DNA of 64,000 nucleotides from Maribellus sp. YY47 (GTDB lineage: Bacteria > Bacteroidota > Bacteroidia > Bacteroidales > Prolixibacteraceae), in NCBI RefSeq assembly GCF_023111095.1, contig NZ_JALGYW010000004.1, positions 217,045 to 281,044 of the forward strand, given 5' to 3'. Below are positions 1 through 64,000 of the stretch, in pieces. Positions within the stretch are counted from its first letter, which is position 1. Each line of letters begins with the position of its first letter. A program made the position numbers and the translations under genes. Below the pieces are notes generated by a model. The model did not search any database. It was not told the DNA's origin and saw only the letters and a list, made by a program, of their open reading frames with translations.

Positions 1-419
1 ACTGGAAAGCGGACTTTTTTAACGATATTCCAAAGGAAGCTTCGGCTCTTCATAAAAAGTTTGGCTCCGAAATTCCGACTCCTCTCTCGCAAATGCATCT
101 TTATCCCATCAGTGGCGCAGCCGGCCGTGTTGGGAAAAATGATACTCCCTGGGTTTATCGCCACGCAAAATACGCCGGTGTATTTGTTGGCATTGATCCT
201 GATCCCGCCAATGCCGGTAAAATCACCCAATGGGCAAGAGATTATTGGGAGGCGCTTCATCCCTATTCTTCAGGAGGAGCATATCTTAATTTTATTATGG
301 ATGAAGGCCAGGAACGTATTAAAGCGAGTTACGGTGAAAATTATGAGCGATTGGTTCAGATCAAAAGAAAATATGATCCGGATAACTTCTTTAAAGTCAA
401 TCAGAATATAAAACCATAA
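1..419 (+). CDS. FAD-linked oxidase, C-terminal fragment (BBE domain)
   Basis: An open frame enters from the left edge (first full codon at base 3) and stops at TAA 417-419, giving about 138 C-terminal residues. The segment Y-G-E-N-Y-E-R-L followed by K-R-K-Y-D-P-D-N-F-F near the end is the signature of the berberine-bridge-enzyme (BBE) C-terminal domain. That domain completes the substrate pocket of FAD/FMN-linked oxidases acting on sugars or alcohols. The FAD-binding part lies outside the window, so substrate and cofactor attachment cannot be judged. The first ATG at 93 is internal, because coding sequence of the same kind continues upstream of it. A perfect hairpin terminator follows 65 bases downstream. 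It does not look like part of the PUL that begins at 3500. Confidence 0.85.
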   Translation, partial: WKADFFNDIPKEASALHKKFGSEIPTPLSQMHLYPISGAAGRVGKNDTPWVYRHAKYAGVFVGIDPDPANAGKITQWARDYWEALHPYSSGGAYLNFIMDEGQERIKASYGENYERLVQIKRKYDPDNFFKVNQNIKP

Positions 420-484
420 TAGGATTCGGAATCTAATATTTCATTCTCTTCCTGGAGAATAAAATGGGTATACTTTCCTGCAAA

Positions 485-517
485 AAATAAGGCCGGCTCA
501 ATTACCCGGCCTTATTT
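485..517. terminator. Hairpin terminator downstream of the FAD oxidase
   Basis: A 12-bp perfect stem, AAATAAGGCCGG (485-496) paired with CCGGCCTTATTT (506-517), encloses a 9-base loop. The A-rich left arm and T-rich right arm would let it act as a rho-independent terminator in either direction, between the oxidase and the minus-strand propeller gene. Confidence 0.75.
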
Positions 518-599
518 CCCTGAAAGTTTATCAACGAAAGACAGCTAGTTTTCGTCTGGAAGTACTGTGAATCTATGATCAATTAACTTTTCCGGACGA

Positions 600-665
600 T
601 TTCCCTTCGGTCATTTCATCTTGGTGTTAAACACCGAGTTAGTCACATTCGGCGCTTTCAGTGCC
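600..665. repeat. Palindromic intergenic repeat, copy A
   Basis: Two consecutive hairpins are visible. CTTGGTGT (620-627) pairs with ACACCGAG (631-638) with one G-T wobble and a 3-base loop. GGCGCT (651-656) pairs with AGTGCC (660-665), again with one wobble. A CCCTTCGG run precedes them. Compact tandem hairpins with 3-base loops and compensating wobbles are typical of REP-like dispersed intergenic elements. From memory, similar CCGAAGGG / CGGTGTTTAACACCG blocks recur between genes in many Bacteroidota, but no search was done. Confidence 0.5.
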
Positions 666-731
666 ATAAAAAGGGAAGGACTGAATCATCACCGTCCGGT
701 TAACCCGTCATAACTTTGTAATTCTGTTTAA

Positions 732-774
732 TATCCCGAAGGGATAAAATAGGATTAACCTCGGGTGAAACCCG
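732..774. repeat. Palindromic intergenic repeat, copy B
   Basis: TATCCC (732-737) pairs with GGGATA (741-746) around GAA. After a 15-base AT-rich spacer, CGGGT (762-766) pairs with ACCCG (770-774), also around GAA. The twin-hairpin layout and the CCCGAAGGG core mirror the elements in copy A on the opposite strand, so A and B look like two diverged members of the same dispersed family placed head to head. Confidence 0.5.
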
Positions 775-796
775 GGGGTGATGTGTAAGTGAATCA

Positions 797-844
797 AAGG
801 CGCAATCAATAAGCTATTTAAGGCGCAATCGTTTTCTGCGCCTT
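797..844. repeat. Direct repeat plus hairpin (AAGGCGCA)
   Basis: AAGGCGCAATC occurs at 797-807 and again at 820-830. The second copy pairs with TGCGCCTT at 837-844 to form an 8-bp stem with a 9-base loop. It may be a further repeat unit or a terminator for the minus-strand gene starting at 2285, which ends at 942. The rest of the 420-941 gap shows no open frame I can support. Confidence 0.45.
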
Positions 845-941
845 GTAATCTAACTATTTTTATGAAATGCTGCGACAAGCCTTACTTTCATTCCTGTTGG
901 TGATTCCTCGGGATCATGACTATTTTATTTGAACTGTAATT

Positions 942-2285
942 TTACTTTCCAATACAGTAAATGTTTTTAACTCCTTTAAAAATGTAACTATCCTTTGTAA
1001 CTGCAATGGAAGCCCAAAACTTGTCGTCAATCGAATTGCTGCCAAGAACCTCAAACTCGCGACCGGGCTTTATAATGTTTGTAACGCCTTTTTCATCATA
1101 AAAATAAAGCTGGTTGTTGCAAATCCATGGCGATGCCCAGCATGCGGCCACTTTACCTGCTTTTTCCTTATAAACATGTTCCCCTGTTTCCGGATCAATA
1201 CAGGTAACTTCTCCATTTCGATCTGCGATCAGGTAAAGGAGCCCGTTGTACAGCACCGGCGAAGGGTTGCACAAACCGGCGAGCGTGTCCGACCAGGCTA
1301 CAAATTCGTTGCTGCTTTTGTAGGCGGGAGTTAGCTTTCCGCTTGCACCTGCTTTTACCGCATGCAAAGGGCCAACATCACGCGGGCCGCCCGACAAACC
1401 AACATATATTTTTTCTTTGTCAAAAACGGGAGATGCCACAGCTCTTCCCTTGTTGAATTCCAGTTCCCAGAGTAACTCCCCGGTTTCAGGATTGTAGGAA
1501 CGTGCTTTTGTGCCAAGCGTTACCAGTTCTGTTCGCAAACTGTTTTCCCAAATAACAGGAGTGCTGTAAGTAGTGGTTTCGTCACGATCGATCTTCCATT
1601 TTTCATTTCCGGTTTGCGCATCGTAGGCGATTAAAAATGAATTTTCTTCGTTATCAACCAGTACATAAAGCGTGTTGTTGTACAAAACCGGCGACGATCC
1701 GGTTCCCCAATCATTCAGCGTGGGATAAGCACCGGGATCTTGTTGCCATACCAGGCTCCCATTTAAATCGTAACAATAAACGCCATGCATACCGTAGTAA
1801 ACCCACACATGTTTTCCGTCAGTTACCGGTGTTTCGCAGGCATAAGTGCTACCTGCGTGCTTTTTTATTCGCGGGCTTCCTTCGCGGGAGACCACATTCC
1901 AAAGCTTCTTCCCACTGTTGGCATCAAGACAGGTAAGTTGCCAGCGGTAAACATCTTCGGGCAGGCTGTTTTTGTCGGCTTCCTGTTGAGCAGGATCTTC
2001 CGATTTCGGTTTTTCAGGCGCTTTTTTTACCAGTACTGCCGACGAGTAAAACACCTTGTCATCATAAACGATGGGAGACGACCAGCTTTCTCCGTCCATT
2101 GCTTGTGTCCATCTGATGTTTAAACTATCGCTCCAGTCGGTAGGCAGATTTTGACCGGGAACGATCATATCCGATTTTGCTCCTCTGAACTGAGGCCATT
2201 CATTGGTGGAACACGACGAAAGAATAAATATTAAAATGATAAGTGATACTGATCCTCTGAGCAGGATGAGATGTTGCTTTTTCAT
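942..2285 (-). CDS. PQQ-like beta-propeller lipoprotein
   Basis: This 447-residue protein starts at ATG 2285 (minus strand) with a lipoprotein signal peptide: a hydrophobic core at residues 12-22 and a lipobox ending L-S-S-C at Cys25. The mature part opens with W-P-Q-F-R-G and contains spaced W/Y-motifs of the kind G-x-K-L-W, G-N-E-K-W and G-E-L-L-W, each following an A/P-x-T/S-G turn. These mark PQQ-type (BamB/quinoprotein-like) beta-propeller blades. There is no dehydrogenase-specific motif that I can see, so a scaffold or sugar/ligand-binding role is as likely as an enzyme. It is transcribed away from the heme lipoprotein gene at 2431 across a 145-base shared promoter region. It points away from the PUL and is probably not part of it. 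Confidence 0.85.
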   Translation of the reverse strand: MKKQHLILLRGSVSLIILIFILSSCSTNEWPQFRGAKSDMIVPGQNLPTDWSDSLNIRWTQAMDGESWSSPIVYDDKVFYSSAVLVKKAPEKPKSEDPAQQEADKNSLPEDVYRWQLTCLDANSGKKLWNVVSREGSPRIKKHAGSTYACETPVTDGKHVWVYYGMHGVYCYDLNGSLVWQQDPGAYPTLNDWGTGSSPVLYNNTLYVLVDNEENSFLIAYDAQTGNEKWKIDRDETTTYSTPVIWENSLRTELVTLGTKARSYNPETGELLWELEFNKGRAVASPVFDKEKIYVGLSGGPRDVGPLHAVKAGASGKLTPAYKSSNEFVAWSDTLAGLCNPSPVLYNGLLYLIADRNGEVTCIDPETGEHVYKEKAGKVAACWASPWICNNQLYFYDEKGVTNIIKPGREFEVLGSNSIDDKFWASIAVTKDSYIFKGVKNIYCIGK

Positions 2286-2430
2286 GTTAATATCAGTTGT
2301 TAATTTTTGGTTGAATTATGGTAAATTTATGAAAATTCGGGAAAGGGGAAAATCTTTCCGCTTAAGATTAAAGGACTATATGATAGTGATTTAAATCAAT
2401 TTTCTTGTAACTTTTAAAGAAAATAAACAT

Positions 2431-2994
2431 ATGACAGTTATTTGCAGGAATATTTTTTTCGCAGGATTGCTATTGATGGGGCTTTCAGCATGCAAGACAG
2501 GAATTGACAAAGACACTTATGGAAAGTTTCAAAACAGCGGTAGTGAAATTACAAATCAGGCGCAGGCGGTACTTTTATCAAATGTTGGAAGTGCCATCCA
2601 AAAAGGAGGGACTGAATTTGCAGTTGAATTTTGCCATCTAAAAGCGTCTCCTTTGATTGATAGTCTGAGTCAGGTTTTTTCGTGCAACATCTCGCGTGTT
2701 TCCGAAAAGAACCGGAATCCGAATAATGCGTTAAATAAAACAGAACGTGAACTGTGGAAAGTTTTTCAGACAAGGACTTTACCCGATACGCTTTTGAGAT
2801 TAAACAGCAAAATCATTTACTATAAACGAATTCATACTGCCATGCCGGCGTGTTTAAAATGCCATGGTAATGTTGATGGAGAGATTGACAGCGCCACTCT
2901 GGAAAAAATTCAAAAGTTGTATCCCAACGATCTGGCAACGGGATATCAACTAAATGATTTCAGGGGTTTATGGAAGGTTGTGTTTGAGGAATGA
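2431..2994 (+). CDS. DUF3365 (Tll0287-like) c-type heme lipoprotein
   Basis: This 187-residue exported protein has a lipobox (L-S-A-C, Cys21) and a single c-type heme motif C-L-K-C-H at residues 141-145. The length, the acidic/polar helical N-terminal half and one CxxCH near the C-terminus fit the DUF3365/Tll0287-like family, which binds one heme and is linked to periplasmic redox sensing. The function in this organism is unknown. It is divergent from the beta-propeller gene at 942-2285. About 500 bases without a convincing gene follow before the sigma factor, so it is probably a separate transcription unit from the PUL. Confidence 0.8.
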   Translation: MTVICRNIFFAGLLLMGLSACKTGIDKDTYGKFQNSGSEITNQAQAVLLSNVGSAIQKGGTEFAVEFCHLKASPLIDSLSQVFSCNISRVSEKNRNPNNALNKTERELWKVFQTRTLPDTLLRLNSKIIYYKRIHTAMPACLKCHGNVDGEIDSATLEKIQKLYPNDLATGYQLNDFRGLWKVVFEE

Positions 2995-3499
2995 GTCACC
3001 ATACATGGTGTAGAAAGTAATGTAAGAGAAGATTCATTTTAGTAGGAATTTGCCGGAGCAACAGCGTAATCTTGATTCTGGGACCTACAAAAGAGTTGCT
3101 ATTATCGCAGAATAGGCAAGGTCCAATACCGTTTTATTCCAAAAACAAAAAAATCAGTGAAGAAGAAATGATGCTTCATCACTTAAAAACATTAAAATTG
3201 TAATACCAATGCAGCTAAAAAAGAATCGATGAAATGACAAGTCTTTGGTTTCGGCACAACTGGTAATTTTTGATTGACGTTGAGAAAAGTAGGTTAACAG
3301 ATGCCACAGGATGCAGAATTTTTCGAATTGCAATTTCTTCGTAGAGCAGTATAGCCGTAGTTGGGAAAGGGACATTACATTATTTAAATTCTCAATTCTA
3401 ATGTCATTTTCAGGAAGGGAATAAAAAGCTATCCTTTTGCGGAAGATGATGGAAACGGTACCGGGTAAATAGTTGAAACAAAAAGACAATAGTTAGGCT
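2995..3499. other. Long gap upstream of the ECF sigma gene, no supported gene
   Basis: No recognisable RNA gene, strong hairpin or mobile element is visible. A minus-strand open frame (3154-3489, 111 codons) has a low-complexity, cysteine/phenylalanine-rich translation without a family resemblance. A plus-strand stretch ending at the TAA near 3200 has no usable start. Both are most simply chance frames. The segment must hold the promoter for the sigma factor gene, but I could not identify a clear Bacteroidota -33/-7 pair. Confidence 0.5.
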
Positions 3500-4042
3500 T
3501 TGCATCTTTCTACAAACATATGGTTAAAGGACGAGGGGGGATTCAAAAGGTTTTTTGAAAAACAATACCCGTCGCTTTGCATATTCGCAGATCATTATCT
3601 GCAGGATAAGGACGCGAGTGCGGATATTGTACAGGAGGCGTTTGTTTATGTGTGGAGTAAACGGGAATACATTAGCGATGCCGCAGCTGCCAGATCATAC
3701 TTGTACAAATACATAAAAAATCATTGTTTGAATTTAATACGTGATACCAAACGCCGTCACGAAATATTATTTGAAAGACTTGAGTCTCCCGAATTTTTTC
3801 GCGATAATTTGATTGAGCGCGAGGCTTACGAAATAATTTATTCGGCGATTAAGGATTTAAGCTCTCAAAATCAGCAGGTAATAGAACTTTCGCTCGATGG
3901 TTTATCCAACAAGGAAATTGCTGAACAGCTTGATATCACTATAAATACTGTAAAAACAATCAAACAAAGATCTTTTAAAACTTTACGAAGAGTTTTGAGT
4001 CCCAGCTTATTTACATTCTTGTGCATGTTTAGCGAAAACTAA
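3500..4042 (+). CDS. ECF RNA polymerase sigma factor (PUL regulator)
   Basis: This 180-residue sigma-70 family ECF factor directs RNA polymerase to PUL promoters once released by the FecR anti-sigma encoded next. Region 2 spans about residues 15-90 (D-I-V-Q-E-A-F at 42-48, then a helix around 65-82). Region 4 spans about 112-165, with its helix-turn-helix around G-L-S-N-K-E-I-A-E-Q-L-D at 134-145. The only usable start is TTG at 3500: an in-frame TAG lies two codons upstream (3494-3496), and the next in-frame ATG is close to the C-terminus. The N-terminal motif N-I-W-L-K-D-E-G-G-F matches what I recall for PUL sigma factors, so the frame is not truncated. The rare start may keep its level low. 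FecR follows after 111 bases. Confidence 0.9.
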   Translation: MHLSTNIWLKDEGGFKRFFEKQYPSLCIFADHYLQDKDASADIVQEAFVYVWSKREYISDAAAARSYLYKYIKNHCLNLIRDTKRRHEILFERLESPEFFRDNLIEREAYEIIYSAIKDLSSQNQQVIELSLDGLSNKEIAEQLDITINTVKTIKQRSFKTLRRVLSPSLFTFLCMFSEN

Positions 4043-4093
4043 ACCCAAAAGCCAAAACAATAATTTTAAAAATTTATATGAAAAAAACGTTTT

Positions 4094-4128
4094 GGGTGTC
4101 ACCCCAAATCGATACTTACGTGCTTCAT
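4094..4128 (+). promoter_or_regulatory. Candidate ECF-dependent promoter of fecR-susCD
   Basis: The palindromic block GGGTGTCACCC (4094-4104) is followed about 14 bases later by CGTGCTT (4119-4125), and the FecR start codon lies at 4154. The arrangement resembles a -35/-10 pair of the ECF class (GC-rich -35 block, CGT-containing -10). It sits where an autoregulated promoter is expected, between the sigma gene and its anti-sigma gene. The GGGTG/CACCC arms could instead form a small hairpin in the transcript. The assignment is inferred from position and form only. Confidence 0.4.
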
Positions 4129-4153
4129 TAATGTTGGTATACAAAAACAGACA

Positions 4154-5344
4154 ATGCCCGACTTAGAATACGAAAAAATAGCGTTACTGATAGCTCGCGA
4201 AATAAGCGACGAAATTGATGAGGAAGAATTAAGGGAGCTTCGTGCTTGGCGCAATATGAATGCAGCCAATAACGCTTTATATATCAAACTCAAAAATTCC
4301 CAAAACTTTAAAAGCTGGCTGGCTGATCGGGAAGATGTAAATGTTGATGAAGGTTGGTCGGCAGTTTACTCGGAAATAAAGAAAAGATCGAGAACAATAA
4401 TTCTAAGAACCATTACACGCATTGCGGCCATTCTAGTTTTACCGCTTTTTGTAGGGGGTGTTGCCTATTTTTATTTCGACAATCAAATCGCAAAAAAGAA
4501 AATCAATCAACAACAGTTCGCCCAAATAAAACCCGGATCATCAAAAGCTACATTAACCTTGTGTGATGGTCGCGATGTTTTTCTGGATTCGATCAATATG
4601 TTATCACTCACTGAAATCGATGGTACAGAGATTGAAAAAATTCAGGGGGAGATCAGTTACCGAAAATCAGACGAACAGTTGATGAAACAACCGGTTTACA
4701 ACATTATCAATGTTCCGCTGGGAGGCGAATACCGTTTGACATTGTCGGATGGCACGAAGGTTTACCTTAATTCGATGACTTCATTGAAGTATCCGGTACA
4801 ATTTGGCTCTGATAAACGAGAGGTAGAGTTGGTGGGTGAAGCTTATTTCGAAGTCACAAAAAATGCGGGAAAGCCTTTTGTGGTGAATACCAAAGAAATG
4901 AAGGTGGAGGTTTTGGGGACATCGTTTAATGTAAATGCTTACGAAGACTCAAAGAATACAGTCACTACTCTGGTTGAAGGTAAAGTGAAACTATCGAATA
5001 CCCAGGACGATGAGAATGTCCAGATTTTGAATCCAAACGAACAGGCCGTAATGGATAATCTGTCGGGTAAAATTGCGCTTCGTAATGTCGATGTAAGCAA
5101 TTATATCAGCTGGAAAGATGGTCAAATGGTTTTCTACGATATGCCGCTGGAAGAAATTATGGTTTTGTTAACCCGCTGGTATTCAGCTAAGGTTTTTTAC
5201 ATGAATCCGGAAGTTAAAGACCTGAGATTTAGTGGCAGTTTGGATAAATACGACGAAATTGAAAAGTTCATAGACATAATAAAAGCAACAAATCAAGTTA
5301 ACGTAAGAGTTAACGACAACACCATTTTATTCGCGAAAAAGTAA
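4154..5344 (+). CDS. FecR-family anti-sigma factor
   Basis: This 396-residue inner-membrane anti-sigma factor holds the neighbouring ECF sigma in check and senses the STN domain of a ligand-loaded SusC in the periplasm. Residues 1-80 are a cytoplasmic helical sigma-binding region. A single transmembrane segment lies at about 82-108. The FecR domain is at about 175-290, with the typical G-G-E-Y-R-L-T-L-S-D-G-T and V-G-E-A-Y-F-E-V segments. A DUF4974-type C-terminal domain spans about 325-393 and ends in a beta strand with I-L-F-A. The start at ATG 4154 leaves a short leader after the candidate promoter at 4094. The susC gene follows after 121 bases that contain two hairpins. Order and domain content are those of a classic trans-envelope signalling PUL. 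Confidence 0.93.
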   Translation: MPDLEYEKIALLIAREISDEIDEEELRELRAWRNMNAANNALYIKLKNSQNFKSWLADREDVNVDEGWSAVYSEIKKRSRTIILRTITRIAAILVLPLFVGGVAYFYFDNQIAKKKINQQQFAQIKPGSSKATLTLCDGRDVFLDSINMLSLTEIDGTEIEKIQGEISYRKSDEQLMKQPVYNIINVPLGGEYRLTLSDGTKVYLNSMTSLKYPVQFGSDKREVELVGEAYFEVTKNAGKPFVVNTKEMKVEVLGTSFNVNAYEDSKNTVTTLVEGKVKLSNTQDDENVQILNPNEQAVMDNLSGKIALRNVDVSNYISWKDGQMVFYDMPLEEIMVLLTRWYSAKVFYMNPEVKDLRFSGSLDKYDEIEKFIDIIKATNQVNVRVNDNTILFAKK

Positions 5345-5381
5345 GCGAATAAACGGAACTAATAAAACTGAAAAAAAGAAA

Positions 5382-5439
5382 GACAGGAAATGTTGGCAGC
5401 ATTTCCCGTCCTGAGAACAAATATCCGCCGCGAAGCGGA
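5382..5439 (+). promoter_or_regulatory. Two hairpins in the fecR-susC1 leader
   Basis: The first hairpin pairs 5382-5392 with 5400-5410 (arms GACAGGAAATG and CATTTCCCGTC, one A-C mismatch, 7-base loop). The second pairs TCCGC (5424-5428) with GCGGA (5435-5439). Neither is followed by a T tract, and susC1 starts at 5466. They look more like an mRNA-processing or stability structure, allowing SusC and SusD to exceed FecR, than a terminator. Function is inferred. Confidence 0.45.
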
Positions 5440-5465
5440 GTATTAATAATTAAACATTCAAACTT

Positions 5466-8400
5466 ATGAAAAAAAATGGTGTAATGAGCACTTTCCTTAA
5501 GTGGGAGGTGTTTCAATTTTTAATTATGATGAAAGTTGTTTGGGTGATTATTTTGGCTTCAGCATTTCAGGCTGCTGCAACGGAGTCTTACTCACAGGCT
5601 ACAAAGATTAGTCTAAGTATGAAACAGGCATCGCTTGAAGAGGTCATCTGGACAATGAAGAAAATGACCCAGTTCAATTTTTTCTATCAAAACGATGAGA
5701 TAGAAGAAGTTCAGGGGTTAAATGTAGAGTTTAGCGATCAAACTGTCGACGCTATTCTCGATGAGTGTTTGAAAAACACGGGCTTAACGTATGAGATCGT
5801 TCATAAGGCAGTTATAATCCATAAGGATACCAAGAAAATCGAACCACCGGGTCTGCTTCAGGAAAGCGAAGCAGATGCGCCGCAAAAGAAAACAGTTTCC
5901 GGTAAAGTAACTGACGCTAAAGGTTTGCCATTACCTGGTGTTACGGTTATCGTAAAAGGGACCACTGTTGGAACCGTTACCGATCCCGATGGAAATTTCA
6001 GCTTCGAAGTGCCAGTTGCAGCTGAAATTCTGCAGTTTTCGTTTGTTGGGATGAAAATGCAGGAAATTGTTTTAGCCGGACAATCAACATTCAATATCGT
6101 ACTGGAAGAAGAAACAGCCGACCTCGAAGAGGTGGTTGTGGTAGGTTATGGTAGCCAGAAGAAAGAATCGGTAACTGGTGCTATTTCTTCGGTTCGCACA
6201 GAAGAGTTGAAACAAAGCTCAGCTGCGAACCTTTCTGTGGCATTGGCCGGACAGCTTCCTGGTTTAACAGTTATGCAATCGTCAGGACAGCCCGGTAGCG
6301 ATAATGTAAACCTTTACCTTAGGGGGATGGGAACATTAAATGATGCTTCCCCACTTATTTTGATCGATGGTATTCCACGGGAAAGTATTGATAAATTGGA
6401 TCCTAATGAAGTTGAATCTATTTCAATTCTGAAAGATGCTTCGGCAACGGCAGTGTTTGGTGTCCGAGGTGCAAATGGTGTTATTATTATTACTACACGA
6501 AGAGGACAGGAAGGCAAATCGGAACTGAATATAACAGTAAATCAAAGTTATCAGAAGTTTCTTGTTCAGAACGATAGAATTCACTCGTGGGAATTTGCTG
6601 AATTACGTAATCAGGCATATCTCAATGGTAACCCCGGAGCAGCAGATGCAGATCTGCCTTTCACTCAATATATGATTGATAAATATAAAAGTGGTGAAGA
6701 TCTTGTATTCTATCCCGATCGTGATGTGTTTCATGATTATTTTCGGGATTGGGCTCCTCAAACCCGCGTTAACGCTAATTTTAACGGAGGTGGTAAGTTT
6801 TTTTCGTACTTCCTGAATGCCGGATATATCGGACAGGGAGGTAACTTCAAAACCGAACCAGAGAGCTTCCTGGGATACGATCCCAGCTACGCTATGGACC
6901 GTTATAATTTCAGGGGAAATATAGACTTTAACCTGGCCAGTAATCTAAAAGCATCATTGAATCTTGCAACCTACTTGCAGAAAATGAACACGCCACAAAC
7001 TGTGTCTTTATTCAGTGGTAGCGTGGAGGGTATGGTTCAGAACATGATTGCTTATACTTGGGGAACTCCTCCTACGGACCCGGGGCCAATTACAGTTGCC
7101 GGATATGGAGTACCCGAAAATGAAATTGTAGCTCAGTCGGGGCAAGACAGGAATACCTATGGTGAAATAAACCGCAGGGGATACAGATCGGAAGGTTCAA
7201 CCGTATTGAATTCTTCTTTGGCAATCGATTGGGGACTGGATTTTATTACAAAAGGATTGAGTGCAAAAGGAATGGTGGCCTTTGATAGTCACGCAAGCAC
7301 CGTACGTCAGGGATACCGTGGGGTAAATGTTTACGGTTTCAATGTTGCACGGAATGCTGACGAATCGAGCTACTATTCTCCGATTAGGGAAAATCAGGAC
7401 AAAGCGATGACTTTAACCAAAGGTATGAGTACCTATTATTATTCGAATTATCAGGCATCTCTGAATTACGCCAGAACATTTGGTTTGCATACCGTCACTG
7501 GTTTGGCGCTTTATCAGAGAGACAAGTGGGATAAGGCCAGTGCTGATTTACCATATAATGTAATTGGATATGTTGGTCGTGTAACTTACGATTATGACAA
7601 TCGATATTTAGCCGAATTTAACTTTGGTTATAACGGATCCGAGCAATTTGCACCGAAAAATCGCTTTGGTTCATTTCCTGCTTACTCGTTGGGATGGGTA
7701 GCCAGCAACGAAAGTTTCCTGAAAGACAACCCGGTCGTTACGCACCTAAAATTTAGAGGTTCGTACGGTATAACCGGTAATGATAAACTTGGCGACAGCC
7801 GATTCTTATATCAGAGTTCAATAACTATGTCAGGAGGGGTTATTCCTGGGTTAGGTTATGGACAAAGTGTTGTACAGGGCAGAATGGGTAATGAAGCTCT
7901 TCAATGGGAAAAAGCCGAAAAGAAAAATTTCGGAGTCGATTTAAAATTGTTCAACGATCTTTCGCTTACCGTTGACGTCTTCGACGAGCATCGTGATAAA
8001 ATCCTTATTAGCAGATCAACGATTCCGGTACTGCAGGGTGTACCGTTAGGTAATATTCCAAAAGTAAATATTGGTGTTGTGGATAATAAAGGATATGAGA
8101 TTGAACTTGCTTACCAAAAAACGGTGAACAAAGATCTTTCTTTTACCGTGAGAGGTAATTTCAACTACAACGAGAATACTGTAAAATATGCTGATGAAGT
8201 TCAATACGGAGAAGATTATGCTTACCGTTACAGGAGTACTGGTTTTAGTATCGGTCAACGTTTTGGATACCAGATTGATTACAGTAATGGTAATGGTTAC
8301 ATAAATACGTTGGAAGAGCTCGACAATCTTCCTACCTATGAAGTTGGTGGAACGCCAAGACTAGGTGATTTTATGTATGTTGATGTCAATAACGATGGAA

Positions 8401-8924
8401 AAATTAACGATCGGGATTTAGTTCCAATCGGTAATCCTACGGTGCCGCGTATATCATACGGTTTGTCCAGTGCGATTAATTACAAAAACTTCGACATGTC
8501 GTTTGTATTTTCCGGTATCGCTCAAAGTAGTATCACACATACGGGGTGGGGGGTAACTGAATTTGGATTGGTAGGTTTCTTTAGTGATTGGCATAAACAA
8601 GCATGGACAGCTGAACGATATGAAAATGGAGAAGAAATTTTATATCCTGCGCTTGGAATGTCGGCCGGTGTTAGCCAGAAATCGAATAACTTCTTTATCA
8701 TGGACCGCTCCTACTTGCGTTTGAAAAACATAGAGATTGGTTATAGTCTGCCCGAGAGTATTTTAAAACCTGTTGGCATATCCAGAGTCAGAGTTTTCGC
8801 TAATGGCAACAACCTGTTAACATGGGATAAATTACCGGTTAACACAATCGATCCTGAACAAAATGATGCACTGGTTTACCCATTAACCAAAATGGTAACA
8901 TTTGGTGTTAATATGACTTTCTAA
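5466..8924 (+). CDS. SusC-type TonB-dependent transporter with STN domain (SusC1)
   Basis: This 1152-residue outer-membrane TonB-dependent transporter imports oligosaccharides together with its SusD partner. A long signal peptide (about 1-38) is followed by an STN domain (about 46-119), the periplasmic signalling domain that contacts FecR. A carboxypeptidase-regulatory-like beta domain (about 142-212, starting V-S-G-K-V-T-D) comes next, then a TonB-box-like E-E-V-V-V-V-G-Y-G (about 220-229), the plug (to about 350) and a 22-strand barrel ending in V-N-M-T-F with the terminal phenylalanine. The STN domain makes this copy the probable inducer sensor of the locus. susD1 begins 19 bases later, indicating co-transcription. 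Length and domain order are normal for the signalling subtype of SusC. Confidence 0.95.
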   Translation: MKKNGVMSTFLKWEVFQFLIMMKVVWVIILASAFQAAATESYSQATKISLSMKQASLEEVIWTMKKMTQFNFFYQNDEIEEVQGLNVEFSDQTVDAILDECLKNTGLTYEIVHKAVIIHKDTKKIEPPGLLQESEADAPQKKTVSGKVTDAKGLPLPGVTVIVKGTTVGTVTDPDGNFSFEVPVAAEILQFSFVGMKMQEIVLAGQSTFNIVLEEETADLEEVVVVGYGSQKKESVTGAISSVRTEELKQSSAANLSVALAGQLPGLTVMQSSGQPGSDNVNLYLRGMGTLNDASPLILIDGIPRESIDKLDPNEVESISILKDASATAVFGVRGANGVIIITTRRGQEGKSELNITVNQSYQKFLVQNDRIHSWEFAELRNQAYLNGNPGAADADLPFTQYMIDKYKSGEDLVFYPDRDVFHDYFRDWAPQTRVNANFNGGGKFFSYFLNAGYIGQGGNFKTEPESFLGYDPSYAMDRYNFRGNIDFNLASNLKASLNLATYLQKMNTPQTVSLFSGSVEGMVQNMIAYTWGTPPTDPGPITVAGYGVPENEIVAQSGQDRNTYGEINRRGYRSEGSTVLNSSLAIDWGLDFITKGLSAKGMVAFDSHASTVRQGYRGVNVYGFNVARNADESSYYSPIRENQDKAMTLTKGMSTYYYSNYQASLNYARTFGLHTVTGLALYQRDKWDKASADLPYNVIGYVGRVTYDYDNRYLAEFNFGYNGSEQFAPKNRFGSFPAYSLGWVASNESFLKDNPVVTHLKFRGSYGITGNDKLGDSRFLYQSSITMSGGVIPGLGYGQSVVQGRMGNEALQWEKAEKKNFGVDLKLFNDLSLTVDVFDEHRDKILISRSTIPVLQGVPLGNIPKVNIGVVDNKGYEIELAYQKTVNKDLSFTVRGNFNYNENTVKYADEVQYGEDYAYRYRSTGFSIGQRFGYQIDYSNGNGYINTLEELDNLPTYEVGGTPRLGDFMYVDVNNDGKINDRDLVPIGNPTVPRISYGLSSAINYKNFDMSFVFSGIAQSSITHTGWGVTEFGLVGFFSDWHKQAWTAERYENGEEILYPALGMSAGVSQKSNNFFIMDRSYLRLKNIEIGYSLPESILKPVGISRVRVFANGNNLLTWDKLPVNTIDPEQNDALVYPLTKMVTFGVNMTF

Positions 8925-8943
8925 CCGCTTAATCTGAATAAAA

Positions 8944-10761
8944 ATGAAGAATTACATCTATATAATTTTGGTATTAATTGTTGCGTTTTTCAGCAGTTGT
9001 ACCGACGCTTTAGACATGGCTCCTGACGGAAATATGCAGATGGATGAGGTACTGTCTGATCCGGATAAAGTGGAAGCCTTGTTGAACCGCGTTTATAATA
9101 ACATTCCCCAAAAAGGGTATGCCTACTTCTTTTTCGATCCGGCAGTGGTAGCCTGTACTGATGACGGTTGGACGTCGGAAGATTCACAGGGGCAGTTGGT
9201 GGATCAGTACTACAAAGACAATTGTTCGGCCAGCTGGCATCCTATGCGTGATTTCCCCGATGGACACGGTGCCAATAACAATAGTTATTGGAGCCGTTAC
9301 TGGCAACAGATACGTTTATGTTCGCAGTTTATTGAAGTGATTGATGAAGCTGCTGTTAACGATGAAGCTGACCGAGGAAGATTTAAAGCAGAAGCTAAAG
9401 TGATGAGAAGCTTCTTTTACATGGAGCTGATTAAATGGTTCGGAAAAGTTCCTGTATTGAACGAAACAGTTCCGTTTGATGCTGATTTTTCAACTTTGAC
9501 ACGGCAATCGGTTTATGAAGTTGCTTCGCTTATTGTTGCTGATTGTAATGATGCTTTAGCAGAGTCAGAACTCCCCTGGAGGATAGACGGGAGTGGTGAT
9601 GGAGGTCGTGCCACAAAGGCTTTGGCCTGCGCTCTGAAATCTGAGGCGATGATGTTTGCCGCCAGCCCGCTGCACAACGAAGGAGAAAACCATTGGGAAG
9701 AGGCCTATCAGGTTACAAAGGATGCGGTATCAAAATTAAAAGCAAATGGCTATGAGCTATTTACAGTATGCACCCAACCCAATGTGTTTGGCACCGGCCC
9801 TGCAGCTGCCTATCGGCAGTTGGTAGATCAGGATGCAGATTTTGTACCAACACCTCGCGATAAAGAAACCATATACCGGGCCAGATCAGGTGGACTGTTT
9901 GTTTGGCATATCGGTTATATTGGAAGTAATATGCCAAATACTTACAAGTGCGGTACCTGTCCGACACAGGAATTAGTCGATGCCTTTGAAACGATCGACG
10001 GACAACCTGTATTGGATCTGGAGCGACCTTATTTGGATGAAAAACATCTGCAACCTAACTACAATGAGGCTAATACGTTATACGATCCTAATAATCCGTA
10101 TGCTAATCGTGACCCACGACTGGCTCAAACGGTGTTGTATAATGGAAGTGAAATCTTGTTTGATAACAAAAAGGTGACGATTGAAACCTACACAGGAGGG
10201 AAGCATGCTCCCAGTTGGGATGTTACCAACAGGGTTTCATCGCGAACCGGTTACTATCATTGTAAAATGGTTACACCCGGTGCCAGTGGAACCAACCAAA
10301 TCAACAACGCAAATTGGAAGTTTTATCGTTTAGGTCAGACCTTGCTTAATTTGGCAGAAACGGCTGCTGAAGCGGGTCACTTGGATGAAGCCAGAGCTGC
10401 TGTAAACGAAGTTAGAGCCCGTTCAGGAATGCCCGAGCTCTCTGCCGGTTTGTCAAAAGAAGAACTGATATTGCGAATTCGCAATGAACGTCGTGTTGAA
10501 TTGGCCTGGGAAGAAAATCGTTTCTTCGACCTTAGAAGGTGGCAAGATCCAAGTGGTGATTTAAGTGAAACCAGTAAATGGTTTACAGCCATGGTTATAA
10601 CTAAAAATTCAGATGGTAGCTTTACTTATTCACGCCGTAATATCTCGGAGAGTCCTCGCGGAGGATGGCAAAACAGAGATTTACTGCTTCCGCTTCCATT
10701 GTCTGAAGCAGCACTGCTTGAGTCGGTAACCGGTCAGCCATGGCAAAATCCGGGATGGTAA
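8944..10761 (+). CDS. SusD/RagB-family surface glycan-binding lipoprotein (SusD1)
   Basis: This 605-residue lipoprotein (signal peptide 1-18, lipobox F-S-S-C with Cys19) acts as the surface lid of SusC1. It has the SusD fold signature: N-terminal TPR-like helices with R-F-K-A-E-A-K-V-M-R-S-F-F-Y near residue 145, the D-P-R-L segment about residue 394, and the C-terminal R-N-E-R-R-V-E-L-A-W-E followed by R-F-F-D-L-R-R-W. It ends W-Q-N-P-G-W, as SusD2 does. It is encoded 19 bases after susC1, and the susC2 start codon lies 29 bases further on. The sequence does not reveal which sugar it binds. Confidence 0.94.
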   Translation: MKNYIYIILVLIVAFFSSCTDALDMAPDGNMQMDEVLSDPDKVEALLNRVYNNIPQKGYAYFFFDPAVVACTDDGWTSEDSQGQLVDQYYKDNCSASWHPMRDFPDGHGANNNSYWSRYWQQIRLCSQFIEVIDEAAVNDEADRGRFKAEAKVMRSFFYMELIKWFGKVPVLNETVPFDADFSTLTRQSVYEVASLIVADCNDALAESELPWRIDGSGDGGRATKALACALKSEAMMFAASPLHNEGENHWEEAYQVTKDAVSKLKANGYELFTVCTQPNVFGTGPAAAYRQLVDQDADFVPTPRDKETIYRARSGGLFVWHIGYIGSNMPNTYKCGTCPTQELVDAFETIDGQPVLDLERPYLDEKHLQPNYNEANTLYDPNNPYANRDPRLAQTVLYNGSEILFDNKKVTIETYTGGKHAPSWDVTNRVSSRTGYYHCKMVTPGASGTNQINNANWKFYRLGQTLLNLAETAAEAGHLDEARAAVNEVRARSGMPELSAGLSKEELILRIRNERRVELAWEENRFFDLRRWQDPSGDLSETSKWFTAMVITKNSDGSFTYSRRNISESPRGGWQNRDLLLPLPLSEAALLESVTGQPWQNPGW

Positions 10762-10790
10762 ACTAATACTTGAATTTAAAATTCATAATT

Positions 10791-13700
10791 ATGACAATAG
10801 ATAAATTTATCAAATATATAGCGCTCAACATTGGATATTTGTTGATGTGCGTCAATCTATATGCTCAAGGAGAATCTCTCCCCCAAAACCTTGTGGTAAA
10901 TGAGTACGGAGAGCCGGTTGCCGGTGCTGTAGTTGTTTCAGAATTTGGCAAGAACCAATATGTAACATCTAACGATGGTAGTTGTCAGATTACAGTTGAC
11001 GATGGAAGCTCATATGTAGTTGTAAGAGCAATTGGTTTTCTGGATTATAAGATTCCTGTGGATGAAATATTAAGCACCCAGAAAATAACGCTGAACTTTG
11101 ATAATCATAACATGGGCGGTGTTGTGAATATGGGATATAACTCTTATTCCCGAGAATCGGTAACCGGTGCAGTATCTTCGGTAACGGGTGCAGAGTTAGA
11201 CAAAACCCCCAGTAATATATTATCCGAAACGTTATCAGGTAGGTTACCCGGTTTAACCAACGTGCAAAACCTTTCTGAATTAACTTTTTTCGGATACGGA
11301 AACTATACTAAAACAATTCGGGGTATTTCTTCTCGAAATGGATCTTCGCCTCTAATTATTATAGATGGTGTAGTTTGCCCCACTCAGTATTACGAATTCA
11401 TTTCACCAAAAGAAATCGAAAGTGTGAGCGTTCTTAAAGATGCTTCTGCAACAGCAATTTATGGAATGCAGGGAGCCAACGGAGTGATTGTTATTACCAC
11501 CAAACGTGGGTTTAATGGCGAAAAAAAGGTAGAAGCTTATGTTGATCAGTCTTTCCAGCAAATGATTAAGCGGCCGATGTTTATAAATTCGGCTCGCTAC
11601 GCGCAACTTCGGAATGAGGCAGGCGAACGGGATGGACTTGGCACGTATTCTCAGTTTAGTCAGGACGAAATCGACCAGTTTGGTGCAGGTGATAATATTG
11701 CATATCCGAATAACGACTGGTACGATATGTTTATCAAAGACTATGTGTTGAGACAGCGCGCAGGAGTAAATGTTTCCGGAGGTTCTAAAAAGTTTAAATA
11801 TTTCTCTGAATTGAATTTTGTGAACCAGGGCGAGCCTCTGATTGTAGAAGATGTTGCTGACCGTAAATATGATCCAACTCCCCATGTTAATATTTTCAAT
11901 TTTCGCTCCAATATGGATGTGAATTTTAATCAGTATGTATCGGGTTTTATGCGCCTTGCAGGTAGTGTGAAACGCGAAAAGCAAACAGGAGCCGGGATGA
12001 ACTGGGATATCTACAGTAACTTACTCAGTTTGCCTCCGACAATGTATGGGCCATTGTCTCCCGAGATTGAGGATGACCCGGACCAGAGCAACCAGGTTGT
12101 TACGATTGTAGGAGTTGATAATCCAGCTTATGGCGAAATTAATCGGTCGGGTTATAAAGAGATTATCGAAACCAATGTAATTGCACAAGCCGGATTAAGT
12201 GCTGATTTAAGTTTCATTACCAAAGGCTTGTCCGTTAGTGGAGCTATGGCTTATCAGGCCTATCTTCGGAACAATACCTCTACAACTCAGGAGTATTATA
12301 AAGTGATTAGAGAAAATGATTATTCGGTGTTGGATAATTTTAGGAAATATGGTGATGACGAGAATACTCCGTTGGCTTATTCCAAAGGTTCAGTTTACTT
12401 CTATTATCTCGATTTGTTTGGTACGGTTGAGTACAAACGTCAGTTTGGTGATCATTCAATCGACGCTGCTGCTCACACCTATTATTTATACCAGGAAAAA
12501 GAAGCAACAGGAAGCGGAAGTGATGTATTACCTTACAAACGACAGAATGCTGGGGTGAGTGTGCTCTACGGGTTTAAAGACCGTTACTTTGTAAAAGGAG
12601 ACCTTGGTTATTCTGGTTCAGAACAATTTCATCCGGATAACCGGTTTATAGCTACACCGTCCATTTCAGCAGCCTGGATTGCCTCTAAAGAAAATTTCTT
12701 TGATGTTGATTTCATCAGTCTATTAAAACTAAGGGCTTCATATGGTTTAACAGCAAACGATCAAATAGGTGGTTCTCGTTTCCTTTACCTGGATAACATT
12801 CGTTCTTCCGGCGAAGAGAAAGAGAGGGGGAATCCTGATTTGTCTCCCGAAAAAATTAAAAAGCTGAACCTTGGTCTTGATCTTGGTCTATTAAATATGT
12901 TTACCATCGGTGTTGATTATTTTAAAGATAAAGTCGACAACATGTTGGTGAATAGTTCTTCAACAATTCCCGTTTACCAGGGTATTCCTCTTGGGTACTA
13001 TCCTAAACTGAACAATGGTAAAATGGAAAATAAGGGCTACGAAATTTCGGTTGGTTTCAATAAGCAATTCAGTAAAGAGCTGAGAGCTTATGCTACTTTT
13101 AATTTCATGCAGGCGAAAAACAAAGTGATTAGCATCAACGAATCTCCTTATTCTGATGATTATGCTTATCCGTACCGTACCGAAGGATATCGCTATGGGC
13201 AACAATGGGGGTATAAAATTGACTACAGTAACGGAAACGGAATGTTTAATTCAGAACAGGAATTAGCAAGCTCAAACCTCGTTTATTCTATGGGTATACC
13301 GCGTGTGGGTGATTTTATCTATCAGGATTTGAATAATGATAATACAATCGATGAAAAAGATTTAGCGCCCATGGGATATGCCAAGATACCTGAGCAAGAA
13401 TATACTTTCAACGGTGGCGTAAACTGGAAGAATTGGGAAATGTCGTTTCTTTTCCATGGTGTAAGAAATGCTTCTCAGTTTATAAGCGGTACAGGGGTTT
13501 ATGAAAACGAGAGCCTGGGAATATTCAATGATATTCATTTAAATGCATGGACACCTGAACGTTATGCTGCCGGAGAGGAAATTTCATATCCTGCTCTGTC
13601 ATTGTTACCTTCAACCAACCACGTTAACAACGATTTCTTTTTGATGGATCGTTCGTATCTGCGTTTAAGAAATCTTGAGATTGCTCATACCTTACCGGTA

Positions 13701-13868
13701 AACCTTTCCAAGAAAGCGTCGAAGGAAACCATACGTATTGCCGTTAACATTCAAAACTTGTTTACGATTGATAATGTACAATCAAAATACATCGATCCTG
13801 AAATTGGGCAAATGAATACATTCCAGCCTTATAGGGTATATAACCTTGGCGTAAATATTAACTTTTAA
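10791..13868 (+). CDS. SusC-type TonB-dependent transporter without STN (SusC2)
   Basis: This is the second SusC-like transporter, 1025 residues from ATG 10791. An in-frame TTG at 10770 would add seven residues before the signal peptide, and the ATG is preferred. The mature protein starts after a signal peptide ending in L-Y-A-Q. A short carboxypeptidase-regulatory-like domain (about 30-95) comes first, then a degenerate TonB-box region G-G-V-V-N-M-G-Y in place of the usual E-E-V-V-V-V-G-Y, the plug, and a barrel ending in I-N-F. There is no STN domain, so it should transport without signalling to FecR. It resembles SusC1 along the barrel (for example the shared D-R-S-Y-L-R-L-R/K-N near the C-terminus), suggesting an old duplication of the susCD pair. 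susD2 follows after 11 bases. Confidence 0.93.
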   Translation: MTIDKFIKYIALNIGYLLMCVNLYAQGESLPQNLVVNEYGEPVAGAVVVSEFGKNQYVTSNDGSCQITVDDGSSYVVVRAIGFLDYKIPVDEILSTQKITLNFDNHNMGGVVNMGYNSYSRESVTGAVSSVTGAELDKTPSNILSETLSGRLPGLTNVQNLSELTFFGYGNYTKTIRGISSRNGSSPLIIIDGVVCPTQYYEFISPKEIESVSVLKDASATAIYGMQGANGVIVITTKRGFNGEKKVEAYVDQSFQQMIKRPMFINSARYAQLRNEAGERDGLGTYSQFSQDEIDQFGAGDNIAYPNNDWYDMFIKDYVLRQRAGVNVSGGSKKFKYFSELNFVNQGEPLIVEDVADRKYDPTPHVNIFNFRSNMDVNFNQYVSGFMRLAGSVKREKQTGAGMNWDIYSNLLSLPPTMYGPLSPEIEDDPDQSNQVVTIVGVDNPAYGEINRSGYKEIIETNVIAQAGLSADLSFITKGLSVSGAMAYQAYLRNNTSTTQEYYKVIRENDYSVLDNFRKYGDDENTPLAYSKGSVYFYYLDLFGTVEYKRQFGDHSIDAAAHTYYLYQEKEATGSGSDVLPYKRQNAGVSVLYGFKDRYFVKGDLGYSGSEQFHPDNRFIATPSISAAWIASKENFFDVDFISLLKLRASYGLTANDQIGGSRFLYLDNIRSSGEEKERGNPDLSPEKIKKLNLGLDLGLLNMFTIGVDYFKDKVDNMLVNSSSTIPVYQGIPLGYYPKLNNGKMENKGYEISVGFNKQFSKELRAYATFNFMQAKNKVISINESPYSDDYAYPYRTEGYRYGQQWGYKIDYSNGNGMFNSEQELASSNLVYSMGIPRVGDFIYQDLNNDNTIDEKDLAPMGYAKIPEQEYTFNGGVNWKNWEMSFLFHGVRNASQFISGTGVYENESLGIFNDIHLNAWTPERYAAGEEISYPALSLLPSTNHVNNDFFLMDRSYLRLRNLEIAHTLPVNLSKKASKETIRIAVNIQNLFTIDNVQSKYIDPEIGQMNTFQPYRVYNLGVNINF

Positions 13869-13879
13869 ATGGCTTTAGC

Positions 13880-16153
13880 ATGAAAAAATATATTTCAAAA
13901 CTATTTACAGTGTTTGTCTCAGTGTTAGGCTTAGTTTCCTGTGCCGACCTGGATATTCCATCTGATGGACGAATGACGCTAAATGACATTTTCATGGATT
14001 ATTATTCCACCAGAAATTACTTTAACAGATGTAGTGACTATATGCCGCAGGTTGGTTTTTCTTACGAAAATACCCCGTTGGCTTCGTTTTGCGATGAAGC
14101 ACACGATGCCAGCGACGGCGTAAGCGGTGCTGTAAACGATTGGTATAACAACCGGACATCGTCATCAAACAATCCATTAGCATCGGGAGGCGATCCCTGG
14201 AGTCGTTATTTTGAGGGTATTCGGAAATGCAACACTTTTCTGGAGAGTATAAACGATCCAACTGTTGCTACTGCAAATATTGATGAAGAGGAGAAAAATG
14301 GCTGGATTGGTGAAGTTTATACCTTACGGGCATTTTATTATCTTCAATTAATAAAACGATATGGTGGTGTACCTATCATTGATGCACCTTACGAAATTAC
14401 CTACGATTTTTCGCAAGATAGCCGTGCTACATTTGAAGCATGTGTAGATTTTATTTTGGCTGATTGCGACAGAGCTCTTGAAATTCCGGAGAGCAGTGTC
14501 TCGACCATCGGTTTTAGATGGGATATTAGTGATAATGAACGAGGTCATGTCACACGTGCGTTTGCATATGCCGTAAAATCGCAGGCAGCATTATACGCAG
14601 CCAGTCCGCTTTGGTATGAGCAGGGGAGCAAATACACCTGGGATAAAGTCACTGAAATTACAAAAGAAGCACTTGACGAATGTTTGGCTCATGGATTTGA
14701 ACTTTTCGATATTACTCCAAACGCAGATATTGCTCAAAATGCTTATGCTTATTATTTTATTAATCGTTCCGATCCAAGCCGCTCGGTGGATAAGGAAACG
14801 ATATTTGAAACTACATCTTCCCGCACAAATGTATGGAAATACGCAGGAACGCCCATTACAGAGGGAGCTTTAAAGGCAGGCGCTGGTCCTTCTCAGGAAC
14901 TGGTTGACGCCTATGGAATGCAGGCAACAGGTGAAATGCCGGTTTTGGGATATTTCGATGCCAGCCATTTGCAGCCAATCATAAACGCCAGTGCCGGGTA
15001 CGATCCTGCTAATCCATACGAAGGAAGGGACCCACGCTTTTATGCTTCTGTTTACTACAATAACTCGCCACGTTCACTAACTACCGGGAATATCGATAAG
15101 GATTTGTTTCCCTTAAGTTTTACTTCAACGATCAACAATATAACTGCAACTAAAAATGGTGACGAAGTAACTTTGGCAACAACAGGTAGTGATCCATGGA
15201 TATTCACGACAACTTTAACCCGTCCGTTAACTGCAGGAGACAGTCGTGTTGTTTCGTTCGAATATAAAAGTAACAAATCAATTACTGATTCTGAGTTTTT
15301 CTTTTGTGTGGCTGGTGGCCCGCAGGGCGGAGTTGAATCAGGCCAGAATATTCACATTCCACAGGCTTCTGAATGGACTCGGTTTGAATACGATTTAACG
15401 ACCGCTATCAATACGTGGGGTTTTGGCGTTAATTCAAGTGGAGGTGCAAGTCCTGAAAATCATTTTCTACGTTTTGACGTAACAGGCGGAGCTGGATACG
15501 AAATTACAATCCGTAATTTCAGAATCGAATGTTTTACACTACCGCCGGCACCTACGCCAGTCGAAACTTTTGTCGGAGGGAACTGTGAGATATCGGATCG
15601 GGTAAATGAAATTACAAATACCAGAACCGGCTATTACATGCGTAAGTTTAATAACTACAAATCGGGAGTAAATGTCGACCAGGATGGTTTGATGAAGATC
15701 TTCAGACTTGGTGAACTGTACCTGAATTTTGCAGAGGCAGCTTATCAATCAGTAGGTCCCGATGCAGCTGTGCCGTCAACAGTGGGCGGATCTGCTATGT
15801 CTGCTCGCCAGGCTGTGAATACAATACGCGAACGTGCGGAAATGCCGCCTCTGCCGGCAGGTTTGTCAGAAAGCGAGTTTGAGGTGCGGTATCGCAATGA
15901 ACGTCAGGTTGAAATGGCATTCGAAGAACACCGGTTCTTTGATGTTCGCAGGTGGAAAATTCTGAATGAAACAGATGGTTTCGTTACCGGAATGAAAATT
16001 ACCCAGGAAGGCGATTCTTATACATATACACGTATTAAGCTGGAAGATAGAGGTACTAATGCTGACAAGTACTTAAGGTACCCAATCGATCAGTCTGAAG
16101 TGTCAAAAATGGAGAGCTACACCGGTACCAGCTGGCAAAATCCAGGTTGGTAA
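13880..16153 (+). CDS. SusD-family lipoprotein with an inserted DUF4972-like domain (SusD2)
   Basis: This 757-residue SusD/RagB lipoprotein (lipobox V-S-C, Cys21) is about 150 residues longer than SusD1. The SusD parts are intact: R-A-F-Y-Y-L-Q-L-I-K-R-Y near 155, D-P-R-F-Y just before residue 390, then E-T-F-V-G-G-N about 561, T-R-T-G-Y-Y, and the C-terminal R-N-E-R-Q-V-E-M-A-F-E with R-F-F-D-V-R-R-W. Between D-P-R-F-Y and E-T-F-V-G-G lies an extra module, about residues 395-558 (bases roughly 15065-15550), rich in beta strands. The module resembles the N-terminal domain of the DUF5722 lipoprotein at 23925, with shared motifs T-T-G-S/T-D-P, S/T-F-E-Y and H-F/Y-L-R-F/L-D. It looks like a carbohydrate-binding-type beta-sandwich grafted onto the surface-exposed side of SusD. 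A strong terminator follows. Confidence 0.93.
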   Translation: MKKYISKLFTVFVSVLGLVSCADLDIPSDGRMTLNDIFMDYYSTRNYFNRCSDYMPQVGFSYENTPLASFCDEAHDASDGVSGAVNDWYNNRTSSSNNPLASGGDPWSRYFEGIRKCNTFLESINDPTVATANIDEEEKNGWIGEVYTLRAFYYLQLIKRYGGVPIIDAPYEITYDFSQDSRATFEACVDFILADCDRALEIPESSVSTIGFRWDISDNERGHVTRAFAYAVKSQAALYAASPLWYEQGSKYTWDKVTEITKEALDECLAHGFELFDITPNADIAQNAYAYYFINRSDPSRSVDKETIFETTSSRTNVWKYAGTPITEGALKAGAGPSQELVDAYGMQATGEMPVLGYFDASHLQPIINASAGYDPANPYEGRDPRFYASVYYNNSPRSLTTGNIDKDLFPLSFTSTINNITATKNGDEVTLATTGSDPWIFTTTLTRPLTAGDSRVVSFEYKSNKSITDSEFFFCVAGGPQGGVESGQNIHIPQASEWTRFEYDLTTAINTWGFGVNSSGGASPENHFLRFDVTGGAGYEITIRNFRIECFTLPPAPTPVETFVGGNCEISDRVNEITNTRTGYYMRKFNNYKSGVNVDQDGLMKIFRLGELYLNFAEAAYQSVGPDAAVPSTVGGSAMSARQAVNTIRERAEMPPLPAGLSESEFEVRYRNERQVEMAFEEHRFFDVRRWKILNETDGFVTGMKITQEGDSYTYTRIKLEDRGTNADKYLRYPIDQSEVSKMESYTGTSWQNPGW

Positions 16154-16190
16154 GTTCATATCTTGTTTAGATGTAGTGTAATATTGAAAA

Positions 16191-16225
16191 TGAGAAAGAG
16201 CAGCCAATTGGCTGCCCTTTTCTCA
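16191..16225 (+). terminator. Rho-independent terminator after susD2
   Basis: The 16-base perfect palindrome GCAGCCAATTGGCTGC (16200-16215) sits inside flanking complementary A-rich and T-rich arms (TGAGAAAGA at 16191-16199 against CCTTTTCTCA at 16216-16225). It separates the susCD block from the enzyme genes. Read-through or a separate promoter in 16226-16561 must serve the latter. Confidence 0.75.
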
Positions 16226-16561
16226 TGATCAAAACACGATATTTTCCAGTTAAACCTAATGCTTTGTAAACGAACCTCTTTCTTTTTGAAAGAGCGTTCG
16301 ACGCAAAGTTTCTACTACTGCCACTGTTGTCATTCGTATAATTTTAAACGACTTGAATATTAAAAAAGTAATATCATTGAAGGTATTCTTGTTTGGTCTT
16401 TCAAGATGAGCAGATTCGTCTATCGGTGCATTTTGCAGTTATAATTTTTCCTGAATTTGCCGATTCGCAGAACTCGTTAATCCTGAAAAACATCATGTAT
16501 AAACAGGCTGCACCTATAAAATGGCACATTAATTTAAAAATGATTGGCTAACAGAAAACTT
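16226..16561 (+). other. Intergenic region upstream of the enzyme block
   Basis: This 336-base AT-rich stretch has no open frame of note, no tRNA and no strong repeat. It lies between a strong terminator and the first of more than twenty co-directional enzyme genes, so it probably carries their promoter. I did not find a clean TTTG / TAnnTTTG pair with normal spacing, nor a repeat of the GGGTGTCACCC block found at 4094. Confidence 0.4.
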
Positions 16562-18484
16562 ATGAATAAGCGATACAAAAAGGATTCAAGTAAGAGGGAC
16601 CGATATAGATTAAGGTGCTTGATGGTGCTTTTTTGCTGTATGCTTATTTGTTCCGCAAAAGCCGGCGACAAAAACAAAGTTCAGGACAAATTTTCGGTAC
16701 TGCCTTCGGGGGCCGTACAATTGGATGGATATTTAGACGGTTATATTCAGAAATCAATAAAAAACTGGAACAAAGGAGTGGTTCCTTATGCCTCTTTTGT
16801 TGATTTCTTTAGAAACGGCAGGCCTCAGTTTGCTTTAGGCGAAATGTGGGGTAAAGCGGTCCGCTCCGGCTGTATGTTTTACCGCTACACGCAAGATCCG
16901 GAATTAAAACGTATAATGGAGGCAACGGTAAAAGACTTGCTCTCTGCGCAACGTGCAGACGGAAGTATCAGTTGTATTGAACCTGAAAAACAACCCGATG
17001 CCAGCGATTTGTGGGAGCGAAAATATGTAATGCTCGGACTGGAAGAATATTACGAATGGGTAAATCCCGATCCGGCAGTTTTAAACGCTTTAATAAAACA
17101 TGCCGATAATATTATATACTTAATCGGACATGCTCCAAAAACAGAAATTACCGATGTGGGCTGGAGTGCAACAAACATTGGTTACGAAGCATGTCATGTT
17201 GAGTCAAGCACTTTGTTCGAGCCTTTTATGCGTTTGTACAAGTGGACAAATGAGCAACGTTATTTAGATTTTGCGAGCTATATTTTCGAAGCAGGAGGTA
17301 CGAAAAACTACAATGTTTTTGAGATGGCGCTCAATAATGTAGAACCCTATAAAATGGCCGGGCATTATCCAAAAGCCTACGAAACAACGTCATTATTTGA
17401 AGGCTTGGTTGAATACTACCGGGTGACTCAAAATCCCGAAGTGCTGCAAATGATTCAAAACTATTTTAATAATGTCAGGACCAAAGAGATAACGATAATT
17501 GGTAACGGAGGGAGCGACCAGCCCTATCATCCGATGGTTGCCGGAGAAGCCTGGGGAAATACCGCGGTAGAGCAAACCAATCCTGACATTACCCGTATGA
17601 TGGAAACTTGCGTTGGCGTTACCTGGATGAAGTTCTGCAGCCAGGTTTCACGGCTTACAGGAACGTCATCGGCCATGGATGAAATCGAGAAATATGTTTA
17701 CAACGGATTAATTGGTGCGATGAAACCGGAAGGCGATGGCTTCAGTTATGTAAATCTGCTGAATGGAACCAAAGTTAATGGCGAAGGCTGGGGCTGGATG
17801 TTCGATAGTCTTCATGTAACTTGTTGCAACCTGAATGGACCGATGGGGCTTGCCTACTTACCCTACGTGGCGGTTATGCGCACCGATGAAGGTCCGGTTG
17901 TGAATCTCTACAATACTGCAACAGCTGATTTTGTTACTGCCAAAGGAACAACGGTACAATTAAAAATCGAAACGGACTTTCCTCGTTCAGGGCTGGTGAA
18001 AATTAAAATTTTATCGGATAAACCGGCATCTTTCCCGGTGATGCTTCGTATTCCCGGTTGGAGTGAAAAAACGAGTTTGAGTGTCAATAATAAGCCGGTG
18101 GAAGTGACTCCCGGTACTTATGCTGAAATCCGGAGGAAATGGAATCCGGGCGATGAAATGGAACTGCAGCTCGATATGCGTTGTCGTATTGTTGATGCAC
18201 CAAAAGGGAGTAACCGTGCCGGCGATCATTTTAACGCATTGATTCGCGGTCCGATCGTTTTAGCCCGAGATGAGAACATCGATGAAAATTACAATCAGCC
18301 GGTAAATATTGTTTCCGAGGATGGTTATGTGAATATTATGCCCGGGAAAAGTTCAGATGGTGCCGACTCTGGGATGGAGTTCCGGGTGCCTGTTGAAGGG
18401 GGCTTTATTACGGTTGTTGACTATGCATCGGTTAACAACTGGAACGGCAAACACATTTGTACTTGGCTGCCAACAGCTGAGTAG
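16562..18484 (+). CDS. GH127 family beta-L-arabinofuranosidase-like enzyme
   Basis: This 640-residue secreted enzyme (ATG 16562; an in-frame TTG at 16544 is less likely) has a basic n-region and a hydrophobic core ending S-A-K-A. It matches the GH127/DUF1680 (alpha/alpha)6-barrel family. In the characterised member HypBA1 the catalytic set is Glu322, the zinc ligands Glu338, Cys340 and Cys418, and the nucleophile Cys417. Equivalent residues are visible here: Glu329 in G-E-A-W-G, Glu348 and Cys350 in M-E-T-C, and Cys421-Cys422 in V-T-C-C-N-L-N. All key residues are therefore present, and a retaining exo-acting hydrolase on beta-L-arabinofuranose or a related furanose/pyranose is expected. The gene ends in four consecutive in-frame stops (TAG TAG TAG TAA, 18482-18493). 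Confidence 0.88.
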   Translation: MNKRYKKDSSKRDRYRLRCLMVLFCCMLICSAKAGDKNKVQDKFSVLPSGAVQLDGYLDGYIQKSIKNWNKGVVPYASFVDFFRNGRPQFALGEMWGKAVRSGCMFYRYTQDPELKRIMEATVKDLLSAQRADGSISCIEPEKQPDASDLWERKYVMLGLEEYYEWVNPDPAVLNALIKHADNIIYLIGHAPKTEITDVGWSATNIGYEACHVESSTLFEPFMRLYKWTNEQRYLDFASYIFEAGGTKNYNVFEMALNNVEPYKMAGHYPKAYETTSLFEGLVEYYRVTQNPEVLQMIQNYFNNVRTKEITIIGNGGSDQPYHPMVAGEAWGNTAVEQTNPDITRMMETCVGVTWMKFCSQVSRLTGTSSAMDEIEKYVYNGLIGAMKPEGDGFSYVNLLNGTKVNGEGWGWMFDSLHVTCCNLNGPMGLAYLPYVAVMRTDEGPVVNLYNTATADFVTAKGTTVQLKIETDFPRSGLVKIKILSDKPASFPVMLRIPGWSEKTSLSVNNKPVEVTPGTYAEIRRKWNPGDEMELQLDMRCRIVDAPKGSNRAGDHFNALIRGPIVLARDENIDENYNQPVNIVSEDGYVNIMPGKSSDGADSGMEFRVPVEGGFITVVDYASVNNWNGKHICTWLPTAE

Positions 18485-18544
18485 TAGTAGTAAGGCTAAT
18501 AGTTTGAAACGGTCAAAAAAAATACAGACGAAATTAGATGAACG

Positions 18545-20860
18545 ATGAAACAAACCATTAACATAATCCTGTTTTATTCGGCCTGCATGTTTTTATCCAT
18601 TGTAAGCCTGGCTCAGCAAGCCGGTAAAAACAAGGCAGCAATTCCATCGTTTAGTAAAAAGTTAGCTCATCTTCCCGATGATATTCAACCGGTAATTGGT
18701 GCGTGGTTTTGGGGCGAAAATGATTTTACTGCTGATGGTTACAAAGCATCTGTTGATATGTTTGAAAGCTATTCGTGTTACGATCTCCTTGCTGTTGGCA
18801 TCCGACGTTCCGGACACGATATTACAGATATTGATGTTCATAACCAGGTTAAACGGGCTGCTGAATACGCTCATGAAAAGGGATTAAAATTGGCCCTCGA
18901 ACTGGATCCCAGAATAGCACGGCATAAGTTTCAGGCAATGTATCCCGATGAGTTGCAGCAATCATTGTGGCTTCAGGAAGTGCCGCTTTCAGAAAATGAA
19001 GCCGTTTCAACCATTGTAAAAAGTATTGACCTTTCCGATCACATGACTGGAAATAAAGTTCCGTATGTTTCGTTAAGCGGAGCCTTGCTGCGTGTGTATT
19101 CTTATACAAAAACTTCTGATGGGATCGATCCAAATACTCTTCAGGATATTAGCGACGAATGTAAGATAACCGTGTCGACAAAAGATTCGCTCGTGGTGAA
19201 ACTGCCCGCAAAGCACGGATACAAAGAGCTTCGTGCCTGTGTAATGGTAACGTTTACACATCTTTATCCTGATGTTTTTGCTCCGCATTTAATCGAGTTT
19301 ACACGTAATATTATTGACGCTTATGCCGATGTCCCCCTGGCAGGAGGCATGAGAGACGAATGGGGATTTCCGCCAAGTACGCCTGCCGACCGAATGGCTG
19401 GCGGGAATCATTTTTGGTATTCGAACCATTATGCCGAAGCGTATGCTAAAAAGACGGGAGGACGGGAGCTGTTGGCCGACTGCTTGCTGATGTATGCCGG
19501 AATAAAAGGAAAAGAAGCGGAACGTTACGGCGTAATCAATGCCTATATGGAACTGAATCGTGAACGTAACATTGAGTTGGAAAACGATTTCTACGAAAAC
19601 ATAAAAAAGGTTTTTGGACCGGATGCTGCAGTGGTGACCCATCCCACCTGGTTTCCCTATCCCAATAAGCTGGAGGCAAAAAAGAACGGTCTTTATTGGT
19701 GGGCAGCAAAGCGTGACTGGGCGCAAACCGATGAGGTGACTCCGTTTGCGGCACGAACTGCGGTCGCAAAAAAATGGGGAAGTCCGGTGTGGTACAACCA
19801 GTATTATGGAACACAACGGGAAGCCTACGAAGACGAACTTTGGAGTTCAGTATTGGCCGGAGGAAGAATAAACTATCATCCGCTATATCCTAGCGATAAA
19901 AGCAGGCAGGAAAAGTACACCGAGTTGCTTAAAGGTGAGTTAATGCAGGGGGAGAGCCGGGTCCGACTATTGAATTTTATAAGCGAGAGCCCCTTGAATT
20001 GTCCGGTCGCTGTTGTTTTCGGCCATCCTTCGGCAATGAACTGGGCGGGACCGTATGCCGAAGATTTGGGAATGACACTGATTAATCGTTTGTGGAGTGA
20101 GGGGATTCCTGCCGATTTGATTCCAACCAGCGAAATTGAAAACGAAAGCATGCAAATCGATGAAGATGGATGGATTACTTATGGAAGTCAGCGCTATGCT
20201 GCCGTTGTTTTATACCATCCCGAATTTGAGAAAAACTCAACATCAACATTTTTTCAAGAGGCCTCAACCGGACAAACGAACCTGTTTCGGATCGGGAACT
20301 GGACACGCGATTTTAACGGACAACTTTTTGATGGAAACGCGGCTTTGCCTTCAACAATGAAAATTTCAGAAAACATTGAAGACCTGATTAAAAAAGTTCA
20401 AAAAATTCTGAAAAAGCAAAAAATCGAGTTGCAGACACCTGCTTCACGCTTGCTTTCAGGATTTGGTTATGCTTCCAATACTCCGCCAACTCAGGGATTT
20501 TGTCGATTGATCGATGGTACCCTTATCCAGGTGGCGGCGATAAATCATCCGTCAGGCGATCCAATTGAATCTAAAATGAAAGTTGGAAAATACGAAGTTG
20601 TTTTTAATGCACTTGGAGTTGCAGCAGTACGGCTGGATGATAATGGACAGCTGGAGGCTCTTGCAGCTGGTGGATTGACCTTTTTTAAAACCGGTAATTT
20701 ATCGATCAGGTTGGATAAGCCGGTTGATCTCGCAATATGGACTAACGACAAGGGAGAGCTGGAAGGAGTGATTCAAGGTGAAGTTGAAGATGTGCCTCAG
20801 GCTCTGCTCGATATTACTCAAAACTGGACCTACATAAACAGTCCTTTAAAATTTGACTAA
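18545..20860 (+). CDS. Secreted large protein, TIM-barrel glycosidase-like, family not recognised
   Basis: This 771-residue protein has a signal peptide ending in S-L-A-Q. I do not recognise the family. The middle has the look of a (beta/alpha)8 hydrolase: an early strand with I-G-A-W-F-W-G, a helix/strand with K-G-L-K-L-A-L-E-L-D-P-R, then M-R-D-E-W-G-F, an acidic candidate active-site segment, and W-Y-N-Q-Y-Y-G. The C-terminal third includes a segment resembling the flavodoxin/GATase-like domain of GH42-type enzymes (V-A-V-V-F-G-H near residue 490) and a final beta domain. It lies 60 bases after GH127 and 70 before the next lipoprotein, so it is clearly part of the degradation operon. A glycosidase role is inference from fold-like features and context. 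Confidence 0.75.
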   Translation: MKQTINIILFYSACMFLSIVSLAQQAGKNKAAIPSFSKKLAHLPDDIQPVIGAWFWGENDFTADGYKASVDMFESYSCYDLLAVGIRRSGHDITDIDVHNQVKRAAEYAHEKGLKLALELDPRIARHKFQAMYPDELQQSLWLQEVPLSENEAVSTIVKSIDLSDHMTGNKVPYVSLSGALLRVYSYTKTSDGIDPNTLQDISDECKITVSTKDSLVVKLPAKHGYKELRACVMVTFTHLYPDVFAPHLIEFTRNIIDAYADVPLAGGMRDEWGFPPSTPADRMAGGNHFWYSNHYAEAYAKKTGGRELLADCLLMYAGIKGKEAERYGVINAYMELNRERNIELENDFYENIKKVFGPDAAVVTHPTWFPYPNKLEAKKNGLYWWAAKRDWAQTDEVTPFAARTAVAKKWGSPVWYNQYYGTQREAYEDELWSSVLAGGRINYHPLYPSDKSRQEKYTELLKGELMQGESRVRLLNFISESPLNCPVAVVFGHPSAMNWAGPYAEDLGMTLINRLWSEGIPADLIPTSEIENESMQIDEDGWITYGSQRYAAVVLYHPEFEKNSTSTFFQEASTGQTNLFRIGNWTRDFNGQLFDGNAALPSTMKISENIEDLIKKVQKILKKQKIELQTPASRLLSGFGYASNTPPTQGFCRLIDGTLIQVAAINHPSGDPIESKMKVGKYEVVFNALGVAAVRLDDNGQLEALAAGGLTFFKTGNLSIRLDKPVDLAIWTNDKGELEGVIQGEVEDVPQALLDITQNWTYINSPLKFD

Positions 20861-20930
20861 ATAAAGTAAGGAGGTGAATCAAGGCGTTCACTGTCAATAT
20901 CAAAAATGAATAATCAATAAAAATCGAACG

Positions 20931-21902
20931 ATGAATAATTGCCAATCCAATTTAAATCTGAAAAGAATATTGAGTTTACTATTCCTGTGTCTGCAGCTTC
21001 CGCTGTTTTCGCAGTGTAGCAATAATGAACCGGCGGCGGTTGTGGTCGTCGAAAGCACTAAACCTGTTATCGACAACGAAGTACTGACATTGAAACTCGA
21101 TTTAACCCGCGGCGGTGCCATTTCCTATTTGTCGTTGTCGGGCAAAGACCGGAGTATAGTAAATATTTTTGATGAAGGCCGTTACATTCAGCAATCGTAT
21201 TATGCGGGCAAAAGTGTAAACCGGCAGGACGAAGGACAATCGGCAAGCTGGTCGCCTTGGAGTTGGAACCCGATACAGGTAGGCGATGCTTTTCGAAATC
21301 GTGCTGAAATCCTCGATTTTCAGAAGTCGGAAAATGAAATTTATGTAAAATGCATACCCATGCAATGGGATATGAACAATAAACCGGCAGAGGCCGAAAT
21401 GGAACAGTGGACCACGCTGGATGGAAATGTGTTGAAAGTAAAGAATCGCCTGACGTGTCACCGCACCGATACCATTTACGGAGAGGGAATTTTAAATGAT
21501 CAGGAATTGCCGGCAGTTTACCCGATTTCTGCCCTGAGTAAGCTGTACAGTTACATGGGCGACGCCCCGTTTACGGGTGCCGATATCACGCAGCTCGAAG
21601 TTGTAAATCTTGCCAGCGGCTTTTGGGGAATTTACAACAATGTGCCGGAAAACTGGATGGCTTTTGTTGATGATTCCGGGTGGGGGATGGCTGTTTATAA
21701 TCCACAGTGTATCCGCTTTTTAGCCGGAATGTCGGGCACTCCGGGCGCTGAAGCTGACGAAGCTCCTACATCGTATATCGCTCCGGTAAAAAAAGCAACC
21801 TTGAATAAAAACAGCGTGTACGAATATGAATATTACATCGTGGTAGGTACGCTTACCGATATCCGCAAAAAGATTTACGAATTGCATTTGGATAAAAATT
21901 AA
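20931..21902 (+). CDS. Lipoprotein, possible galactose-mutarotase-like beta-sandwich
   Basis: This 323-residue exported protein starts at ATG 20931. Its signal region ends F-S-Q-C-S-N-N, where Cys28 could be lipidated although the lipobox is imperfect. The rest is almost all beta strand and rich in W/Y, with segments such as L-T-L-K-L-D-L-T-R-G-G-A-I-S-Y-L, W-S-P-W-S-W-N-P and G-F-W-G-I-Y. This resembles the super-sandwich of mutarotases and of the N-terminal domains of some GH/PL enzymes. I see no confirmed catalytic motif. The next gene starts five bases after this stop, so the two are translationally close and may act on the same oligosaccharide. Confidence 0.7.
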   Translation: MNNCQSNLNLKRILSLLFLCLQLPLFSQCSNNEPAAVVVVESTKPVIDNEVLTLKLDLTRGGAISYLSLSGKDRSIVNIFDEGRYIQQSYYAGKSVNRQDEGQSASWSPWSWNPIQVGDAFRNRAEILDFQKSENEIYVKCIPMQWDMNNKPAEAEMEQWTTLDGNVLKVKNRLTCHRTDTIYGEGILNDQELPAVYPISALSKLYSYMGDAPFTGADITQLEVVNLASGFWGIYNNVPENWMAFVDDSGWGMAVYNPQCIRFLAGMSGTPGAEADEAPTSYIAPVKKATLNKNSVYEYEYYIVVGTLTDIRKKIYELHLDKN

Positions 21903-21907
21903 AAATA

Positions 21908-23917
21908 ATGAAACCCAAAAGGCGAAATAGGTACGGTAGATTGTTTCTGGTTAGTTGTTTCTGGTTGGTTTTTGGGAGTTGTTTCACTTCCGGAGCTCAG
22001 GAAAACAGCGGTAAACATTGTCTGGGAAATGGAAATTACTGTGTTTATGCCAACGGGGTTGATATTCAACAGGTGTTTGGCCCTCCTTACAGCACTCCGT
22101 CCTTTTTTAATTCATCGTTGAGCACATCGGGTATTGAGGTTGAAACCAGCAGGGAACCCGGAACTGATATTTATATACACAAGCTTTATAAAAACGGTAA
22201 AAAAGTTGGTACAATAACCGATTTTGTTCCCGCTGGAGTGGATTGTTTTTGCCGGACTTCGGATTTAACCGAACCTGTATATTTCTCGCTGTCGGTTGAA
22301 AATCATCGCAATTCTGTTTCTGTAATCGATTATCCTCGACACGAAAAAGAGTTCGGGATCAATAATAGTTTGTTGGTTAGTGCTTTGCCGGGCGTATTTG
22401 TTTACAACGACTATCCAAGCCCGTTTGAGATTAACCACCAGATTGTAACAAACGGTTCGGTTCGTGTTTACCCCAGTGCCGACGATAAAATGGAGTATAT
22501 GCTGAAATTTGGAGAGGGGAAAGGTGTTTTGTACCTGGTTGGAGGCCCGGCGTTTCAGCAGTTAAACAGCAATCTGGATAAAATCCTTCGCCAAAAACCG
22601 GAGGAATTGCTTTCAAATACCCGAGGAGACTGGCATAAATTCGTAACACAAAGAACTGACTTTGCCCGGGAAATCGACGGACAGAATCCGGATAAAGCCG
22701 AACTGATGAAAGCGGTTGACGATGTGTCTGTTTTGCTGAGAACCCAACAAGGCGAATCGGGTGGAGTATTGGCAGGGCATTACTATCACATGGCTTATGT
22801 GCGGGACGAATACGGTGTTTCGCGGGCCTTTTTGGCGCTGGGATACTACGATGAAGCACGTAAGATTCTGGATTTCTATTTCGATGTCTGGCAACGATTT
22901 GGTGTACTTTATAATGCACAGGCCATCGGTATTCCCGGTATTTTTCATAAACACGAAAACGACGAGGTCGAAATCACCGGTTATTTGCTCATTCAGGCAT
23001 TTGATTACCTGAAGAAAACCGACGATAAAGCCTTTGTTAAAAAGATATTGCCTTTTCTGGAATGGAGCTGGGAGGTTCAAAAAAAGAACCTGGTCGATAA
23101 CATGCTGCCCTTTAACGGCGATGAGACTTACATTGCAGGGGGACTGATTCCGCGCAAGGTTTTAAACGATGGTTCTGCCGAAGCTACCTTGCTTTTTGTT
23201 GAAGGAGGAACACGTTTATTACGATTTATTGAAAATGAACAACTAAAAGATGCCGCTTGGTTAAATGAAAACAACGACTTGCTCGATCAGGTCAAAGCCG
23301 GTTTCCGAAAGAATTTCATGAAAAATGGTCGTTTAATGGCCAACAATCCCTCGCGTGCAGAACATTGTGACTATCCTGAATTCAGATACGGAGTATGTCT
23401 GTACCCGGGGCATGGTGGCTATCGCGGAATTCTGAAACACCACAAAGGTTCCTTGTATTTCTGTAAAGAATGCTATGGAAAAGTCAGCGACGGGATTGAG
23501 TCGGAGCCTTCGGATGAGTTTTTCCTTCCCTCGGTTTATCTGATGCCCATTTATGTGGATGCCGAATTATTTACGAACGAAGAAAAAGAGACGATGCTGA
23601 ATGAGTTGGTGGCGCTTTACCAGCAAAAAGGACGTATAACGGTTGCACAGCAGGAAGGAAAATTGCTGGGATACGATTACGGCTTGTTTTTGTATGCCCT
23701 TACCTGGTTTAATCATCCACTGGCAAAAGATATTTACCTGAAAATGATGGATCTGCGCGACGAAACCGGAACATGGTGCGAATATTACCTCAACGATGTT
23801 CCGAACGGTTGCCGTTACCGCCCGTGGGAGAGCGGGATAAATATTGAAGCCGCAGTAAATTATGTGGAGGGGAATCAAATCACAAAAAATAGAGACGAAA
23901 TTAATGACGTAAAATAG
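21908..23917 (+). CDS. Six-hairpin (alpha/alpha)6 glycoside hydrolase-like protein
   Basis: This 669-residue exported protein has a signal peptide ending near S-G-A-Q; a lipid-anchored form via the F-G-S-C just before is also possible. The N-terminal third (about 30-230) is a beta domain. From about 250 on it shows repeated amphipathic helix pairs with Y-V-R-D-E-Y-G-V-S-R-A-F, T-G-Y-L-L-I-Q-A-F-D-Y-L and W-E-S-G-I-N-I-E-A-A, the pattern of GH15/GH78-like six-hairpin glycosidases. Acidic residues in Y-V-R-D-E-Y and S-E-P-S-D-E-F are candidates for catalysis but cannot be assigned. It begins five bases after the mutarotase-like gene and ends seven bases before the DUF5722 gene, a tight operon. 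Confidence 0.72.
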   Translation: MKPKRRNRYGRLFLVSCFWLVFGSCFTSGAQENSGKHCLGNGNYCVYANGVDIQQVFGPPYSTPSFFNSSLSTSGIEVETSREPGTDIYIHKLYKNGKKVGTITDFVPAGVDCFCRTSDLTEPVYFSLSVENHRNSVSVIDYPRHEKEFGINNSLLVSALPGVFVYNDYPSPFEINHQIVTNGSVRVYPSADDKMEYMLKFGEGKGVLYLVGGPAFQQLNSNLDKILRQKPEELLSNTRGDWHKFVTQRTDFAREIDGQNPDKAELMKAVDDVSVLLRTQQGESGGVLAGHYYHMAYVRDEYGVSRAFLALGYYDEARKILDFYFDVWQRFGVLYNAQAIGIPGIFHKHENDEVEITGYLLIQAFDYLKKTDDKAFVKKILPFLEWSWEVQKKNLVDNMLPFNGDETYIAGGLIPRKVLNDGSAEATLLFVEGGTRLLRFIENEQLKDAAWLNENNDLLDQVKAGFRKNFMKNGRLMANNPSRAEHCDYPEFRYGVCLYPGHGGYRGILKHHKGSLYFCKECYGKVSDGIESEPSDEFFLPSVYLMPIYVDAELFTNEEKETMLNELVALYQQKGRITVAQQEGKLLGYDYGLFLYALTWFNHPLAKDIYLKMMDLRDETGTWCEYYLNDVPNGCRYRPWESGINIEAAVNYVEGNQITKNRDEINDVK

Positions 23918-23924
23918 TGGAAGT

Positions 23925-26087
23925 ATGAAGACATTAGATTTTTACAGATTATTACCGATGACGTTGTGGCTGTTACTTTTCAGCGCTGCCGCTTTCAGTT
24001 CGTGTGAAAAAGACTCGGTGGAAAAACCTGAAACGGAGCCTATCGTTGTAAAAAGCTATTTTAGCTTCAATTCATCATCTGCGCACGATCTGGAGGTGAC
24101 CAACGATGGCGCCCACCAATATAAAATTCAGACAACAGGAACCGATCCGTACGTTACTTTAAATCCGCTGACAAGTAGTATTGCAGAGGATAAACTTGTG
24201 TTTACGTTTGAATACCAGAGTACCGCTGCGCTCAACAATCTGCAATTGTTTCTTGCACCGCCAACAACCGAAGAGCGCTCGGTGAAATCGGAGGAACTGA
24301 CAGAATCAGGCAGTTGGAAAACCTTTTCCATCGATCTGGGTGATTATATCGATGAATTTAGCTGGGGAAATACAGGACATTACTTGCGACTTGATTTTGG
24401 CAACAGCTCGGGAGTTACCATTCTGGTCCGTAATATGGAAATGAGGGTGCGCACCGAAAGTGAGCAGGCGTTGGCCGATGCACGTGCCGAAGAACGCGAA
24501 AGGTTGCGCATTCTGGAAGAAAAACTAAATAATTATCTGGCAGCTACATTCGATGCATCTGTTACTGATGTGTCGGTTTCGGCTTCAAAAATTACGGTTA
24601 CGGGAAATTGTCCCGATCCAGCCAATCTTTTGTTGTGTGAAGTCACTCCTTATCAGGATTTGGTAGAACTTACCAATTTTGAAAATGGCGTAGCACCCGG
24701 AAGTCAGAACTTTTCCATCGAGCTGGATCGTTACATTGAAAAAGACGGTTTCAACTACGATCGCAGCCTGTCGAAGTGGGTGTTGGTAAAAAGCGGTTCC
24801 ATCACCGATGAAATTGTTTCGTTTGCCCGTTACGCCAGCGAGATAACTCCACAGGAAACAATGCCGGCCGGTCAGTTAAGGAGTAAAAAGGGACTTGGAG
24901 GTTATGCCGTTAGCCGTGGGTTTCAGCAAGATCTCGACGACCTGAAAATTACGAGTGTAACCGTAAATGTAGCGCTTACTTCTTATATGTACCTTCAACC
25001 ACGGGCTAATACGTTTGAACATGTGTATGGCGGGAAATCCTATTATTTCAACAAGGCAAGAATAGAAGAACTCGATAGGACCATGCAGAAAGCCTACGAG
25101 AAAGATATTATGGTGGCTGCAATCATTTTGATTCAAAAGGCTTCTGAATGTGCCGATCCTGAAATTGGTGAATTGTTGCAGCATCCGGGGTTTAGTGGCG
25201 AAGGCTTTTTTACAATGCCCAACATGACCAACGCGGCCAGTTTAAATTGCTATACCGCAGCACTCGATTTTCTGGCCAGTCGCTACAACCGCCCCGACAA
25301 CGCCTACGGAAGAATTCATAACTGGATTATGCACAACGAAGTAGATGCCGGATTAACCTGGACCAACATGGGCGATGTTCCCATGATCAATTTTATGGAT
25401 ACCTACATTAAATCCATGCGGCTGTGCCACAATATTGTGCGGAAATACGACGAGACAGGTCAGGTGCTCGGATCGTTTACCCATTCGTGGAAAGATGCGG
25501 TGGAATCGTATGCAACCGTGGATATGCTGGAGGTACTCAAAAAAGAATGTGCTGCCGAAGGAGATTTTCAGTGGGGACTGGCTTGTCATCCGTATCCGCA
25601 GGATTTAAATGAGCCCAAAACATGGAACGATGCAAAAGCGACGTTTAGCATGAGTTCATCGCTGGTTACCTTTAAAAACCTGGAAGTGCTGGATGCCTGG
25701 ATTAAAAAGGCAGAGAATAAATTTCAGGGAACCATAAAACGCACATTATGGCTATCGGAAAACGGAACCAATTCAAGAACCTATGGTGAACAGGATTTAA
25801 TGGAACAGGCTGCGGGCCTGGCGTATGCCTGGAAAAAATTAGAGTTGCTTGATGGCATTGATGCCATTCAGTGGCACAACTGGATTGACAACCGCGGCGA
25901 ATTTGGCTTACGAATTGGCCTGCGCCGCTATCCCGACGATGAGGAAGATCCGGGTGGCGCAAAACCGGTGTGGTATGTTTACCAGGCTGCAGGCACCGAT
26001 CAGGAAGATACGGTTTTTGATCCCTATAAATCGCTGATCGGAATTGGCGACTGGAGTGAAATTATGCACACCGTGTTGGCTCCGTAG
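23925..26087 (+). CDS. DUF4972 + DUF5722 lipoprotein, putative clan GH-A-like hydrolase
   Basis: This 720-residue lipoprotein has a lipobox at F-S-S-C (about Cys27). Residues about 40-175 form a beta-sandwich-like module of the DUF4972 type, resembling the domain inserted in SusD2. A short helical linker follows, then a catalytic-looking domain (about 310-715) that fits DUF5722. That domain carries N-W-I-M-H-N-E-V-D-A-G with Glu472 and L-W-L-S-E-N-G with Glu612. Two glutamates placed at the ends of strands 4 and 7 are what a retaining clan GH-A enzyme uses for acid/base and nucleophile. H-P-Y-P and I-Q-W-H-N-W-I-D-N-R segments support a sugar-binding barrel. The activity of the family is, as far as I know, not established. 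Confidence 0.82.
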   Translation: MKTLDFYRLLPMTLWLLLFSAAAFSSCEKDSVEKPETEPIVVKSYFSFNSSSAHDLEVTNDGAHQYKIQTTGTDPYVTLNPLTSSIAEDKLVFTFEYQSTAALNNLQLFLAPPTTEERSVKSEELTESGSWKTFSIDLGDYIDEFSWGNTGHYLRLDFGNSSGVTILVRNMEMRVRTESEQALADARAEERERLRILEEKLNNYLAATFDASVTDVSVSASKITVTGNCPDPANLLLCEVTPYQDLVELTNFENGVAPGSQNFSIELDRYIEKDGFNYDRSLSKWVLVKSGSITDEIVSFARYASEITPQETMPAGQLRSKKGLGGYAVSRGFQQDLDDLKITSVTVNVALTSYMYLQPRANTFEHVYGGKSYYFNKARIEELDRTMQKAYEKDIMVAAIILIQKASECADPEIGELLQHPGFSGEGFFTMPNMTNAASLNCYTAALDFLASRYNRPDNAYGRIHNWIMHNEVDAGLTWTNMGDVPMINFMDTYIKSMRLCHNIVRKYDETGQVLGSFTHSWKDAVESYATVDMLEVLKKECAAEGDFQWGLACHPYPQDLNEPKTWNDAKATFSMSSSLVTFKNLEVLDAWIKKAENKFQGTIKRTLWLSENGTNSRTYGEQDLMEQAAGLAYAWKKLELLDGIDAIQWHNWIDNRGEFGLRIGLRRYPDDEEDPGGAKPVWYVYQAAGTDQEDTVFDPYKSLIGIGDWSEIMHTVLAP

Positions 26088-26135
26088 AGTGCTTTCGTAG
26101 TTGTTCGGCTGCTGATTATCCGGGAAACAACGGAC

Positions 26136-26162
26136 AGTGCAGGATACAAATCTGCGCTTTTT
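26136..26162 (+). terminator. Weak candidate terminator after the DUF5722 gene
   Basis: AGTGCAG (26136-26142) pairs with CTGCGCT (26152-26158) with one T-G wobble and a 9-base loop, directly followed by TTTT. The gap to the next gene (108 bases) is larger than elsewhere in the block, consistent with partial termination here. Confidence 0.4.
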
Positions 26163-26195
26163 ACAGTTGATTCGAAAAACATATGACATAAACCA

Positions 26196-27083
26196 ATGAA
26201 TAAACATAAAATGCGAACTAAATATTTTCTTTTATTCTTTTTGATCATCGGAACCTTGGCGGCATCTTCCAAGCCAAAATCAAACTTTACATTGTGGCAG
26301 CTTCCGTCGCAAATTAATACCATCGGCAATTCGTATGTTTTTAAAATGAGCGATGGGAAAGTGGCGGTTATGGATGGCGGAGTATCGGAAGAAGCGGATT
26401 ATTTGCGGGGTTTTTTGGCGGCGCTGGGTAATCATGTCGATATTTGGTTTATCAGTCACCCGCATCCTGATCATATTGGTGCCATAACCGAAATATTAAA
26501 AGAGCCCAAGGGCCTCAAAATTGATCTGGTGGTGCATTCCGGGTTTTCTCCGGAACACCGGAAGACTGAGCCGGGCAGCACCGAAAAAGCAAACGGTTTT
26601 TACGAAGCACTGGCACAATCCGGCATTCCGCAGGAAAATATGACGGTACCGGGAAAAGTTTTTCAGCTCGATCAAACCCAATTTAAAATTTTAGATGTGA
26701 AAAACGAAGAAGTTACGGTAAATCCTTTTAACAATTCGTGTATGGTTGTACGGGTATGGGATGCTAAAAAATCGATGGTGTTTTTGGGCGACAGCGGAGC
26801 AGAACAAGGCGATCGCCTGTTAAACGGTCCTTTCCGCGATGAGTTGGATTGCGATTACCTGCAAATGGCGCACCATGGTCAGCAGGGAGTGAGCAAAGAA
26901 TTTTACCGGACCATCAAATTCAGCGCTTGTTTATGGCCTACGCCATCGTGGGTGTACAACAACGATGCAGGAAAAGGCTTCAATACCCATATTTTAAAAA
27001 CCATTGAAATACGTGATTTGGTAGATTCATTGGGGATAAAAGAGCAATATATCAGCTTTCAGGGCTTAAGTAAAATTGACTAG
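26196..27083 (+). CDS. Secreted metallo-beta-lactamase-fold hydrolase
   Basis: This 295-residue protein has an N-terminal signal peptide (ATG 26196, alternative ATG 26211) ending about A-A-S-S. It carries the metallo-beta-lactamase metal motif H-P-H-P-D-H (His88, His90, Asp92, His93). A later F-L-G-D-S-G supplies the bridging aspartate, and M-A-H-H-G-Q-Q-G supplies the next histidine, so two metal sites look complete. The pattern is of the ComEC/hydrolase-like branch rather than a true beta-lactamase. Within a PUL, it might hydrolyse an ester, lactone or phosphodiester on the glycan, but its substrate is not indicated by the sequence. Confidence 0.85.
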   Translation: MNKHKMRTKYFLLFFLIIGTLAASSKPKSNFTLWQLPSQINTIGNSYVFKMSDGKVAVMDGGVSEEADYLRGFLAALGNHVDIWFISHPHPDHIGAITEILKEPKGLKIDLVVHSGFSPEHRKTEPGSTEKANGFYEALAQSGIPQENMTVPGKVFQLDQTQFKILDVKNEEVTVNPFNNSCMVVRVWDAKKSMVFLGDSGAEQGDRLLNGPFRDELDCDYLQMAHHGQQGVSKEFYRTIKFSACLWPTPSWVYNNDAGKGFNTHILKTIEIRDLVDSLGIKEQYISFQGLSKID

Positions 27084-27179
27084 CAGATAACAGGACAGGC
27101 CGAAAATGGCATTGAACAATAACCTATAACTCTTGGGGATGTAGTATTTTTATGGACTACACAAAAACATAATGGAACA

Positions 27180-29180
27180 ATGACAAAATTACCTTTCAAA
27201 AAACTACTGACCTTTATTATGGCGATATGTGCGACAGCTTTTTTCGGTTTGAATGCTAACGCGCAAAATCGCTGGGAATTAGCTCCCGACGGAAAGATTA
27301 CCTGGAAAATTAGCGATAAACTTCCGCATTCCGATCATATCGAGATGAGTGGCGACAGTATCTCCGTTATTCTGAATTATACGGTTATTGCCGATCGTTC
27401 ATTTAAACTTGAACGAAAATTGGTGTGGCCCATGCTGCGCACTATTCCCAATAATACCCATGCCAGTTTAATTCGTTGGGTGAACGACGATTGCCTCTCG
27501 AAAGTGCTGGTAAATGGGAAAGCCTTACAAAACATCGAAACCACGAGCCTCGCACACGGCGGACTGATGGAAGTGAAAAGTTCATCGGATCAGGTGGAGC
27601 TGGTGCGCACCCTGTTCCCGTCTACAGAACATCCGGCGTATTTCGAACATTATGTGCTGACCAATAAATCGAACGATCGATTGGCGCTTGAAATTCCCGA
27701 TTACACGATAATCACTTCCACCGATCCGGAGCGGGGAGTAGAAGGAAGTTATAAAATTCTGACAGAAGTGGAAGGCGGAGGATTCTATGCGTTAAAACCC
27801 GGAGAATCGGTTGAATGGAATATGCGTATTGCTGCCAAACCTGAGACCGGGAGTTTTGCTTCGCAATCGGTGAGCGTGGAAAAACAATCACGCGAAAAAC
27901 TGGTGGCTTCCTGGTGGAACAACCTGGTGCTCGAGACTCCCGATGAGGTATTGAATCGCGCTTTTGCTTTTGCCAAAATACGAGCTTCCGAAAGTATCTA
28001 TAAAACCAAAGGCGGCTATATGCACGGTCCCGGAGGTGGCGCCTATTATGCTGCCATTTGGGCCAACGATCAGGCTGAATATGTCGGGCCGTTTTTCCCG
28101 TTTCTGGGCTACGAAAAAGGGAATGATTCGTCGCTGAATGCTTACCTGCATTTTGCCCGGTTTATGAATCCGGAATACAAACCCATTCCAAGTTCGATTA
28201 TTGCCGAAGGAATCGACATCTGGAACGGTGCCGGCGATCGCGGCGATGCTGCGATGATTGCTTATGGCGCCTCACGTTTTGCACTTACTTTGGGCGACCG
28301 GGAAACGGCTGAAAAACTCTGGCCGCTGATTGAATGGTGCCTCGAATACAACAAACGAAAACTGAATGATGGCGGCGTAGTTTCTTCCGATGCGGATGAG
28401 CTGGAAGGGCGTTTCCCGGTCGGCGATGCAAACCTGTGTACTTCAAGTTTGTATTACGATGCCTTACTCTCGGCTGCAAAGTTGGGAAAGGATTTGGGAA
28501 AAGATGCCGCTCAGCTCAAAACCTATCAGAATGAAGCAAAAACACTAAAAAGCAATATCGAAAGCTTTTTTGGACGGAAAGTGGAGGGCTTCAACACGTA
28601 TCGCTATTACGATGGCAACGATGTGTTGCGCGCCTGGATTTGTATTCCGCTGACGGTGGGTATTTACGACCGGGCAGAAGGCACCATCGACGCCTTGTTC
28701 TCGCCACGTTTGTGGACTGATGACGGACTGGCTACGGAAGCCGGCGATAAAACGTTCTGGGATCGTTCCACCTTGTATGCCCTGCGTGGTGTGCTTCAAG
28801 CCGGAGAAACCGAAAAAGCCATGGAATTTCTGGAGTATTATTCGCAACGAAGATTGCTTGGCGAACATGTTCCGTATCCGGTGGAAGCTTATCCGGAAGG
28901 TGGTCAGCGCCACTTGTCGGCTGAAAGCGGGCTGTATTGCCGCATTTTTACCGAAGGTTTGTTTGGCATCCGGCCAACCGGACTCTCAACCTTTGAGTTG
29001 ACACCGCAGCTCCCGGAAGGTTGGGATAGCATGGCGCTTCGGAAAATTCATGCATTTGGCGAGGTGATGGACATTGAGGTGCAACGGAAAGGAGCTGGCA
29101 TTCAGGTAAAGATTATTGCTTCAGATAAAGCGATTTCAAAGAATTGCAAAAATGGAAAAACCATACAGATTAACCTGTAA
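27180..29180 (+). CDS. Six-hairpin glycoside hydrolase-like protein
   Basis: This 666-residue secreted protein has a signal peptide ending L-N-A-N-A-Q. A beta-rich N-terminal domain (about 30-250) precedes an (alpha/alpha)6-type region with Y-Y-A-A-I-W-A-N-D-Q-A-E-Y (about 285), E-G-I-D-I-W-N-G-A-G-D-R-G-D-A-A, S-S-D-A-D-E-L-E-G-R and F-W-D-R-S-T-L-Y-A-L. A small C-terminal beta domain has the L-T-P-Q-L-P-E-G-W pattern seen at the end of GH78 and GH95-like proteins. The first acidic cluster (W-A-N-D-Q-A-E) is the best candidate for the general acid. I cannot name the GH family. It follows the MBL-fold gene by 96 bases and precedes GH78 by 56. Confidence 0.72.
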   Translation: MTKLPFKKLLTFIMAICATAFFGLNANAQNRWELAPDGKITWKISDKLPHSDHIEMSGDSISVILNYTVIADRSFKLERKLVWPMLRTIPNNTHASLIRWVNDDCLSKVLVNGKALQNIETTSLAHGGLMEVKSSSDQVELVRTLFPSTEHPAYFEHYVLTNKSNDRLALEIPDYTIITSTDPERGVEGSYKILTEVEGGGFYALKPGESVEWNMRIAAKPETGSFASQSVSVEKQSREKLVASWWNNLVLETPDEVLNRAFAFAKIRASESIYKTKGGYMHGPGGGAYYAAIWANDQAEYVGPFFPFLGYEKGNDSSLNAYLHFARFMNPEYKPIPSSIIAEGIDIWNGAGDRGDAAMIAYGASRFALTLGDRETAEKLWPLIEWCLEYNKRKLNDGGVVSSDADELEGRFPVGDANLCTSSLYYDALLSAAKLGKDLGKDAAQLKTYQNEAKTLKSNIESFFGRKVEGFNTYRYYDGNDVLRAWICIPLTVGIYDRAEGTIDALFSPRLWTDDGLATEAGDKTFWDRSTLYALRGVLQAGETEKAMEFLEYYSQRRLLGEHVPYPVEAYPEGGQRHLSAESGLYCRIFTEGLFGIRPTGLSTFELTPQLPEGWDSMALRKIHAFGEVMDIEVQRKGAGIQVKIIASDKAISKNCKNGKTIQINL

Positions 29181-29236
29181 TAAAAAGACAACCAACTCAA
29201 CCTGACCGGAATAGCCGGCAGCCTAAATAAAAAAGG

Positions 29237-31651
29237 ATGACAAACAAAGTAGTACTCATATTTACCGCTTTCATACTTACATTTAGTTGGTGTAAAGCGC
29301 AGTATCTGCAACGGGAAATTCCCGAATTTGGGAAATGGATCAGCAATTGTGAGGCAGAATCGACCGACAATGCTGATAGGTACTCCAATCACCCGGCTCC
29401 TTTGTTTCGCAGAGCGTTTGCAACACAGACGCGAATAAAAAAAGCTACCCTTTTTATTACGGCTGCCGGATATTACCAGGCCAGTTTAAACGGAGAGAGA
29501 ATAGGCGATATTTATCTCGATCCGGCTTGGACCGATTTCAGCAAACGAATTTATTTTTCAGAATTCGATCTTACTGAAATGATAAAAAAAGGGGAGAATT
29601 GTCTGGGTGTTACCGTCGGAAATGGATTCTATAATCCGCTGCCCATGCGCATGTGGGGAAATCTCAATCTTCGGGATGCATTAACAACCGGTATTCCCGC
29701 CTTTACAGCTGTTTTACGGCTTGTTTACGACAATGACAAAACGGAAACAATTCAGACCGATGAAACCTGGAAATTTGCGGATGGCCCCCTCTTAAAAAAC
29801 AATGTTTACCTGGGAGAGTGGTACGATGCGCGCCTGGCCCCAAAAGGCTGGAATACCCCGGATTATAATGACTTGGAGTGGACTGCCGCTTGCGTGGTGA
29901 AATCGCCGGGAGGAGAACTTTTACCTCGCTTTTTCCCACCGATAAAAGTAACCGAAAGAATATCTCCTTTAACGATTCGCTCATTAGCCGACGGACTTCA
30001 GATGGTTGACATGGGCGTCAATTTTGCGGGTACTTATAAAATCAGACTAAAAGGAAAAACCGGGGATACCGTTTCATTTCGATTTGGCGAACGTATTTAC
30101 GATGACGGTACGCTTAATCCGATGACGAGCGTTTGCGGGCAGATTAAGCGCGAAGGAACAGGAGGTCCGGGTGCTCCCGATATTGCCTGGCAAGCCGATA
30201 CTTATGTGTTTGGTGATGATCAGGAAATCTGGTACTCACCTGAATTTACCTTTCACACCTTTCGCTACATGGAGATTAGCGGCCTGTCGTATCCGCTTTC
30301 GGTGGATGACCTGCAAGGACTGGCGCTTAATACTGCAGTAGAAGAAACCAATCATTTCGAGTGCTCTTCTGAGTTGCTGAACAAAATACAGGAGATTTCG
30401 GTCCGGACGTTTAAATCCAATTTGCAGGGGGTGCAATCCGACTGTCCGGCACGCGAACGATTTGGCTATGGAGGGGATATAAATGCGGTAGCCGAATCAT
30501 TTATTTATAATTTCGATATGCACTCTTTTTATCGTAAAGCGATTTACGACTGGGTGGATGCGATGAACGATTCATCGTTTGCCGATACTGCTCCTTTTGT
30601 TGGCTTGAAATATTGTGGCATTAGCTGGGAGTCGGCATTTCTGTTTCTTCAGGATGAATTGCTCAAAAATTACAACGACACCGGAATTGTTCGCGAACTG
30701 TATCAACTCGATCTGAAATGGATGGAGAAAGCCGATCGCTTGATTCCCGGATTGATCGTAACTGAAGGCTTGGGCGATCACGAATCGTTAATACCGGTTC
30801 CTGTTCAGATAACCGGAACCTGTCATTACCTGAAAGCCGCCAAAGTGATGAAAGAATTTGCGGCATTGATGAATGACCGGATAAATGAGGAGAAGTTTGC
30901 GAAGCTGGAAAGCGCCATCCGAAACGAACTTTACGAGAACTTCTGGAGAAATCCTGATGCTGATCTGACAAAAGTAAACAAGCAGACACTGTATGCCGCC
31001 TTGCTGGTTTCCGGAGTTATTCCTGAAAATGAAAAACAGGCTGCTGTTGATTCGCTCGTTTCGGCAGTTAATGAAAACGGGCACGGACATTTTACAACGG
31101 GAATTTTTGGAACCTACTTCATATTGGAAGCTCTTTCGCAGGCTGGTTTATCTCAAATGGTTTTTGATATTGTCAACAGTCCTGAATTTCCGGGATGGGG
31201 ATACATGGTGGAGAATGGTGCCACCACGCTTTGGGAAACCTGGAAAGAAAGTGACAATGTCTATTCGAACTGTCACCCCATGTTTGGCAGCGTTTCCGGC
31301 TGGTTTTTCCGCTGGCTGGGCGGGATTCAACAGGATGCAAATTCGAAAGGATTTAAGCTTTTTCATCTTGTGCCGCAAACTCCGGAAGGATTGAATTTTG
31401 CAAAATGTTCGTATAAAACACCTTATGGCCTTATTCGGTCGGAGTGGGAGCGAAAATCAAACGGCAAAGTGATATATCGGATTACCGTTCCGGAAGGAAC
31501 AAAGGGCGTTTTAAAAATAAAGTCGCCGGGAAAACCTGAAGTAAGAATCGATACCGGAGCAAAAGAAATGAAACAGGAAGGGAAGAGGGTAAATGAGTTT
31601 TATTTGATGGAGTTGGAAGCTGGAAAATATGAAATCGCATCAAGTAAGTAA
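29237..31651 (+). CDS. GH78 alpha-L-rhamnosidase (canonical motif)
   Basis: This 804-residue secreted enzyme (signal peptide ending W-C-K-A-Q) has the GH78 layout: an N-terminal Bac_rhamnosid_N-type beta domain (Y-Y-Q-A-S-L-N-G, about 75), a central beta domain, the (alpha/alpha)6 catalytic domain and a C-terminal beta domain. The catalytic signature D-C-P-A-R-E-R-F-G-Y-G-G-D is intact, with Asp402, Glu407 and Asp414. These correspond in spacing to Asp567/Glu572/Asp579 of Bacillus RhaB, recalled from the literature. G-A-T-T-L-W-E-T-W supplies the later conserved glutamate. It should release terminal alpha-L-rhamnose by inversion. It is followed 46 bases later by a GH71/99-like enzyme gene. 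Confidence 0.9.
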   Translation: MTNKVVLIFTAFILTFSWCKAQYLQREIPEFGKWISNCEAESTDNADRYSNHPAPLFRRAFATQTRIKKATLFITAAGYYQASLNGERIGDIYLDPAWTDFSKRIYFSEFDLTEMIKKGENCLGVTVGNGFYNPLPMRMWGNLNLRDALTTGIPAFTAVLRLVYDNDKTETIQTDETWKFADGPLLKNNVYLGEWYDARLAPKGWNTPDYNDLEWTAACVVKSPGGELLPRFFPPIKVTERISPLTIRSLADGLQMVDMGVNFAGTYKIRLKGKTGDTVSFRFGERIYDDGTLNPMTSVCGQIKREGTGGPGAPDIAWQADTYVFGDDQEIWYSPEFTFHTFRYMEISGLSYPLSVDDLQGLALNTAVEETNHFECSSELLNKIQEISVRTFKSNLQGVQSDCPARERFGYGGDINAVAESFIYNFDMHSFYRKAIYDWVDAMNDSSFADTAPFVGLKYCGISWESAFLFLQDELLKNYNDTGIVRELYQLDLKWMEKADRLIPGLIVTEGLGDHESLIPVPVQITGTCHYLKAAKVMKEFAALMNDRINEEKFAKLESAIRNELYENFWRNPDADLTKVNKQTLYAALLVSGVIPENEKQAAVDSLVSAVNENGHGHFTTGIFGTYFILEALSQAGLSQMVFDIVNSPEFPGWGYMVENGATTLWETWKESDNVYSNCHPMFGSVSGWFFRWLGGIQQDANSKGFKLFHLVPQTPEGLNFAKCSYKTPYGLIRSEWERKSNGKVIYRITVPEGTKGVLKIKSPGKPEVRIDTGAKEMKQEGKRVNEFYLMELEAGKYEIASSK

Positions 31652-31697
31652 CCCATTTTTTTTGTGACGAAAGATCTAAACCAATAAAACAATTAAT

Positions 31698-33500
31698 ATG
31701 AGACAATTAAGGACTATGCTTTTTGTGCTGTTTTTGCTTAGCCCGTTTTCCGGGCAGCTGATGGCACAACAGGTAAACAGCGATCAGTGGGTAGCAACCG
31801 ACGCGCTTGGACGTGAACTGTGTACCTTCGAAAATGCAGGAAATGAGAAGAAAGACAAATTCATCGCTATGTTTTACTGGACCTGGCATCAGGGAAACGA
31901 CGACACAACCTACCAGGTAAAAAACATTACAGAAATTGTACGGAAATATCCCGAGGCAATGAAGGATTATCATCATCCGGCCTGGGGAACCAAACAACCC
32001 GGATTTTTCTACTGGGAGCAGCCTTTGCTGGGCTACTATAAAACCACCGATCCGTGGGTGCTGCGCAAACATGCCGAGATGTTGGCCGATGCAAAAGTCG
32101 ATGCAGTATTCTTTGATTGCACCAACGGTAGCATTACCTGGAAAGATTCGTACGAAGCACTCCTGAAAACATGGGATCAGGCGCAAAAGGACGGTGTGAA
32201 TGTGCCCAAAATAGCGTACATGCTTCCTTTTGGCCCGGTTCCACATGCATTGGTTTCGCTTCGTCAGCTATACCGCGATGTGTACAAACCCGGCCGGTAT
32301 AAAAACCTGTGGTTTATCTGGAAAGGAAAACCCTGCATCATGGGCTATCCCGATAATCTGACCGATTCGGAGGAAGACCGAGAGATTGCCGAGTTTTTTA
32401 CGTTCCGTCCCGGACAACCCGACTATGTGGATGGTCCCACACGCAATGATCAGTGGGGATGGCTCGAAAATTATCCGCAACATGGTTATGTAAAAGGCGA
32501 AAACGGCAAGTTTGAACAGGTGACGGTGGGAATTGCCCAAAATGCCAGCCCCGAAACCAAAGGTCATTGCAGCGCTTTTAACCTGCCCGGATCGTTTGGC
32601 CGTAATTTCACTCAGCGCGATGGTTTTGATCCTCGCGTGGAAGGCTACTTGTACGGTTGGAATTTTATGGAGCAGTGGGACCGTGCTTTTGAGCTCGATC
32701 CTGAACTCGTTTTTGTGACCGGATGGAATGAATTTATTGCCGGACAGTGGTTGCCCAAAGACAGCTGGACAGGCGATCCTTTTTCTTTTGTGGATCAGTT
32801 CGACTGGGAACGAAGCCGCGATATTGAACCCAATAAAGGTTGGGGAGACCGCGGAGATGTTTACTACCTCCAGTTAGTCGACCAGGTGCGGAAATTTAAA
32901 GGAATGGCAGTACCCGAGGAGGCTTCTGCTGCAAAAACCGTGAAGCTCGGAAAAGCCGATGACTGGGCCGATGTGAAACCTTATTTCGCGCATTACATGG
33001 GTAATACCATGCATCGCGATCACCGCGGACGTTACGATCAGTACTATGTAAACAACACCGGGCGAAATGATATTGCCGGCGCTAAAGTAGCCCGCAATAA
33101 TCAGAATATTTATTTCTATGTGGAAACAGCAGAAAAACTGACTTCCAAAACCGACAGGAACTGGATGATGCTTTTTATTGACAGCGACCGCGATAAATCC
33201 ACCGGCTGGAATGGCTACGATTTTATCGTAAACCGCATAAATCCGGATAAAAAAGCAATCGTGGAAAAAAATGTGGGTAACCGCTGGGAATGGGAAAAAG
33301 TAGCCGAAACCAATTATGCGGTTAACGGAAACAAGCTGGAGCTGGAAATTCCCCGCGCAGTGTTGAACCTGCTTGGTAAAAACGTTGACATTGAGTTTAA
33401 GTGGAACGATAATATGCAGGAAAACGGAAACATCATGGATTTTTATGTCAACGGTGATACCGCACCCGGTGGACGTTTCAATTTTGTATATGCTGAATAA
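31698..33500 (+). CDS. GH71/99-like glycosidase with C-terminal CBM9-like domain (paralog 1)
   Basis: This 600-residue secreted protein has a signal peptide ending Q-L-M-A-Q. Residues about 30-400 look like a (beta/alpha)8 barrel of the GH71/GH99-like group: I-A-M-F-Y-W-T-W-H early, V-F-F-D-C-T-N-G near 140, and V-T-G-W-N-E-F-I-A-G-Q-W about 345. The glutamate after W-N is the likely catalytic residue. Residues about 420-600 form a CBM9-like module (Y-Y-V-N-N-T-G-R-N-D, L-F-I-D-S-D-R-D, T-G-W-N-G-Y-D-F, ending G-G-R-F-N-F). Three related proteins are encoded at 41891, 45238 and 54426. GH99 and GH71 act as endo-alpha-mannosidases and alpha-1,3-glucanases; the activity of this branch is not known to me. 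Confidence 0.82.
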   Translation: MRQLRTMLFVLFLLSPFSGQLMAQQVNSDQWVATDALGRELCTFENAGNEKKDKFIAMFYWTWHQGNDDTTYQVKNITEIVRKYPEAMKDYHHPAWGTKQPGFFYWEQPLLGYYKTTDPWVLRKHAEMLADAKVDAVFFDCTNGSITWKDSYEALLKTWDQAQKDGVNVPKIAYMLPFGPVPHALVSLRQLYRDVYKPGRYKNLWFIWKGKPCIMGYPDNLTDSEEDREIAEFFTFRPGQPDYVDGPTRNDQWGWLENYPQHGYVKGENGKFEQVTVGIAQNASPETKGHCSAFNLPGSFGRNFTQRDGFDPRVEGYLYGWNFMEQWDRAFELDPELVFVTGWNEFIAGQWLPKDSWTGDPFSFVDQFDWERSRDIEPNKGWGDRGDVYYLQLVDQVRKFKGMAVPEEASAAKTVKLGKADDWADVKPYFAHYMGNTMHRDHRGRYDQYYVNNTGRNDIAGAKVARNNQNIYFYVETAEKLTSKTDRNWMMLFIDSDRDKSTGWNGYDFIVNRINPDKKAIVEKNVGNRWEWEKVAETNYAVNGNKLELEIPRAVLNLLGKNVDIEFKWNDNMQENGNIMDFYVNGDTAPGGRFNFVYAE

Positions 33501-33519
33501 ATAAGATCAAGCCAACTAA

Positions 33520-35673
33520 ATGTATATGAACCTAAAAATTTTCTCAAAAAAATACCTGATTGCTTTTATTTTACTGTTAGTAACGGTCGGTCAGGCATTT
33601 CCTCAAAACCTGGAAACTACCGGCAACGCCAAATGGATTTGGTATCCGGGCGATTTTGAAGTGTGGCTGCATACCCAGGTAGCCGGGAAACGGCAGGAAC
33701 GCGGTCAGCCTTATCCTCCGTTTTGGCGCGTGGATGTGCCTTATCCGGTAATCCGTTTCGAAAAGCAGTATGAACTTGAAACGCCTGAAACGGTTAAGAT
33801 TTATGCTGATGGTCGCTATTATATGCGCATTGATGGCGTTATTCAAACGGATTTCGATCCGCAGAATTTTACGCTGCCAGCCGGTAAACATTCGCTGTTA
33901 TTTCTGATTGAAAACTACAAAACTTTTCCTTCGCTTTTAATTCAGGGAAATCATGTTCGTACCGATAACAGATGGACGGTAACCAATCAGGACAATTCGT
34001 ATTACGGTGCGGCATCGGCCGATTTCGCCAAGCCCGATGCACCACCAGCCAGCTTTAGTTTGGAATATACGCCCATTACAGCCAAAGTTATTCAGCAGGA
34101 TAAAAATGCACTCTTGCTTGATTTCGGAAAAGAAACTTTTGGAAAAGTGGTGGTGGAAAAACTAAAAGGGCAGGGCCGGCTGAAGTTATTTTATGGTGAA
34201 TCGAAAGAGGAAGCTTTGGCAAAAACAGAAGCCGAAACATACGACTACCTGGACATTAATCGCCAATTTACAACCGATGAAACCACCGATACGCGGGCTT
34301 TCCGATACATTTATGCCGTTTGGGACGAAGGGGTTTCTTTTCAGGAAATCACAGCCTTGTACGAGTACCTTCCGCTGGAACAGAAAGGAACTTTTGAATG
34401 CTCGGATTCTTTGTTGAACCGGATTTATGACGTGTCGTTGTACACACTGCAACTGACGACACGTGAATTTCATCTCGACGGAATTAAACGCGACCGCTGG
34501 ATTTGGAGTGGCGATGCTTTGCAAAGTTACCTGATGAATTTCTATTCATTTTTCGACGAGGGCGTGAACACGCGCACCTTGTATGCTTTGCGCGGACACG
34601 ATCCGGTTAAAATGCACATCAATACCATTCTTGATTATTCCTTTTACTGGATGATCGGCATCTACGATCACTTTTTGTACACCGGCGACAGCGCTTTTGT
34701 AAAGCAGATTTATCCGCGGATGAAAACACTCATGGATTTTTGCCTGGAACGGACCAATAAAAACGGTTTTGTGGAAGGCCTTCCCGGCGATTGGGTATTT
34801 ATCGACTGGGCGCCAATCGAAAAAGACGGAGAAATAAGTTTTCAGCAGTTGTTGTTGGCCCGAAGTCTGGAAGCCATGGCTTTGAGTGCCGAAATTGTCA
34901 ACGATCAGGCTTTTGCCGAACGTTGCAAAAAGCAATCGGAAACGATCCGGCAGCAAATTGTGGATGTTTTCTGGAGCGACGAGCGCGGTGCTTTTCTGCA
35001 TAAACGCAAGGATGGCGTATTGGACAATACCGTCACCCGCTATGCCAACATGTTTTCCATTCTTTTCGGTTACGCCGGCAACGACATGATCGGCAAGATT
35101 CGCGATAACGTGATTTTAAACGATGAGATTCTGAAAATAACCACGCCCTACATGAAGTTTTACGAGCTGGCTTCGCTTTGCGAAATTGGCGAGCAGCAAA
35201 AAGCCATTGAGTTTGTGAAGGACTACTGGGGCGGCATGCTTAAGCTGGGGGCAACTTCGGTTTGGGAGGCTTTCGATCCGGAGCAATCGGGAGCCGAGCA
35301 TTACGCCATGTATGGCCGGCCGTTCGGAAAAAGCCTTTGCCACGCTTGGGGCGCCAATCCCATTTACCTGTTTGGGAAATACTTGCTGGGCGTAAAACCA
35401 ACTTCGCCGGGGTACAACGATTACGTTATCTCACCTTCGCTCGCCGGCCTGGATTGGATAAAAGGGAAAGTGCCAACGCCTTCCGGAGCCATCGAAATTT
35501 ACATGGACAAGCGGGTGATCAACGTGAAAACCATTGACGGGAACGGTATATTGCGCATCAAAAGTAAAAGCAAACCAAAAGTGAAAAAAGGCATTGATGT
35601 GCGTGCCCTGGAAGGTGGAATCTACGAGATTGTACTAAATACCGCCGGAGAATATGAGGTGCGCTACAATTAA
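33520..35673 (+). CDS. GH78-like alpha-L-rhamnosidase, Glu-to-Asp variant (1)
   Basis: This 717-residue secreted protein (signal peptide ending A-F-P-Q) has a GH78-like architecture: N-terminal beta-sandwiches to about 300, the six-hairpin domain about 305-640, and a C-terminal beta domain. In place of D-C-P-x-R-E the active-site stretch reads D-G-I-K-R-D-R-W-I-W-S-G-D. The spacing of the three acids is kept (Asp320, position 325, Asp332), but the middle glutamate is aspartate (Asp325). The later conserved glutamate is present in G-A-T-S-V-W-E-A-F. This marks a separate subgroup shared with the protein at 50828. Rhamnosidase activity is likely but could be altered. The start codon lies 20 bases after the preceding stop. 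Confidence 0.82.
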   Translation: MYMNLKIFSKKYLIAFILLLVTVGQAFPQNLETTGNAKWIWYPGDFEVWLHTQVAGKRQERGQPYPPFWRVDVPYPVIRFEKQYELETPETVKIYADGRYYMRIDGVIQTDFDPQNFTLPAGKHSLLFLIENYKTFPSLLIQGNHVRTDNRWTVTNQDNSYYGAASADFAKPDAPPASFSLEYTPITAKVIQQDKNALLLDFGKETFGKVVVEKLKGQGRLKLFYGESKEEALAKTEAETYDYLDINRQFTTDETTDTRAFRYIYAVWDEGVSFQEITALYEYLPLEQKGTFECSDSLLNRIYDVSLYTLQLTTREFHLDGIKRDRWIWSGDALQSYLMNFYSFFDEGVNTRTLYALRGHDPVKMHINTILDYSFYWMIGIYDHFLYTGDSAFVKQIYPRMKTLMDFCLERTNKNGFVEGLPGDWVFIDWAPIEKDGEISFQQLLLARSLEAMALSAEIVNDQAFAERCKKQSETIRQQIVDVFWSDERGAFLHKRKDGVLDNTVTRYANMFSILFGYAGNDMIGKIRDNVILNDEILKITTPYMKFYELASLCEIGEQQKAIEFVKDYWGGMLKLGATSVWEAFDPEQSGAEHYAMYGRPFGKSLCHAWGANPIYLFGKYLLGVKPTSPGYNDYVISPSLAGLDWIKGKVPTPSGAIEIYMDKRVINVKTIDGNGILRIKSKSKPKVKKGIDVRALEGGIYEIVLNTAGEYEVRYN

Positions 35674-35723
35674 TTTATTTCCGAAGAAATAGAAATGCAA
35701 TCAACTATAAATCAATACAAACA

Positions 35724-38700
35724 ATGAAAACAATTTTATCATTATTTACCGCTTTTTTTATTGGATTGACCTTGTTGGTTTCCTGCGGGAAAACCGAAAG
35801 TGAATCCACTAAAAAAATGGAAACAGCCTTTATTAATCCGCCCGATTCGATTCAAACCAGTTGCTACTGGTACTGGATTTCAGATAATATCTCAAAAGAA
35901 GGAGTAGAAAACGACCTGATTTCGATGAAAGAAGCGGGTATAAACCGTGCTTTTATTGGCTACATCGGGCAGGATGATGTGCCTTACGGAAACGTGAAAA
36001 TATTCAGCGACGAGTGGTGGAACATCCTTCATGCAGCGCTAAAAAAAGCAACCGAGCTCGACATCGAAATTGGAATCTTCAACTCGCCGGGCTGGAGCCA
36101 GTCAGGAGGTCCCTGGGTGCAAGCCGATGAAGCCATGCGCTATTTGGCGACTTCTGAATTGCACGTAAAAGGTCCGCAAAAGCTGAGCAAAAAGCTGGAA
36201 AAACCACTTGAGCCTTTCCAGGATGTAAAAGTGATTGCATACCCCGAACCCAAGTTTTACGAGCAAAGTTTTGATGCTCAAAACGGAAAGATTACTTCAT
36301 CGCCCAGCGTGCAGGGATTGACAAAAATTGCCGATAAAAATACAGCTACAGGGGTTAATTTTCCGGCCAAGGGCGATTTTACCATCGATTTTGAAGCGAA
36401 AACTCCGTTTACTGCACGCAGTCTTTCGGTAACTTCCATCGAAAAAGGAATCAATAACCCGGCTGTTCTCCAGGTAAAAGAAAACGATGGAAACTACCGT
36501 ACGCTGGCTGAATTTGCCATCGACCGCTATAATGCTTCGTTAAATGTGGGCTTTAAACCCTACGCGCCAATCGTTGTGTCGTTTCCGGCCGAAACAGCCA
36601 CTTCGTTTCGCCTTGTCATCAAAAATGTAAATCCGGGAATGGGCCTTGCTGAAGTTGCGCTTTCATCGGCTCCGCGGGTGGCACGCTTCCCTGAGAAATC
36701 ACTGGCGAAGATGTACCAGACACCACTGCCTTACTGGAAAGAATACCAGTGGCCCGGGCAAGCAGAACCCGAAGTGAAAGATGCGGTGATCGACGCTTCT
36801 AAAGTGATCGATCTAACTGCTCAAATGTCGGCTGATGGTACTTTGAACTGGGAGGTACCCGAAGGAAACTGGGTAATTCTAAGAACCGGCATGACACCTA
36901 CAGGCGTGACCAACGGGCCGGCATCGCCGGAAGCAACCGGTTTGGAAATCGATAAAATGAGCAAAAAGCACGTTGAAAAGCATTTCTATGCCTACATCGG
37001 CGAAATGCTGGAACGTATTCCGGAAGCCGACAGAAAAACGTTTAAAGTGGTAGTTCAGGACAGCTACGAAATGGGAGGCCAGAATTTTACCGACGGTTTT
37101 CTGGACGAATTTAAAGAACGATATGGCTACGATGCATTGCCGTTTTTACCGGTTTACGAAGGTTTTGTGGTAAACAGCCAGCTTGAGTCTGACCGCTTTT
37201 TGTGGGATATGCGGCGCATGGTGGCCGATAAAGTGGCTTACGATTATGTGGGTGGCTTGCGCGATGTGAGTCATAAACATGGGCTGAAAACCTGGCTCGA
37301 ATGTTACGGCCACTGGGGATTTCCGAGCGAATTTTTAATGTATGGCGGACAGTCGGACGAGATTGGCGGCGAATACTGGAGCGAAGGCGAGCTGGGAAAC
37401 ATCGAAAACCGGGCCGCAACTTCCTGCGGACACATTTACGGGAAAACAAAAATTTCTGCCGAATCGAACACGGTTGCCGGCGGTTCTTTTATGCGCTATC
37501 CGGCGATGTTCAAACAGCGCACCGACCGCTTTTTTGCCGAAGGAATCAACAATACCTTGTTACATGTTTACATTTCGCAGCCTTACGAAGACAAAAATCC
37601 GGGGGTGAATGCCTGGTTTGGCAACGCTTTCAACCGGAAAAATATCTGGTATCCGCAGCTCGACGTGTTTGTGGATTACCTGAAACGTTCAAATATGATG
37701 CTTCAGCAAGGTTTAAATGTGGCTGATGCAGCTTATTTTATTGGCGAAGATGCGCCCAAAATGACCGGAATTACCGATCCTGCTTTGCCGGTGGGCTACC
37801 AGTTCGATTATATGAATGCCGAAGTAATCGAAAAATACATGACGGTTAAAGACGGTTTGATTACGCTTCCGCACGGAACACAATACCGGATATTAGTATT
37901 GCCAAAACTGGAAACGATGCGTCCTGAATTACTGGCTAAAATCAATCAGCTGGTAAACGAGGGAGCCGTTGTAATGGGACCAGCCCCGCTGCGTTCGCCC
38001 AGTTTGCAGAATCAACCGGAAGCCGATCAGCAACTGCAGCAAATGGCTGCTGAATTGTGGGGCGATGTGGATGGCCTAACCGTAAAATCGCGAAAAGTGG
38101 GCAAGGGTATGATCCTGAATGGTTTGTCGATGGAAGAAGCTTTTGCATTGATGGACTGTATTCCTGATTGTAAACTTCCGAATGATAACAGCATTCATTA
38201 CGGGCACCGTACGATGGATGGCGCAGAAGTTTATTTTGTTGCCAACCAAACGGATAAAACAAAAGTGGTTTCTCCTGAATTTCGCGTAAGCGGCCTCCAG
38301 CCCGAGCTATGGAATGCAACCACCGGTTCGGTGCGTGACCTTCCGGCTTACGAACAGTTGGAAAATGCCACTGCCGTACCGCTAAAACTGGCACCTTACG
38401 AAAGTGTGTTTGTGGTATTCCGCAAAAAGGCAGGCAAAGCAAAAGCGCAGGGCGTGGAAGCGAATTTCCCGGTAGCAAAAGTTTTGGCTGATATGAGCAA
38501 AGCCTGGAAAGTACAGTTTGACCCATCGAAACGCGGACCGGAAGAACCGGTTGTTTTTGAAACACTTCAGGATTGGTCGAAATTTTCTGACGAGCGCATC
38601 AAATATTACTCGGGAGCCGCATCGTACGAGCAAAGCTTTCGTTTGGATGCTGCACCAACAGCCGAAAACATAGTATTGAGTCTGGGCGATTTAACCGCCA

Positions 38701-38966
38701 TGGCCAAAGTGTATGTAAATGGAGAATATGCCGGAGGCGTGTGGACTCCTCCTTATCAGATCGATATTACCAAGCTGGTAACTGCAGGTGAAAATACATT
38801 AAAAATTGAGGTGGTAAATACCTGGGTAAACCGCTTGATCGGCGACTTAAATTTGCCGGAAGATCAGCGTGAGACCTGGTGCCCGGTAAATCCGTATAAA
38901 GCCGACAGTCCGTTGCAGGCATCGGGATTATTCGGGCCGGTTACTGTTTCCGAAGTAAAATACTAA
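35724..38966 (+). CDS. GH106 alpha-L-rhamnosidase-like lipoprotein (1)
   Basis: This 1080-residue lipoprotein has a lipobox at L-V-S-C (about Cys22). GH106 hallmarks are the N-terminal F-I-N-P-P-D-S followed by W-Y-W-I-S-D, G-I-F-N-S-P-G-W-S-Q-S-G-G-P-W-V, and the central V-V-Q-D-S-Y-E-M-G-G-Q-N-F with conserved acid residues. A GATase/trimerisation-like segment (R-I-L-V-L-P-K, about 725) and a C-terminal GH2-like sugar-binding sandwich (K-V-Y-V-N-G-E-Y-A-G-G-V-W-T) complete the protein. An additional beta-sandwich of roughly 140 residues (about 185-325) is inserted before the barrel resumes. It is absent from the second GH106 at 55768. The enzyme should cleave alpha-L-rhamnose linkages, as characterised GH106 members do. 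Confidence 0.88.
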   Translation: MKTILSLFTAFFIGLTLLVSCGKTESESTKKMETAFINPPDSIQTSCYWYWISDNISKEGVENDLISMKEAGINRAFIGYIGQDDVPYGNVKIFSDEWWNILHAALKKATELDIEIGIFNSPGWSQSGGPWVQADEAMRYLATSELHVKGPQKLSKKLEKPLEPFQDVKVIAYPEPKFYEQSFDAQNGKITSSPSVQGLTKIADKNTATGVNFPAKGDFTIDFEAKTPFTARSLSVTSIEKGINNPAVLQVKENDGNYRTLAEFAIDRYNASLNVGFKPYAPIVVSFPAETATSFRLVIKNVNPGMGLAEVALSSAPRVARFPEKSLAKMYQTPLPYWKEYQWPGQAEPEVKDAVIDASKVIDLTAQMSADGTLNWEVPEGNWVILRTGMTPTGVTNGPASPEATGLEIDKMSKKHVEKHFYAYIGEMLERIPEADRKTFKVVVQDSYEMGGQNFTDGFLDEFKERYGYDALPFLPVYEGFVVNSQLESDRFLWDMRRMVADKVAYDYVGGLRDVSHKHGLKTWLECYGHWGFPSEFLMYGGQSDEIGGEYWSEGELGNIENRAATSCGHIYGKTKISAESNTVAGGSFMRYPAMFKQRTDRFFAEGINNTLLHVYISQPYEDKNPGVNAWFGNAFNRKNIWYPQLDVFVDYLKRSNMMLQQGLNVADAAYFIGEDAPKMTGITDPALPVGYQFDYMNAEVIEKYMTVKDGLITLPHGTQYRILVLPKLETMRPELLAKINQLVNEGAVVMGPAPLRSPSLQNQPEADQQLQQMAAELWGDVDGLTVKSRKVGKGMILNGLSMEEAFALMDCIPDCKLPNDNSIHYGHRTMDGAEVYFVANQTDKTKVVSPEFRVSGLQPELWNATTGSVRDLPAYEQLENATAVPLKLAPYESVFVVFRKKAGKAKAQGVEANFPVAKVLADMSKAWKVQFDPSKRGPEEPVVFETLQDWSKFSDERIKYYSGAASYEQSFRLDAAPTAENIVLSLGDLTAMAKVYVNGEYAGGVWTPPYQIDITKLVTAGENTLKIEVVNTWVNRLIGDLNLPEDQRETWCPVNPYKADSPLQASGLFGPVTVSEVKY

Positions 38967-38975
38967 TTCTCATTT

Positions 38976-39007
38976 ATTCAGGTGCAATCAACCGATTGCG
39001 CCTGAAT
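38976..39007 (+). terminator. Long hairpin between GH106 and the next gene
   Basis: ATTCAGGTGCAATC (38976-38989) pairs with GATTGCGCCTGAAT (38994-39007), a 14-bp stem with one T-G wobble and a 4-base loop AACC. There is no long T tract after it, so it may be a partial terminator or an RNase-stabilising structure. The GGCGCAATC core echoes the repeat at 797-844. Confidence 0.6.
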
Positions 39008-39047
39008 ATACTGTTTTGCGCAGCGTTTAATTCAACCAATATAACCA

Positions 39048-41873
39048 ATGAAACGAATACTGATTTTAATAAGCTTTACAATTTTGGCAGTTTGGCAACT
39101 CCATGCACAGTCGATCATTCTGACCAGTGATGAGCAACTCGAAGCTTTGACCGATCCTGAACAAAAGCTGGACTTATCGCTGGGGTACAATAAATATGTC
39201 CGCAGCCTGCGCGAAATTTGTGAAGAAGGACAACGACGCGGATCAAAAGAGATCAATCTTGCTTTCGATGAGTTTTTCAGGCAATACAGGAACGACACCG
39301 GAGCCGAGCGGAAATTAACGCCCGATATGGATGCCTATGTCGATAAAATCAAAATCGTGAGCGACTTCGCAAAAAAATATGACCTTGGGCTTTGCCTGAG
39401 TTTGCTAAGCCCGCTGGAACTGGGACAAGCTTATAAAAAACAGACCGGCAACAGTGGTCGCTGGCTGGCTTACAAAGTTGGTTTTAGGGATCCAAAAACC
39501 GGAAAATTTGATATTTCAATCTGGCAGCAACTTTACTGGACCAATAACAAAGGCAAATCGCCGATGGTGCTGAAAGGTGTTAAAGCTTATGCTTTTAAGG
39601 AAAGTGGCGGCGATATCCCATTTAGGGTGGTGGAGCCTGAAAACATCGTGCCTTTAACCGATGTGCAGTATGAAGCGACGGATACTATGAATTATGCAGC
39701 ACGCGGAATCGGACAGAGCATCGACATGCGGCATCTGCAGGTATTTGGCGAAAAAGCTGAATATCCGGGTTACGACCGAGTGCTGGTGATGCTTGAATAC
39801 GAAACGCAGGAAATGGATTATTTTAATGCTGATGCTCCGGTATTTCTAAAGTCGCTGATGGATAAATACCACGAAAAGGGAGTGAACCTAACCGCTTTGT
39901 ATTCTGATGAAATGCACATTCAACAGGATTGGAGCTATTTCAGCCATCATGAAAACGGACAGTTTGCCGAACGCTATCTGAGCCAAAGCTTTTCGGATAC
40001 CTATTCTAAAAAATTCGGACAACCTTTCGATGATAAATACCTGCTTTATTTTGTCTTCGGAGCGCCGAATTACGAACCATTTGCGCAGTCGGTAATCAAT
40101 GTGCAGTACGTTATGGGGCCGAATCCGGAAGATATTCACCGTACTTTTTTGCTGCGTGACCGCTACTATAAGTTGCTCAATAATGGCGTAGTGGATTTGT
40201 TTAAGGATGCAAAAACGTATGCTGAATCTCTTTTTAAACGCGAATTAAGAACGAGTGCACATGCTTCGTGGGCGGAAAGTCCAACCATCGATTTGTGGAA
40301 TACCGAGAAACAACCGGGCTTTGCGAATCAGTATGAATATACTTCGAATTTTATCTGGAGTAATACCGTGCACCAGGCATCTGCTGCGTGTTACGATTAC
40401 TTTAAATGGGGAGAATACCTGGAGCCTACCGGTAACGATTTTGCCGAATGTGGCTGGAGTGACCGGAATTATTATGGTGCTGCAATGGCAACTTCAATTG
40501 GTGTAATTAACAAATACCCCAATGCTTACGCTGCAGCTTGGGGATTCCCGAAGGAAGCCCTTGAACGCAGAATGGCGATCAACCATGCTTTTGGCGCACA
40601 GCCTCCCCGCGATATTGAGATGATGACCGGCGGCGTTCACCGTGATGTGGAAGTACTTGCCATCTACCCCATGAGTCTGGTTGCGGTTGAAGAACGTTTT
40701 GGTAGCTGGATGACCCAGTATGGTTATGCGAATTACCTCTCGGCTGCCAAGCTGCTGCAGATGGGAAAACTGCAGGACGATGGCAAACTGGCGGTGAAAG
40801 ACAAAAGTTATGGCACTGTCGTAGTATTGTTTGAGCCGCTTCCGGAAAAAGGATTGCTCGACCTGCTTGCACAATTTGTTGAAAAAGGCGGGAAAGTACT
40901 CTGGTATGGAACGCCTCCGATGCTCGATTCCGAAGGAAAAGATTGCACGGCACAATGGCAAAAACTTGCAGGTGCGACTTATCATTTCGATAATTATATG
41001 GGCGAAATTGCTGCCGGAAAAGAAGTTGCGTTTTCGGGAAGCTTTTCGCAGGTGCCAACGCAAACCATCCTGACCGACTTTCTGGTCGATCGCATTTATC
41101 CTGTTGATCCCGAAGCAGGCGAAGTGGTTGCCCGTTGCGATGGAAAAGTGGTTGGCGTGAAAAATAAGCTTGGAGAAGGTGACTTTTATTATTTGGGATT
41201 CCGTCCGCGCGACGACCAATCGAAAAGCCTGGGTTACGAAACACGCACTTTGTTCGAAAACCTCAATGCTGCCGGCGCTTATCCTCCGTCGGGTGCCATA
41301 TCCGGAATTAATGACAATCCTTCTGTGGTTTCGCGTACCTCCGAGTACTTTGTTACCACCTTCCCGAATACAACGACCATGGTTGTTCGCCACTATCGCA
41401 CACACCGCGAAAACTGGGAAGGGGGCTTTTCCCGCAATGCTGAACATGATGCGCAGGCATTGGCGGTAAATCCTTTGCCTACCGATAAAATTGAACTGGA
41501 CGATGCCGCCATTAACGGGCATCGCATTACGTACAACGGGCGCTTGTGGATGGCATTCCGAACGAACGAAAACAGACTGTCTGCTTTTATCGGAAACAAT
41601 TGCAATGAAATCACCATCGATGGAAAACTCTATCACTTTACCGATCAGCCTCTTGCGAAGCTTGTTTTTATTCCTGAAAGTAAGGAGAAAAACACGCTGT
41701 ATCATGTTCAGGTATCCGGCCTCGGGAAGGTGAAATTGCCCATTGCTCCGGGAAAGAAAAGTGTGAAAGTGAAAGTCGGAAAACAATCAGTTCCGTTTAA
41801 AGCGACGAATGACGAAATCGAACTGGAAATAGGAGAATCGCTTTCCGGCAAATGGATAACAGTAGTGCTTTAA
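39048..41873 (+). CDS. Large secreted protein, putative TIM-barrel glycosidase, family not recognised
   Basis: This 941-residue protein has a signal peptide ending L-H-A-Q. I cannot place it in a family. Features: an N-terminal helix-rich region with Y-N-K-Y-V-R-S-L-R-E, a long barrel-like middle with A-L-Y-S-D-E-M-H-I (about 290; the D-E pair is a candidate active site) and F-A-E-C-G-W-S-D-R-N, a GATase-like segment (V-V-V-L-F-E-P then K-V-L-W-Y-G-T-P-P, about 590-625) as in GH42 and GH106 proteins, and a beta-rich C-terminus. The domain order recalls GH106 without its signature motifs. It sits between GH106 and a GH71/99-like gene, so a role in the same glycan breakdown is likely. Confidence 0.75.
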   Translation: MKRILILISFTILAVWQLHAQSIILTSDEQLEALTDPEQKLDLSLGYNKYVRSLREICEEGQRRGSKEINLAFDEFFRQYRNDTGAERKLTPDMDAYVDKIKIVSDFAKKYDLGLCLSLLSPLELGQAYKKQTGNSGRWLAYKVGFRDPKTGKFDISIWQQLYWTNNKGKSPMVLKGVKAYAFKESGGDIPFRVVEPENIVPLTDVQYEATDTMNYAARGIGQSIDMRHLQVFGEKAEYPGYDRVLVMLEYETQEMDYFNADAPVFLKSLMDKYHEKGVNLTALYSDEMHIQQDWSYFSHHENGQFAERYLSQSFSDTYSKKFGQPFDDKYLLYFVFGAPNYEPFAQSVINVQYVMGPNPEDIHRTFLLRDRYYKLLNNGVVDLFKDAKTYAESLFKRELRTSAHASWAESPTIDLWNTEKQPGFANQYEYTSNFIWSNTVHQASAACYDYFKWGEYLEPTGNDFAECGWSDRNYYGAAMATSIGVINKYPNAYAAAWGFPKEALERRMAINHAFGAQPPRDIEMMTGGVHRDVEVLAIYPMSLVAVEERFGSWMTQYGYANYLSAAKLLQMGKLQDDGKLAVKDKSYGTVVVLFEPLPEKGLLDLLAQFVEKGGKVLWYGTPPMLDSEGKDCTAQWQKLAGATYHFDNYMGEIAAGKEVAFSGSFSQVPTQTILTDFLVDRIYPVDPEAGEVVARCDGKVVGVKNKLGEGDFYYLGFRPRDDQSKSLGYETRTLFENLNAAGAYPPSGAISGINDNPSVVSRTSEYFVTTFPNTTTMVVRHYRTHRENWEGGFSRNAEHDAQALAVNPLPTDKIELDDAAINGHRITYNGRLWMAFRTNENRLSAFIGNNCNEITIDGKLYHFTDQPLAKLVFIPESKEKNTLYHVQVSGLGKVKLPIAPGKKSVKVKVGKQSVPFKATNDEIELEIGESLSGKWITVVL

Positions 41874-41890
41874 GTGTAACCCATAAAGAA

Positions 41891-43960
41891 ATGAAACCAA
41901 TGAAAGTAATCACAAATCCTGTTCTCTTCCTTTTCCTGTTTGGACTCGGACTGGTAAGTTTTTCCTGCCAAACCCGTGAAGAGAAAGACACAACTTCCAT
42001 AGCGGAAGATAAAAATAGTTACTACCGCGATATTTTTCCTGACACCTGGGTCGCCAACGATGCCTTGGGAAGGGAGATGCCTTCTTCTGATGAAGTTGGT
42101 CCCCGGAAAGATGATCAACGCCGGGTAGTGGGAATCTTTTACATAACCTGGCACACACAGGGGCTGGCTAAGCTGGAGCAACCTTATCGTGCCGATGTAA
42201 CCAAAATACTGGAGAAAGATCCGTCGGCACGACTAAAAGCCGACCATGAACTGTGGTACACCAATTCGTATCACTGGGGAGAACCGGAAATGGGATACTT
42301 TTTAAGTCAGGATGAATATGTGATTCGAAAAGACATGTCGATGCTGGCCGATGCCGGAGTTGATGTGCTGGTGATGGATGTAACAAATGCAGTACGTTAT
42401 TGGGATGAATGGGAAGTTACGTTCAGCACGATGCAGAAAATGAAGGCCGAAGGAAACAAGGTGCCGCAGTTTATTTTCTGGGCTTTTAACGGTCCGGTAA
42501 TTACAGTTGTTCAGGATTTGTACGATCGTATTTACAAAGAGAAAAAGTACGAGGATCTGTGGTTTTACTGGGATGGGAAACCGCTGCTACTTTATAATGG
42601 AAAACCAGCCATGGATGCCAACGGTGGCGGGGTGAAAAATCCAAATCCGCACTACGATGCTGCTGCAAAAACTGATGAAAACCATCTGCATTACGGCGAC
42701 CCGGATTATGCGGAAGAATTCTATACCGATTATACCAAAGAGGTAAAAGACTTTTTTACCTTGCGTACCATGTGGTGGGGCTATTACGAGTGGGCCGGCG
42801 AACGTTTTGTTGGCACCGAAGACAACTGGAGTTTTGGCTACAGTATGGCCGATCCAAAAGTAAAAGCGCTGAAACCCGAAGAGCTTCTTTCCACACATCA
42901 GGGCAAACGCGAGCAGGCAGCCGTTACGCCGGCACAGCACCCGGTAACCATGACCAAAGAAAATATGGGAGTGGGAAAATCGTGGTCGCGGCAATATGGC
43001 GAACCGCCATTAAATGAGTATGATATGCCCGATTCAGCGTATGTTCCGTGGCTGGGAAAAACGGTGAGCCATCCAACTGATTATGGTATTTATTTCCAGG
43101 AACGCTGGAATGAAGCGATTGCAGCGAATCCCGAATTTCTTTATATCAACGACTGGAACGAGTGGACCGCCGGGAAATATCAGCCCGACGGAGGCGGAAC
43201 AACACCCTGGCTTGGACGCGATAACCCGTTCTTTTTTGTCGATCAGTACAATGCTGAATTTAACCGCTGTATTCATCCGATGAAAGGGGGTTACACCGAC
43301 AACTATTACATGCAAATGGCGCAGAATATTCGTCGCTACAAAGGAATCAGACCGATTCCCGAGCAGGAAGGATATGATAAGATGAAGGCTGACGGCGATT
43401 TTTCAGATTGGGAAAAAATACAGAATGAATTCCGTGATACGCAGGGCGATATTTTTCACCGCGATGCGATAGGATATGCCGGCGTTCAGTATACCAATAA
43501 TTCGGGGCGGAACGATATTATAACTGCGAAAGTTGCTGTGGACAAAACGAACATCCATTTTTATGCGGAAACTTCAAACGAACTGACGGCGCACAGCGAT
43601 AACAACTGGATGCTGTTGTTGATCGATGCCGATAAAAATCCTGAAACCGGCTGGTATGGCTACGATTTTATTGTCAACAAAAAAGTCCTTGATGAGAAAA
43701 CCACAACGCTGATGCGTTACCAGCAAGATAATGCTGCTCAACCCTGGGCGGAAGTTGCCACACTCGATTATCGGTATGCCGGGAAAGAACTGGAATTGAG
43801 CGTTCCGAGAGCACTGCTAAACCTGGAAGGAAACGCGGTATCGTTTGATTTTAAATGGGCTGATAATCCGTCAGAACTCGAAGACCCTATTTCGCTGTGC
43901 TTAAACGGAGATACGGCTCCCAACCGCAAGTTTAATTACCGGTTGATTTGGAGAAAATAA
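41891..43960 (+). CDS. GH71/99-like lipoprotein with CBM9-like domain (paralog 2)
   Basis: From ATG 41891 this is a 689-residue lipoprotein (lipobox S-F-S-C). An earlier in-frame ATG at 41852 lies inside the previous gene and would displace the signal peptide. The barrel shows G-I-F-Y-I-T-W-H, V-L-V-M-D-V-T-N-A and Y-I-N-D-W-N-E-W-T-A-G-K-Y, the same landmarks as paralog 1. It is longer because of an insertion with an N-P-N-P-H-Y-D-A-A segment in the middle. The CBM9-like tail (about 495-689) has Y-T-N-N-S-G-R-N-D, L-L-I-D-A-D-K-N and T-G-W-Y-G-Y-D-F and ends K-F-N-Y. The lipid anchor suggests display on the outer membrane, whereas paralog 1 has an ordinary signal peptide. Confidence 0.82.
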   Translation: MKPMKVITNPVLFLFLFGLGLVSFSCQTREEKDTTSIAEDKNSYYRDIFPDTWVANDALGREMPSSDEVGPRKDDQRRVVGIFYITWHTQGLAKLEQPYRADVTKILEKDPSARLKADHELWYTNSYHWGEPEMGYFLSQDEYVIRKDMSMLADAGVDVLVMDVTNAVRYWDEWEVTFSTMQKMKAEGNKVPQFIFWAFNGPVITVVQDLYDRIYKEKKYEDLWFYWDGKPLLLYNGKPAMDANGGGVKNPNPHYDAAAKTDENHLHYGDPDYAEEFYTDYTKEVKDFFTLRTMWWGYYEWAGERFVGTEDNWSFGYSMADPKVKALKPEELLSTHQGKREQAAVTPAQHPVTMTKENMGVGKSWSRQYGEPPLNEYDMPDSAYVPWLGKTVSHPTDYGIYFQERWNEAIAANPEFLYINDWNEWTAGKYQPDGGGTTPWLGRDNPFFFVDQYNAEFNRCIHPMKGGYTDNYYMQMAQNIRRYKGIRPIPEQEGYDKMKADGDFSDWEKIQNEFRDTQGDIFHRDAIGYAGVQYTNNSGRNDIITAKVAVDKTNIHFYAETSNELTAHSDNNWMLLLIDADKNPETGWYGYDFIVNKKVLDEKTTTLMRYQQDNAAQPWAEVATLDYRYAGKELELSVPRALLNLEGNAVSFDFKWADNPSELEDPISLCLNGDTAPNRKFNYRLIWRK

Positions 43961-43994
43961 TTTTGAAGATCAGTCTTTTCGAAAAAAATGAAAT

Positions 43995-45197
43995 ATGAAT
44001 AATAGGAGAAATAACATAAAAAAAGCAGCAATTGGCAGCTGTTTGTTTGGGATATTATTCGCTCTCAGTTTGTGTACAAATAAGGTACAACCTGAAAACG
44101 ATTATACCGTGGCTGCATTTTACTGGCCTGCATATCATTACGAACCCAGGGCTGAATTTTTGTTCCCCGATAAAAAAGGAGAATGGGAGATCATTTACAA
44201 TGCTGTTCCAAAAGAAGAAAACCACGCGCAACCTAAAGTTCCCGAGTGGGGTTATGTTGACGAGGCTGATCCAGTTGTAATGGACAAAAAAATTGAAACA
44301 GCCGTCGAGTATGGTGTGGATGTTTTTATTTTCGATTGGTACTGGTATGAAGGGCACCCGTTTCTGGAGGACTGCGTAAACAACGGATTCCTGAAAACCA
44401 ATAACAATCGGATGAAGTTTTATCTGATGTGGGCCAACCACGATGCCACTACCTACTGGGACGTTGATAATCCCAGTATCGACTCAATAATATGGCCGGG
44501 AGAAGTGGATCGGGAGCAATTCAATATTGTGGTTGATCGGGTGATTGAAAACTATTTCAAAAATCCGTCTTATTATAAAATTAATGGAGAACCGGTATTT
44601 TGCATTTATGAGTTGAATACACTGGTTCGCGGACTGGGAGGAGCACAGGAGACCAGAGAGGCATTGGATTATTTCAGGCAGAAAACGATTGAAGCCGGAT
44701 TTCCGGGACTGCATTTGCAGGGGATTCTGTGGTCAGCTCTTCCCGCGTCGCTTGAAGGGGTACCGGCCGATAATGTGAAAAGCCAGGATGATGTTTTAGC
44801 TTATTTGGGATTCAACAGCCTGACCAATTATTGCTGGGCGCATTTGCAACAGCCCGACGGCGATTATCAAAAATGGGGCGATGCTTCCACTGCGATGTGG
44901 AGCAGTTTTAGCAAGGATTTTAACGTTCCTTATTTCCCGAATGTAACGATTAGTTGGGATGCCAATCCACGCTTTTTATTCAAGGCCGATTACATCACAA
45001 ATTCAACACCCGAAAAATTTGAAAACTATCTGAAAAAGGCAAAAAAATACGTCGACGAACATCAGCTAAATCCTAAACTGATCACCATCAATGCCTGGAA
45101 CGAATGGTCGGAAGGAAGCTACCTGGAACCGGACACGGTTTGGAATTACGGTTATCTCGAAGCCGTGAAGAATGCCATGAATACGAAAGAAAAGTAG
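43995..45197 (+). CDS. WbsX/GH99-like domain protein
   Basis: This 400-residue exported protein has a hydrophobic N-terminus (about 12-28) with a weak lipoprotein-like S-L-C-T. The barrel has A-A-F-Y-W-P-A-Y-H early, V-F-I-F-D-W-Y-W-Y-E-G about 110, Y-L-M-W-A-N-H-D and the C-terminal I-N-A-W-N-E-W-S-E-G-S-Y-L-E-P. These are the hallmarks of the WbsX family (PF14307), which is related to GH99. The N-E-W-S-E motif holds two glutamates at the expected active-site loop. It has no carbohydrate-binding tail. It lies between two GH71/99-like+CBM9 paralogs and the next gene begins within two bases of its stop, so these enzymes are probably made together. The substrate is unknown. Confidence 0.82.
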   Translation: MNNRRNNIKKAAIGSCLFGILFALSLCTNKVQPENDYTVAAFYWPAYHYEPRAEFLFPDKKGEWEIIYNAVPKEENHAQPKVPEWGYVDEADPVVMDKKIETAVEYGVDVFIFDWYWYEGHPFLEDCVNNGFLKTNNNRMKFYLMWANHDATTYWDVDNPSIDSIIWPGEVDREQFNIVVDRVIENYFKNPSYYKINGEPVFCIYELNTLVRGLGGAQETREALDYFRQKTIEAGFPGLHLQGILWSALPASLEGVPADNVKSQDDVLAYLGFNSLTNYCWAHLQQPDGDYQKWGDASTAMWSSFSKDFNVPYFPNVTISWDANPRFLFKADYITNSTPEKFENYLKKAKKYVDEHQLNPKLITINAWNEWSEGSYLEPDTVWNYGYLEAVKNAMNTKEK

Positions 45198-45237
45198 CAT
45201 GATGCGAATTACGAATGAAAATCTGAAAAATATAAAA

Positions 45238-47043
45238 ATGCACAATCCACTTACTAATTTACTGGTCGTTCTCTTTTGTTGTATTTCGTTTTTCGGATGC
45301 GCCGAGAAAGGAACAGACGAGAAAAAAATAAGCACTGGCTTGTCAGAAGAGATCATTGTACAGCCTCTGGCGGGAACCGATGAGTTGGGTAGAATCTTAC
45401 CGCTGAACGAGAGTGTTGGAAATCCAAAATCCAATCGTCAGGTCGGGATCTTCTACTTTCTGTGGCAGGGCGATAAAGGCTCGCCAACTTCTGAAAAGTA
45501 CTGGGATTTAACCGAGATTGTTCCGGACCACCCGGAAGTTTTGGAAGATGTTACTCATCCGCAATGGGGAACAACGAATTATGGCGGGTATTATTTCTGG
45601 GGTAAGCCTATCTACGGTTATTACCGGGGCGACGACTACTGGGTGCATTTGCGCAGTATGCAGCTGCTCGCTGATGCACAGGTCGATTTTCTGGTCCTTG
45701 ATGCCACCAATACCCTGATTTATCCTGAACAGTCGGAAGCATTAATGCAGGCCATTGAAGACATTCAGACACAGGGGATAAAAGCGCCCCGGATTGTTTA
45801 TTACACGAATACCGCTTCGGGCAACACCATGCAAAATATTTACAATACTTTTTATAAAACGGGAGCGCCGCATTATCATCCGTCAACCTGGTATTATCTG
45901 GATGAAAAACCGTTGATCGTCGGAATATCAGATGAAGCCGCCGGAAAAGATTACGAATCGTTCTTTACCTTCCGCGAATCGCAATGGCCCAATGTTCCAG
46001 TGTTAACCAATGGCTGGCCCTGGATCGAATTCAAACGTCCACAACAGGTTTACAGCAACAATAAAGGCGAAAAGGAAATCATCAATGTATCGGTTGCACA
46101 GCACCCCGATGTGCCTGCTGGAATGGGGGGCTCGGCTTTCTACGGCAACAGCAATAACTGGGGCCGCAGCTACCGGAATGGTTCTCCGGGAAATCCGGAA
46201 CAGGATATTCGCTATGGTTACAATGCACAGGAACAATGGGACTTTGCACTCAACCAAGATCCTCCGTTTATTTTTATCACCGGCTGGAACGAGTGGATCG
46301 CCGGAAGATGGCCCAGCCCGGATGGCAATCCAAAGCACTCTTTTTTCTGCGATCAGGCCAGTCCAGAATACAGTCGCGATATTGAACCTACCCGGTCTGC
46401 CGGATTAAACGACAACTACTACATGCAAATGGTGGCCAATATTCGCCGTTACAAGGGAGTTGCAGCCTTACCGCAATCGGTGAAACCAAAAACCATCCGT
46501 AAAATGGAAGATTGGGATGATGTGGCTCAGCTGTATACCGATTATACAGGCGACACAAAAGAACGTAATCATCCCGGGGCAGAATCGAGCCCGGAACGGA
46601 TGTATACGAATGTTACGGGCCGCAACGATTTTTCGCAGATGAAAGTGGCCAGCGACGATCAAACGATTTTCTTTCTGGCGCAAACCAGCGAAGCAATTAC
46701 CGGCGAAAAGACAAGTAACTGGATGAATCTTTACATCGATACCGACAGAAATGCAAAAACCGGTTGGCTCGGTTATGATTTTCGCGTGGCAGAAGGAAAT
46801 CAATTGCAGCAGTACGCTAATGGAGCGTGGGAGAATGTTGCGGAAATTGATGTGGAGACGGATAAAAACAAGCTGATGTATCCCATTCCGCTTAAGCTGC
46901 TTAAACTCGAAAACAAACCCAATATTGAATTCAAATGGTCGGATAACATGCAGGATGAAACCGATCCTTTGGACTGGTATGTGAACGGAGATGTGGCACC
47001 GGGCGGACGTTTTAATTTTATTTATACCCTTGAAAATGAATAA
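45238..47043 (+). CDS. GH71/99-like lipoprotein with CBM9-like domain (paralog 3)
   Basis: The frame opens at ATG 45199, one base after the previous stop. ATG 45238, preceded by an A-rich stretch, gives a standard lipoprotein signal (F-F-G-C) and 601 residues, and is preferred. Landmarks match the other paralogs: G-I-F-Y-F-L-W-Q, F-L-V-L-D-A-T-N-T, I-T-G-W-N-E-W-I-A-G-R-W. The CBM9-like tail (about 430-601) has V-T-G-R-N-D, L-Y-I-D-T-D-R-N and T-G-W-L-G-Y-D-F and ends G-G-R-F-N-F. Its last eight bases overlap the start of the GH78 gene (ATGAATAA), implying translational coupling. Confidence 0.82.
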   Translation: MHNPLTNLLVVLFCCISFFGCAEKGTDEKKISTGLSEEIIVQPLAGTDELGRILPLNESVGNPKSNRQVGIFYFLWQGDKGSPTSEKYWDLTEIVPDHPEVLEDVTHPQWGTTNYGGYYFWGKPIYGYYRGDDYWVHLRSMQLLADAQVDFLVLDATNTLIYPEQSEALMQAIEDIQTQGIKAPRIVYYTNTASGNTMQNIYNTFYKTGAPHYHPSTWYYLDEKPLIVGISDEAAGKDYESFFTFRESQWPNVPVLTNGWPWIEFKRPQQVYSNNKGEKEIINVSVAQHPDVPAGMGGSAFYGNSNNWGRSYRNGSPGNPEQDIRYGYNAQEQWDFALNQDPPFIFITGWNEWIAGRWPSPDGNPKHSFFCDQASPEYSRDIEPTRSAGLNDNYYMQMVANIRRYKGVAALPQSVKPKTIRKMEDWDDVAQLYTDYTGDTKERNHPGAESSPERMYTNVTGRNDFSQMKVASDDQTIFFLAQTSEAITGEKTSNWMNLYIDTDRNAKTGWLGYDFRVAEGNQLQQYANGAWENVAEIDVETDKNKLMYPIPLKLLKLENKPNIEFKWSDNMQDETDPLDWYVNGDVAPGGRFNFIYTLENE

Positions 47044-49852
47044 CAACAATAGAAAATTACAGTATTGCCTTTTAATTATTTCCATTTTGCTTTTTTCTGC
47101 CTGTGCGAAAGAGCAGGCCCAATTAAAAGTGGAAGAACTACGGTGTTGCAACCTGGTTAATCCCGAGGGGATTGAAAGCCCTTTGTTGGGCTGGAAAATC
47201 AAAACACAGGAGCAGGGACTGGTTCAAAATGCCTGGGAAATCCAGATCGCCAGTTCCCCGGAACAATTGCAAAAAGGGAAAGCCGATGTGTGGAATTCTG
47301 GAAAACAACTGTCGGATCAGCAATTTGATATCATTCCAGAGGGGGTAGCTTTCGAGGAAACCGGAAAATATTTCTGGCGGGTACGCATCTGGGATGGAAA
47401 CGGTTCGATAAGCTCCTGGAGCGAACCGGCAAGCTTTTCAATCGGTTTGCTGAACGAAAATTCCTGGACAGGCAAATGGATTAGCTATCCGTATTCAAAA
47501 GAGCGGCCTTTGCCTTATTTCAGAAAAACCTTTCAAACCGGTGCCGCGCAAGATGCTGCCGTGGAAAGAGCCACCCTGTATTTTTGCGGGCTGGGTGCCG
47601 GAGAACTTTACCTGAACGGCCAGCTGGTGGATTCAACGCGGTTTTTAGATCCGGCTCAAACCAATTACGAACAATATGCCTTATACAGTACATTTGATGT
47701 AACGTCGCTGCTTGAAAAAGGAGAGAACTGCATGGGTGTTATGCTCGGAAACGGTTGGTTTACTCAGGATGCCGCCTGGAACGGAGCGCCGTTTAGTTAC
47801 GGTCCGCCCATGCTGAGAGCCCAGCTGGTGGTTTTCTACAACGACGGATCGAAAGACATTATTGCCAGCGACGAAAGCTGGACATGGCACGAAGGTCCGG
47901 TACAAAAAACAAACATTTACATGGGCGAATCGTACGATGCCCGCAAAGAAATCAAGGGCTGGAGTACAGCCGGTTTTCAGGCTGAAAACTGGCAGCCGGC
48001 GCAGTTGGTTGAAAACTCGGCCCCGCCGGTATTGAAGGCGCAACTGATGCACCCGATTCGGAAAAAAGAAGTCATTTCGGCTGTAGATATGTGGCAGGAT
48101 GCATCGGGGAACTGGTTTTTCGATTTTGGTGCGAATGCTGCCGGAGTGGTTCAGTTGCAGGCAGAGCAGCCGGCGGGAACGAAACTCAATATTAAAATGG
48201 CAGAGGAGCCCCAAAAAGATGGCGGGCTTGATTATTCAACCCTTGGCTGGATTCACCACGGAAAAATATTTGAGCACGAGTACGTTTGCAAAGGAGAAGG
48301 AATGGAAAGCTGGAGTCCGCGTTTTGCGTATCACGGATTTCGCTATGCCGAACTGAGTGGTTTTACGGGAAAGCCGGACTTGTCGACACTGAGCCTGGTG
48401 GTGGTGCACAGCGATGTGGAAAATACCGGTTCTTTTGAGTGTTCTGAACCACAGATCAACCGCTTGCACGAACTGGCCATGCGCACGGTCTTTGGCAATT
48501 TACACGGGATCCCAACCGATTGTCCCGACCGTGAAAAATGTGGCTGGCTGGGCGATTCGCATGCCTATGTAAAGATGGCGAACGTCAATCTGCAAATGAA
48601 TAATTTCTGGGAAAAATACCTCGAAGATATTCGCTCGGGAGCTAATCCGAAAGAAGAAAAAACTTTGTTTCACGAACGATTTAATACCACTTTTTATTTT
48701 ACCGAAAAACCTTCCGGATTGCCCTATATGATTGCTCCCGGCAAACGGCTTTGCGGCGTGGCTTCGCCCGATTGGGGAACGGCGCTCGTTCAGCTGCCTT
48801 GGTGGTTGTATGTGTATTACGGCAACGCTGCGGTTCTTGAGGATTATTATCCCGAAATGAAAACGTGGACCGATCATGTGGCAAGCCTGGCTTCCAATCC
48901 CGAACGAACATCGAACTACAACAAGGAAACCAAACACATTGTCTACCAGGGCCTGGGCGACTGGTGTCCTCCCGGTGGCAATGAAATGATGGATACACCG
49001 ATTGAATTTACATCAACGGCTTTTCACTACCTCGATGTTTGTATCGTTGAGCAGACTGCGCGTTTACTGGGTTTTACTGCTGATGCTGAGAAATATGCCA
49101 GTCTGAAAAAAGCGATTGCCGGCGAAATGGTGGAAACGATGTACAATGAGTCAGAAAAAACATTTGGCAGCCAGACCGCTGACGTGATGGCCTTAGATTT
49201 TGGACTTGTTCCTGCGGGCGATGAGGAAGCGGTAGCCCAGGCGGTGGTGCGCAATATGACAGAAAAGCACGATGGTTTTATGAACTGCGGAATATTCGGA
49301 ATTGGCCGCGTGGGTAGCATGTTGGCGCGTTACGGACAAGCTGAAGCTGCCTTTAAAATGTTTACAAAAACCGGTGAAAACAGTTTTGCCCGAATGTGGG
49401 ATAAAGCGGGGGCAACATCGTTGTGGGAAACGCTTCCGGTAAGTGAGGCCAGCGAAGAAAGTGGCCGGGAGGCTTCACACAACCATCCGATGCAGGCGGG
49501 ATACGACATTTGTTTTTATGAAGACATGGCTGGCATTCGTCCCGATGCTTCCGCTTACAAAGTGATTCGCTTCGAACCCTTGTTTATGGATTGGATGGAC
49601 TGGGCCAAAGCAAGCATTGAATCGCCCTATGGTAGCATTGTCAGCGATTGGAAACACATGGCGGACGAAGTGGAATGGAACCTTGAAATTCCGGCCAATT
49701 CATCCGGAATAGTTGCTTTGCCGAACGGAAAAAAGCTGAACGTCAACGGAGCGTCTTTGGATGAAAATACCTTTGCGGTAGCAGAGAAAAAAGACTCAAA
49801 AACTTTCTACCATTTTCCATCCGGCAGCTTTCAAATTCGGATAAGTGATTAG
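47036..49852 (+). CDS. GH78 alpha-L-rhamnosidase lipoprotein (canonical motif)
   Basis: This is a 938-residue lipoprotein from ATG 47036 (lipobox F-S-A-C). An upstream ATG at 46991 is in frame but buried in the preceding gene. It has the full multi-domain GH78 layout: an N-terminal fibronectin-like domain (L-L-G-W-K-I), Bac_rhamnosid_N (L-Y-L-N-G-Q-L), a central sandwich, the six-hairpin catalytic domain and a C-terminal sandwich. The signature D-C-P-D-R-E-K-C-G-W-L-G-D gives Asp495, Glu500 and Asp507, and G-A-T-S-L-W-E-T-L carries the later glutamate. All catalytic acids are present. The start overlaps the stop of the preceding GH71/99-like gene by eight bases. Confidence 0.9.
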   Translation: MNNNNRKLQYCLLIISILLFSACAKEQAQLKVEELRCCNLVNPEGIESPLLGWKIKTQEQGLVQNAWEIQIASSPEQLQKGKADVWNSGKQLSDQQFDIIPEGVAFEETGKYFWRVRIWDGNGSISSWSEPASFSIGLLNENSWTGKWISYPYSKERPLPYFRKTFQTGAAQDAAVERATLYFCGLGAGELYLNGQLVDSTRFLDPAQTNYEQYALYSTFDVTSLLEKGENCMGVMLGNGWFTQDAAWNGAPFSYGPPMLRAQLVVFYNDGSKDIIASDESWTWHEGPVQKTNIYMGESYDARKEIKGWSTAGFQAENWQPAQLVENSAPPVLKAQLMHPIRKKEVISAVDMWQDASGNWFFDFGANAAGVVQLQAEQPAGTKLNIKMAEEPQKDGGLDYSTLGWIHHGKIFEHEYVCKGEGMESWSPRFAYHGFRYAELSGFTGKPDLSTLSLVVVHSDVENTGSFECSEPQINRLHELAMRTVFGNLHGIPTDCPDREKCGWLGDSHAYVKMANVNLQMNNFWEKYLEDIRSGANPKEEKTLFHERFNTTFYFTEKPSGLPYMIAPGKRLCGVASPDWGTALVQLPWWLYVYYGNAAVLEDYYPEMKTWTDHVASLASNPERTSNYNKETKHIVYQGLGDWCPPGGNEMMDTPIEFTSTAFHYLDVCIVEQTARLLGFTADAEKYASLKKAIAGEMVETMYNESEKTFGSQTADVMALDFGLVPAGDEEAVAQAVVRNMTEKHDGFMNCGIFGIGRVGSMLARYGQAEAAFKMFTKTGENSFARMWDKAGATSLWETLPVSEASEESGREASHNHPMQAGYDICFYEDMAGIRPDASAYKVIRFEPLFMDWMDWAKASIESPYGSIVSDWKHMADEVEWNLEIPANSSGIVALPNGKKLNVNGASLDENTFAVAEKKDSKTFYHFPSGSFQIRISD

Positions 49853-49893
49853 TCAAAATTAAAAGCTAAGAAATAACACAAGTAATAAGAAAA

Positions 49894-50793
49894 ATGAAAA
49901 CGTTAGGACTCACATTTATACTGGTATGCTTTCTCTGTTGTTGTAGTGGCGCACAAACCGTTATTCCGCTATATGATGGCGCGATTCCCGGAGAAAAAGA
50001 GCATGAGAACAAAGAGTACGATGAAAACGGAATTTATTTTGCCGTGTCAAAACCTGACCTGACAATTTACCTTCCGCAGGATGAAAACCAGGCAAGAACA
50101 GCGGTAGTCATTTGTCCGGGAGGTGGATATCATGCGGTTTGCGCCAGTTACGAGGGGCATAAAATTGCAAAGGAAATGAACAGAAAAGGGGTGGCTGCCT
50201 TTGTGCTGAAGTACCGTTTGCCCAGCGACGAAAACTGTTCAAATAAAACCATCGCTCCCTTACAGGATGCGCAAAGGGCCCTGAAAATTGTTCGCGATAA
50301 TGCCGAAAAATGGGGAATCAATAAAGACCGGATTGGAATTATGGGATTTTCAGCCGGAGGTCATTTGGCTTCAACGGCCGGCACCCACTTCTCAAAAGAT
50401 TATATCGAAAACAAAGAAGGGACAAGTTTACGTCCCGATTTTATGTTGCTGGTTTACCCGGTCATTTCCATGCAGCCGGGATTGACGCACGGCGGTTCGC
50501 GCGATAATTTGCTGGGAAAAAATGCTTCTGACGATTTGCTGGAGCTTTATTCCAACGAAAAGCAGGTGGCCGAAAATACTCCTCCGGCGTTTTTAACCCA
50601 CGCCATGGACGACGATGTGGTACCGGTAGAAAACAGCATTCGTTTTTATGAAGCCATGAAAGCAAAAAATGTTCCGGCCGACATGCACCTGTTCTCCAAA
50701 GGGAAACACGGTTATCCGCTTGAACCGGCCAAATCGAACTGGCTGAATTATGTCTTTCAATGGATGCAGGAGCAAGAATTGATCAAACAATAA
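49894..50793 (+). CDS. Alpha/beta-hydrolase carbohydrate esterase-like protein
   Basis: This 299-residue exported alpha/beta hydrolase has a cysteine-rich signal (C-F-L-C-C-C-S-G-A-Q) that can be read as an ordinary or a lipoprotein signal. It shows the oxyanion-hole segment C-P-G-G-G-Y and the nucleophile elbow G-F-S-A-G-G with Ser153. A plausible aspartate lies in M-D-D-D-V-V-P and a histidine in K-G-K-H-G-Y-P, so the triad is complete. The closest recognised group is the BD-FAE/acetyl-xylan-esterase-like hydrolases. In this cluster it most likely removes O-acetyl or similar esters that block the rhamnosidases. It sits 41 bases after GH78 and 34 before the next GH78-like gene. Confidence 0.86.
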   Translation: MKTLGLTFILVCFLCCCSGAQTVIPLYDGAIPGEKEHENKEYDENGIYFAVSKPDLTIYLPQDENQARTAVVICPGGGYHAVCASYEGHKIAKEMNRKGVAAFVLKYRLPSDENCSNKTIAPLQDAQRALKIVRDNAEKWGINKDRIGIMGFSAGGHLASTAGTHFSKDYIENKEGTSLRPDFMLLVYPVISMQPGLTHGGSRDNLLGKNASDDLLELYSNEKQVAENTPPAFLTHAMDDDVVPVENSIRFYEAMKAKNVPADMHLFSKGKHGYPLEPAKSNWLNYVFQWMQEQELIKQ

Positions 50794-50827
50794 ACAGCTA
50801 TTAAGTAACAACAATAATTGATTTATA

Positions 50828-52582
50828 ATGAACAACAAATTTTTATTCATCTTATTTTTTCTGGGGATTTCCATCGGTGTCCGTGCTCAGGTTCCTCCTG
50901 TGGTGGAGGGTGCCAACTCATCGATACGTTCAACAGCGTTAACGCAAAAGTTTTTAAGCCCGACAAGAGTAGTTTGGAAGTCGGACGAAACCGGAACACA
51001 GGTAAAAAATGCAGAGCGCATTTTAACGCCCGGTATCGGACAGGCGGATTTAAATAGCGGCACTTACCTGACCTTGATCAACGGCAAGGATAATAAAGCC
51101 GGATTGATTCTTGATTTTGGATGCGAAATTCAGGGCGGAATCGAGATCATTACCACCATAAACAATCCCAACCCGGCAGGACGTGTTCGCGTGCGCCTTG
51201 GCGAATCGGTGAGCGAAACGATGAGTGATGTGGGTGTTGAAGGCGCCACTAACGATCATGCCATTCGTGATTTTGTGGTACAATTGCCTTGGCTGGGCCG
51301 AATTTTAGTGGGAGAGTCGGGTTTTCGTTTTGCCCGGATCGATTTGGTTGATCCCGATACAAAACTTGAGATCAAGGAAATCAGCGCCGCGCTGCGCTAC
51401 CGCGACATTCCGTACCTCGGATCATTTGCCTGTAACGATGAGCGTTTGAATAAAATCTGGATGACCGGCGCTTACACGGTGCATCTGAATATGCAGGATT
51501 ACCTGTGGGACGGTGTAAAACGCGACCGCCTGGTTTGGGTGGGCGATATGCATCCTGAAGTAATGACCATCAATTCGGTTTTTGGAGATAATGAAGTGGT
51601 CCCCAAAAGTCTTGACCTGGCCCGTGATTTAACACCGCTGCCCGGTTGGATGAACGGGATCAGTTCGTATTCGATGTGGTGGCTGCTGATTCAACGCGAC
51701 TGGTATTATTATCACGGCGATTTGAATTACCTGAAAAAGCAAAAAGAATACCTGATGGCTTTGCTTCATTTGCTGGAATCAAAAATTGATAAAAACGGTA
51801 AGGAAGTGCTGGATGGCAACCGTTTTCTGGACTGGCCTTCGAGCGAAAACAAAGAGGCGGTGCATGCGGGTCTGCAGGCTATGATGGTGATGACATTTAA
51901 TGCCGGAGCCGATTTGTGTAAAATTTTGGGCGATAAGGAAACCGCAAAACTTTGCCTGGCAACGGTTGAACGATTGAAACAACATGTGCCCGAAATGGCC
52001 GGATCGAAACAGGCAGCTGCCTTGTTGGGAATGTCGGGAGTTGTTAAGCCGGAAGACGCGAATAAGGAGGTTTTGGCAAAAGATGGCGTGCATAAAATGT
52101 CGACTTTTTACGGCTACTACATGCTGAAAGCCCGCGCGATGGCAGGCGATTACCAGGGAGCGATCGACAATATTCGCGAATACTGGGGCGCGATGCTCGA
52201 TTTGGGCGCCACAACGTTTTGGGAAGATTTCGATATCGACTGGACAAAAAATGCAGCACGCATTGATGAGGTGGTGCCCGAAGGCAAAGTTGATGTACAC
52301 GAAACCTATGGCGGCTATTGTTACGAGCAGCTGCGTCACAGTTTTTGTCACGGCTGGGCATCGGGGCCAACAAGTTGGTTGAGTCAGTATGTACTAGGCG
52401 TGAACGTGCTGGAACCGGGCTGTAAAAAAATCAAACTGGAGCCGCACCTGGGCGATTTACAGTGGGTGAAAGGAAGTTTTCCAACGCCTTATGGTGTGCT
52501 GGAAATCGAACACCGCAAACAGGAAAACGGTACGGTAAAAACAACTTATAATGCTCCAAAAGAGGTGAAGGTTATACTGTAA
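50828..52582 (+). CDS. GH78-like alpha-L-rhamnosidase, Glu-to-Asp variant (2)
   Basis: This 584-residue secreted protein (signal ending V-R-A-Q) is shorter than the other GH78 proteins because the N-terminal accessory domains are reduced to one sandwich (about 25-190). The six-hairpin domain carries D-G-V-K-R-D-R-L-V-W-V-G-D, with acids at 228, 233 and 240. Position 233 is Asp rather than the Glu of canonical GH78, exactly as in the protein at 33520. G-A-T-T-F-W-E-D-F keeps the later glutamate. The C-terminal domain ends with L-E-P-H-L-G-D-L-Q-W-V-K-G. It is probably an exo-enzyme on rhamnose-like sugars with a specificity different from the canonical pair. Confidence 0.84.
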   Translation: MNNKFLFILFFLGISIGVRAQVPPVVEGANSSIRSTALTQKFLSPTRVVWKSDETGTQVKNAERILTPGIGQADLNSGTYLTLINGKDNKAGLILDFGCEIQGGIEIITTINNPNPAGRVRVRLGESVSETMSDVGVEGATNDHAIRDFVVQLPWLGRILVGESGFRFARIDLVDPDTKLEIKEISAALRYRDIPYLGSFACNDERLNKIWMTGAYTVHLNMQDYLWDGVKRDRLVWVGDMHPEVMTINSVFGDNEVVPKSLDLARDLTPLPGWMNGISSYSMWWLLIQRDWYYYHGDLNYLKKQKEYLMALLHLLESKIDKNGKEVLDGNRFLDWPSSENKEAVHAGLQAMMVMTFNAGADLCKILGDKETAKLCLATVERLKQHVPEMAGSKQAAALLGMSGVVKPEDANKEVLAKDGVHKMSTFYGYYMLKARAMAGDYQGAIDNIREYWGAMLDLGATTFWEDFDIDWTKNAARIDEVVPEGKVDVHETYGGYCYEQLRHSFCHGWASGPTSWLSQYVLGVNVLEPGCKKIKLEPHLGDLQWVKGSFPTPYGVLEIEHRKQENGTVKTTYNAPKEVKVIL

Positions 52583-52681
52583 TCAGTTCGATATCAATTT
52601 ATAAAAAACATCAGCATTCTTTTGAAATTAATGGTCTGACGAAAAAAGGCGAATTAATTTCAGTTCAACCGAAAATTAAAA

Positions 52682-54352
52682 ATGATAAATCATCAAATCA
52701 ATTACGCTGCTATGGTAAGGCAAGAGAACAACGAAAATAAAGCTTCGTCTCTTAAACAGCTGTACACCATCGTTTTATTTATCTGTTTAGTCTGTCCTTT
52801 TACCGGGCAGGCTGCCGGTATTCATATCCTTCCTCAGCCATCCGGTATCGAAGACTTTCATAAAGAAATTTCGTTAAAACAAAAGCTAAAAGTTTTTATT
52901 GATCAAAATGCGAATCTCGATAAAGATTACCTGCTGGAGGTATTCACCGACGAGGGTTTTACAGTTAATTTTTCCACTTCGGAAAAGGGTGCTGATGTGG
53001 TTTTTAAATTGAATGCGACTACAGTAAGCGAAAAGGATGGCTATCGGTTATCCGTTTATGGGCCGCAAAGGAAGAAACAGATTTATGCGCTGGCGAATTC
53101 GACAAATGGCTTGCTGTATGCCCTGCAAAGTTTCCGGCAATTGATTATTCGAGACGGTGAAGCGTTAAAAGTCCCGGCTTGTGAAATACAAGATTCTCCC
53201 GCTTTTGGTTGGCGGGCTTTTATGTTGGATGAATCGCGGCATTTTCAGGGGAAAGAAGTGGTAAAAAAACTACTGGATGAGATGGCCCGGTTGAAAATGA
53301 ATGTTTTTCACTGGCATTTGGTGGATGATCCGGGATGGCGGGTGGAAATAAAAAAATACCCGCTTTTGACCGAAATCGGCTCAAGGGGCAACTTTACAAT
53401 GATGCGCGAAGGAATCACTCCGATGGATTCTGCCCATTTCAGCTCGTCGGCGCGGTGGTTTTATACGCAGGACGAAATCAGAGAAATGGTGGACTATGCG
53501 CATGCCCGGGGGATTGTCATTATGCCGGAGATCGAAATCCCGGGACATGTAACTGCTTCGTTGTATGCATACCCCTGGCTGGGGGCTTCGAGTAAACAGG
53601 AGGGGAAAACCGTTGCGGGTGATCTGTACGATGTAACTGATCCGAAAATGCTGCAGTTTTTTTATGATGTTTTGGATGAGGTGATGACCCTCTTTCCCGA
53701 CGGCATTGTGCACATCGGCGGCGACGAAGCAAACTATGTGCATTGGCAAAATTCGCCGGCGATCAACGCTTTTATGCAGGAAAAAAACATCACGACGTAT
53801 ACCGATCTGCAAATCTGGGCGATCAACCGGGTTTCGAAACATTTGTCAGGCAAAGGCCTACGGATGATGGGATGGAACGAGATTACCGGCGAAAATATTC
53901 GTAACGAAGCGCACGTTCAAAAAAGCGAATCGGAAACCCTGGCTCCCGGAACGGTAGTTCAGTTTTGGGATGGCGAAGTCTCGTTGATTAATAAGGCCAT
54001 TGCGAAAGGTTACGATGTGGTCAACTCAAACAGGATTTATACCTACCTGGATTATGGCTATGAAACGACTTCGTTGGAAAAAGCCTACAGTTTTCAACCA
54101 ATACCGGAAGGCATTGCTGAAGGAGATAAGCAAAAGATTTTAGGAATTGGGTGTCAGATGTGGGGCGAATACACGCCAACGCCGGCACGTTTATATTATC
54201 AGACTTTTCCCCGTATTGCTGCATTTGCCGAAGTTGGATGGGTGGCACAGGAGCGCAAAGGTTCCTATCAATCTTTTAGGGAAAGGCTGAAACCGCTGGA
54301 AACAATCTGGGAAAAAATGGGCTACCTGAACGATCAAAAAGAGATGTATTAG
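52682..54352 (+). CDS. GH20 beta-N-acetylhexosaminidase
   Basis: This 556-residue enzyme has an internal-looking signal peptide (hydrophobic core about 28-42, ending Q-A-A-G; starts at ATG 52682 or 52712). It has the GH20 N-terminal alpha/beta domain (GH20b, about 45-165) and the (beta/alpha)8 barrel beginning with D-E-S-R-H-F and W-H-L-V-D-D-P-G-W-R. The catalytic pair is in H-I-G-G-D-E-A-N-Y (Asp348 and Glu349), the aspartate orienting the N-acetyl group and the glutamate acting as acid. Length and motifs are standard. Its presence implies a terminal GlcNAc or GalNAc-type residue in the glycan. A 99-base gap precedes it, longer than most in the block, so it may start a subunit of the operon. 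Confidence 0.92.
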   Translation: MINHQINYAAMVRQENNENKASSLKQLYTIVLFICLVCPFTGQAAGIHILPQPSGIEDFHKEISLKQKLKVFIDQNANLDKDYLLEVFTDEGFTVNFSTSEKGADVVFKLNATTVSEKDGYRLSVYGPQRKKQIYALANSTNGLLYALQSFRQLIIRDGEALKVPACEIQDSPAFGWRAFMLDESRHFQGKEVVKKLLDEMARLKMNVFHWHLVDDPGWRVEIKKYPLLTEIGSRGNFTMMREGITPMDSAHFSSSARWFYTQDEIREMVDYAHARGIVIMPEIEIPGHVTASLYAYPWLGASSKQEGKTVAGDLYDVTDPKMLQFFYDVLDEVMTLFPDGIVHIGGDEANYVHWQNSPAINAFMQEKNITTYTDLQIWAINRVSKHLSGKGLRMMGWNEITGENIRNEAHVQKSESETLAPGTVVQFWDGEVSLINKAIAKGYDVVNSNRIYTYLDYGYETTSLEKAYSFQPIPEGIAEGDKQKILGIGCQMWGEYTPTPARLYYQTFPRIAAFAEVGWVAQERKGSYQSFRERLKPLETIWEKMGYLNDQKEMY

Positions 54353-54425
54353 AAGGTAAGTAAACGAAGAAGGAAGATTGAATTGTGTAATCGCTAACCT
54401 GCAAAACTGTTTTAAACCTGTTGAA

Positions 54426-55613
54426 ATGAAAAGTATGCAAACATTTAAATTCTTTCTGTTAAAACAAAGTTCATTTAATCATAAATTAGCTATTTCGCTT
54501 TTTTCAATTGTGAAGGTATATTTTGTAATCGCTTTTTTGCTGATTTCCTTGTGTAGTTGTGGTTCAGATAGTGGTGTTACTACTGATGATGCGGACACGT
54601 CGAATACAGAAACTGAAGTGGTGAAAGGACTTGATATTACGCAGATGAGCGATGTGGTCAGTATTTGTTACAGTGTTTGGTTTAATAATGTTTACCGGCC
54701 ATCGTATTATAACATTACTGAAATTCTAAAAAGCAATCCCCTGGATCCGCAGTGGGGACCTGTTCATGCTTTTCATTATTGGGCAGAGCCGGCCGTGGGA
54801 TATTATAATTCGGATAATGTCGGTGTGATAAAAACTCATTTACGTCAACTGAATGAAGCAAAAGTCGATTTTATCATTCTTGATTTTACCAATGGACTGG
54901 CAGAAATGCTTCTGGAGGATACGGAGGTGCTTTGTAATACCGCATTGGAATTGCGACAATCGGGAGAAGATACTCCGGGAATTGTGTTTTGGTGCCAGAA
55001 CAGTGAATCGGACAGGTCATCAAACGGCAAAAAATTATATGATCTTTTTTACAAATCAGGGAAATATGATGAGTTGTTTGTGTACTGGTCGGATAAGCCT
55101 TTTCTGATTACAACACAAGATCCTACCGATTCGGGAGATAAAACGTTAACCAACTATTTTACCTGCAGAAAAATGTGGGGACTGCAAACTTCTCTGGCTT
55201 CTCAAGAATGGTCATTTCTTCAGGACGAGCCTCAGAATGTGGCGATGAGTGGAAGCAGGGCAGAGCAAATATCAGTTTCGGTTGCACATCAGGAAACGTA
55301 TATTTCATATTCAACAGCAACTACGAGAAATAAAGGGAAAACTTTTCAGGAGCAATGGAGAAAGGCGTTCACTGTGAGACCTAAAGTGGTGACACTTACC
55401 TGGTGGAACGAGTGGATGGCACAACGCTTTGTTGATGAAAACGGGGGCACGCGTTTTGTCGACAATTATACGCGCGAGGCTAGTCGTGATATTGAACCGA
55501 TGAAGGGCGGTCATGGCGATTTGTATTATCAGTTCATGAAAACATATATCGATGCATATAAATCGCATAATGATTTTCCTGAAAATTTATTGGAAACTGA
55601 GAACTACGATTAA
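54426..55613 (+). CDS. GH71/99-like lipoprotein lacking the CBM (paralog 4)
   Basis: This is a 395-residue lipoprotein from ATG 54426 (a TTG at 54378 is in frame but less likely). It has an unusually long n-region before the hydrophobic core and a lipobox at L-C-S-C. The barrel landmarks of the family are present: Y-S-V-W-F-N, F-I-I-L-D-F-T-N-G and T-W-W-N-E-W-M-A-Q-R-F. The protein stops just after the barrel, without the CBM9-like domain found in paralogs 1-3. By eye the coding sequence is more A/T-rich than that of those paralogs, suggesting a separate history. It may be either a free-standing catalytic form or a degenerate copy. Nothing in the sequence shows a broken frame. Confidence 0.8.
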   Translation: MKSMQTFKFFLLKQSSFNHKLAISLFSIVKVYFVIAFLLISLCSCGSDSGVTTDDADTSNTETEVVKGLDITQMSDVVSICYSVWFNNVYRPSYYNITEILKSNPLDPQWGPVHAFHYWAEPAVGYYNSDNVGVIKTHLRQLNEAKVDFIILDFTNGLAEMLLEDTEVLCNTALELRQSGEDTPGIVFWCQNSESDRSSNGKKLYDLFYKSGKYDELFVYWSDKPFLITTQDPTDSGDKTLTNYFTCRKMWGLQTSLASQEWSFLQDEPQNVAMSGSRAEQISVSVAHQETYISYSTATTRNKGKTFQEQWRKAFTVRPKVVTLTWWNEWMAQRFVDENGGTRFVDNYTREASRDIEPMKGGHGDLYYQFMKTYIDAYKSHNDFPENLLETENYD

Positions 55614-55626
55614 CTGTAAACCAGTT

Positions 55627-55644
55627 TTTTGCGATATCTCAAAA
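55627..55644. repeat. Short inverted repeat upstream of the second GH106 gene
   Basis: TTTTGCGATATCTCAAAA is a 16-of-18 palindrome. It begins 14 bases after the stop of the preceding gene and lies 124 bases before the GH106 start. It could be a weak terminator or an operator. No second copy was noticed. Confidence 0.35.
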
Positions 55645-55767
55645 GCTTAAACGCCGGAGAAATATTAACATATAACTAAAATCCAATGGTAAGATTCAAA
55701 CCTAATTGGGTATTTTACTAAATTCAGAATGAGTATGTAACTAACTTAAACTGAGAATAGAACGATT

Positions 55768-58700
55768 ATGAACTATAAAAACTTGCTGCTGGCACTTGTA
55801 ATTATTCTTTCTTCCTGTGCGAGAGAGAATGAATCATACAACCAGTTAAAATCTTCGTTTCTGAATCCTCCCAATTCTGCTAAACCCGGTGTTTACTGGT
55901 ACTTTATGGATGGCAACCAGGATAAACAGGAGATGACGGCTGATCTTGAATCGATGAAGAAAGTGGGGATAGAACATGTGCTTTTTCTTGAAGTGAATGT
56001 CGGAGTTCCTCAGGGGCCGGTTAAGTTTTTGAGCGAAGAATGGCAGGAGAACTTTGTGCATGCAGTAAGAGAATGTGAACGGTTGGGAATTGTTTTGACA
56101 CTTGGCGCGGGGCCGGGGTGGACAGGCAGTGGAGGGCCTTGGGTGAAGCCGGAAGAATCCATGCAGCACCTGGTTGCAAGTAAACTTATTGTGAATGGCC
56201 CTTCCAAAATCTCACAAAAGTTAGAGGTCCCCAAAGGACGCAATCCGTTTTTTGGTTTGGGTGGTTTTACTCCTGATTTACGGGAAAAATGGGAAGCTTA
56301 TTACAAAGATGTAGCCGTGATTGCTTTCCCCAGCCCTGAGAATGAAAGTCGGATAAAAGATATCGACGAGAAAGCCTTGTATTATCGCCCCCCTTATAGC
56401 TCGCAGGAAGGAGTCAGGCAATATTTTGAAGAACCCTCGGTATTGGCTAAAAATTTTGACGGTGAAAATGTTGGTGTTCCGGTAGGGAGTGTAATCGATA
56501 TTACCAAATACATGCAGGAAGATGGTACCCTCAATTGGGATGTCCCCGAAGGCAAATGGACCATTATGCGGTTTGGCAATCGTAACAATGGAGCAATAAC
56601 GCGCCCTGCACCTCTGCCGGGTATGGGATTTGAATGCGATAAAATGAGTGCTGATGCAATGAAGCATCATCTGGAAAGTTTTATGGTTCCGCTTATCGAA
56701 AAAGTAAAGCCCGATTCAACCAAACAAGGCGGGTGGAAGATGATTCACATGGATAGTTGGGAAATGGGAGCACAAAACTGGACGGTTGATTTCAGAAACA
56801 AATTCAAGGCATTAAAAGGCTATGATCCACTTCCATACTTGCCGGTTTATACCGGGATGATAGTCGGCAATGTGGGAAAAAGTGAACGCTTTCTTTGGGA
56901 TCTGAGAATGGTTTCACAGGAACTGATGCTTAAAAATCATGTTCAGTATTTTAAAGATTTTGGCAGAAAATACGGCATGGGTTTGTCGATTGAACCGTAC
57001 GATATGAATCCAAATACCGATTTGGATCTGGGTTCGTATGCCGATGTGCCGATGTGTGAATTCTGGAACAAAGGCTACGGTTTTAGCACCGGTTTTAGCA
57101 CCTTCGAAGGAACTTCTATTGCCAATTTATACGGTAGACCGGTTGTCGCAGCCGAGGCATTTACTTCGTATTTAGTGGCATGGAGAAGCTATCCGGGTTC
57201 TATCAAAAATCAGAGTGACTGGGCTTTTTGTTCCGGTATCAACCGATTGGTATATCATACTTTTGCACACAAAGCTTTAGGCGAAGAATATCGTCCGGGG
57301 ATGACCATGGGACCTTATGGCGTGCATTGGGATAGGGGACGAACCTGGTGGGATATGTCACGGGCATACCACGAATATGTTGCAAGGAGTCAGGCGATGC
57401 TGCAGCATGGGACCACTGTGGCCGATGTGCTTTACCTGATTAGCGAAGGTGCTCCAAATGTTTTTCTTCCTCCATCGTCGGCAGTCGACGGTAACAAATA
57501 TTTGGAAGGTTATTCCGAATTTGGTTTTGATCCCGAAAAAGATGCAATCACTCAAGGTTCAGGGAAAGGTCAAAAGCAATTTATGCCCGATAGAAAAGGC
57601 TATAATTTTGATGGTTGCAGTCCCCGTATCCTGATCAACCGGGCAAGTGTAAAAGACGGTAAAATTGTATTTGAAGGCGGAGCCAGTTATGAGTTATTGG
57701 TATTGCCTCAAACCAGTTCGATGACACCCGAATTACTTTTAAAAATTGAATCTCTAGTAAAAGAAGGTGCAACTGTTATTGGGCATCCCGCGTTGTCTTC
57801 GCCCAGCCTCGAAAATTACCCTGCTTGCGACAGTGAAGTAAAAAACTTAAGTGAAAAAATGTGGGGTAGTTTTGATGTGCCGGAAAAAGAAACAGAGGTT
57901 TCTTATGGAAAAGGAAAAATAGTGTGGGGCGGTAATTTGTCGAAACCGGATAAAGGCGAATTGTACCCCAATTACCAAACTACAGCAGAATATTTGAATT
58001 CCAACGGAGTAAAACCTGATTTTAGAGCCGATGGAACCGTTCGTTATATTCATAAAAAAATGCCGGAAACGGATTTGTATTTTGTTTCGAACAGAACGAA
58101 TAACTCAACAAAAGTCGATTGTGAGTTTCGTGTAGGAGAGGGAACTCCTGAATTATGGAATCCCATGACCGGTGAAATTCGTCCGTTATCTGAATATTCT
58201 GTCAAAAATGGCATTACAAGTATTCCATTGCAATTTGAAAGATACGAAGCTTACGCAATTGTGTTCAACAAAACTTCAGAACGTAAAGCGATAATAGGAG
58301 AAAAGAACTTTTACCCCAAAAAGAAAGTACAAGTTATTGACGGAAGCTGGGAACTTGCTTTCGACCCTAAATGGGGAGGACCTGAAAAAGTGACTTTCGA
58401 TACCCTGGAAGATTGGATTGACCGACCGGAAGAAGGAATCAAATACTATTCGGGTAAAGCAACTTATTACAAAACTTTTGATTGCGAGGTTTTAACCAAA
58501 GGAGAAGCTCTATTCTTAAATCTGGGTAAAGTGAATAATCTCGCGAGGGTGGAATTAAACGGGAAAGACTTTGGAGTCGTATGGACAACTCCACTTGAAA
58601 TAGAAATAACAGATGTTGTAAAGGCGGAAAATAATCAACTTGAGATTGAAGTAGCCAACCTTTGGATGAATCGGTTGATCGGAGATGAACAACTTCCGTA

Positions 58701-58869
58701 CGACGGAATTGAAAACGGAAAGTGGCCGGAATGGTTGCTGAACAAAGAAGAGAGACCCGGCAAACGATATACATTCACTACATGGAATCACTATAAAAAG
58801 GATTCTCCGCTGGAAAGTTCCGGCTTACTTGGGCCGGTTGAGATTTTATCCGTTCGGAATTGGAAATAA
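55768..58869 (+). CDS. GH106 alpha-L-rhamnosidase-like lipoprotein (2)
   Basis: This 1033-residue lipoprotein has a lipobox at L-S-S-C (about Cys17). GH106 hallmarks: F-L-N-P-P-N-S then V-Y-W-Y-F-M-D, L-G-A-G-P-G-W-T-G-S-G-G-P-W-V, and I-H-M-D-S-W-E-M-G-A-Q-N-W. Further on are A-A-E-A-F-T-S-Y, a GATase-like segment (L-L-V-L-P-Q-T) and the C-terminal GH2-like sandwich (R-V-E-L-N-G-K-D-F-G-V-V-W-T). Unlike the first GH106 it lacks the extra N-terminal sandwich, so the barrel is continuous. The two copies are clearly diverged, implying different linkages or positions of rhamnose. Codons appear more A/T-rich than in the 27-52 kb part of the block. Confidence 0.88.
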   Translation: MNYKNLLLALVIILSSCARENESYNQLKSSFLNPPNSAKPGVYWYFMDGNQDKQEMTADLESMKKVGIEHVLFLEVNVGVPQGPVKFLSEEWQENFVHAVRECERLGIVLTLGAGPGWTGSGGPWVKPEESMQHLVASKLIVNGPSKISQKLEVPKGRNPFFGLGGFTPDLREKWEAYYKDVAVIAFPSPENESRIKDIDEKALYYRPPYSSQEGVRQYFEEPSVLAKNFDGENVGVPVGSVIDITKYMQEDGTLNWDVPEGKWTIMRFGNRNNGAITRPAPLPGMGFECDKMSADAMKHHLESFMVPLIEKVKPDSTKQGGWKMIHMDSWEMGAQNWTVDFRNKFKALKGYDPLPYLPVYTGMIVGNVGKSERFLWDLRMVSQELMLKNHVQYFKDFGRKYGMGLSIEPYDMNPNTDLDLGSYADVPMCEFWNKGYGFSTGFSTFEGTSIANLYGRPVVAAEAFTSYLVAWRSYPGSIKNQSDWAFCSGINRLVYHTFAHKALGEEYRPGMTMGPYGVHWDRGRTWWDMSRAYHEYVARSQAMLQHGTTVADVLYLISEGAPNVFLPPSSAVDGNKYLEGYSEFGFDPEKDAITQGSGKGQKQFMPDRKGYNFDGCSPRILINRASVKDGKIVFEGGASYELLVLPQTSSMTPELLLKIESLVKEGATVIGHPALSSPSLENYPACDSEVKNLSEKMWGSFDVPEKETEVSYGKGKIVWGGNLSKPDKGELYPNYQTTAEYLNSNGVKPDFRADGTVRYIHKKMPETDLYFVSNRTNNSTKVDCEFRVGEGTPELWNPMTGEIRPLSEYSVKNGITSIPLQFERYEAYAIVFNKTSERKAIIGEKNFYPKKKVQVIDGSWELAFDPKWGGPEKVTFDTLEDWIDRPEEGIKYYSGKATYYKTFDCEVLTKGEALFLNLGKVNNLARVELNGKDFGVVWTTPLEIEITDVVKAENNQLEIEVANLWMNRLIGDEQLPYDGIENGKWPEWLLNKEERPGKRYTFTTWNHYKKDSPLESSGLLGPVEILSVRNWK

Positions 58870-58989
58870 ATGACTCACCGGAAGTAAATTTTTCGGGGTT
58901 TACCGTTGTTGGAAATATCGAATTCAGTTGTACAGCTTTTAAAATTGTTCGAACTTATGGTTAAGCACATTTTCTAAAAAGAGTAAGCA

Positions 58990-60408
58990 ATGAATATAAA
59001 ATCTTCTATACTTGTGCCCGTTGTGGCTGTTGCGTTGACGGTGGCCTGCAATCCCCGAAATAAAGGCGAAATAATGTCGCGCCCCAATATCATCTTCCTT
59101 TTAACCGACGATCAGCGTTGGGACGCAATGGGGGCTATGGGAAACGAGGTAATTCAAACTCCCAATATGGACGACCTGGCCAATAACGGTGTTTTGTTTA
59201 CCAATGCCCATGTTACTACTTCGATATGTTGTTGCAGCAGAGCCAGTATATTGTCGGGGCAATACGTCTCACGGCATGGAATCAATGGATTTAGTACTCC
59301 TTTTTCAAAAGAAGCGGTTCAGAAAACCTATCCTTTGCTTTTAAAGGAAAATGGATATTCAATAGGTTTTATTGGAAAATACGGAGTAGGTAATCCAAAT
59401 GAGTTTCCGGATACACTATACGACTATTGGGCCTGCGATGCCAAACACCAACCGAATTATGAGAACGAAGACGAAAACGGGGATTTTATTCATTACACCG
59501 ATTTGGTCAACAAGCGAATTATGAAATTTCTCGATTCCTATGGAAAAGAAGAAAAGCCTTTTTGCTTATCCGTGAGTTTTAAAGCTCCACATTGCGAAGA
59601 TGGCGATCCGCGCCAGTTTATTTATGCTGAACGCTACAGCGATTTGTATCGCGATGTGGAAATTCCATTGCCCGAAACTGCTGACGATTCTTTTTATAAA
59701 TTTTTTCCTGCTGATTTCCGAAACCCGGTTTCGAAAGGAAATACACTTTTGAATGAAGGCCGGAAACGTTGGGAACTGCGATTTCCAAATAAAGAAAAGT
59801 ATCAGGAATCAGTCAGGTCGTATTACCGTTTGATTAGCGGGGTGGACGAGGTGATCGGAAATGTAAGGCAAAAACTCGAAGAAATGGGGGAGGCTCAAAA
59901 TACGGTAATTCTATTTATGGGCGACAACGGTTTCTATCTGGGAGAACACGGTCTTGCCGGGAAGTGGTTTGCGCATCAGGAGTCGGTAAAAGTGCCTTTT
60001 TTTATTTACGATCCACGGTTTGATGATCATTTCAAGGGGCAAAAAGTGGATGAGTTTGCCTTTAACATCGATGTGGCCCCAACCATTCTTTCGTTAGCCG
60101 GAGTGGAAATTTCAAGTCAAATGCAGGGAATAAATGCCTTAAACCTACTCCTGGATGATGCTCCAAAGCGCGATGAATTTTTCTACGAACACAATCTTGA
60201 TATTCCGAACATACCCAAGTCGGAAGCGGTCATCTCCAAAAAATACAAATACATTGTCTACCCCGAGTTAAATCCTCCGTTTGAAGAGTTGTATAACCTG
60301 GAAGAAGATCCACATGAAAAAGCCAACCTTTCAGGCGATCCAAATTATGCAGATGTTTTGAATGAGTATCGGCAGAAACTGCAAGAACTGGCAGGTGAGG
60401 CAAGGTGA
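58990..60408 (+). CDS. Sulfatase (S1-type) with C-C-C-S-R active site
   Basis: This 472-residue exported sulfatase has an N-terminal signal with T-V-A-C as a possible lipobox. Metal-binding L-L-T-D-D-Q is near residue 40, and M-G-D-N-G-F-Y-L-G-E-H-G about 315 gives the second metal/sulfate-binding cluster. The formylglycine motif reads C80-C81-C82-S83-R84 followed by A-S-I-L-S-G. In the usual C-x-P-S-R or C-x-A-S-R motif the third position is Pro or Ala; here it is Cys82, with Cys80 expected to be the modified residue. It should remove sulfate esters from the glycan, exo- or endo-acting unknown. It requires an anaerobic or FGE-type maturase encoded elsewhere. It is the last gene of the main block. 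Confidence 0.88.
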   Translation: MNIKSSILVPVVAVALTVACNPRNKGEIMSRPNIIFLLTDDQRWDAMGAMGNEVIQTPNMDDLANNGVLFTNAHVTTSICCCSRASILSGQYVSRHGINGFSTPFSKEAVQKTYPLLLKENGYSIGFIGKYGVGNPNEFPDTLYDYWACDAKHQPNYENEDENGDFIHYTDLVNKRIMKFLDSYGKEEKPFCLSVSFKAPHCEDGDPRQFIYAERYSDLYRDVEIPLPETADDSFYKFFPADFRNPVSKGNTLLNEGRKRWELRFPNKEKYQESVRSYYRLISGVDEVIGNVRQKLEEMGEAQNTVILFMGDNGFYLGEHGLAGKWFAHQESVKVPFFIYDPRFDDHFKGQKVDEFAFNIDVAPTILSLAGVEISSQMQGINALNLLLDDAPKRDEFFYEHNLDIPNIPKSEAVISKKYKYIVYPELNPPFEELYNLEEDPHEKANLSGDPNYADVLNEYRQKLQELAGEAR

Positions 60409-60541
60409 TTTGAAATATGGTCGAATATTCTTTCTTTTTTACTTTTTTTGAATGAACGCTGTTTGCATAGACTTTACACAGTCTGTTTGAATCAATAGCT
60501 CAATGGCAGATGGATAAAACGGAAGACTGGATCATCGAAAT

Positions 60542-60697
60542 TTATCTCTCACGCCTGATAAGAATATTTTCTTTTGGATCGGTTAATTGTCGATGATAAG
60601 AAGACTCTTGCTTGCAGGATAATCTCAACAAACATTCCCCGGTAGCGATCATTGTATTTAACAGTGTCTCCTCTTTTTGCTTATAGAATAATTTCAT
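60542..60697 (-). CDS. Possible small ORF, 51 residues, unknown
   Basis: A minus-strand frame starts at ATG 60697 and stops at TAA 60542-60544. The predicted product begins M-K-L-F-Y-K-Q-K-E-E and is basic at the C-terminus, with no signal peptide and no family I recognise. It would be the only minus-strand gene in the PUL. The frame may be chance in an AT-rich gap. Confidence 0.2.
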   Translation of the reverse strand: MKLFYKQKEETLLNTMIATGECLLRLSCKQESSYHRQLTDPKENILIRRER

Positions 60698-60810
60698 ATT
60701 GTAAGATTTTCTGAAAAACGATTTTGGTTATATATCGTTTGTCCGGAATTATATTCTCTTTATTCATGGGAATTTTTAGTTGCTCTTTCAGAAATTAAAT
60801 TATTTATTTA

Positions 60811-60832
60811 TTTTCGTGCACGTACACGGAAA
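60811..60832. promoter_or_regulatory. 22-bp inverted repeat, candidate LacI-type operator
   Basis: The sequence from TTTTCGTGCAC (60811-60821) to GTACACGGAAA (60822-60832) matches its own reverse complement at 18 of 22 positions, with a central ACGT. A CG-centred palindrome with outer A/T-rich flanks is the form bound by LacI-family repressors (inference from form). It lies 40 bases before a small ORF and 190 before the DUF1080 gene, and nothing like it was noticed at the start of the main PUL. Confidence 0.45.
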
Positions 60833-60871
60833 CTGACTTTGATCAGTGACGTATCAATCTAAACCATTAAA

Positions 60872-60985
60872 ATGAAACCTGTAAAATTCAGTCTTAAAGT
60901 GGCGACCGCTTCAATCAAGAAAAGAAAGCAGATTTTCATTATAACGGATGAACCACGAATTCTGCAGATCATCTCTTGCAAATAA
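60872..60985 (+). CDS. Possible small ORF or leader peptide, 37 residues
   Basis: ATG 60872 to TAA 60983-60985 encodes a short basic peptide starting M-K-P-V-K-F-S-L-K-V-A. It sits between the candidate operator and the DUF1080 gene, 36 bases before the latter. It could be a leader peptide or a chance frame; no homologous family is recognised. Confidence 0.25.
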   Translation: MKPVKFSLKVATASIKKRKQIFIITDEPRILQIISCK

Positions 60986-61021
60986 GCTCTAAAAAAATCA
61001 AAGAATCTAAATATTGAACAA

Positions 61022-62416
61022 ATGAAACGACTAACAAAAATTACCACCTTGCTAATCCTTGCCGGATTTCTGGTAAGTGCAAAAGCCGACAAAGAAAACA
61101 ACTGGACTTCTCTTTTTGACGGAAAAACCCTGAAAGGATGGAAGGTATTAAACGGAACAGCCGAATATAAGATAGAGAACGGCGAGATTATCGGAACCAG
61201 TAAAACAGGCACTCCGAACACTTTTTTGGTAACCGAAAAAAATTACGGCGATTTTATTCTGGAGTATGAAATGAAGATGGAAGCCGGTTTGAATTCCGGT
61301 GTTCAGATTAGAAGTAATAGTTTCAAAGATTATAAAGATGGCCGAGTGCATGGCTACCAGGTAGAATGCGACGACTCAGAAAGAAGATGGTCGGGCGGAA
61401 TTTATGATGAGGCACGCCGCGGATGGCTTTACTCGCTGGAATACAATCAACCGGCAAAAAAGGCTTTCAAAAATGGCGATTGGAATAAGTACCGGGTAGA
61501 AGCCATTGGAAACAGTATCCGTATATGGCTTAACGGGCAGCCGGTCTCAAACCTTGTAGACGATCTGACTGCTGAAGGATTCATAGGCTTGCAGGTTCAC
61601 TCTATTGGAAATAATAAAGAAAACGAAGGGAAAACCATTCGCTGGAAAAATATCCGGATCATGACAGACAACCTGGAAAGCGCCCGGATGAAGATACCCG
61701 CAGATGTTCGTGAGGTAAGTTATTTAACCAATACCCTGACCGAAAAGGAGAAGAGCGAAGGTTGGAAATTACTTTGGGATGGCAAAACCACCAACGGATG
61801 GAAAAGTGCAAGAGCTGAGGCGTTCCCCGCTAAAGGATGGCATGTTGAAGACGGAACATTGGTGGTTGAAAAAGCCGATGGCGCGGAGTCGGGGAATGGC
61901 GGCGACATTATCACCGAAAAACGCTACAAAAACTTTGTGTTGGAACTTGATTTTTATATGACAGAAGGTGCCAACAGCGGAATAAAATACTTTGTGCAAG
62001 GTAACTTAAACAAAGGTGAAGGTTCGGCTATCGGTTGTGAATACCAGATTCTGGACGATAAGAAACACCCGGATGCACAGTTGGGAGTAGCGGGCAACCG
62101 TACTTTGGCTTCGCTTTATGACCTTATTCCGGCCAACGGAAAGTTCTTCAATCCAAATTTACAGGTTAAACGATTCAATGGAATAAACAGTTGGAATCGT
62201 GCGCGGATTGAAGTCAACGGAAATCATGTTGCGCATTACCTAAATGGTACCAAAGTAGTGGAATACGAACGAAACACCCAGGAATGGCAGGCGCTGGTTA
62301 ATTACAGCAAATACCAGAAATGGGAAAACTTCGGTAATTTTGAAGAAGGCCATATTCTTCTTCAGGACCATGGCAACGAGGTGCGTTTTAAAAACATTAA
62401 GATCAAAGAACTGTAA
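61022..62416 (+). CDS. Tandem DUF1080 (3-keto-disaccharide hydrolase) protein
   Basis: This 464-residue secreted protein (signal peptide ending V-S-A-K-A) contains two complete DUF1080 concanavalin-like sandwiches. The first is about residues 27-220 ([13 protein letters not shown], later G-L-N-S-G-V-Q-I-R). The second is about 240-464 ([13 protein letters not shown], later G-A-N-S-G-I-K-Y-F). Members of the family have been shown to cleave 3-keto-glycosides, with a Gfo/Idh/MocA oxidoreductase supplying the 3-keto sugar. That partner is encoded next, 49 bases downstream. The double domain could serve two substrates or give a dimer-like active unit. The upstream 22-bp palindrome suggests its own regulation. 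Confidence 0.9.
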
Positions 62417-62465
62417 TAGAAAAAGTTTTTTGTCAATAGTCATTTAATTATAAACCAACTAAAAA

Positions 62466-63878
62466 ATGCAAACAAACAGAAGAAAATTTATACGCACTTC
62501 ATTGGCCGGACTGGGCGCTGTTACCATCGTTCCCGGACATGTAGTGTTTGGAAAACCAGGCAGGGTAATGCCCAGCGACAAAGTGAATATTGCTTTCTGT
62601 GGAATTGGAAACAGGGGAGGGCAGATTCTGAAAGATATTACAAGCACCGGTTTGGTGAATAACGTTGCGATGTGCGATACCGATATGGGAGCGGAACATA
62701 CGCTGGCTTCCATAAAGGCTCATCCCAATGCAAAGCAATTCCAGGATTTCAGGGTAATGTTCGACAAGGCCGGAAACTCGTTTGATGCTGTAGTGGCCGG
62801 TGTCCCCGATTTTGCTCACTTCCCGATCACTATTCTGGCGATGTCGCTCGGTAAGCATGTTTATACCGAAAAACCGCTGACCAGAACTTTCCAGGAAGCC
62901 GAACTGTTGATGAAAGCCGCAGAAAAATACAAGGTTGTTACCCAAATGGGAAACCAGGGCCATTCGGAGGGAAATTACTTTCAGTTTAAAAGCTGGGTTG
63001 AAAATGGTATCATTAAGGATGTCACCAAAGTAGTTGCTCATATGAACAGCGGTCGCCGCTGGCATGGTTGGGATACAGGTATGAAAACGTTCCCCAAAGC
63101 AGAACCGATTCCTGAAACACTCGACTGGGATACCTGGCTCGGTACGGCTCAATACCACGATTACAACAAGGATTTTATAAACGGACAATGGCGTTGCTGG
63201 TACGATTTCGGAATGGGCGCACTCGGCGACTGGGGAGCTCACCTTATTGATACGGTGCATGAGTTTCTGGAACTCGGATTGCCTTACGAGGTTGATCCGG
63301 TAAAAATAGAAGGGCACAATCCGTTGTTTTATCCGCAGGCGACCACGCTCGATTTCAAATTTCCGAAAAGAAAGGGAATGCCGGCACTTACCATTTCGTG
63401 GTACGATGGAGTGAACAATCTTCCTGAATTGCCCGAGAACTATGGTAAATCAGAACTGGCATCCAATATTCCGGCGGCAAGCACTGGCCAGATTGAGAAA
63501 CGCAATCTGAATCCGGGCAAGATTATTTACAGCAAAGATTTAATTTTCAAAGGCGGATCGCATGGAAGTACATTAACGATTTTGCCTTCAGACAAAGCGG
63601 AAAAAGTGATGAAGCATCTGCCTGAAGTTCCGGAAAGTACGTCGAACCATTATAAGAACTTTGTTCTGGCCTGTAAAGGCGAGGAGAAAACACGCTCGCC
63701 GTTTGAGATTTCAGGGCCGTTAAGTCAGGTATTTGTATTGGGAACACTGGCACAACGCTTAAATACCAAGTTGAAATTTGATCGCGAAACCAAACAGATC
63801 ACCAACAATTCGCTTGCAAACGAATTATTGCAGGGACCACCACCACGAAAAGGCTGGGAAGAATTTTACCGATTATGA
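62466..63878 (+). CDS. Tat-exported Gfo/Idh/MocA-family oxidoreductase
   Basis: This 470-residue protein has a twin-arginine signal, N-R-R-K-F-I-R-T-S-L followed by a mild hydrophobic stretch, so it is expected to be folded with its NAD(P) in the cytoplasm and exported. The Rossmann fold begins V-N-I-A-F-C-G-I-G-N-R-G-G (about 39-51). The cofactor/substrate motif T-E-K-P-L-T (about 137-142) has the conserved lysine, and the C-terminal alpha/beta domain includes D-W-G-A-H-L-I-D with the usual catalytic-region histidine. With the DUF1080 protein it would form a 3-keto-glycoside pathway: oxidation at C3 of a glycoside, then eliminative cleavage. The substrate sugar is not shown by the sequence. 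A perfect terminator follows. Confidence 0.9.
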   Translation: MQTNRRKFIRTSLAGLGAVTIVPGHVVFGKPGRVMPSDKVNIAFCGIGNRGGQILKDITSTGLVNNVAMCDTDMGAEHTLASIKAHPNAKQFQDFRVMFDKAGNSFDAVVAGVPDFAHFPITILAMSLGKHVYTEKPLTRTFQEAELLMKAAEKYKVVTQMGNQGHSEGNYFQFKSWVENGIIKDVTKVVAHMNSGRRWHGWDTGMKTFPKAEPIPETLDWDTWLGTAQYHDYNKDFINGQWRCWYDFGMGALGDWGAHLIDTVHEFLELGLPYEVDPVKIEGHNPLFYPQATTLDFKFPKRKGMPALTISWYDGVNNLPELPENYGKSELASNIPAASTGQIEKRNLNPGKIIYSKDLIFKGGSHGSTLTILPSDKAEKVMKHLPEVPESTSNHYKNFVLACKGEEKTRSPFEISGPLSQVFVLGTLAQRLNTKLKFDRETKQITNNSLANELLQGPPPRKGWEEFYRL

Positions 63879-63926
63879 CTAGTCCTAAATAAGCGTTACA
63901 GATTATTGGACTAAGTTAATAGATTC

Positions 63927-63962
63927 ACAGACCGTTTCAAAGCTAGCTTTGAAACGGTCTGT
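63927..63962. terminator. Perfect palindromic terminator closing the locus
   Basis: The arms ACAGACCGTTTCAAAGCT (63927-63944) and AGCTTTGAAACGGTCTGT (63945-63962) are exact complements, giving an 18-bp fold with at most a tiny loop, followed by TCTTTT. It lies 49 bases after the oxidoreductase stop and marks the end of the transcription unit. The remaining bases to 64000 show nothing further. Confidence 0.85.
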
Positions 63963-64000
63963 TCTTTTATAGCTTTTAATTTTAATGGTATCTTGTTTGT

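What the first reader, a model, noticed from the sequence alone, without database searches (positions are those of the whole stretch)
15065..15550. SusD2 carries an inserted binding-module-like domain shared with a downstream enzyme
About 160 residues interrupt the SusD fold between D-P-R-F-Y and E-T-F-V-G-G. The insert resembles the N-terminal DUF4972-type domain of the DUF5722 lipoprotein at 23925 (shared T-T-G-S/T-D-P, S/T-F-E-Y, H-F/Y-L-R-F/L-D order). A binding protein and an enzyme using the same module would recognise the same glycan feature, and a SusD with a grafted CBM-like lid is unusual.
Basis: partly seen in the sequence, partly recalled or inferred. Interest (0 to 1): 0.72.

Follow-up and report, generated by a model that had tools for sequence, protein, structure and literature searches.

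The report
Transporter lid with built-in glycan catcher
A SusD protein, the likely lid of a bacterial outer-membrane sugar importer, carries an extra domain, predicted to fold like known sugar-binding domains, spliced into one spot of its chain; outside such lids its closest relatives sit on separate, probably surface-exposed proteins that related bacteria encode beside the lid gene, so the lid has probably taken over their glycan-catching job, which would make the hand-over of glycans to the importer testable.

Summary
SusD2 (13880-16153) has 160 residues (401-560) where module-less orthologues, up to 73% identical, have 5-7. The insert matches the N-terminal domain of the DUF5722 lipoprotein (26% over 140 aa, E=1e-13; score 130 vs at most 66 in 2000 shuffles). 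The "DUF4972" label fails: no Pfam or NCBIfam family matches. AlphaFold2 gives the insert a confident beta-sandwich (pLDDT 91) resembling CBM29/30/6/11/4 in the PDB.

Of 10 module-less SusD2 loci, 8 have an SGBP-like gene next door; of the 6 complete ones, 3 carry the module. Of 20 module-bearing loci, 15 (the window's included) have no recognised SGBP next door. The trees favour relocation from SGBP into SusD2, then repeated losses; copying back is possible. DUF5722 modules form a separate branch with different loop residues, so "same glycan" is untested.

Best reading: a SusD lid that internalised its SGBP's CBM-like module. Glycan binding and position on the lid are inferred. New variant of a known kind; nine paper searches listed nothing like it.

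The parts
13880..16153 (+). SusD2: SusD/RagB-family lipoprotein-like protein, 757 aa, host of the inserted module
   Evidence: ORF; PF14322 E=3.4e-15 and PF07980 E=8.1e-39
15080..15559 (+). Insert, residues 401-560, replacing a 5-7 residue segment between 'YYNNSPRSL' and 'VETFVGGN'
   Evidence: alignment of 123 SusD2 proteins, 14 without module; recount of the segment
15098..15535 (+). CBM-like module proper, residues 407-552 (about first to last predicted strand)
   Evidence: AlphaFold2 mean pLDDT 91.4, pTM 0.87; CBM matches
15533..15559 (+). Proline-rich exit linker (FTLPPAPTP), residues 552-560, similar in related SusD2 proteins
   Evidence: sequences and alignments
23925..26087 (+). DUF5722 protein, 720 aa, with lipoprotein-like start: N-terminal module plus predicted glycosidase-like domain
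   Evidence: PF18989 E=3e-118; model and fold matches
24057..24449 (+). N-terminal module of the DUF5722 protein, residues 45-175, homologous to the SusD2 insert
   Evidence: CBM29 chain 1gwl among the fold matches of the whole protein
10770..13868 (+). SusC2, predicted TonB-dependent partner of SusD2
   Evidence: TonB plug PF07715 E=5.3e-15; SusC2 homologue directly upstream of SusD2 in 14 of 16 genome-contig loci, the other 2 being cut by the contig start
5466..8924 (+). SusC1 of the tandem SusCD pair
   Evidence: PF07715, PF13715
8944..10761 (+). SusD1, 605 aa, without module (internal control)
   Evidence: PF07980; no phmmer hit from the insert, Smith-Waterman 30
16154..16543 (.). 390-nt gap after SusD2: no SGBP-like gene here; the next ORF is the GH127 gene
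16544..18484 (+). GH127 beta-L-arabinofuranosidase-like gene, first gene after SusD2
   Evidence: PF07944, PF20736

Best explanation
SusD2 carries, spliced into one point of its C-terminal half, a module with a predicted CBM-type beta-sandwich fold that most likely came from the neighbouring surface glycan-binding protein (SGBP) and would let the likely lid itself catch the polysaccharide. Shown by sequence: the insertion, its empty site in orthologues, its homology to C-terminal modules of SGBP-like proteins and, more remotely, to the N-terminal module of the DUF5722 protein, and the absence of an SGBP-like gene next to SusD2 here. Predicted: the fold. Inferred: that it binds glycan; that it replaces the SGBP; that the substrate is a rhamnose- and arabinofuranose-containing glycan (from the rhamnosidase, GH127 and sulfatase genes of the locus); and that the DUF5722 enzyme, with a cousin module, holds the same or an adjacent part of the chain, so that lid and enzyme work on one tethered polymer.
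Confidence: 0.6

Rival explanations
1. The inserted module is a docking or spacer domain: it binds SusC1D1, the DUF5722 enzyme or another surface lipoprotein and helps assemble the complex, and does not bind glycan.
For: The fold is not confined to sugar binders (non-CBM matches). In utilisomes the extra lipoproteins assemble on the SusCD core (PMC7618045, abstract). The tandem SusCD order is kept along with the module.
Against: The same module family is attached to a predicted enzyme and to C-termini of SGBP-like proteins, occurs in 3-4 copies per protein, and comes and goes like the F5/8 domain among otherwise homologous SGBP-like proteins: L094 has both, L078 only F5/8, L069 and L093 only the module. 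CBMs usually behave so (general knowledge).
Confidence: 0.17
2. One reading: the SusD2 insert and the DUF5722 N-terminal module bind the same glycan feature, coupling capture to cleavage.
For: Homology, 12 shared conserved positions including D438, F460, Y462, W499, R531, D533 and R545, and presence of both in one locus in the window, L026, L029 and L031. Compatible with, and partly contained in, the best explanation.
Against: Two separate branches (96/95); group-specific residues around 473-484 (C476, G480 against R483, S484) and F515 against W515; 26-30% identity between insert and the DUF5722 modules aligned. Shared positions may be structural.
Confidence: 0.35
3. The module reached SusD2 directly from the DUF5722 gene of the same locus and not from an SGBP.
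For: Both genes are in the same locus and share the module.
Against: The module tree puts SusD inserts with SGBP modules and apart from all 20 DUF5722 rows used (96/95); identity 50-63% to SGBP-like modules against 26-30% to DUF5722 modules.
Confidence: 0.04
4. An ordinary SusD loop extension, the similarity being chance.
For: This segment varies in length among solved SusD proteins (it is longer in 7bll than in 3qnk).
Against: Shuffle control, empty site, confident independent fold, same module in other proteins.
Confidence: 0.01

Closest known systems
SusD/RagB-family lids (PF07980/PF14322), e.g. 3qnk, 5cjz, 7bll
   Same: Pfam match over both halves, SusC gene upstream, signal-like start ending in Cys (sequence; no predictor run); 29 solved sequences match a profile of module-less orthologues.
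   Different: The 29 matched chains are 423-641 aa long and none is as long as SusD2 (757 aa); a profile of the module matches no solved chain except one weak hit, E=0.041, to an unrelated esterase.
SGBP (SusE/F, SGBP-B type) lipoproteins with glycan-binding modules, e.g. 7kwc/7kwb
   Same: The module is homologous to C-terminal modules of SGBP-like proteins encoded downstream of SusD2 in relatives; SGBP-B 7kwc is the top Foldseek hit.
   Different: Here the module sits inside SusD2 and no SGBP-like gene follows SusD2. The relatives are called SGBP-like from position and domains; I know of no binding test of them.
CBM families 29, 30, 6, 11, 35 (and 4)
   Different: About 9-17% identity in these alignments; no Pfam match for the insert itself; 1 of 27 module sequences matches CBM_4_9 at E=0.0092.
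Levan and dextran utilisomes of B. thetaiotaomicron
   Same: Division of labour: lid, mobile glycan-grabbing SGBP, surface enzyme; a secondary tethering site on the levan enzyme (PMC7618045, passages).
   Different: There SGBP and SusD are separate proteins; here the grabbing module would be covalently part of the lid.

Membership tests
SusD/RagB family | Pfam SusD domains over N- and C-terminal halves | tested here: met
   PF14322 3.4e-15 (one stretch), PF07980 8.1e-39 (two stretches)
SusD/RagB family | Encoded directly after a SusC gene | tested here: met
   SusC2 ends 13868, SusD2 starts 13880; TonB plug in SusC2; same order in 14 of 16 related loci, 2 cut
SusD/RagB family | Glycan binding and lid movement | not testable with these tools
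   no coordinates of a complex, no binding data
   no Pfam family at E<=10 for either domain (HMMER's filters drop most matches above about 0.1); no NCBIfam family at E<=1 for either domain
CBM families (29, 30, 6, 11, 35, 4) | Beta-sandwich CBM fold | tested here: met
CBM families (29, 30, 6, 11, 35, 4) | Sequence match to a particular CBM family | tested here: inconclusive
   no match for the insert; 1 of 27 module sequences to CBM_4_9 at E=0.0092
CBM families (29, 30, 6, 11, 35, 4) | Demonstrated carbohydrate binding | not testable with these tools
   needs ITC or a glycan array
SGBP | Stand-alone lipoprotein encoded next to SusD | tested here: not met
   the module is inside SusD2 and the next gene is GH127
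SGBP | Homologous C-terminal module | tested here: met
   50-63% identity to P0080, P0081, P0085, P0086, P0087; glycan binding by those proteins is itself untested here
DUF5722 (gene at 23925) | Pfam PF18989 | tested here: met
   E=3e-118

The most novel reading that the evidence does not exclude
A SusD lid has absorbed the glycan-binding module of its SGBP and made the stand-alone SGBP dispensable: a one-protein lid-plus-grapple, working with a glycosidase that carries a cousin of the same module, in a module family (no Pfam entry matched) that moves between lid, SGBP and enzyme.
Probability: 0.48. Interest if true: 0.75.

Novelty: new variant of a known kind. Interest (0 to 1): 0.6.

Why it matters
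How SGBPs and SusD lids share glycan capture and hand-over is open. Gray et al. [quoted passage not shown] stable complexes were later shown for levan and dextran (PMC7618045, abstract). A lineage in which the SGBP module became part of the lid, with close relatives that lack it at a clean empty site, is a ready-made natural comparison. It also outlines a mobile CBM-like module family that no Pfam model matched, in loci with many rhamnosidase genes.

Tried and rejected
Rejected: DUF4972; chance similarity; direct origin from DUF5722. Tried without result: placing the module relative to the SusD sugar site. A profile search of PDB sequences with the module gave one chance-level hit. The NF033071 search gave no match above the cut-off, in the window's genome or in the control genomes, so no starch SusD to map onto. 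Other long SusD proteins of this genome (703 and 713 aa, translations) were only looked at; the genome-wide search finds just the two module copies. Paper searches: DUF5722 (0 papers), SusD with CBM/inserted/lid terms (0), SusD-like with domain insertion (0), and six broader combinations; of the broader ones I saw titles and starts of abstracts only, in lists that were capped for two (15 of 37, 12 of 16). Four papers were opened, in part. Genome surveys are limited: at most 10 candidates per genome were scored, and some hits (L005, L018, L051) are weak and look like a more general domain.

Rows dropped: one search kept all 123 SusD proteins; the tree left out proteins under 595 aa, that used 61 chosen rows. 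In one search module matches weaker than E=1e-6, shorter than about 105 aa, or on the short loci L001-L025 were left out, and near-identical rows were reduced from 208 to 131. One search took 62 chosen rows without the divergent L039:2761 module. In one search six duplicate loci were skipped; the counts use 20 module-bearing loci with at least 1 kb downstream (L034 left out) and 10 module-less loci with at least 500 bp downstream (L044 and L098 left out). The SGBP-like genes of L067 and L070 are cut by contig ends; L066 has only 627 bp downstream. 'SGBP next door' was called from BLAST to four reference proteins, from the module, or from similarity to such a protein.

The earlier idea of a straight swap between module and F5/8 domain became 'either can be present or absent'. 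Confidence went from 0.62 to 0.60 and the novel case from 0.50 to 0.48 because only 3 of 6 complete SGBP-like genes next to module-less SusD2 carry the module.

Full report
Observation. SusD2 is the 757-aa ORF at 13880-16153, with PF14322 and PF07980 matches, directly after SusC2 (TonB plug). A region search with residues 404-557 found 91 proteins. A second search with the body before the insert (residues 60-390) found 2275 proteins, of which the best 120 were listed; the rest were not seen. Of those 120, 14 lack the module, at identities up to 73% over that region. Of the 123 SusD proteins in hand from both searches, 109 carry it; that ratio is biased, because the first search looked for the module. 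In all 14 module-less proteins the flanks ('RDPRFYAS-Y-N' before, 'V-T(F/Y)V-GN' after) are kept and 5-7 residues stand where SusD2 has 160 (residues 401-560, window 15080-15559). This is a clean domain insertion, with a proline-rich exit linker.

Similarity to the DUF5722 protein. BLASTP gives 26% over 140 aa, E=1e-13. Among 32 window ORFs, phmmer finds only these two. The Smith-Waterman score is 130 against a maximum of 66 in 2000 shuffles and 43 for the best of 194 tiles of other ORFs. Neither domain matches any Pfam family up to E=10 or any NCBIfam family up to E=1, so the DUF4972 label is not supported. The whole-genome search finds only these two copies.

Where else the module occurs. 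(a) Inside SusD2 proteins. (b) At the C-terminus of SGBP-like proteins with DUF1735 and/or F5/8-type domains: P0080, P0081, P0085, P0086, P0087 at 50-63% identity to the insert, and in L037, L038, L039 and L041 directly after or near a module-bearing SusD2. (c) At the N-terminus of DUF5722 proteins: all 40 hits of the region search with that domain carry PF18989, and five of them (P0094-P0097, P0099) have four copies, one N-terminal and three C-terminal; two in L047 have three tandem copies. (d) In other proteins (L049, transglutaminase-like by eye; L050, several copies). It is rare: 3 of 395 genomes drawn across the phylum and 6 of 393 of the order, the window's own counted in both, had any match at E<=0.001, a few of them weak; at most 10 candidates per genome were scored.

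Gene neighbourhoods. One module-directed scan of one genome for each of 84,980 species (number from the tool's description) found 16 loci, each with a module-bearing SusD2; 14 show SusC2 directly upstream and the other two are cut by the contig start. In a family reached through G347, 19 of 123 genomes had SusD2 relatives at E<=1e-140. Over all loci, six duplicates removed: 20 module-bearing SusD2 with at least 1 kb downstream, of which 5 are followed by an SGBP-like gene and 15, the window included, have none recognised; 10 module-less SusD2 with at least 500 bp downstream, of which 8 are followed by an SGBP-like gene and two (L064, L066) are not. In L069, L093 and L094 that gene carries the module; in L071, L078 and L099 no module is detected; in L067 and L070 the gene runs off the contig. 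For L067 a second contig of the same genome, with a 24-nt end overlap, continues the gene and ends in a module. L067, L069, L078, L093, L094 and L095 proteins are related to each other over their shared parts (37-58% identity in the pairs found). L094 has DUF4959, F5/8 and the module; L078 has DUF4959 and F5/8 only; L069 and L093 have DUF4959 and the module, without F5/8. The module thus comes and goes as a unit. In L037 the SGBP-like protein carries a module with SusD-type linkers, as if copied from a SusD2.

Direction. In a tree of 61 SusD2 bodies without the insert, rooted on the long-branched L099, the deepest rows are module-less, and all 37 module-bearing rows lie under a fork of 44 rows (SH-aLRT 97). 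The label needs 7 changes, most simply one gain and six losses. An earlier tree rooted on the single distant G690 row also needed 7 changes but put a module-bearing row deepest. I give more weight because it has 11 further module-less rows. The module tree (62 rows, rooted on DUF5722) puts the four SGBP modules of module-less loci first (95/93), then L048/L049, then the 27 SusD inserts mixed with nine SGBP modules (100/97); DUF5722 modules form one side (96/95). One SusD clade is not rejected (AU p=0.16). The trade-off between module in SusD2 and SGBP next door has Fisher p=0.0069 without regard to relatedness, but only one independent pair on supported branches, sign test p=1. Direction rests on the trees, not on that count.

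Function. Twelve positions have the same residue at 85% or more in both the SusD/SGBP group (135 rows) and the DUF5722 group (59 rows): T435, D438, P439, L446, F460, Y462, F474, W499, G516, R531, D533, R545. Residues around 473-484 and position 515 (F against W) differ by group. They may or may not be ligand contacts. The locus has GH127, six alpha-L-rhamnosidase-like genes (29237, 33520, 35724, 46991, 50828, 55768), GH20, a sulfatase and an esterase-like gene. No DUF1735, F5/8 or SusE-type family is listed for any of the 32 ORFs of my list. A rhamnose- and arabinofuranose-containing polysaccharide is the likely substrate (inference).

Known work. In levan and dextran utilisomes the SGBP's glycan-binding domain is a mobile grappling device that docks its glycan at the enzyme beside the lid (PMC7618045; abstract and passages). 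SusD binding is not always needed and an SGBP may deliver substrate (PMC7782687, passages; PMC9599597, passages and section 7). The SusD C-terminal half is loop-rich (PMC2954216, passages). None of the titles or abstract starts listed by nine paper searches describes a SusD with an inserted CBM-like module, and no held paper contains the word DUF5722.

Verdict. The anatomy is secure. The most likely mechanism is a lid with a built-in SGBP module that captures polymer in cis, partnered by a DUF5722 enzyme with a cousin module. Binding, ligand and position on the lid remain to be shown.

Noticed in passing
P0094-P0097, P0099; L047:10524-14723 and 16299-19499: DUF5722 proteins with three or four copies of the module (three tandem N-terminal copies, or one N-terminal and three C-terminal), suggesting avidity.
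   Followed up: partly
L037:9482-10456: An SGBP-like protein of 325 aa whose module comes with SusD-type entry and exit linkers (PVQKDIYPL...EVFTLP), as if copied out of a SusD2.
   Followed up: partly
L049:7987-9507: Module at the C-terminus of a transglutaminase-like protein (by eye), with no SusC or SusD hit in the 9.5 kb seen.
   Followed up: no
window 5466-16153: Two SusCD pairs in tandem (SusC1-SusD1-SusC2-SusD2), an order kept in the related loci wherever the contig reaches far enough; why two transporters are needed is unexplained.
   Followed up: no
window 18545, 20931, 21908, 27180, 31698, 39048, 41852, 45199, 54378 (ORF starts): Nine ORFs of 323-941 aa with no Pfam match above its curated cut-off, several with 55-82% identical homologues in related loci; probably unclassified enzymes of the same pathway.
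   Followed up: no
window 61022-63878: 3-keto-disaccharide hydrolase and Gfo/Idh/MocA oxidoreductase pair at the end of the locus; a similar pair lies near DUF5722, GH106, GH78 and sulfatase genes in L046.
   Followed up: no
window 3500-5344: ECF-type sigma factor (3500-4042) and FecR-type anti-sigma gene (4154-5344) directly before SusC1, a likely regulator pair for the locus.
   Followed up: no
L064 (G850): A module-less SusD2 (73% to P0156, 63% to the window's body) with no adjacent SGBP-like gene, in a genome where no module was found at E<=0.001.
   Followed up: partly
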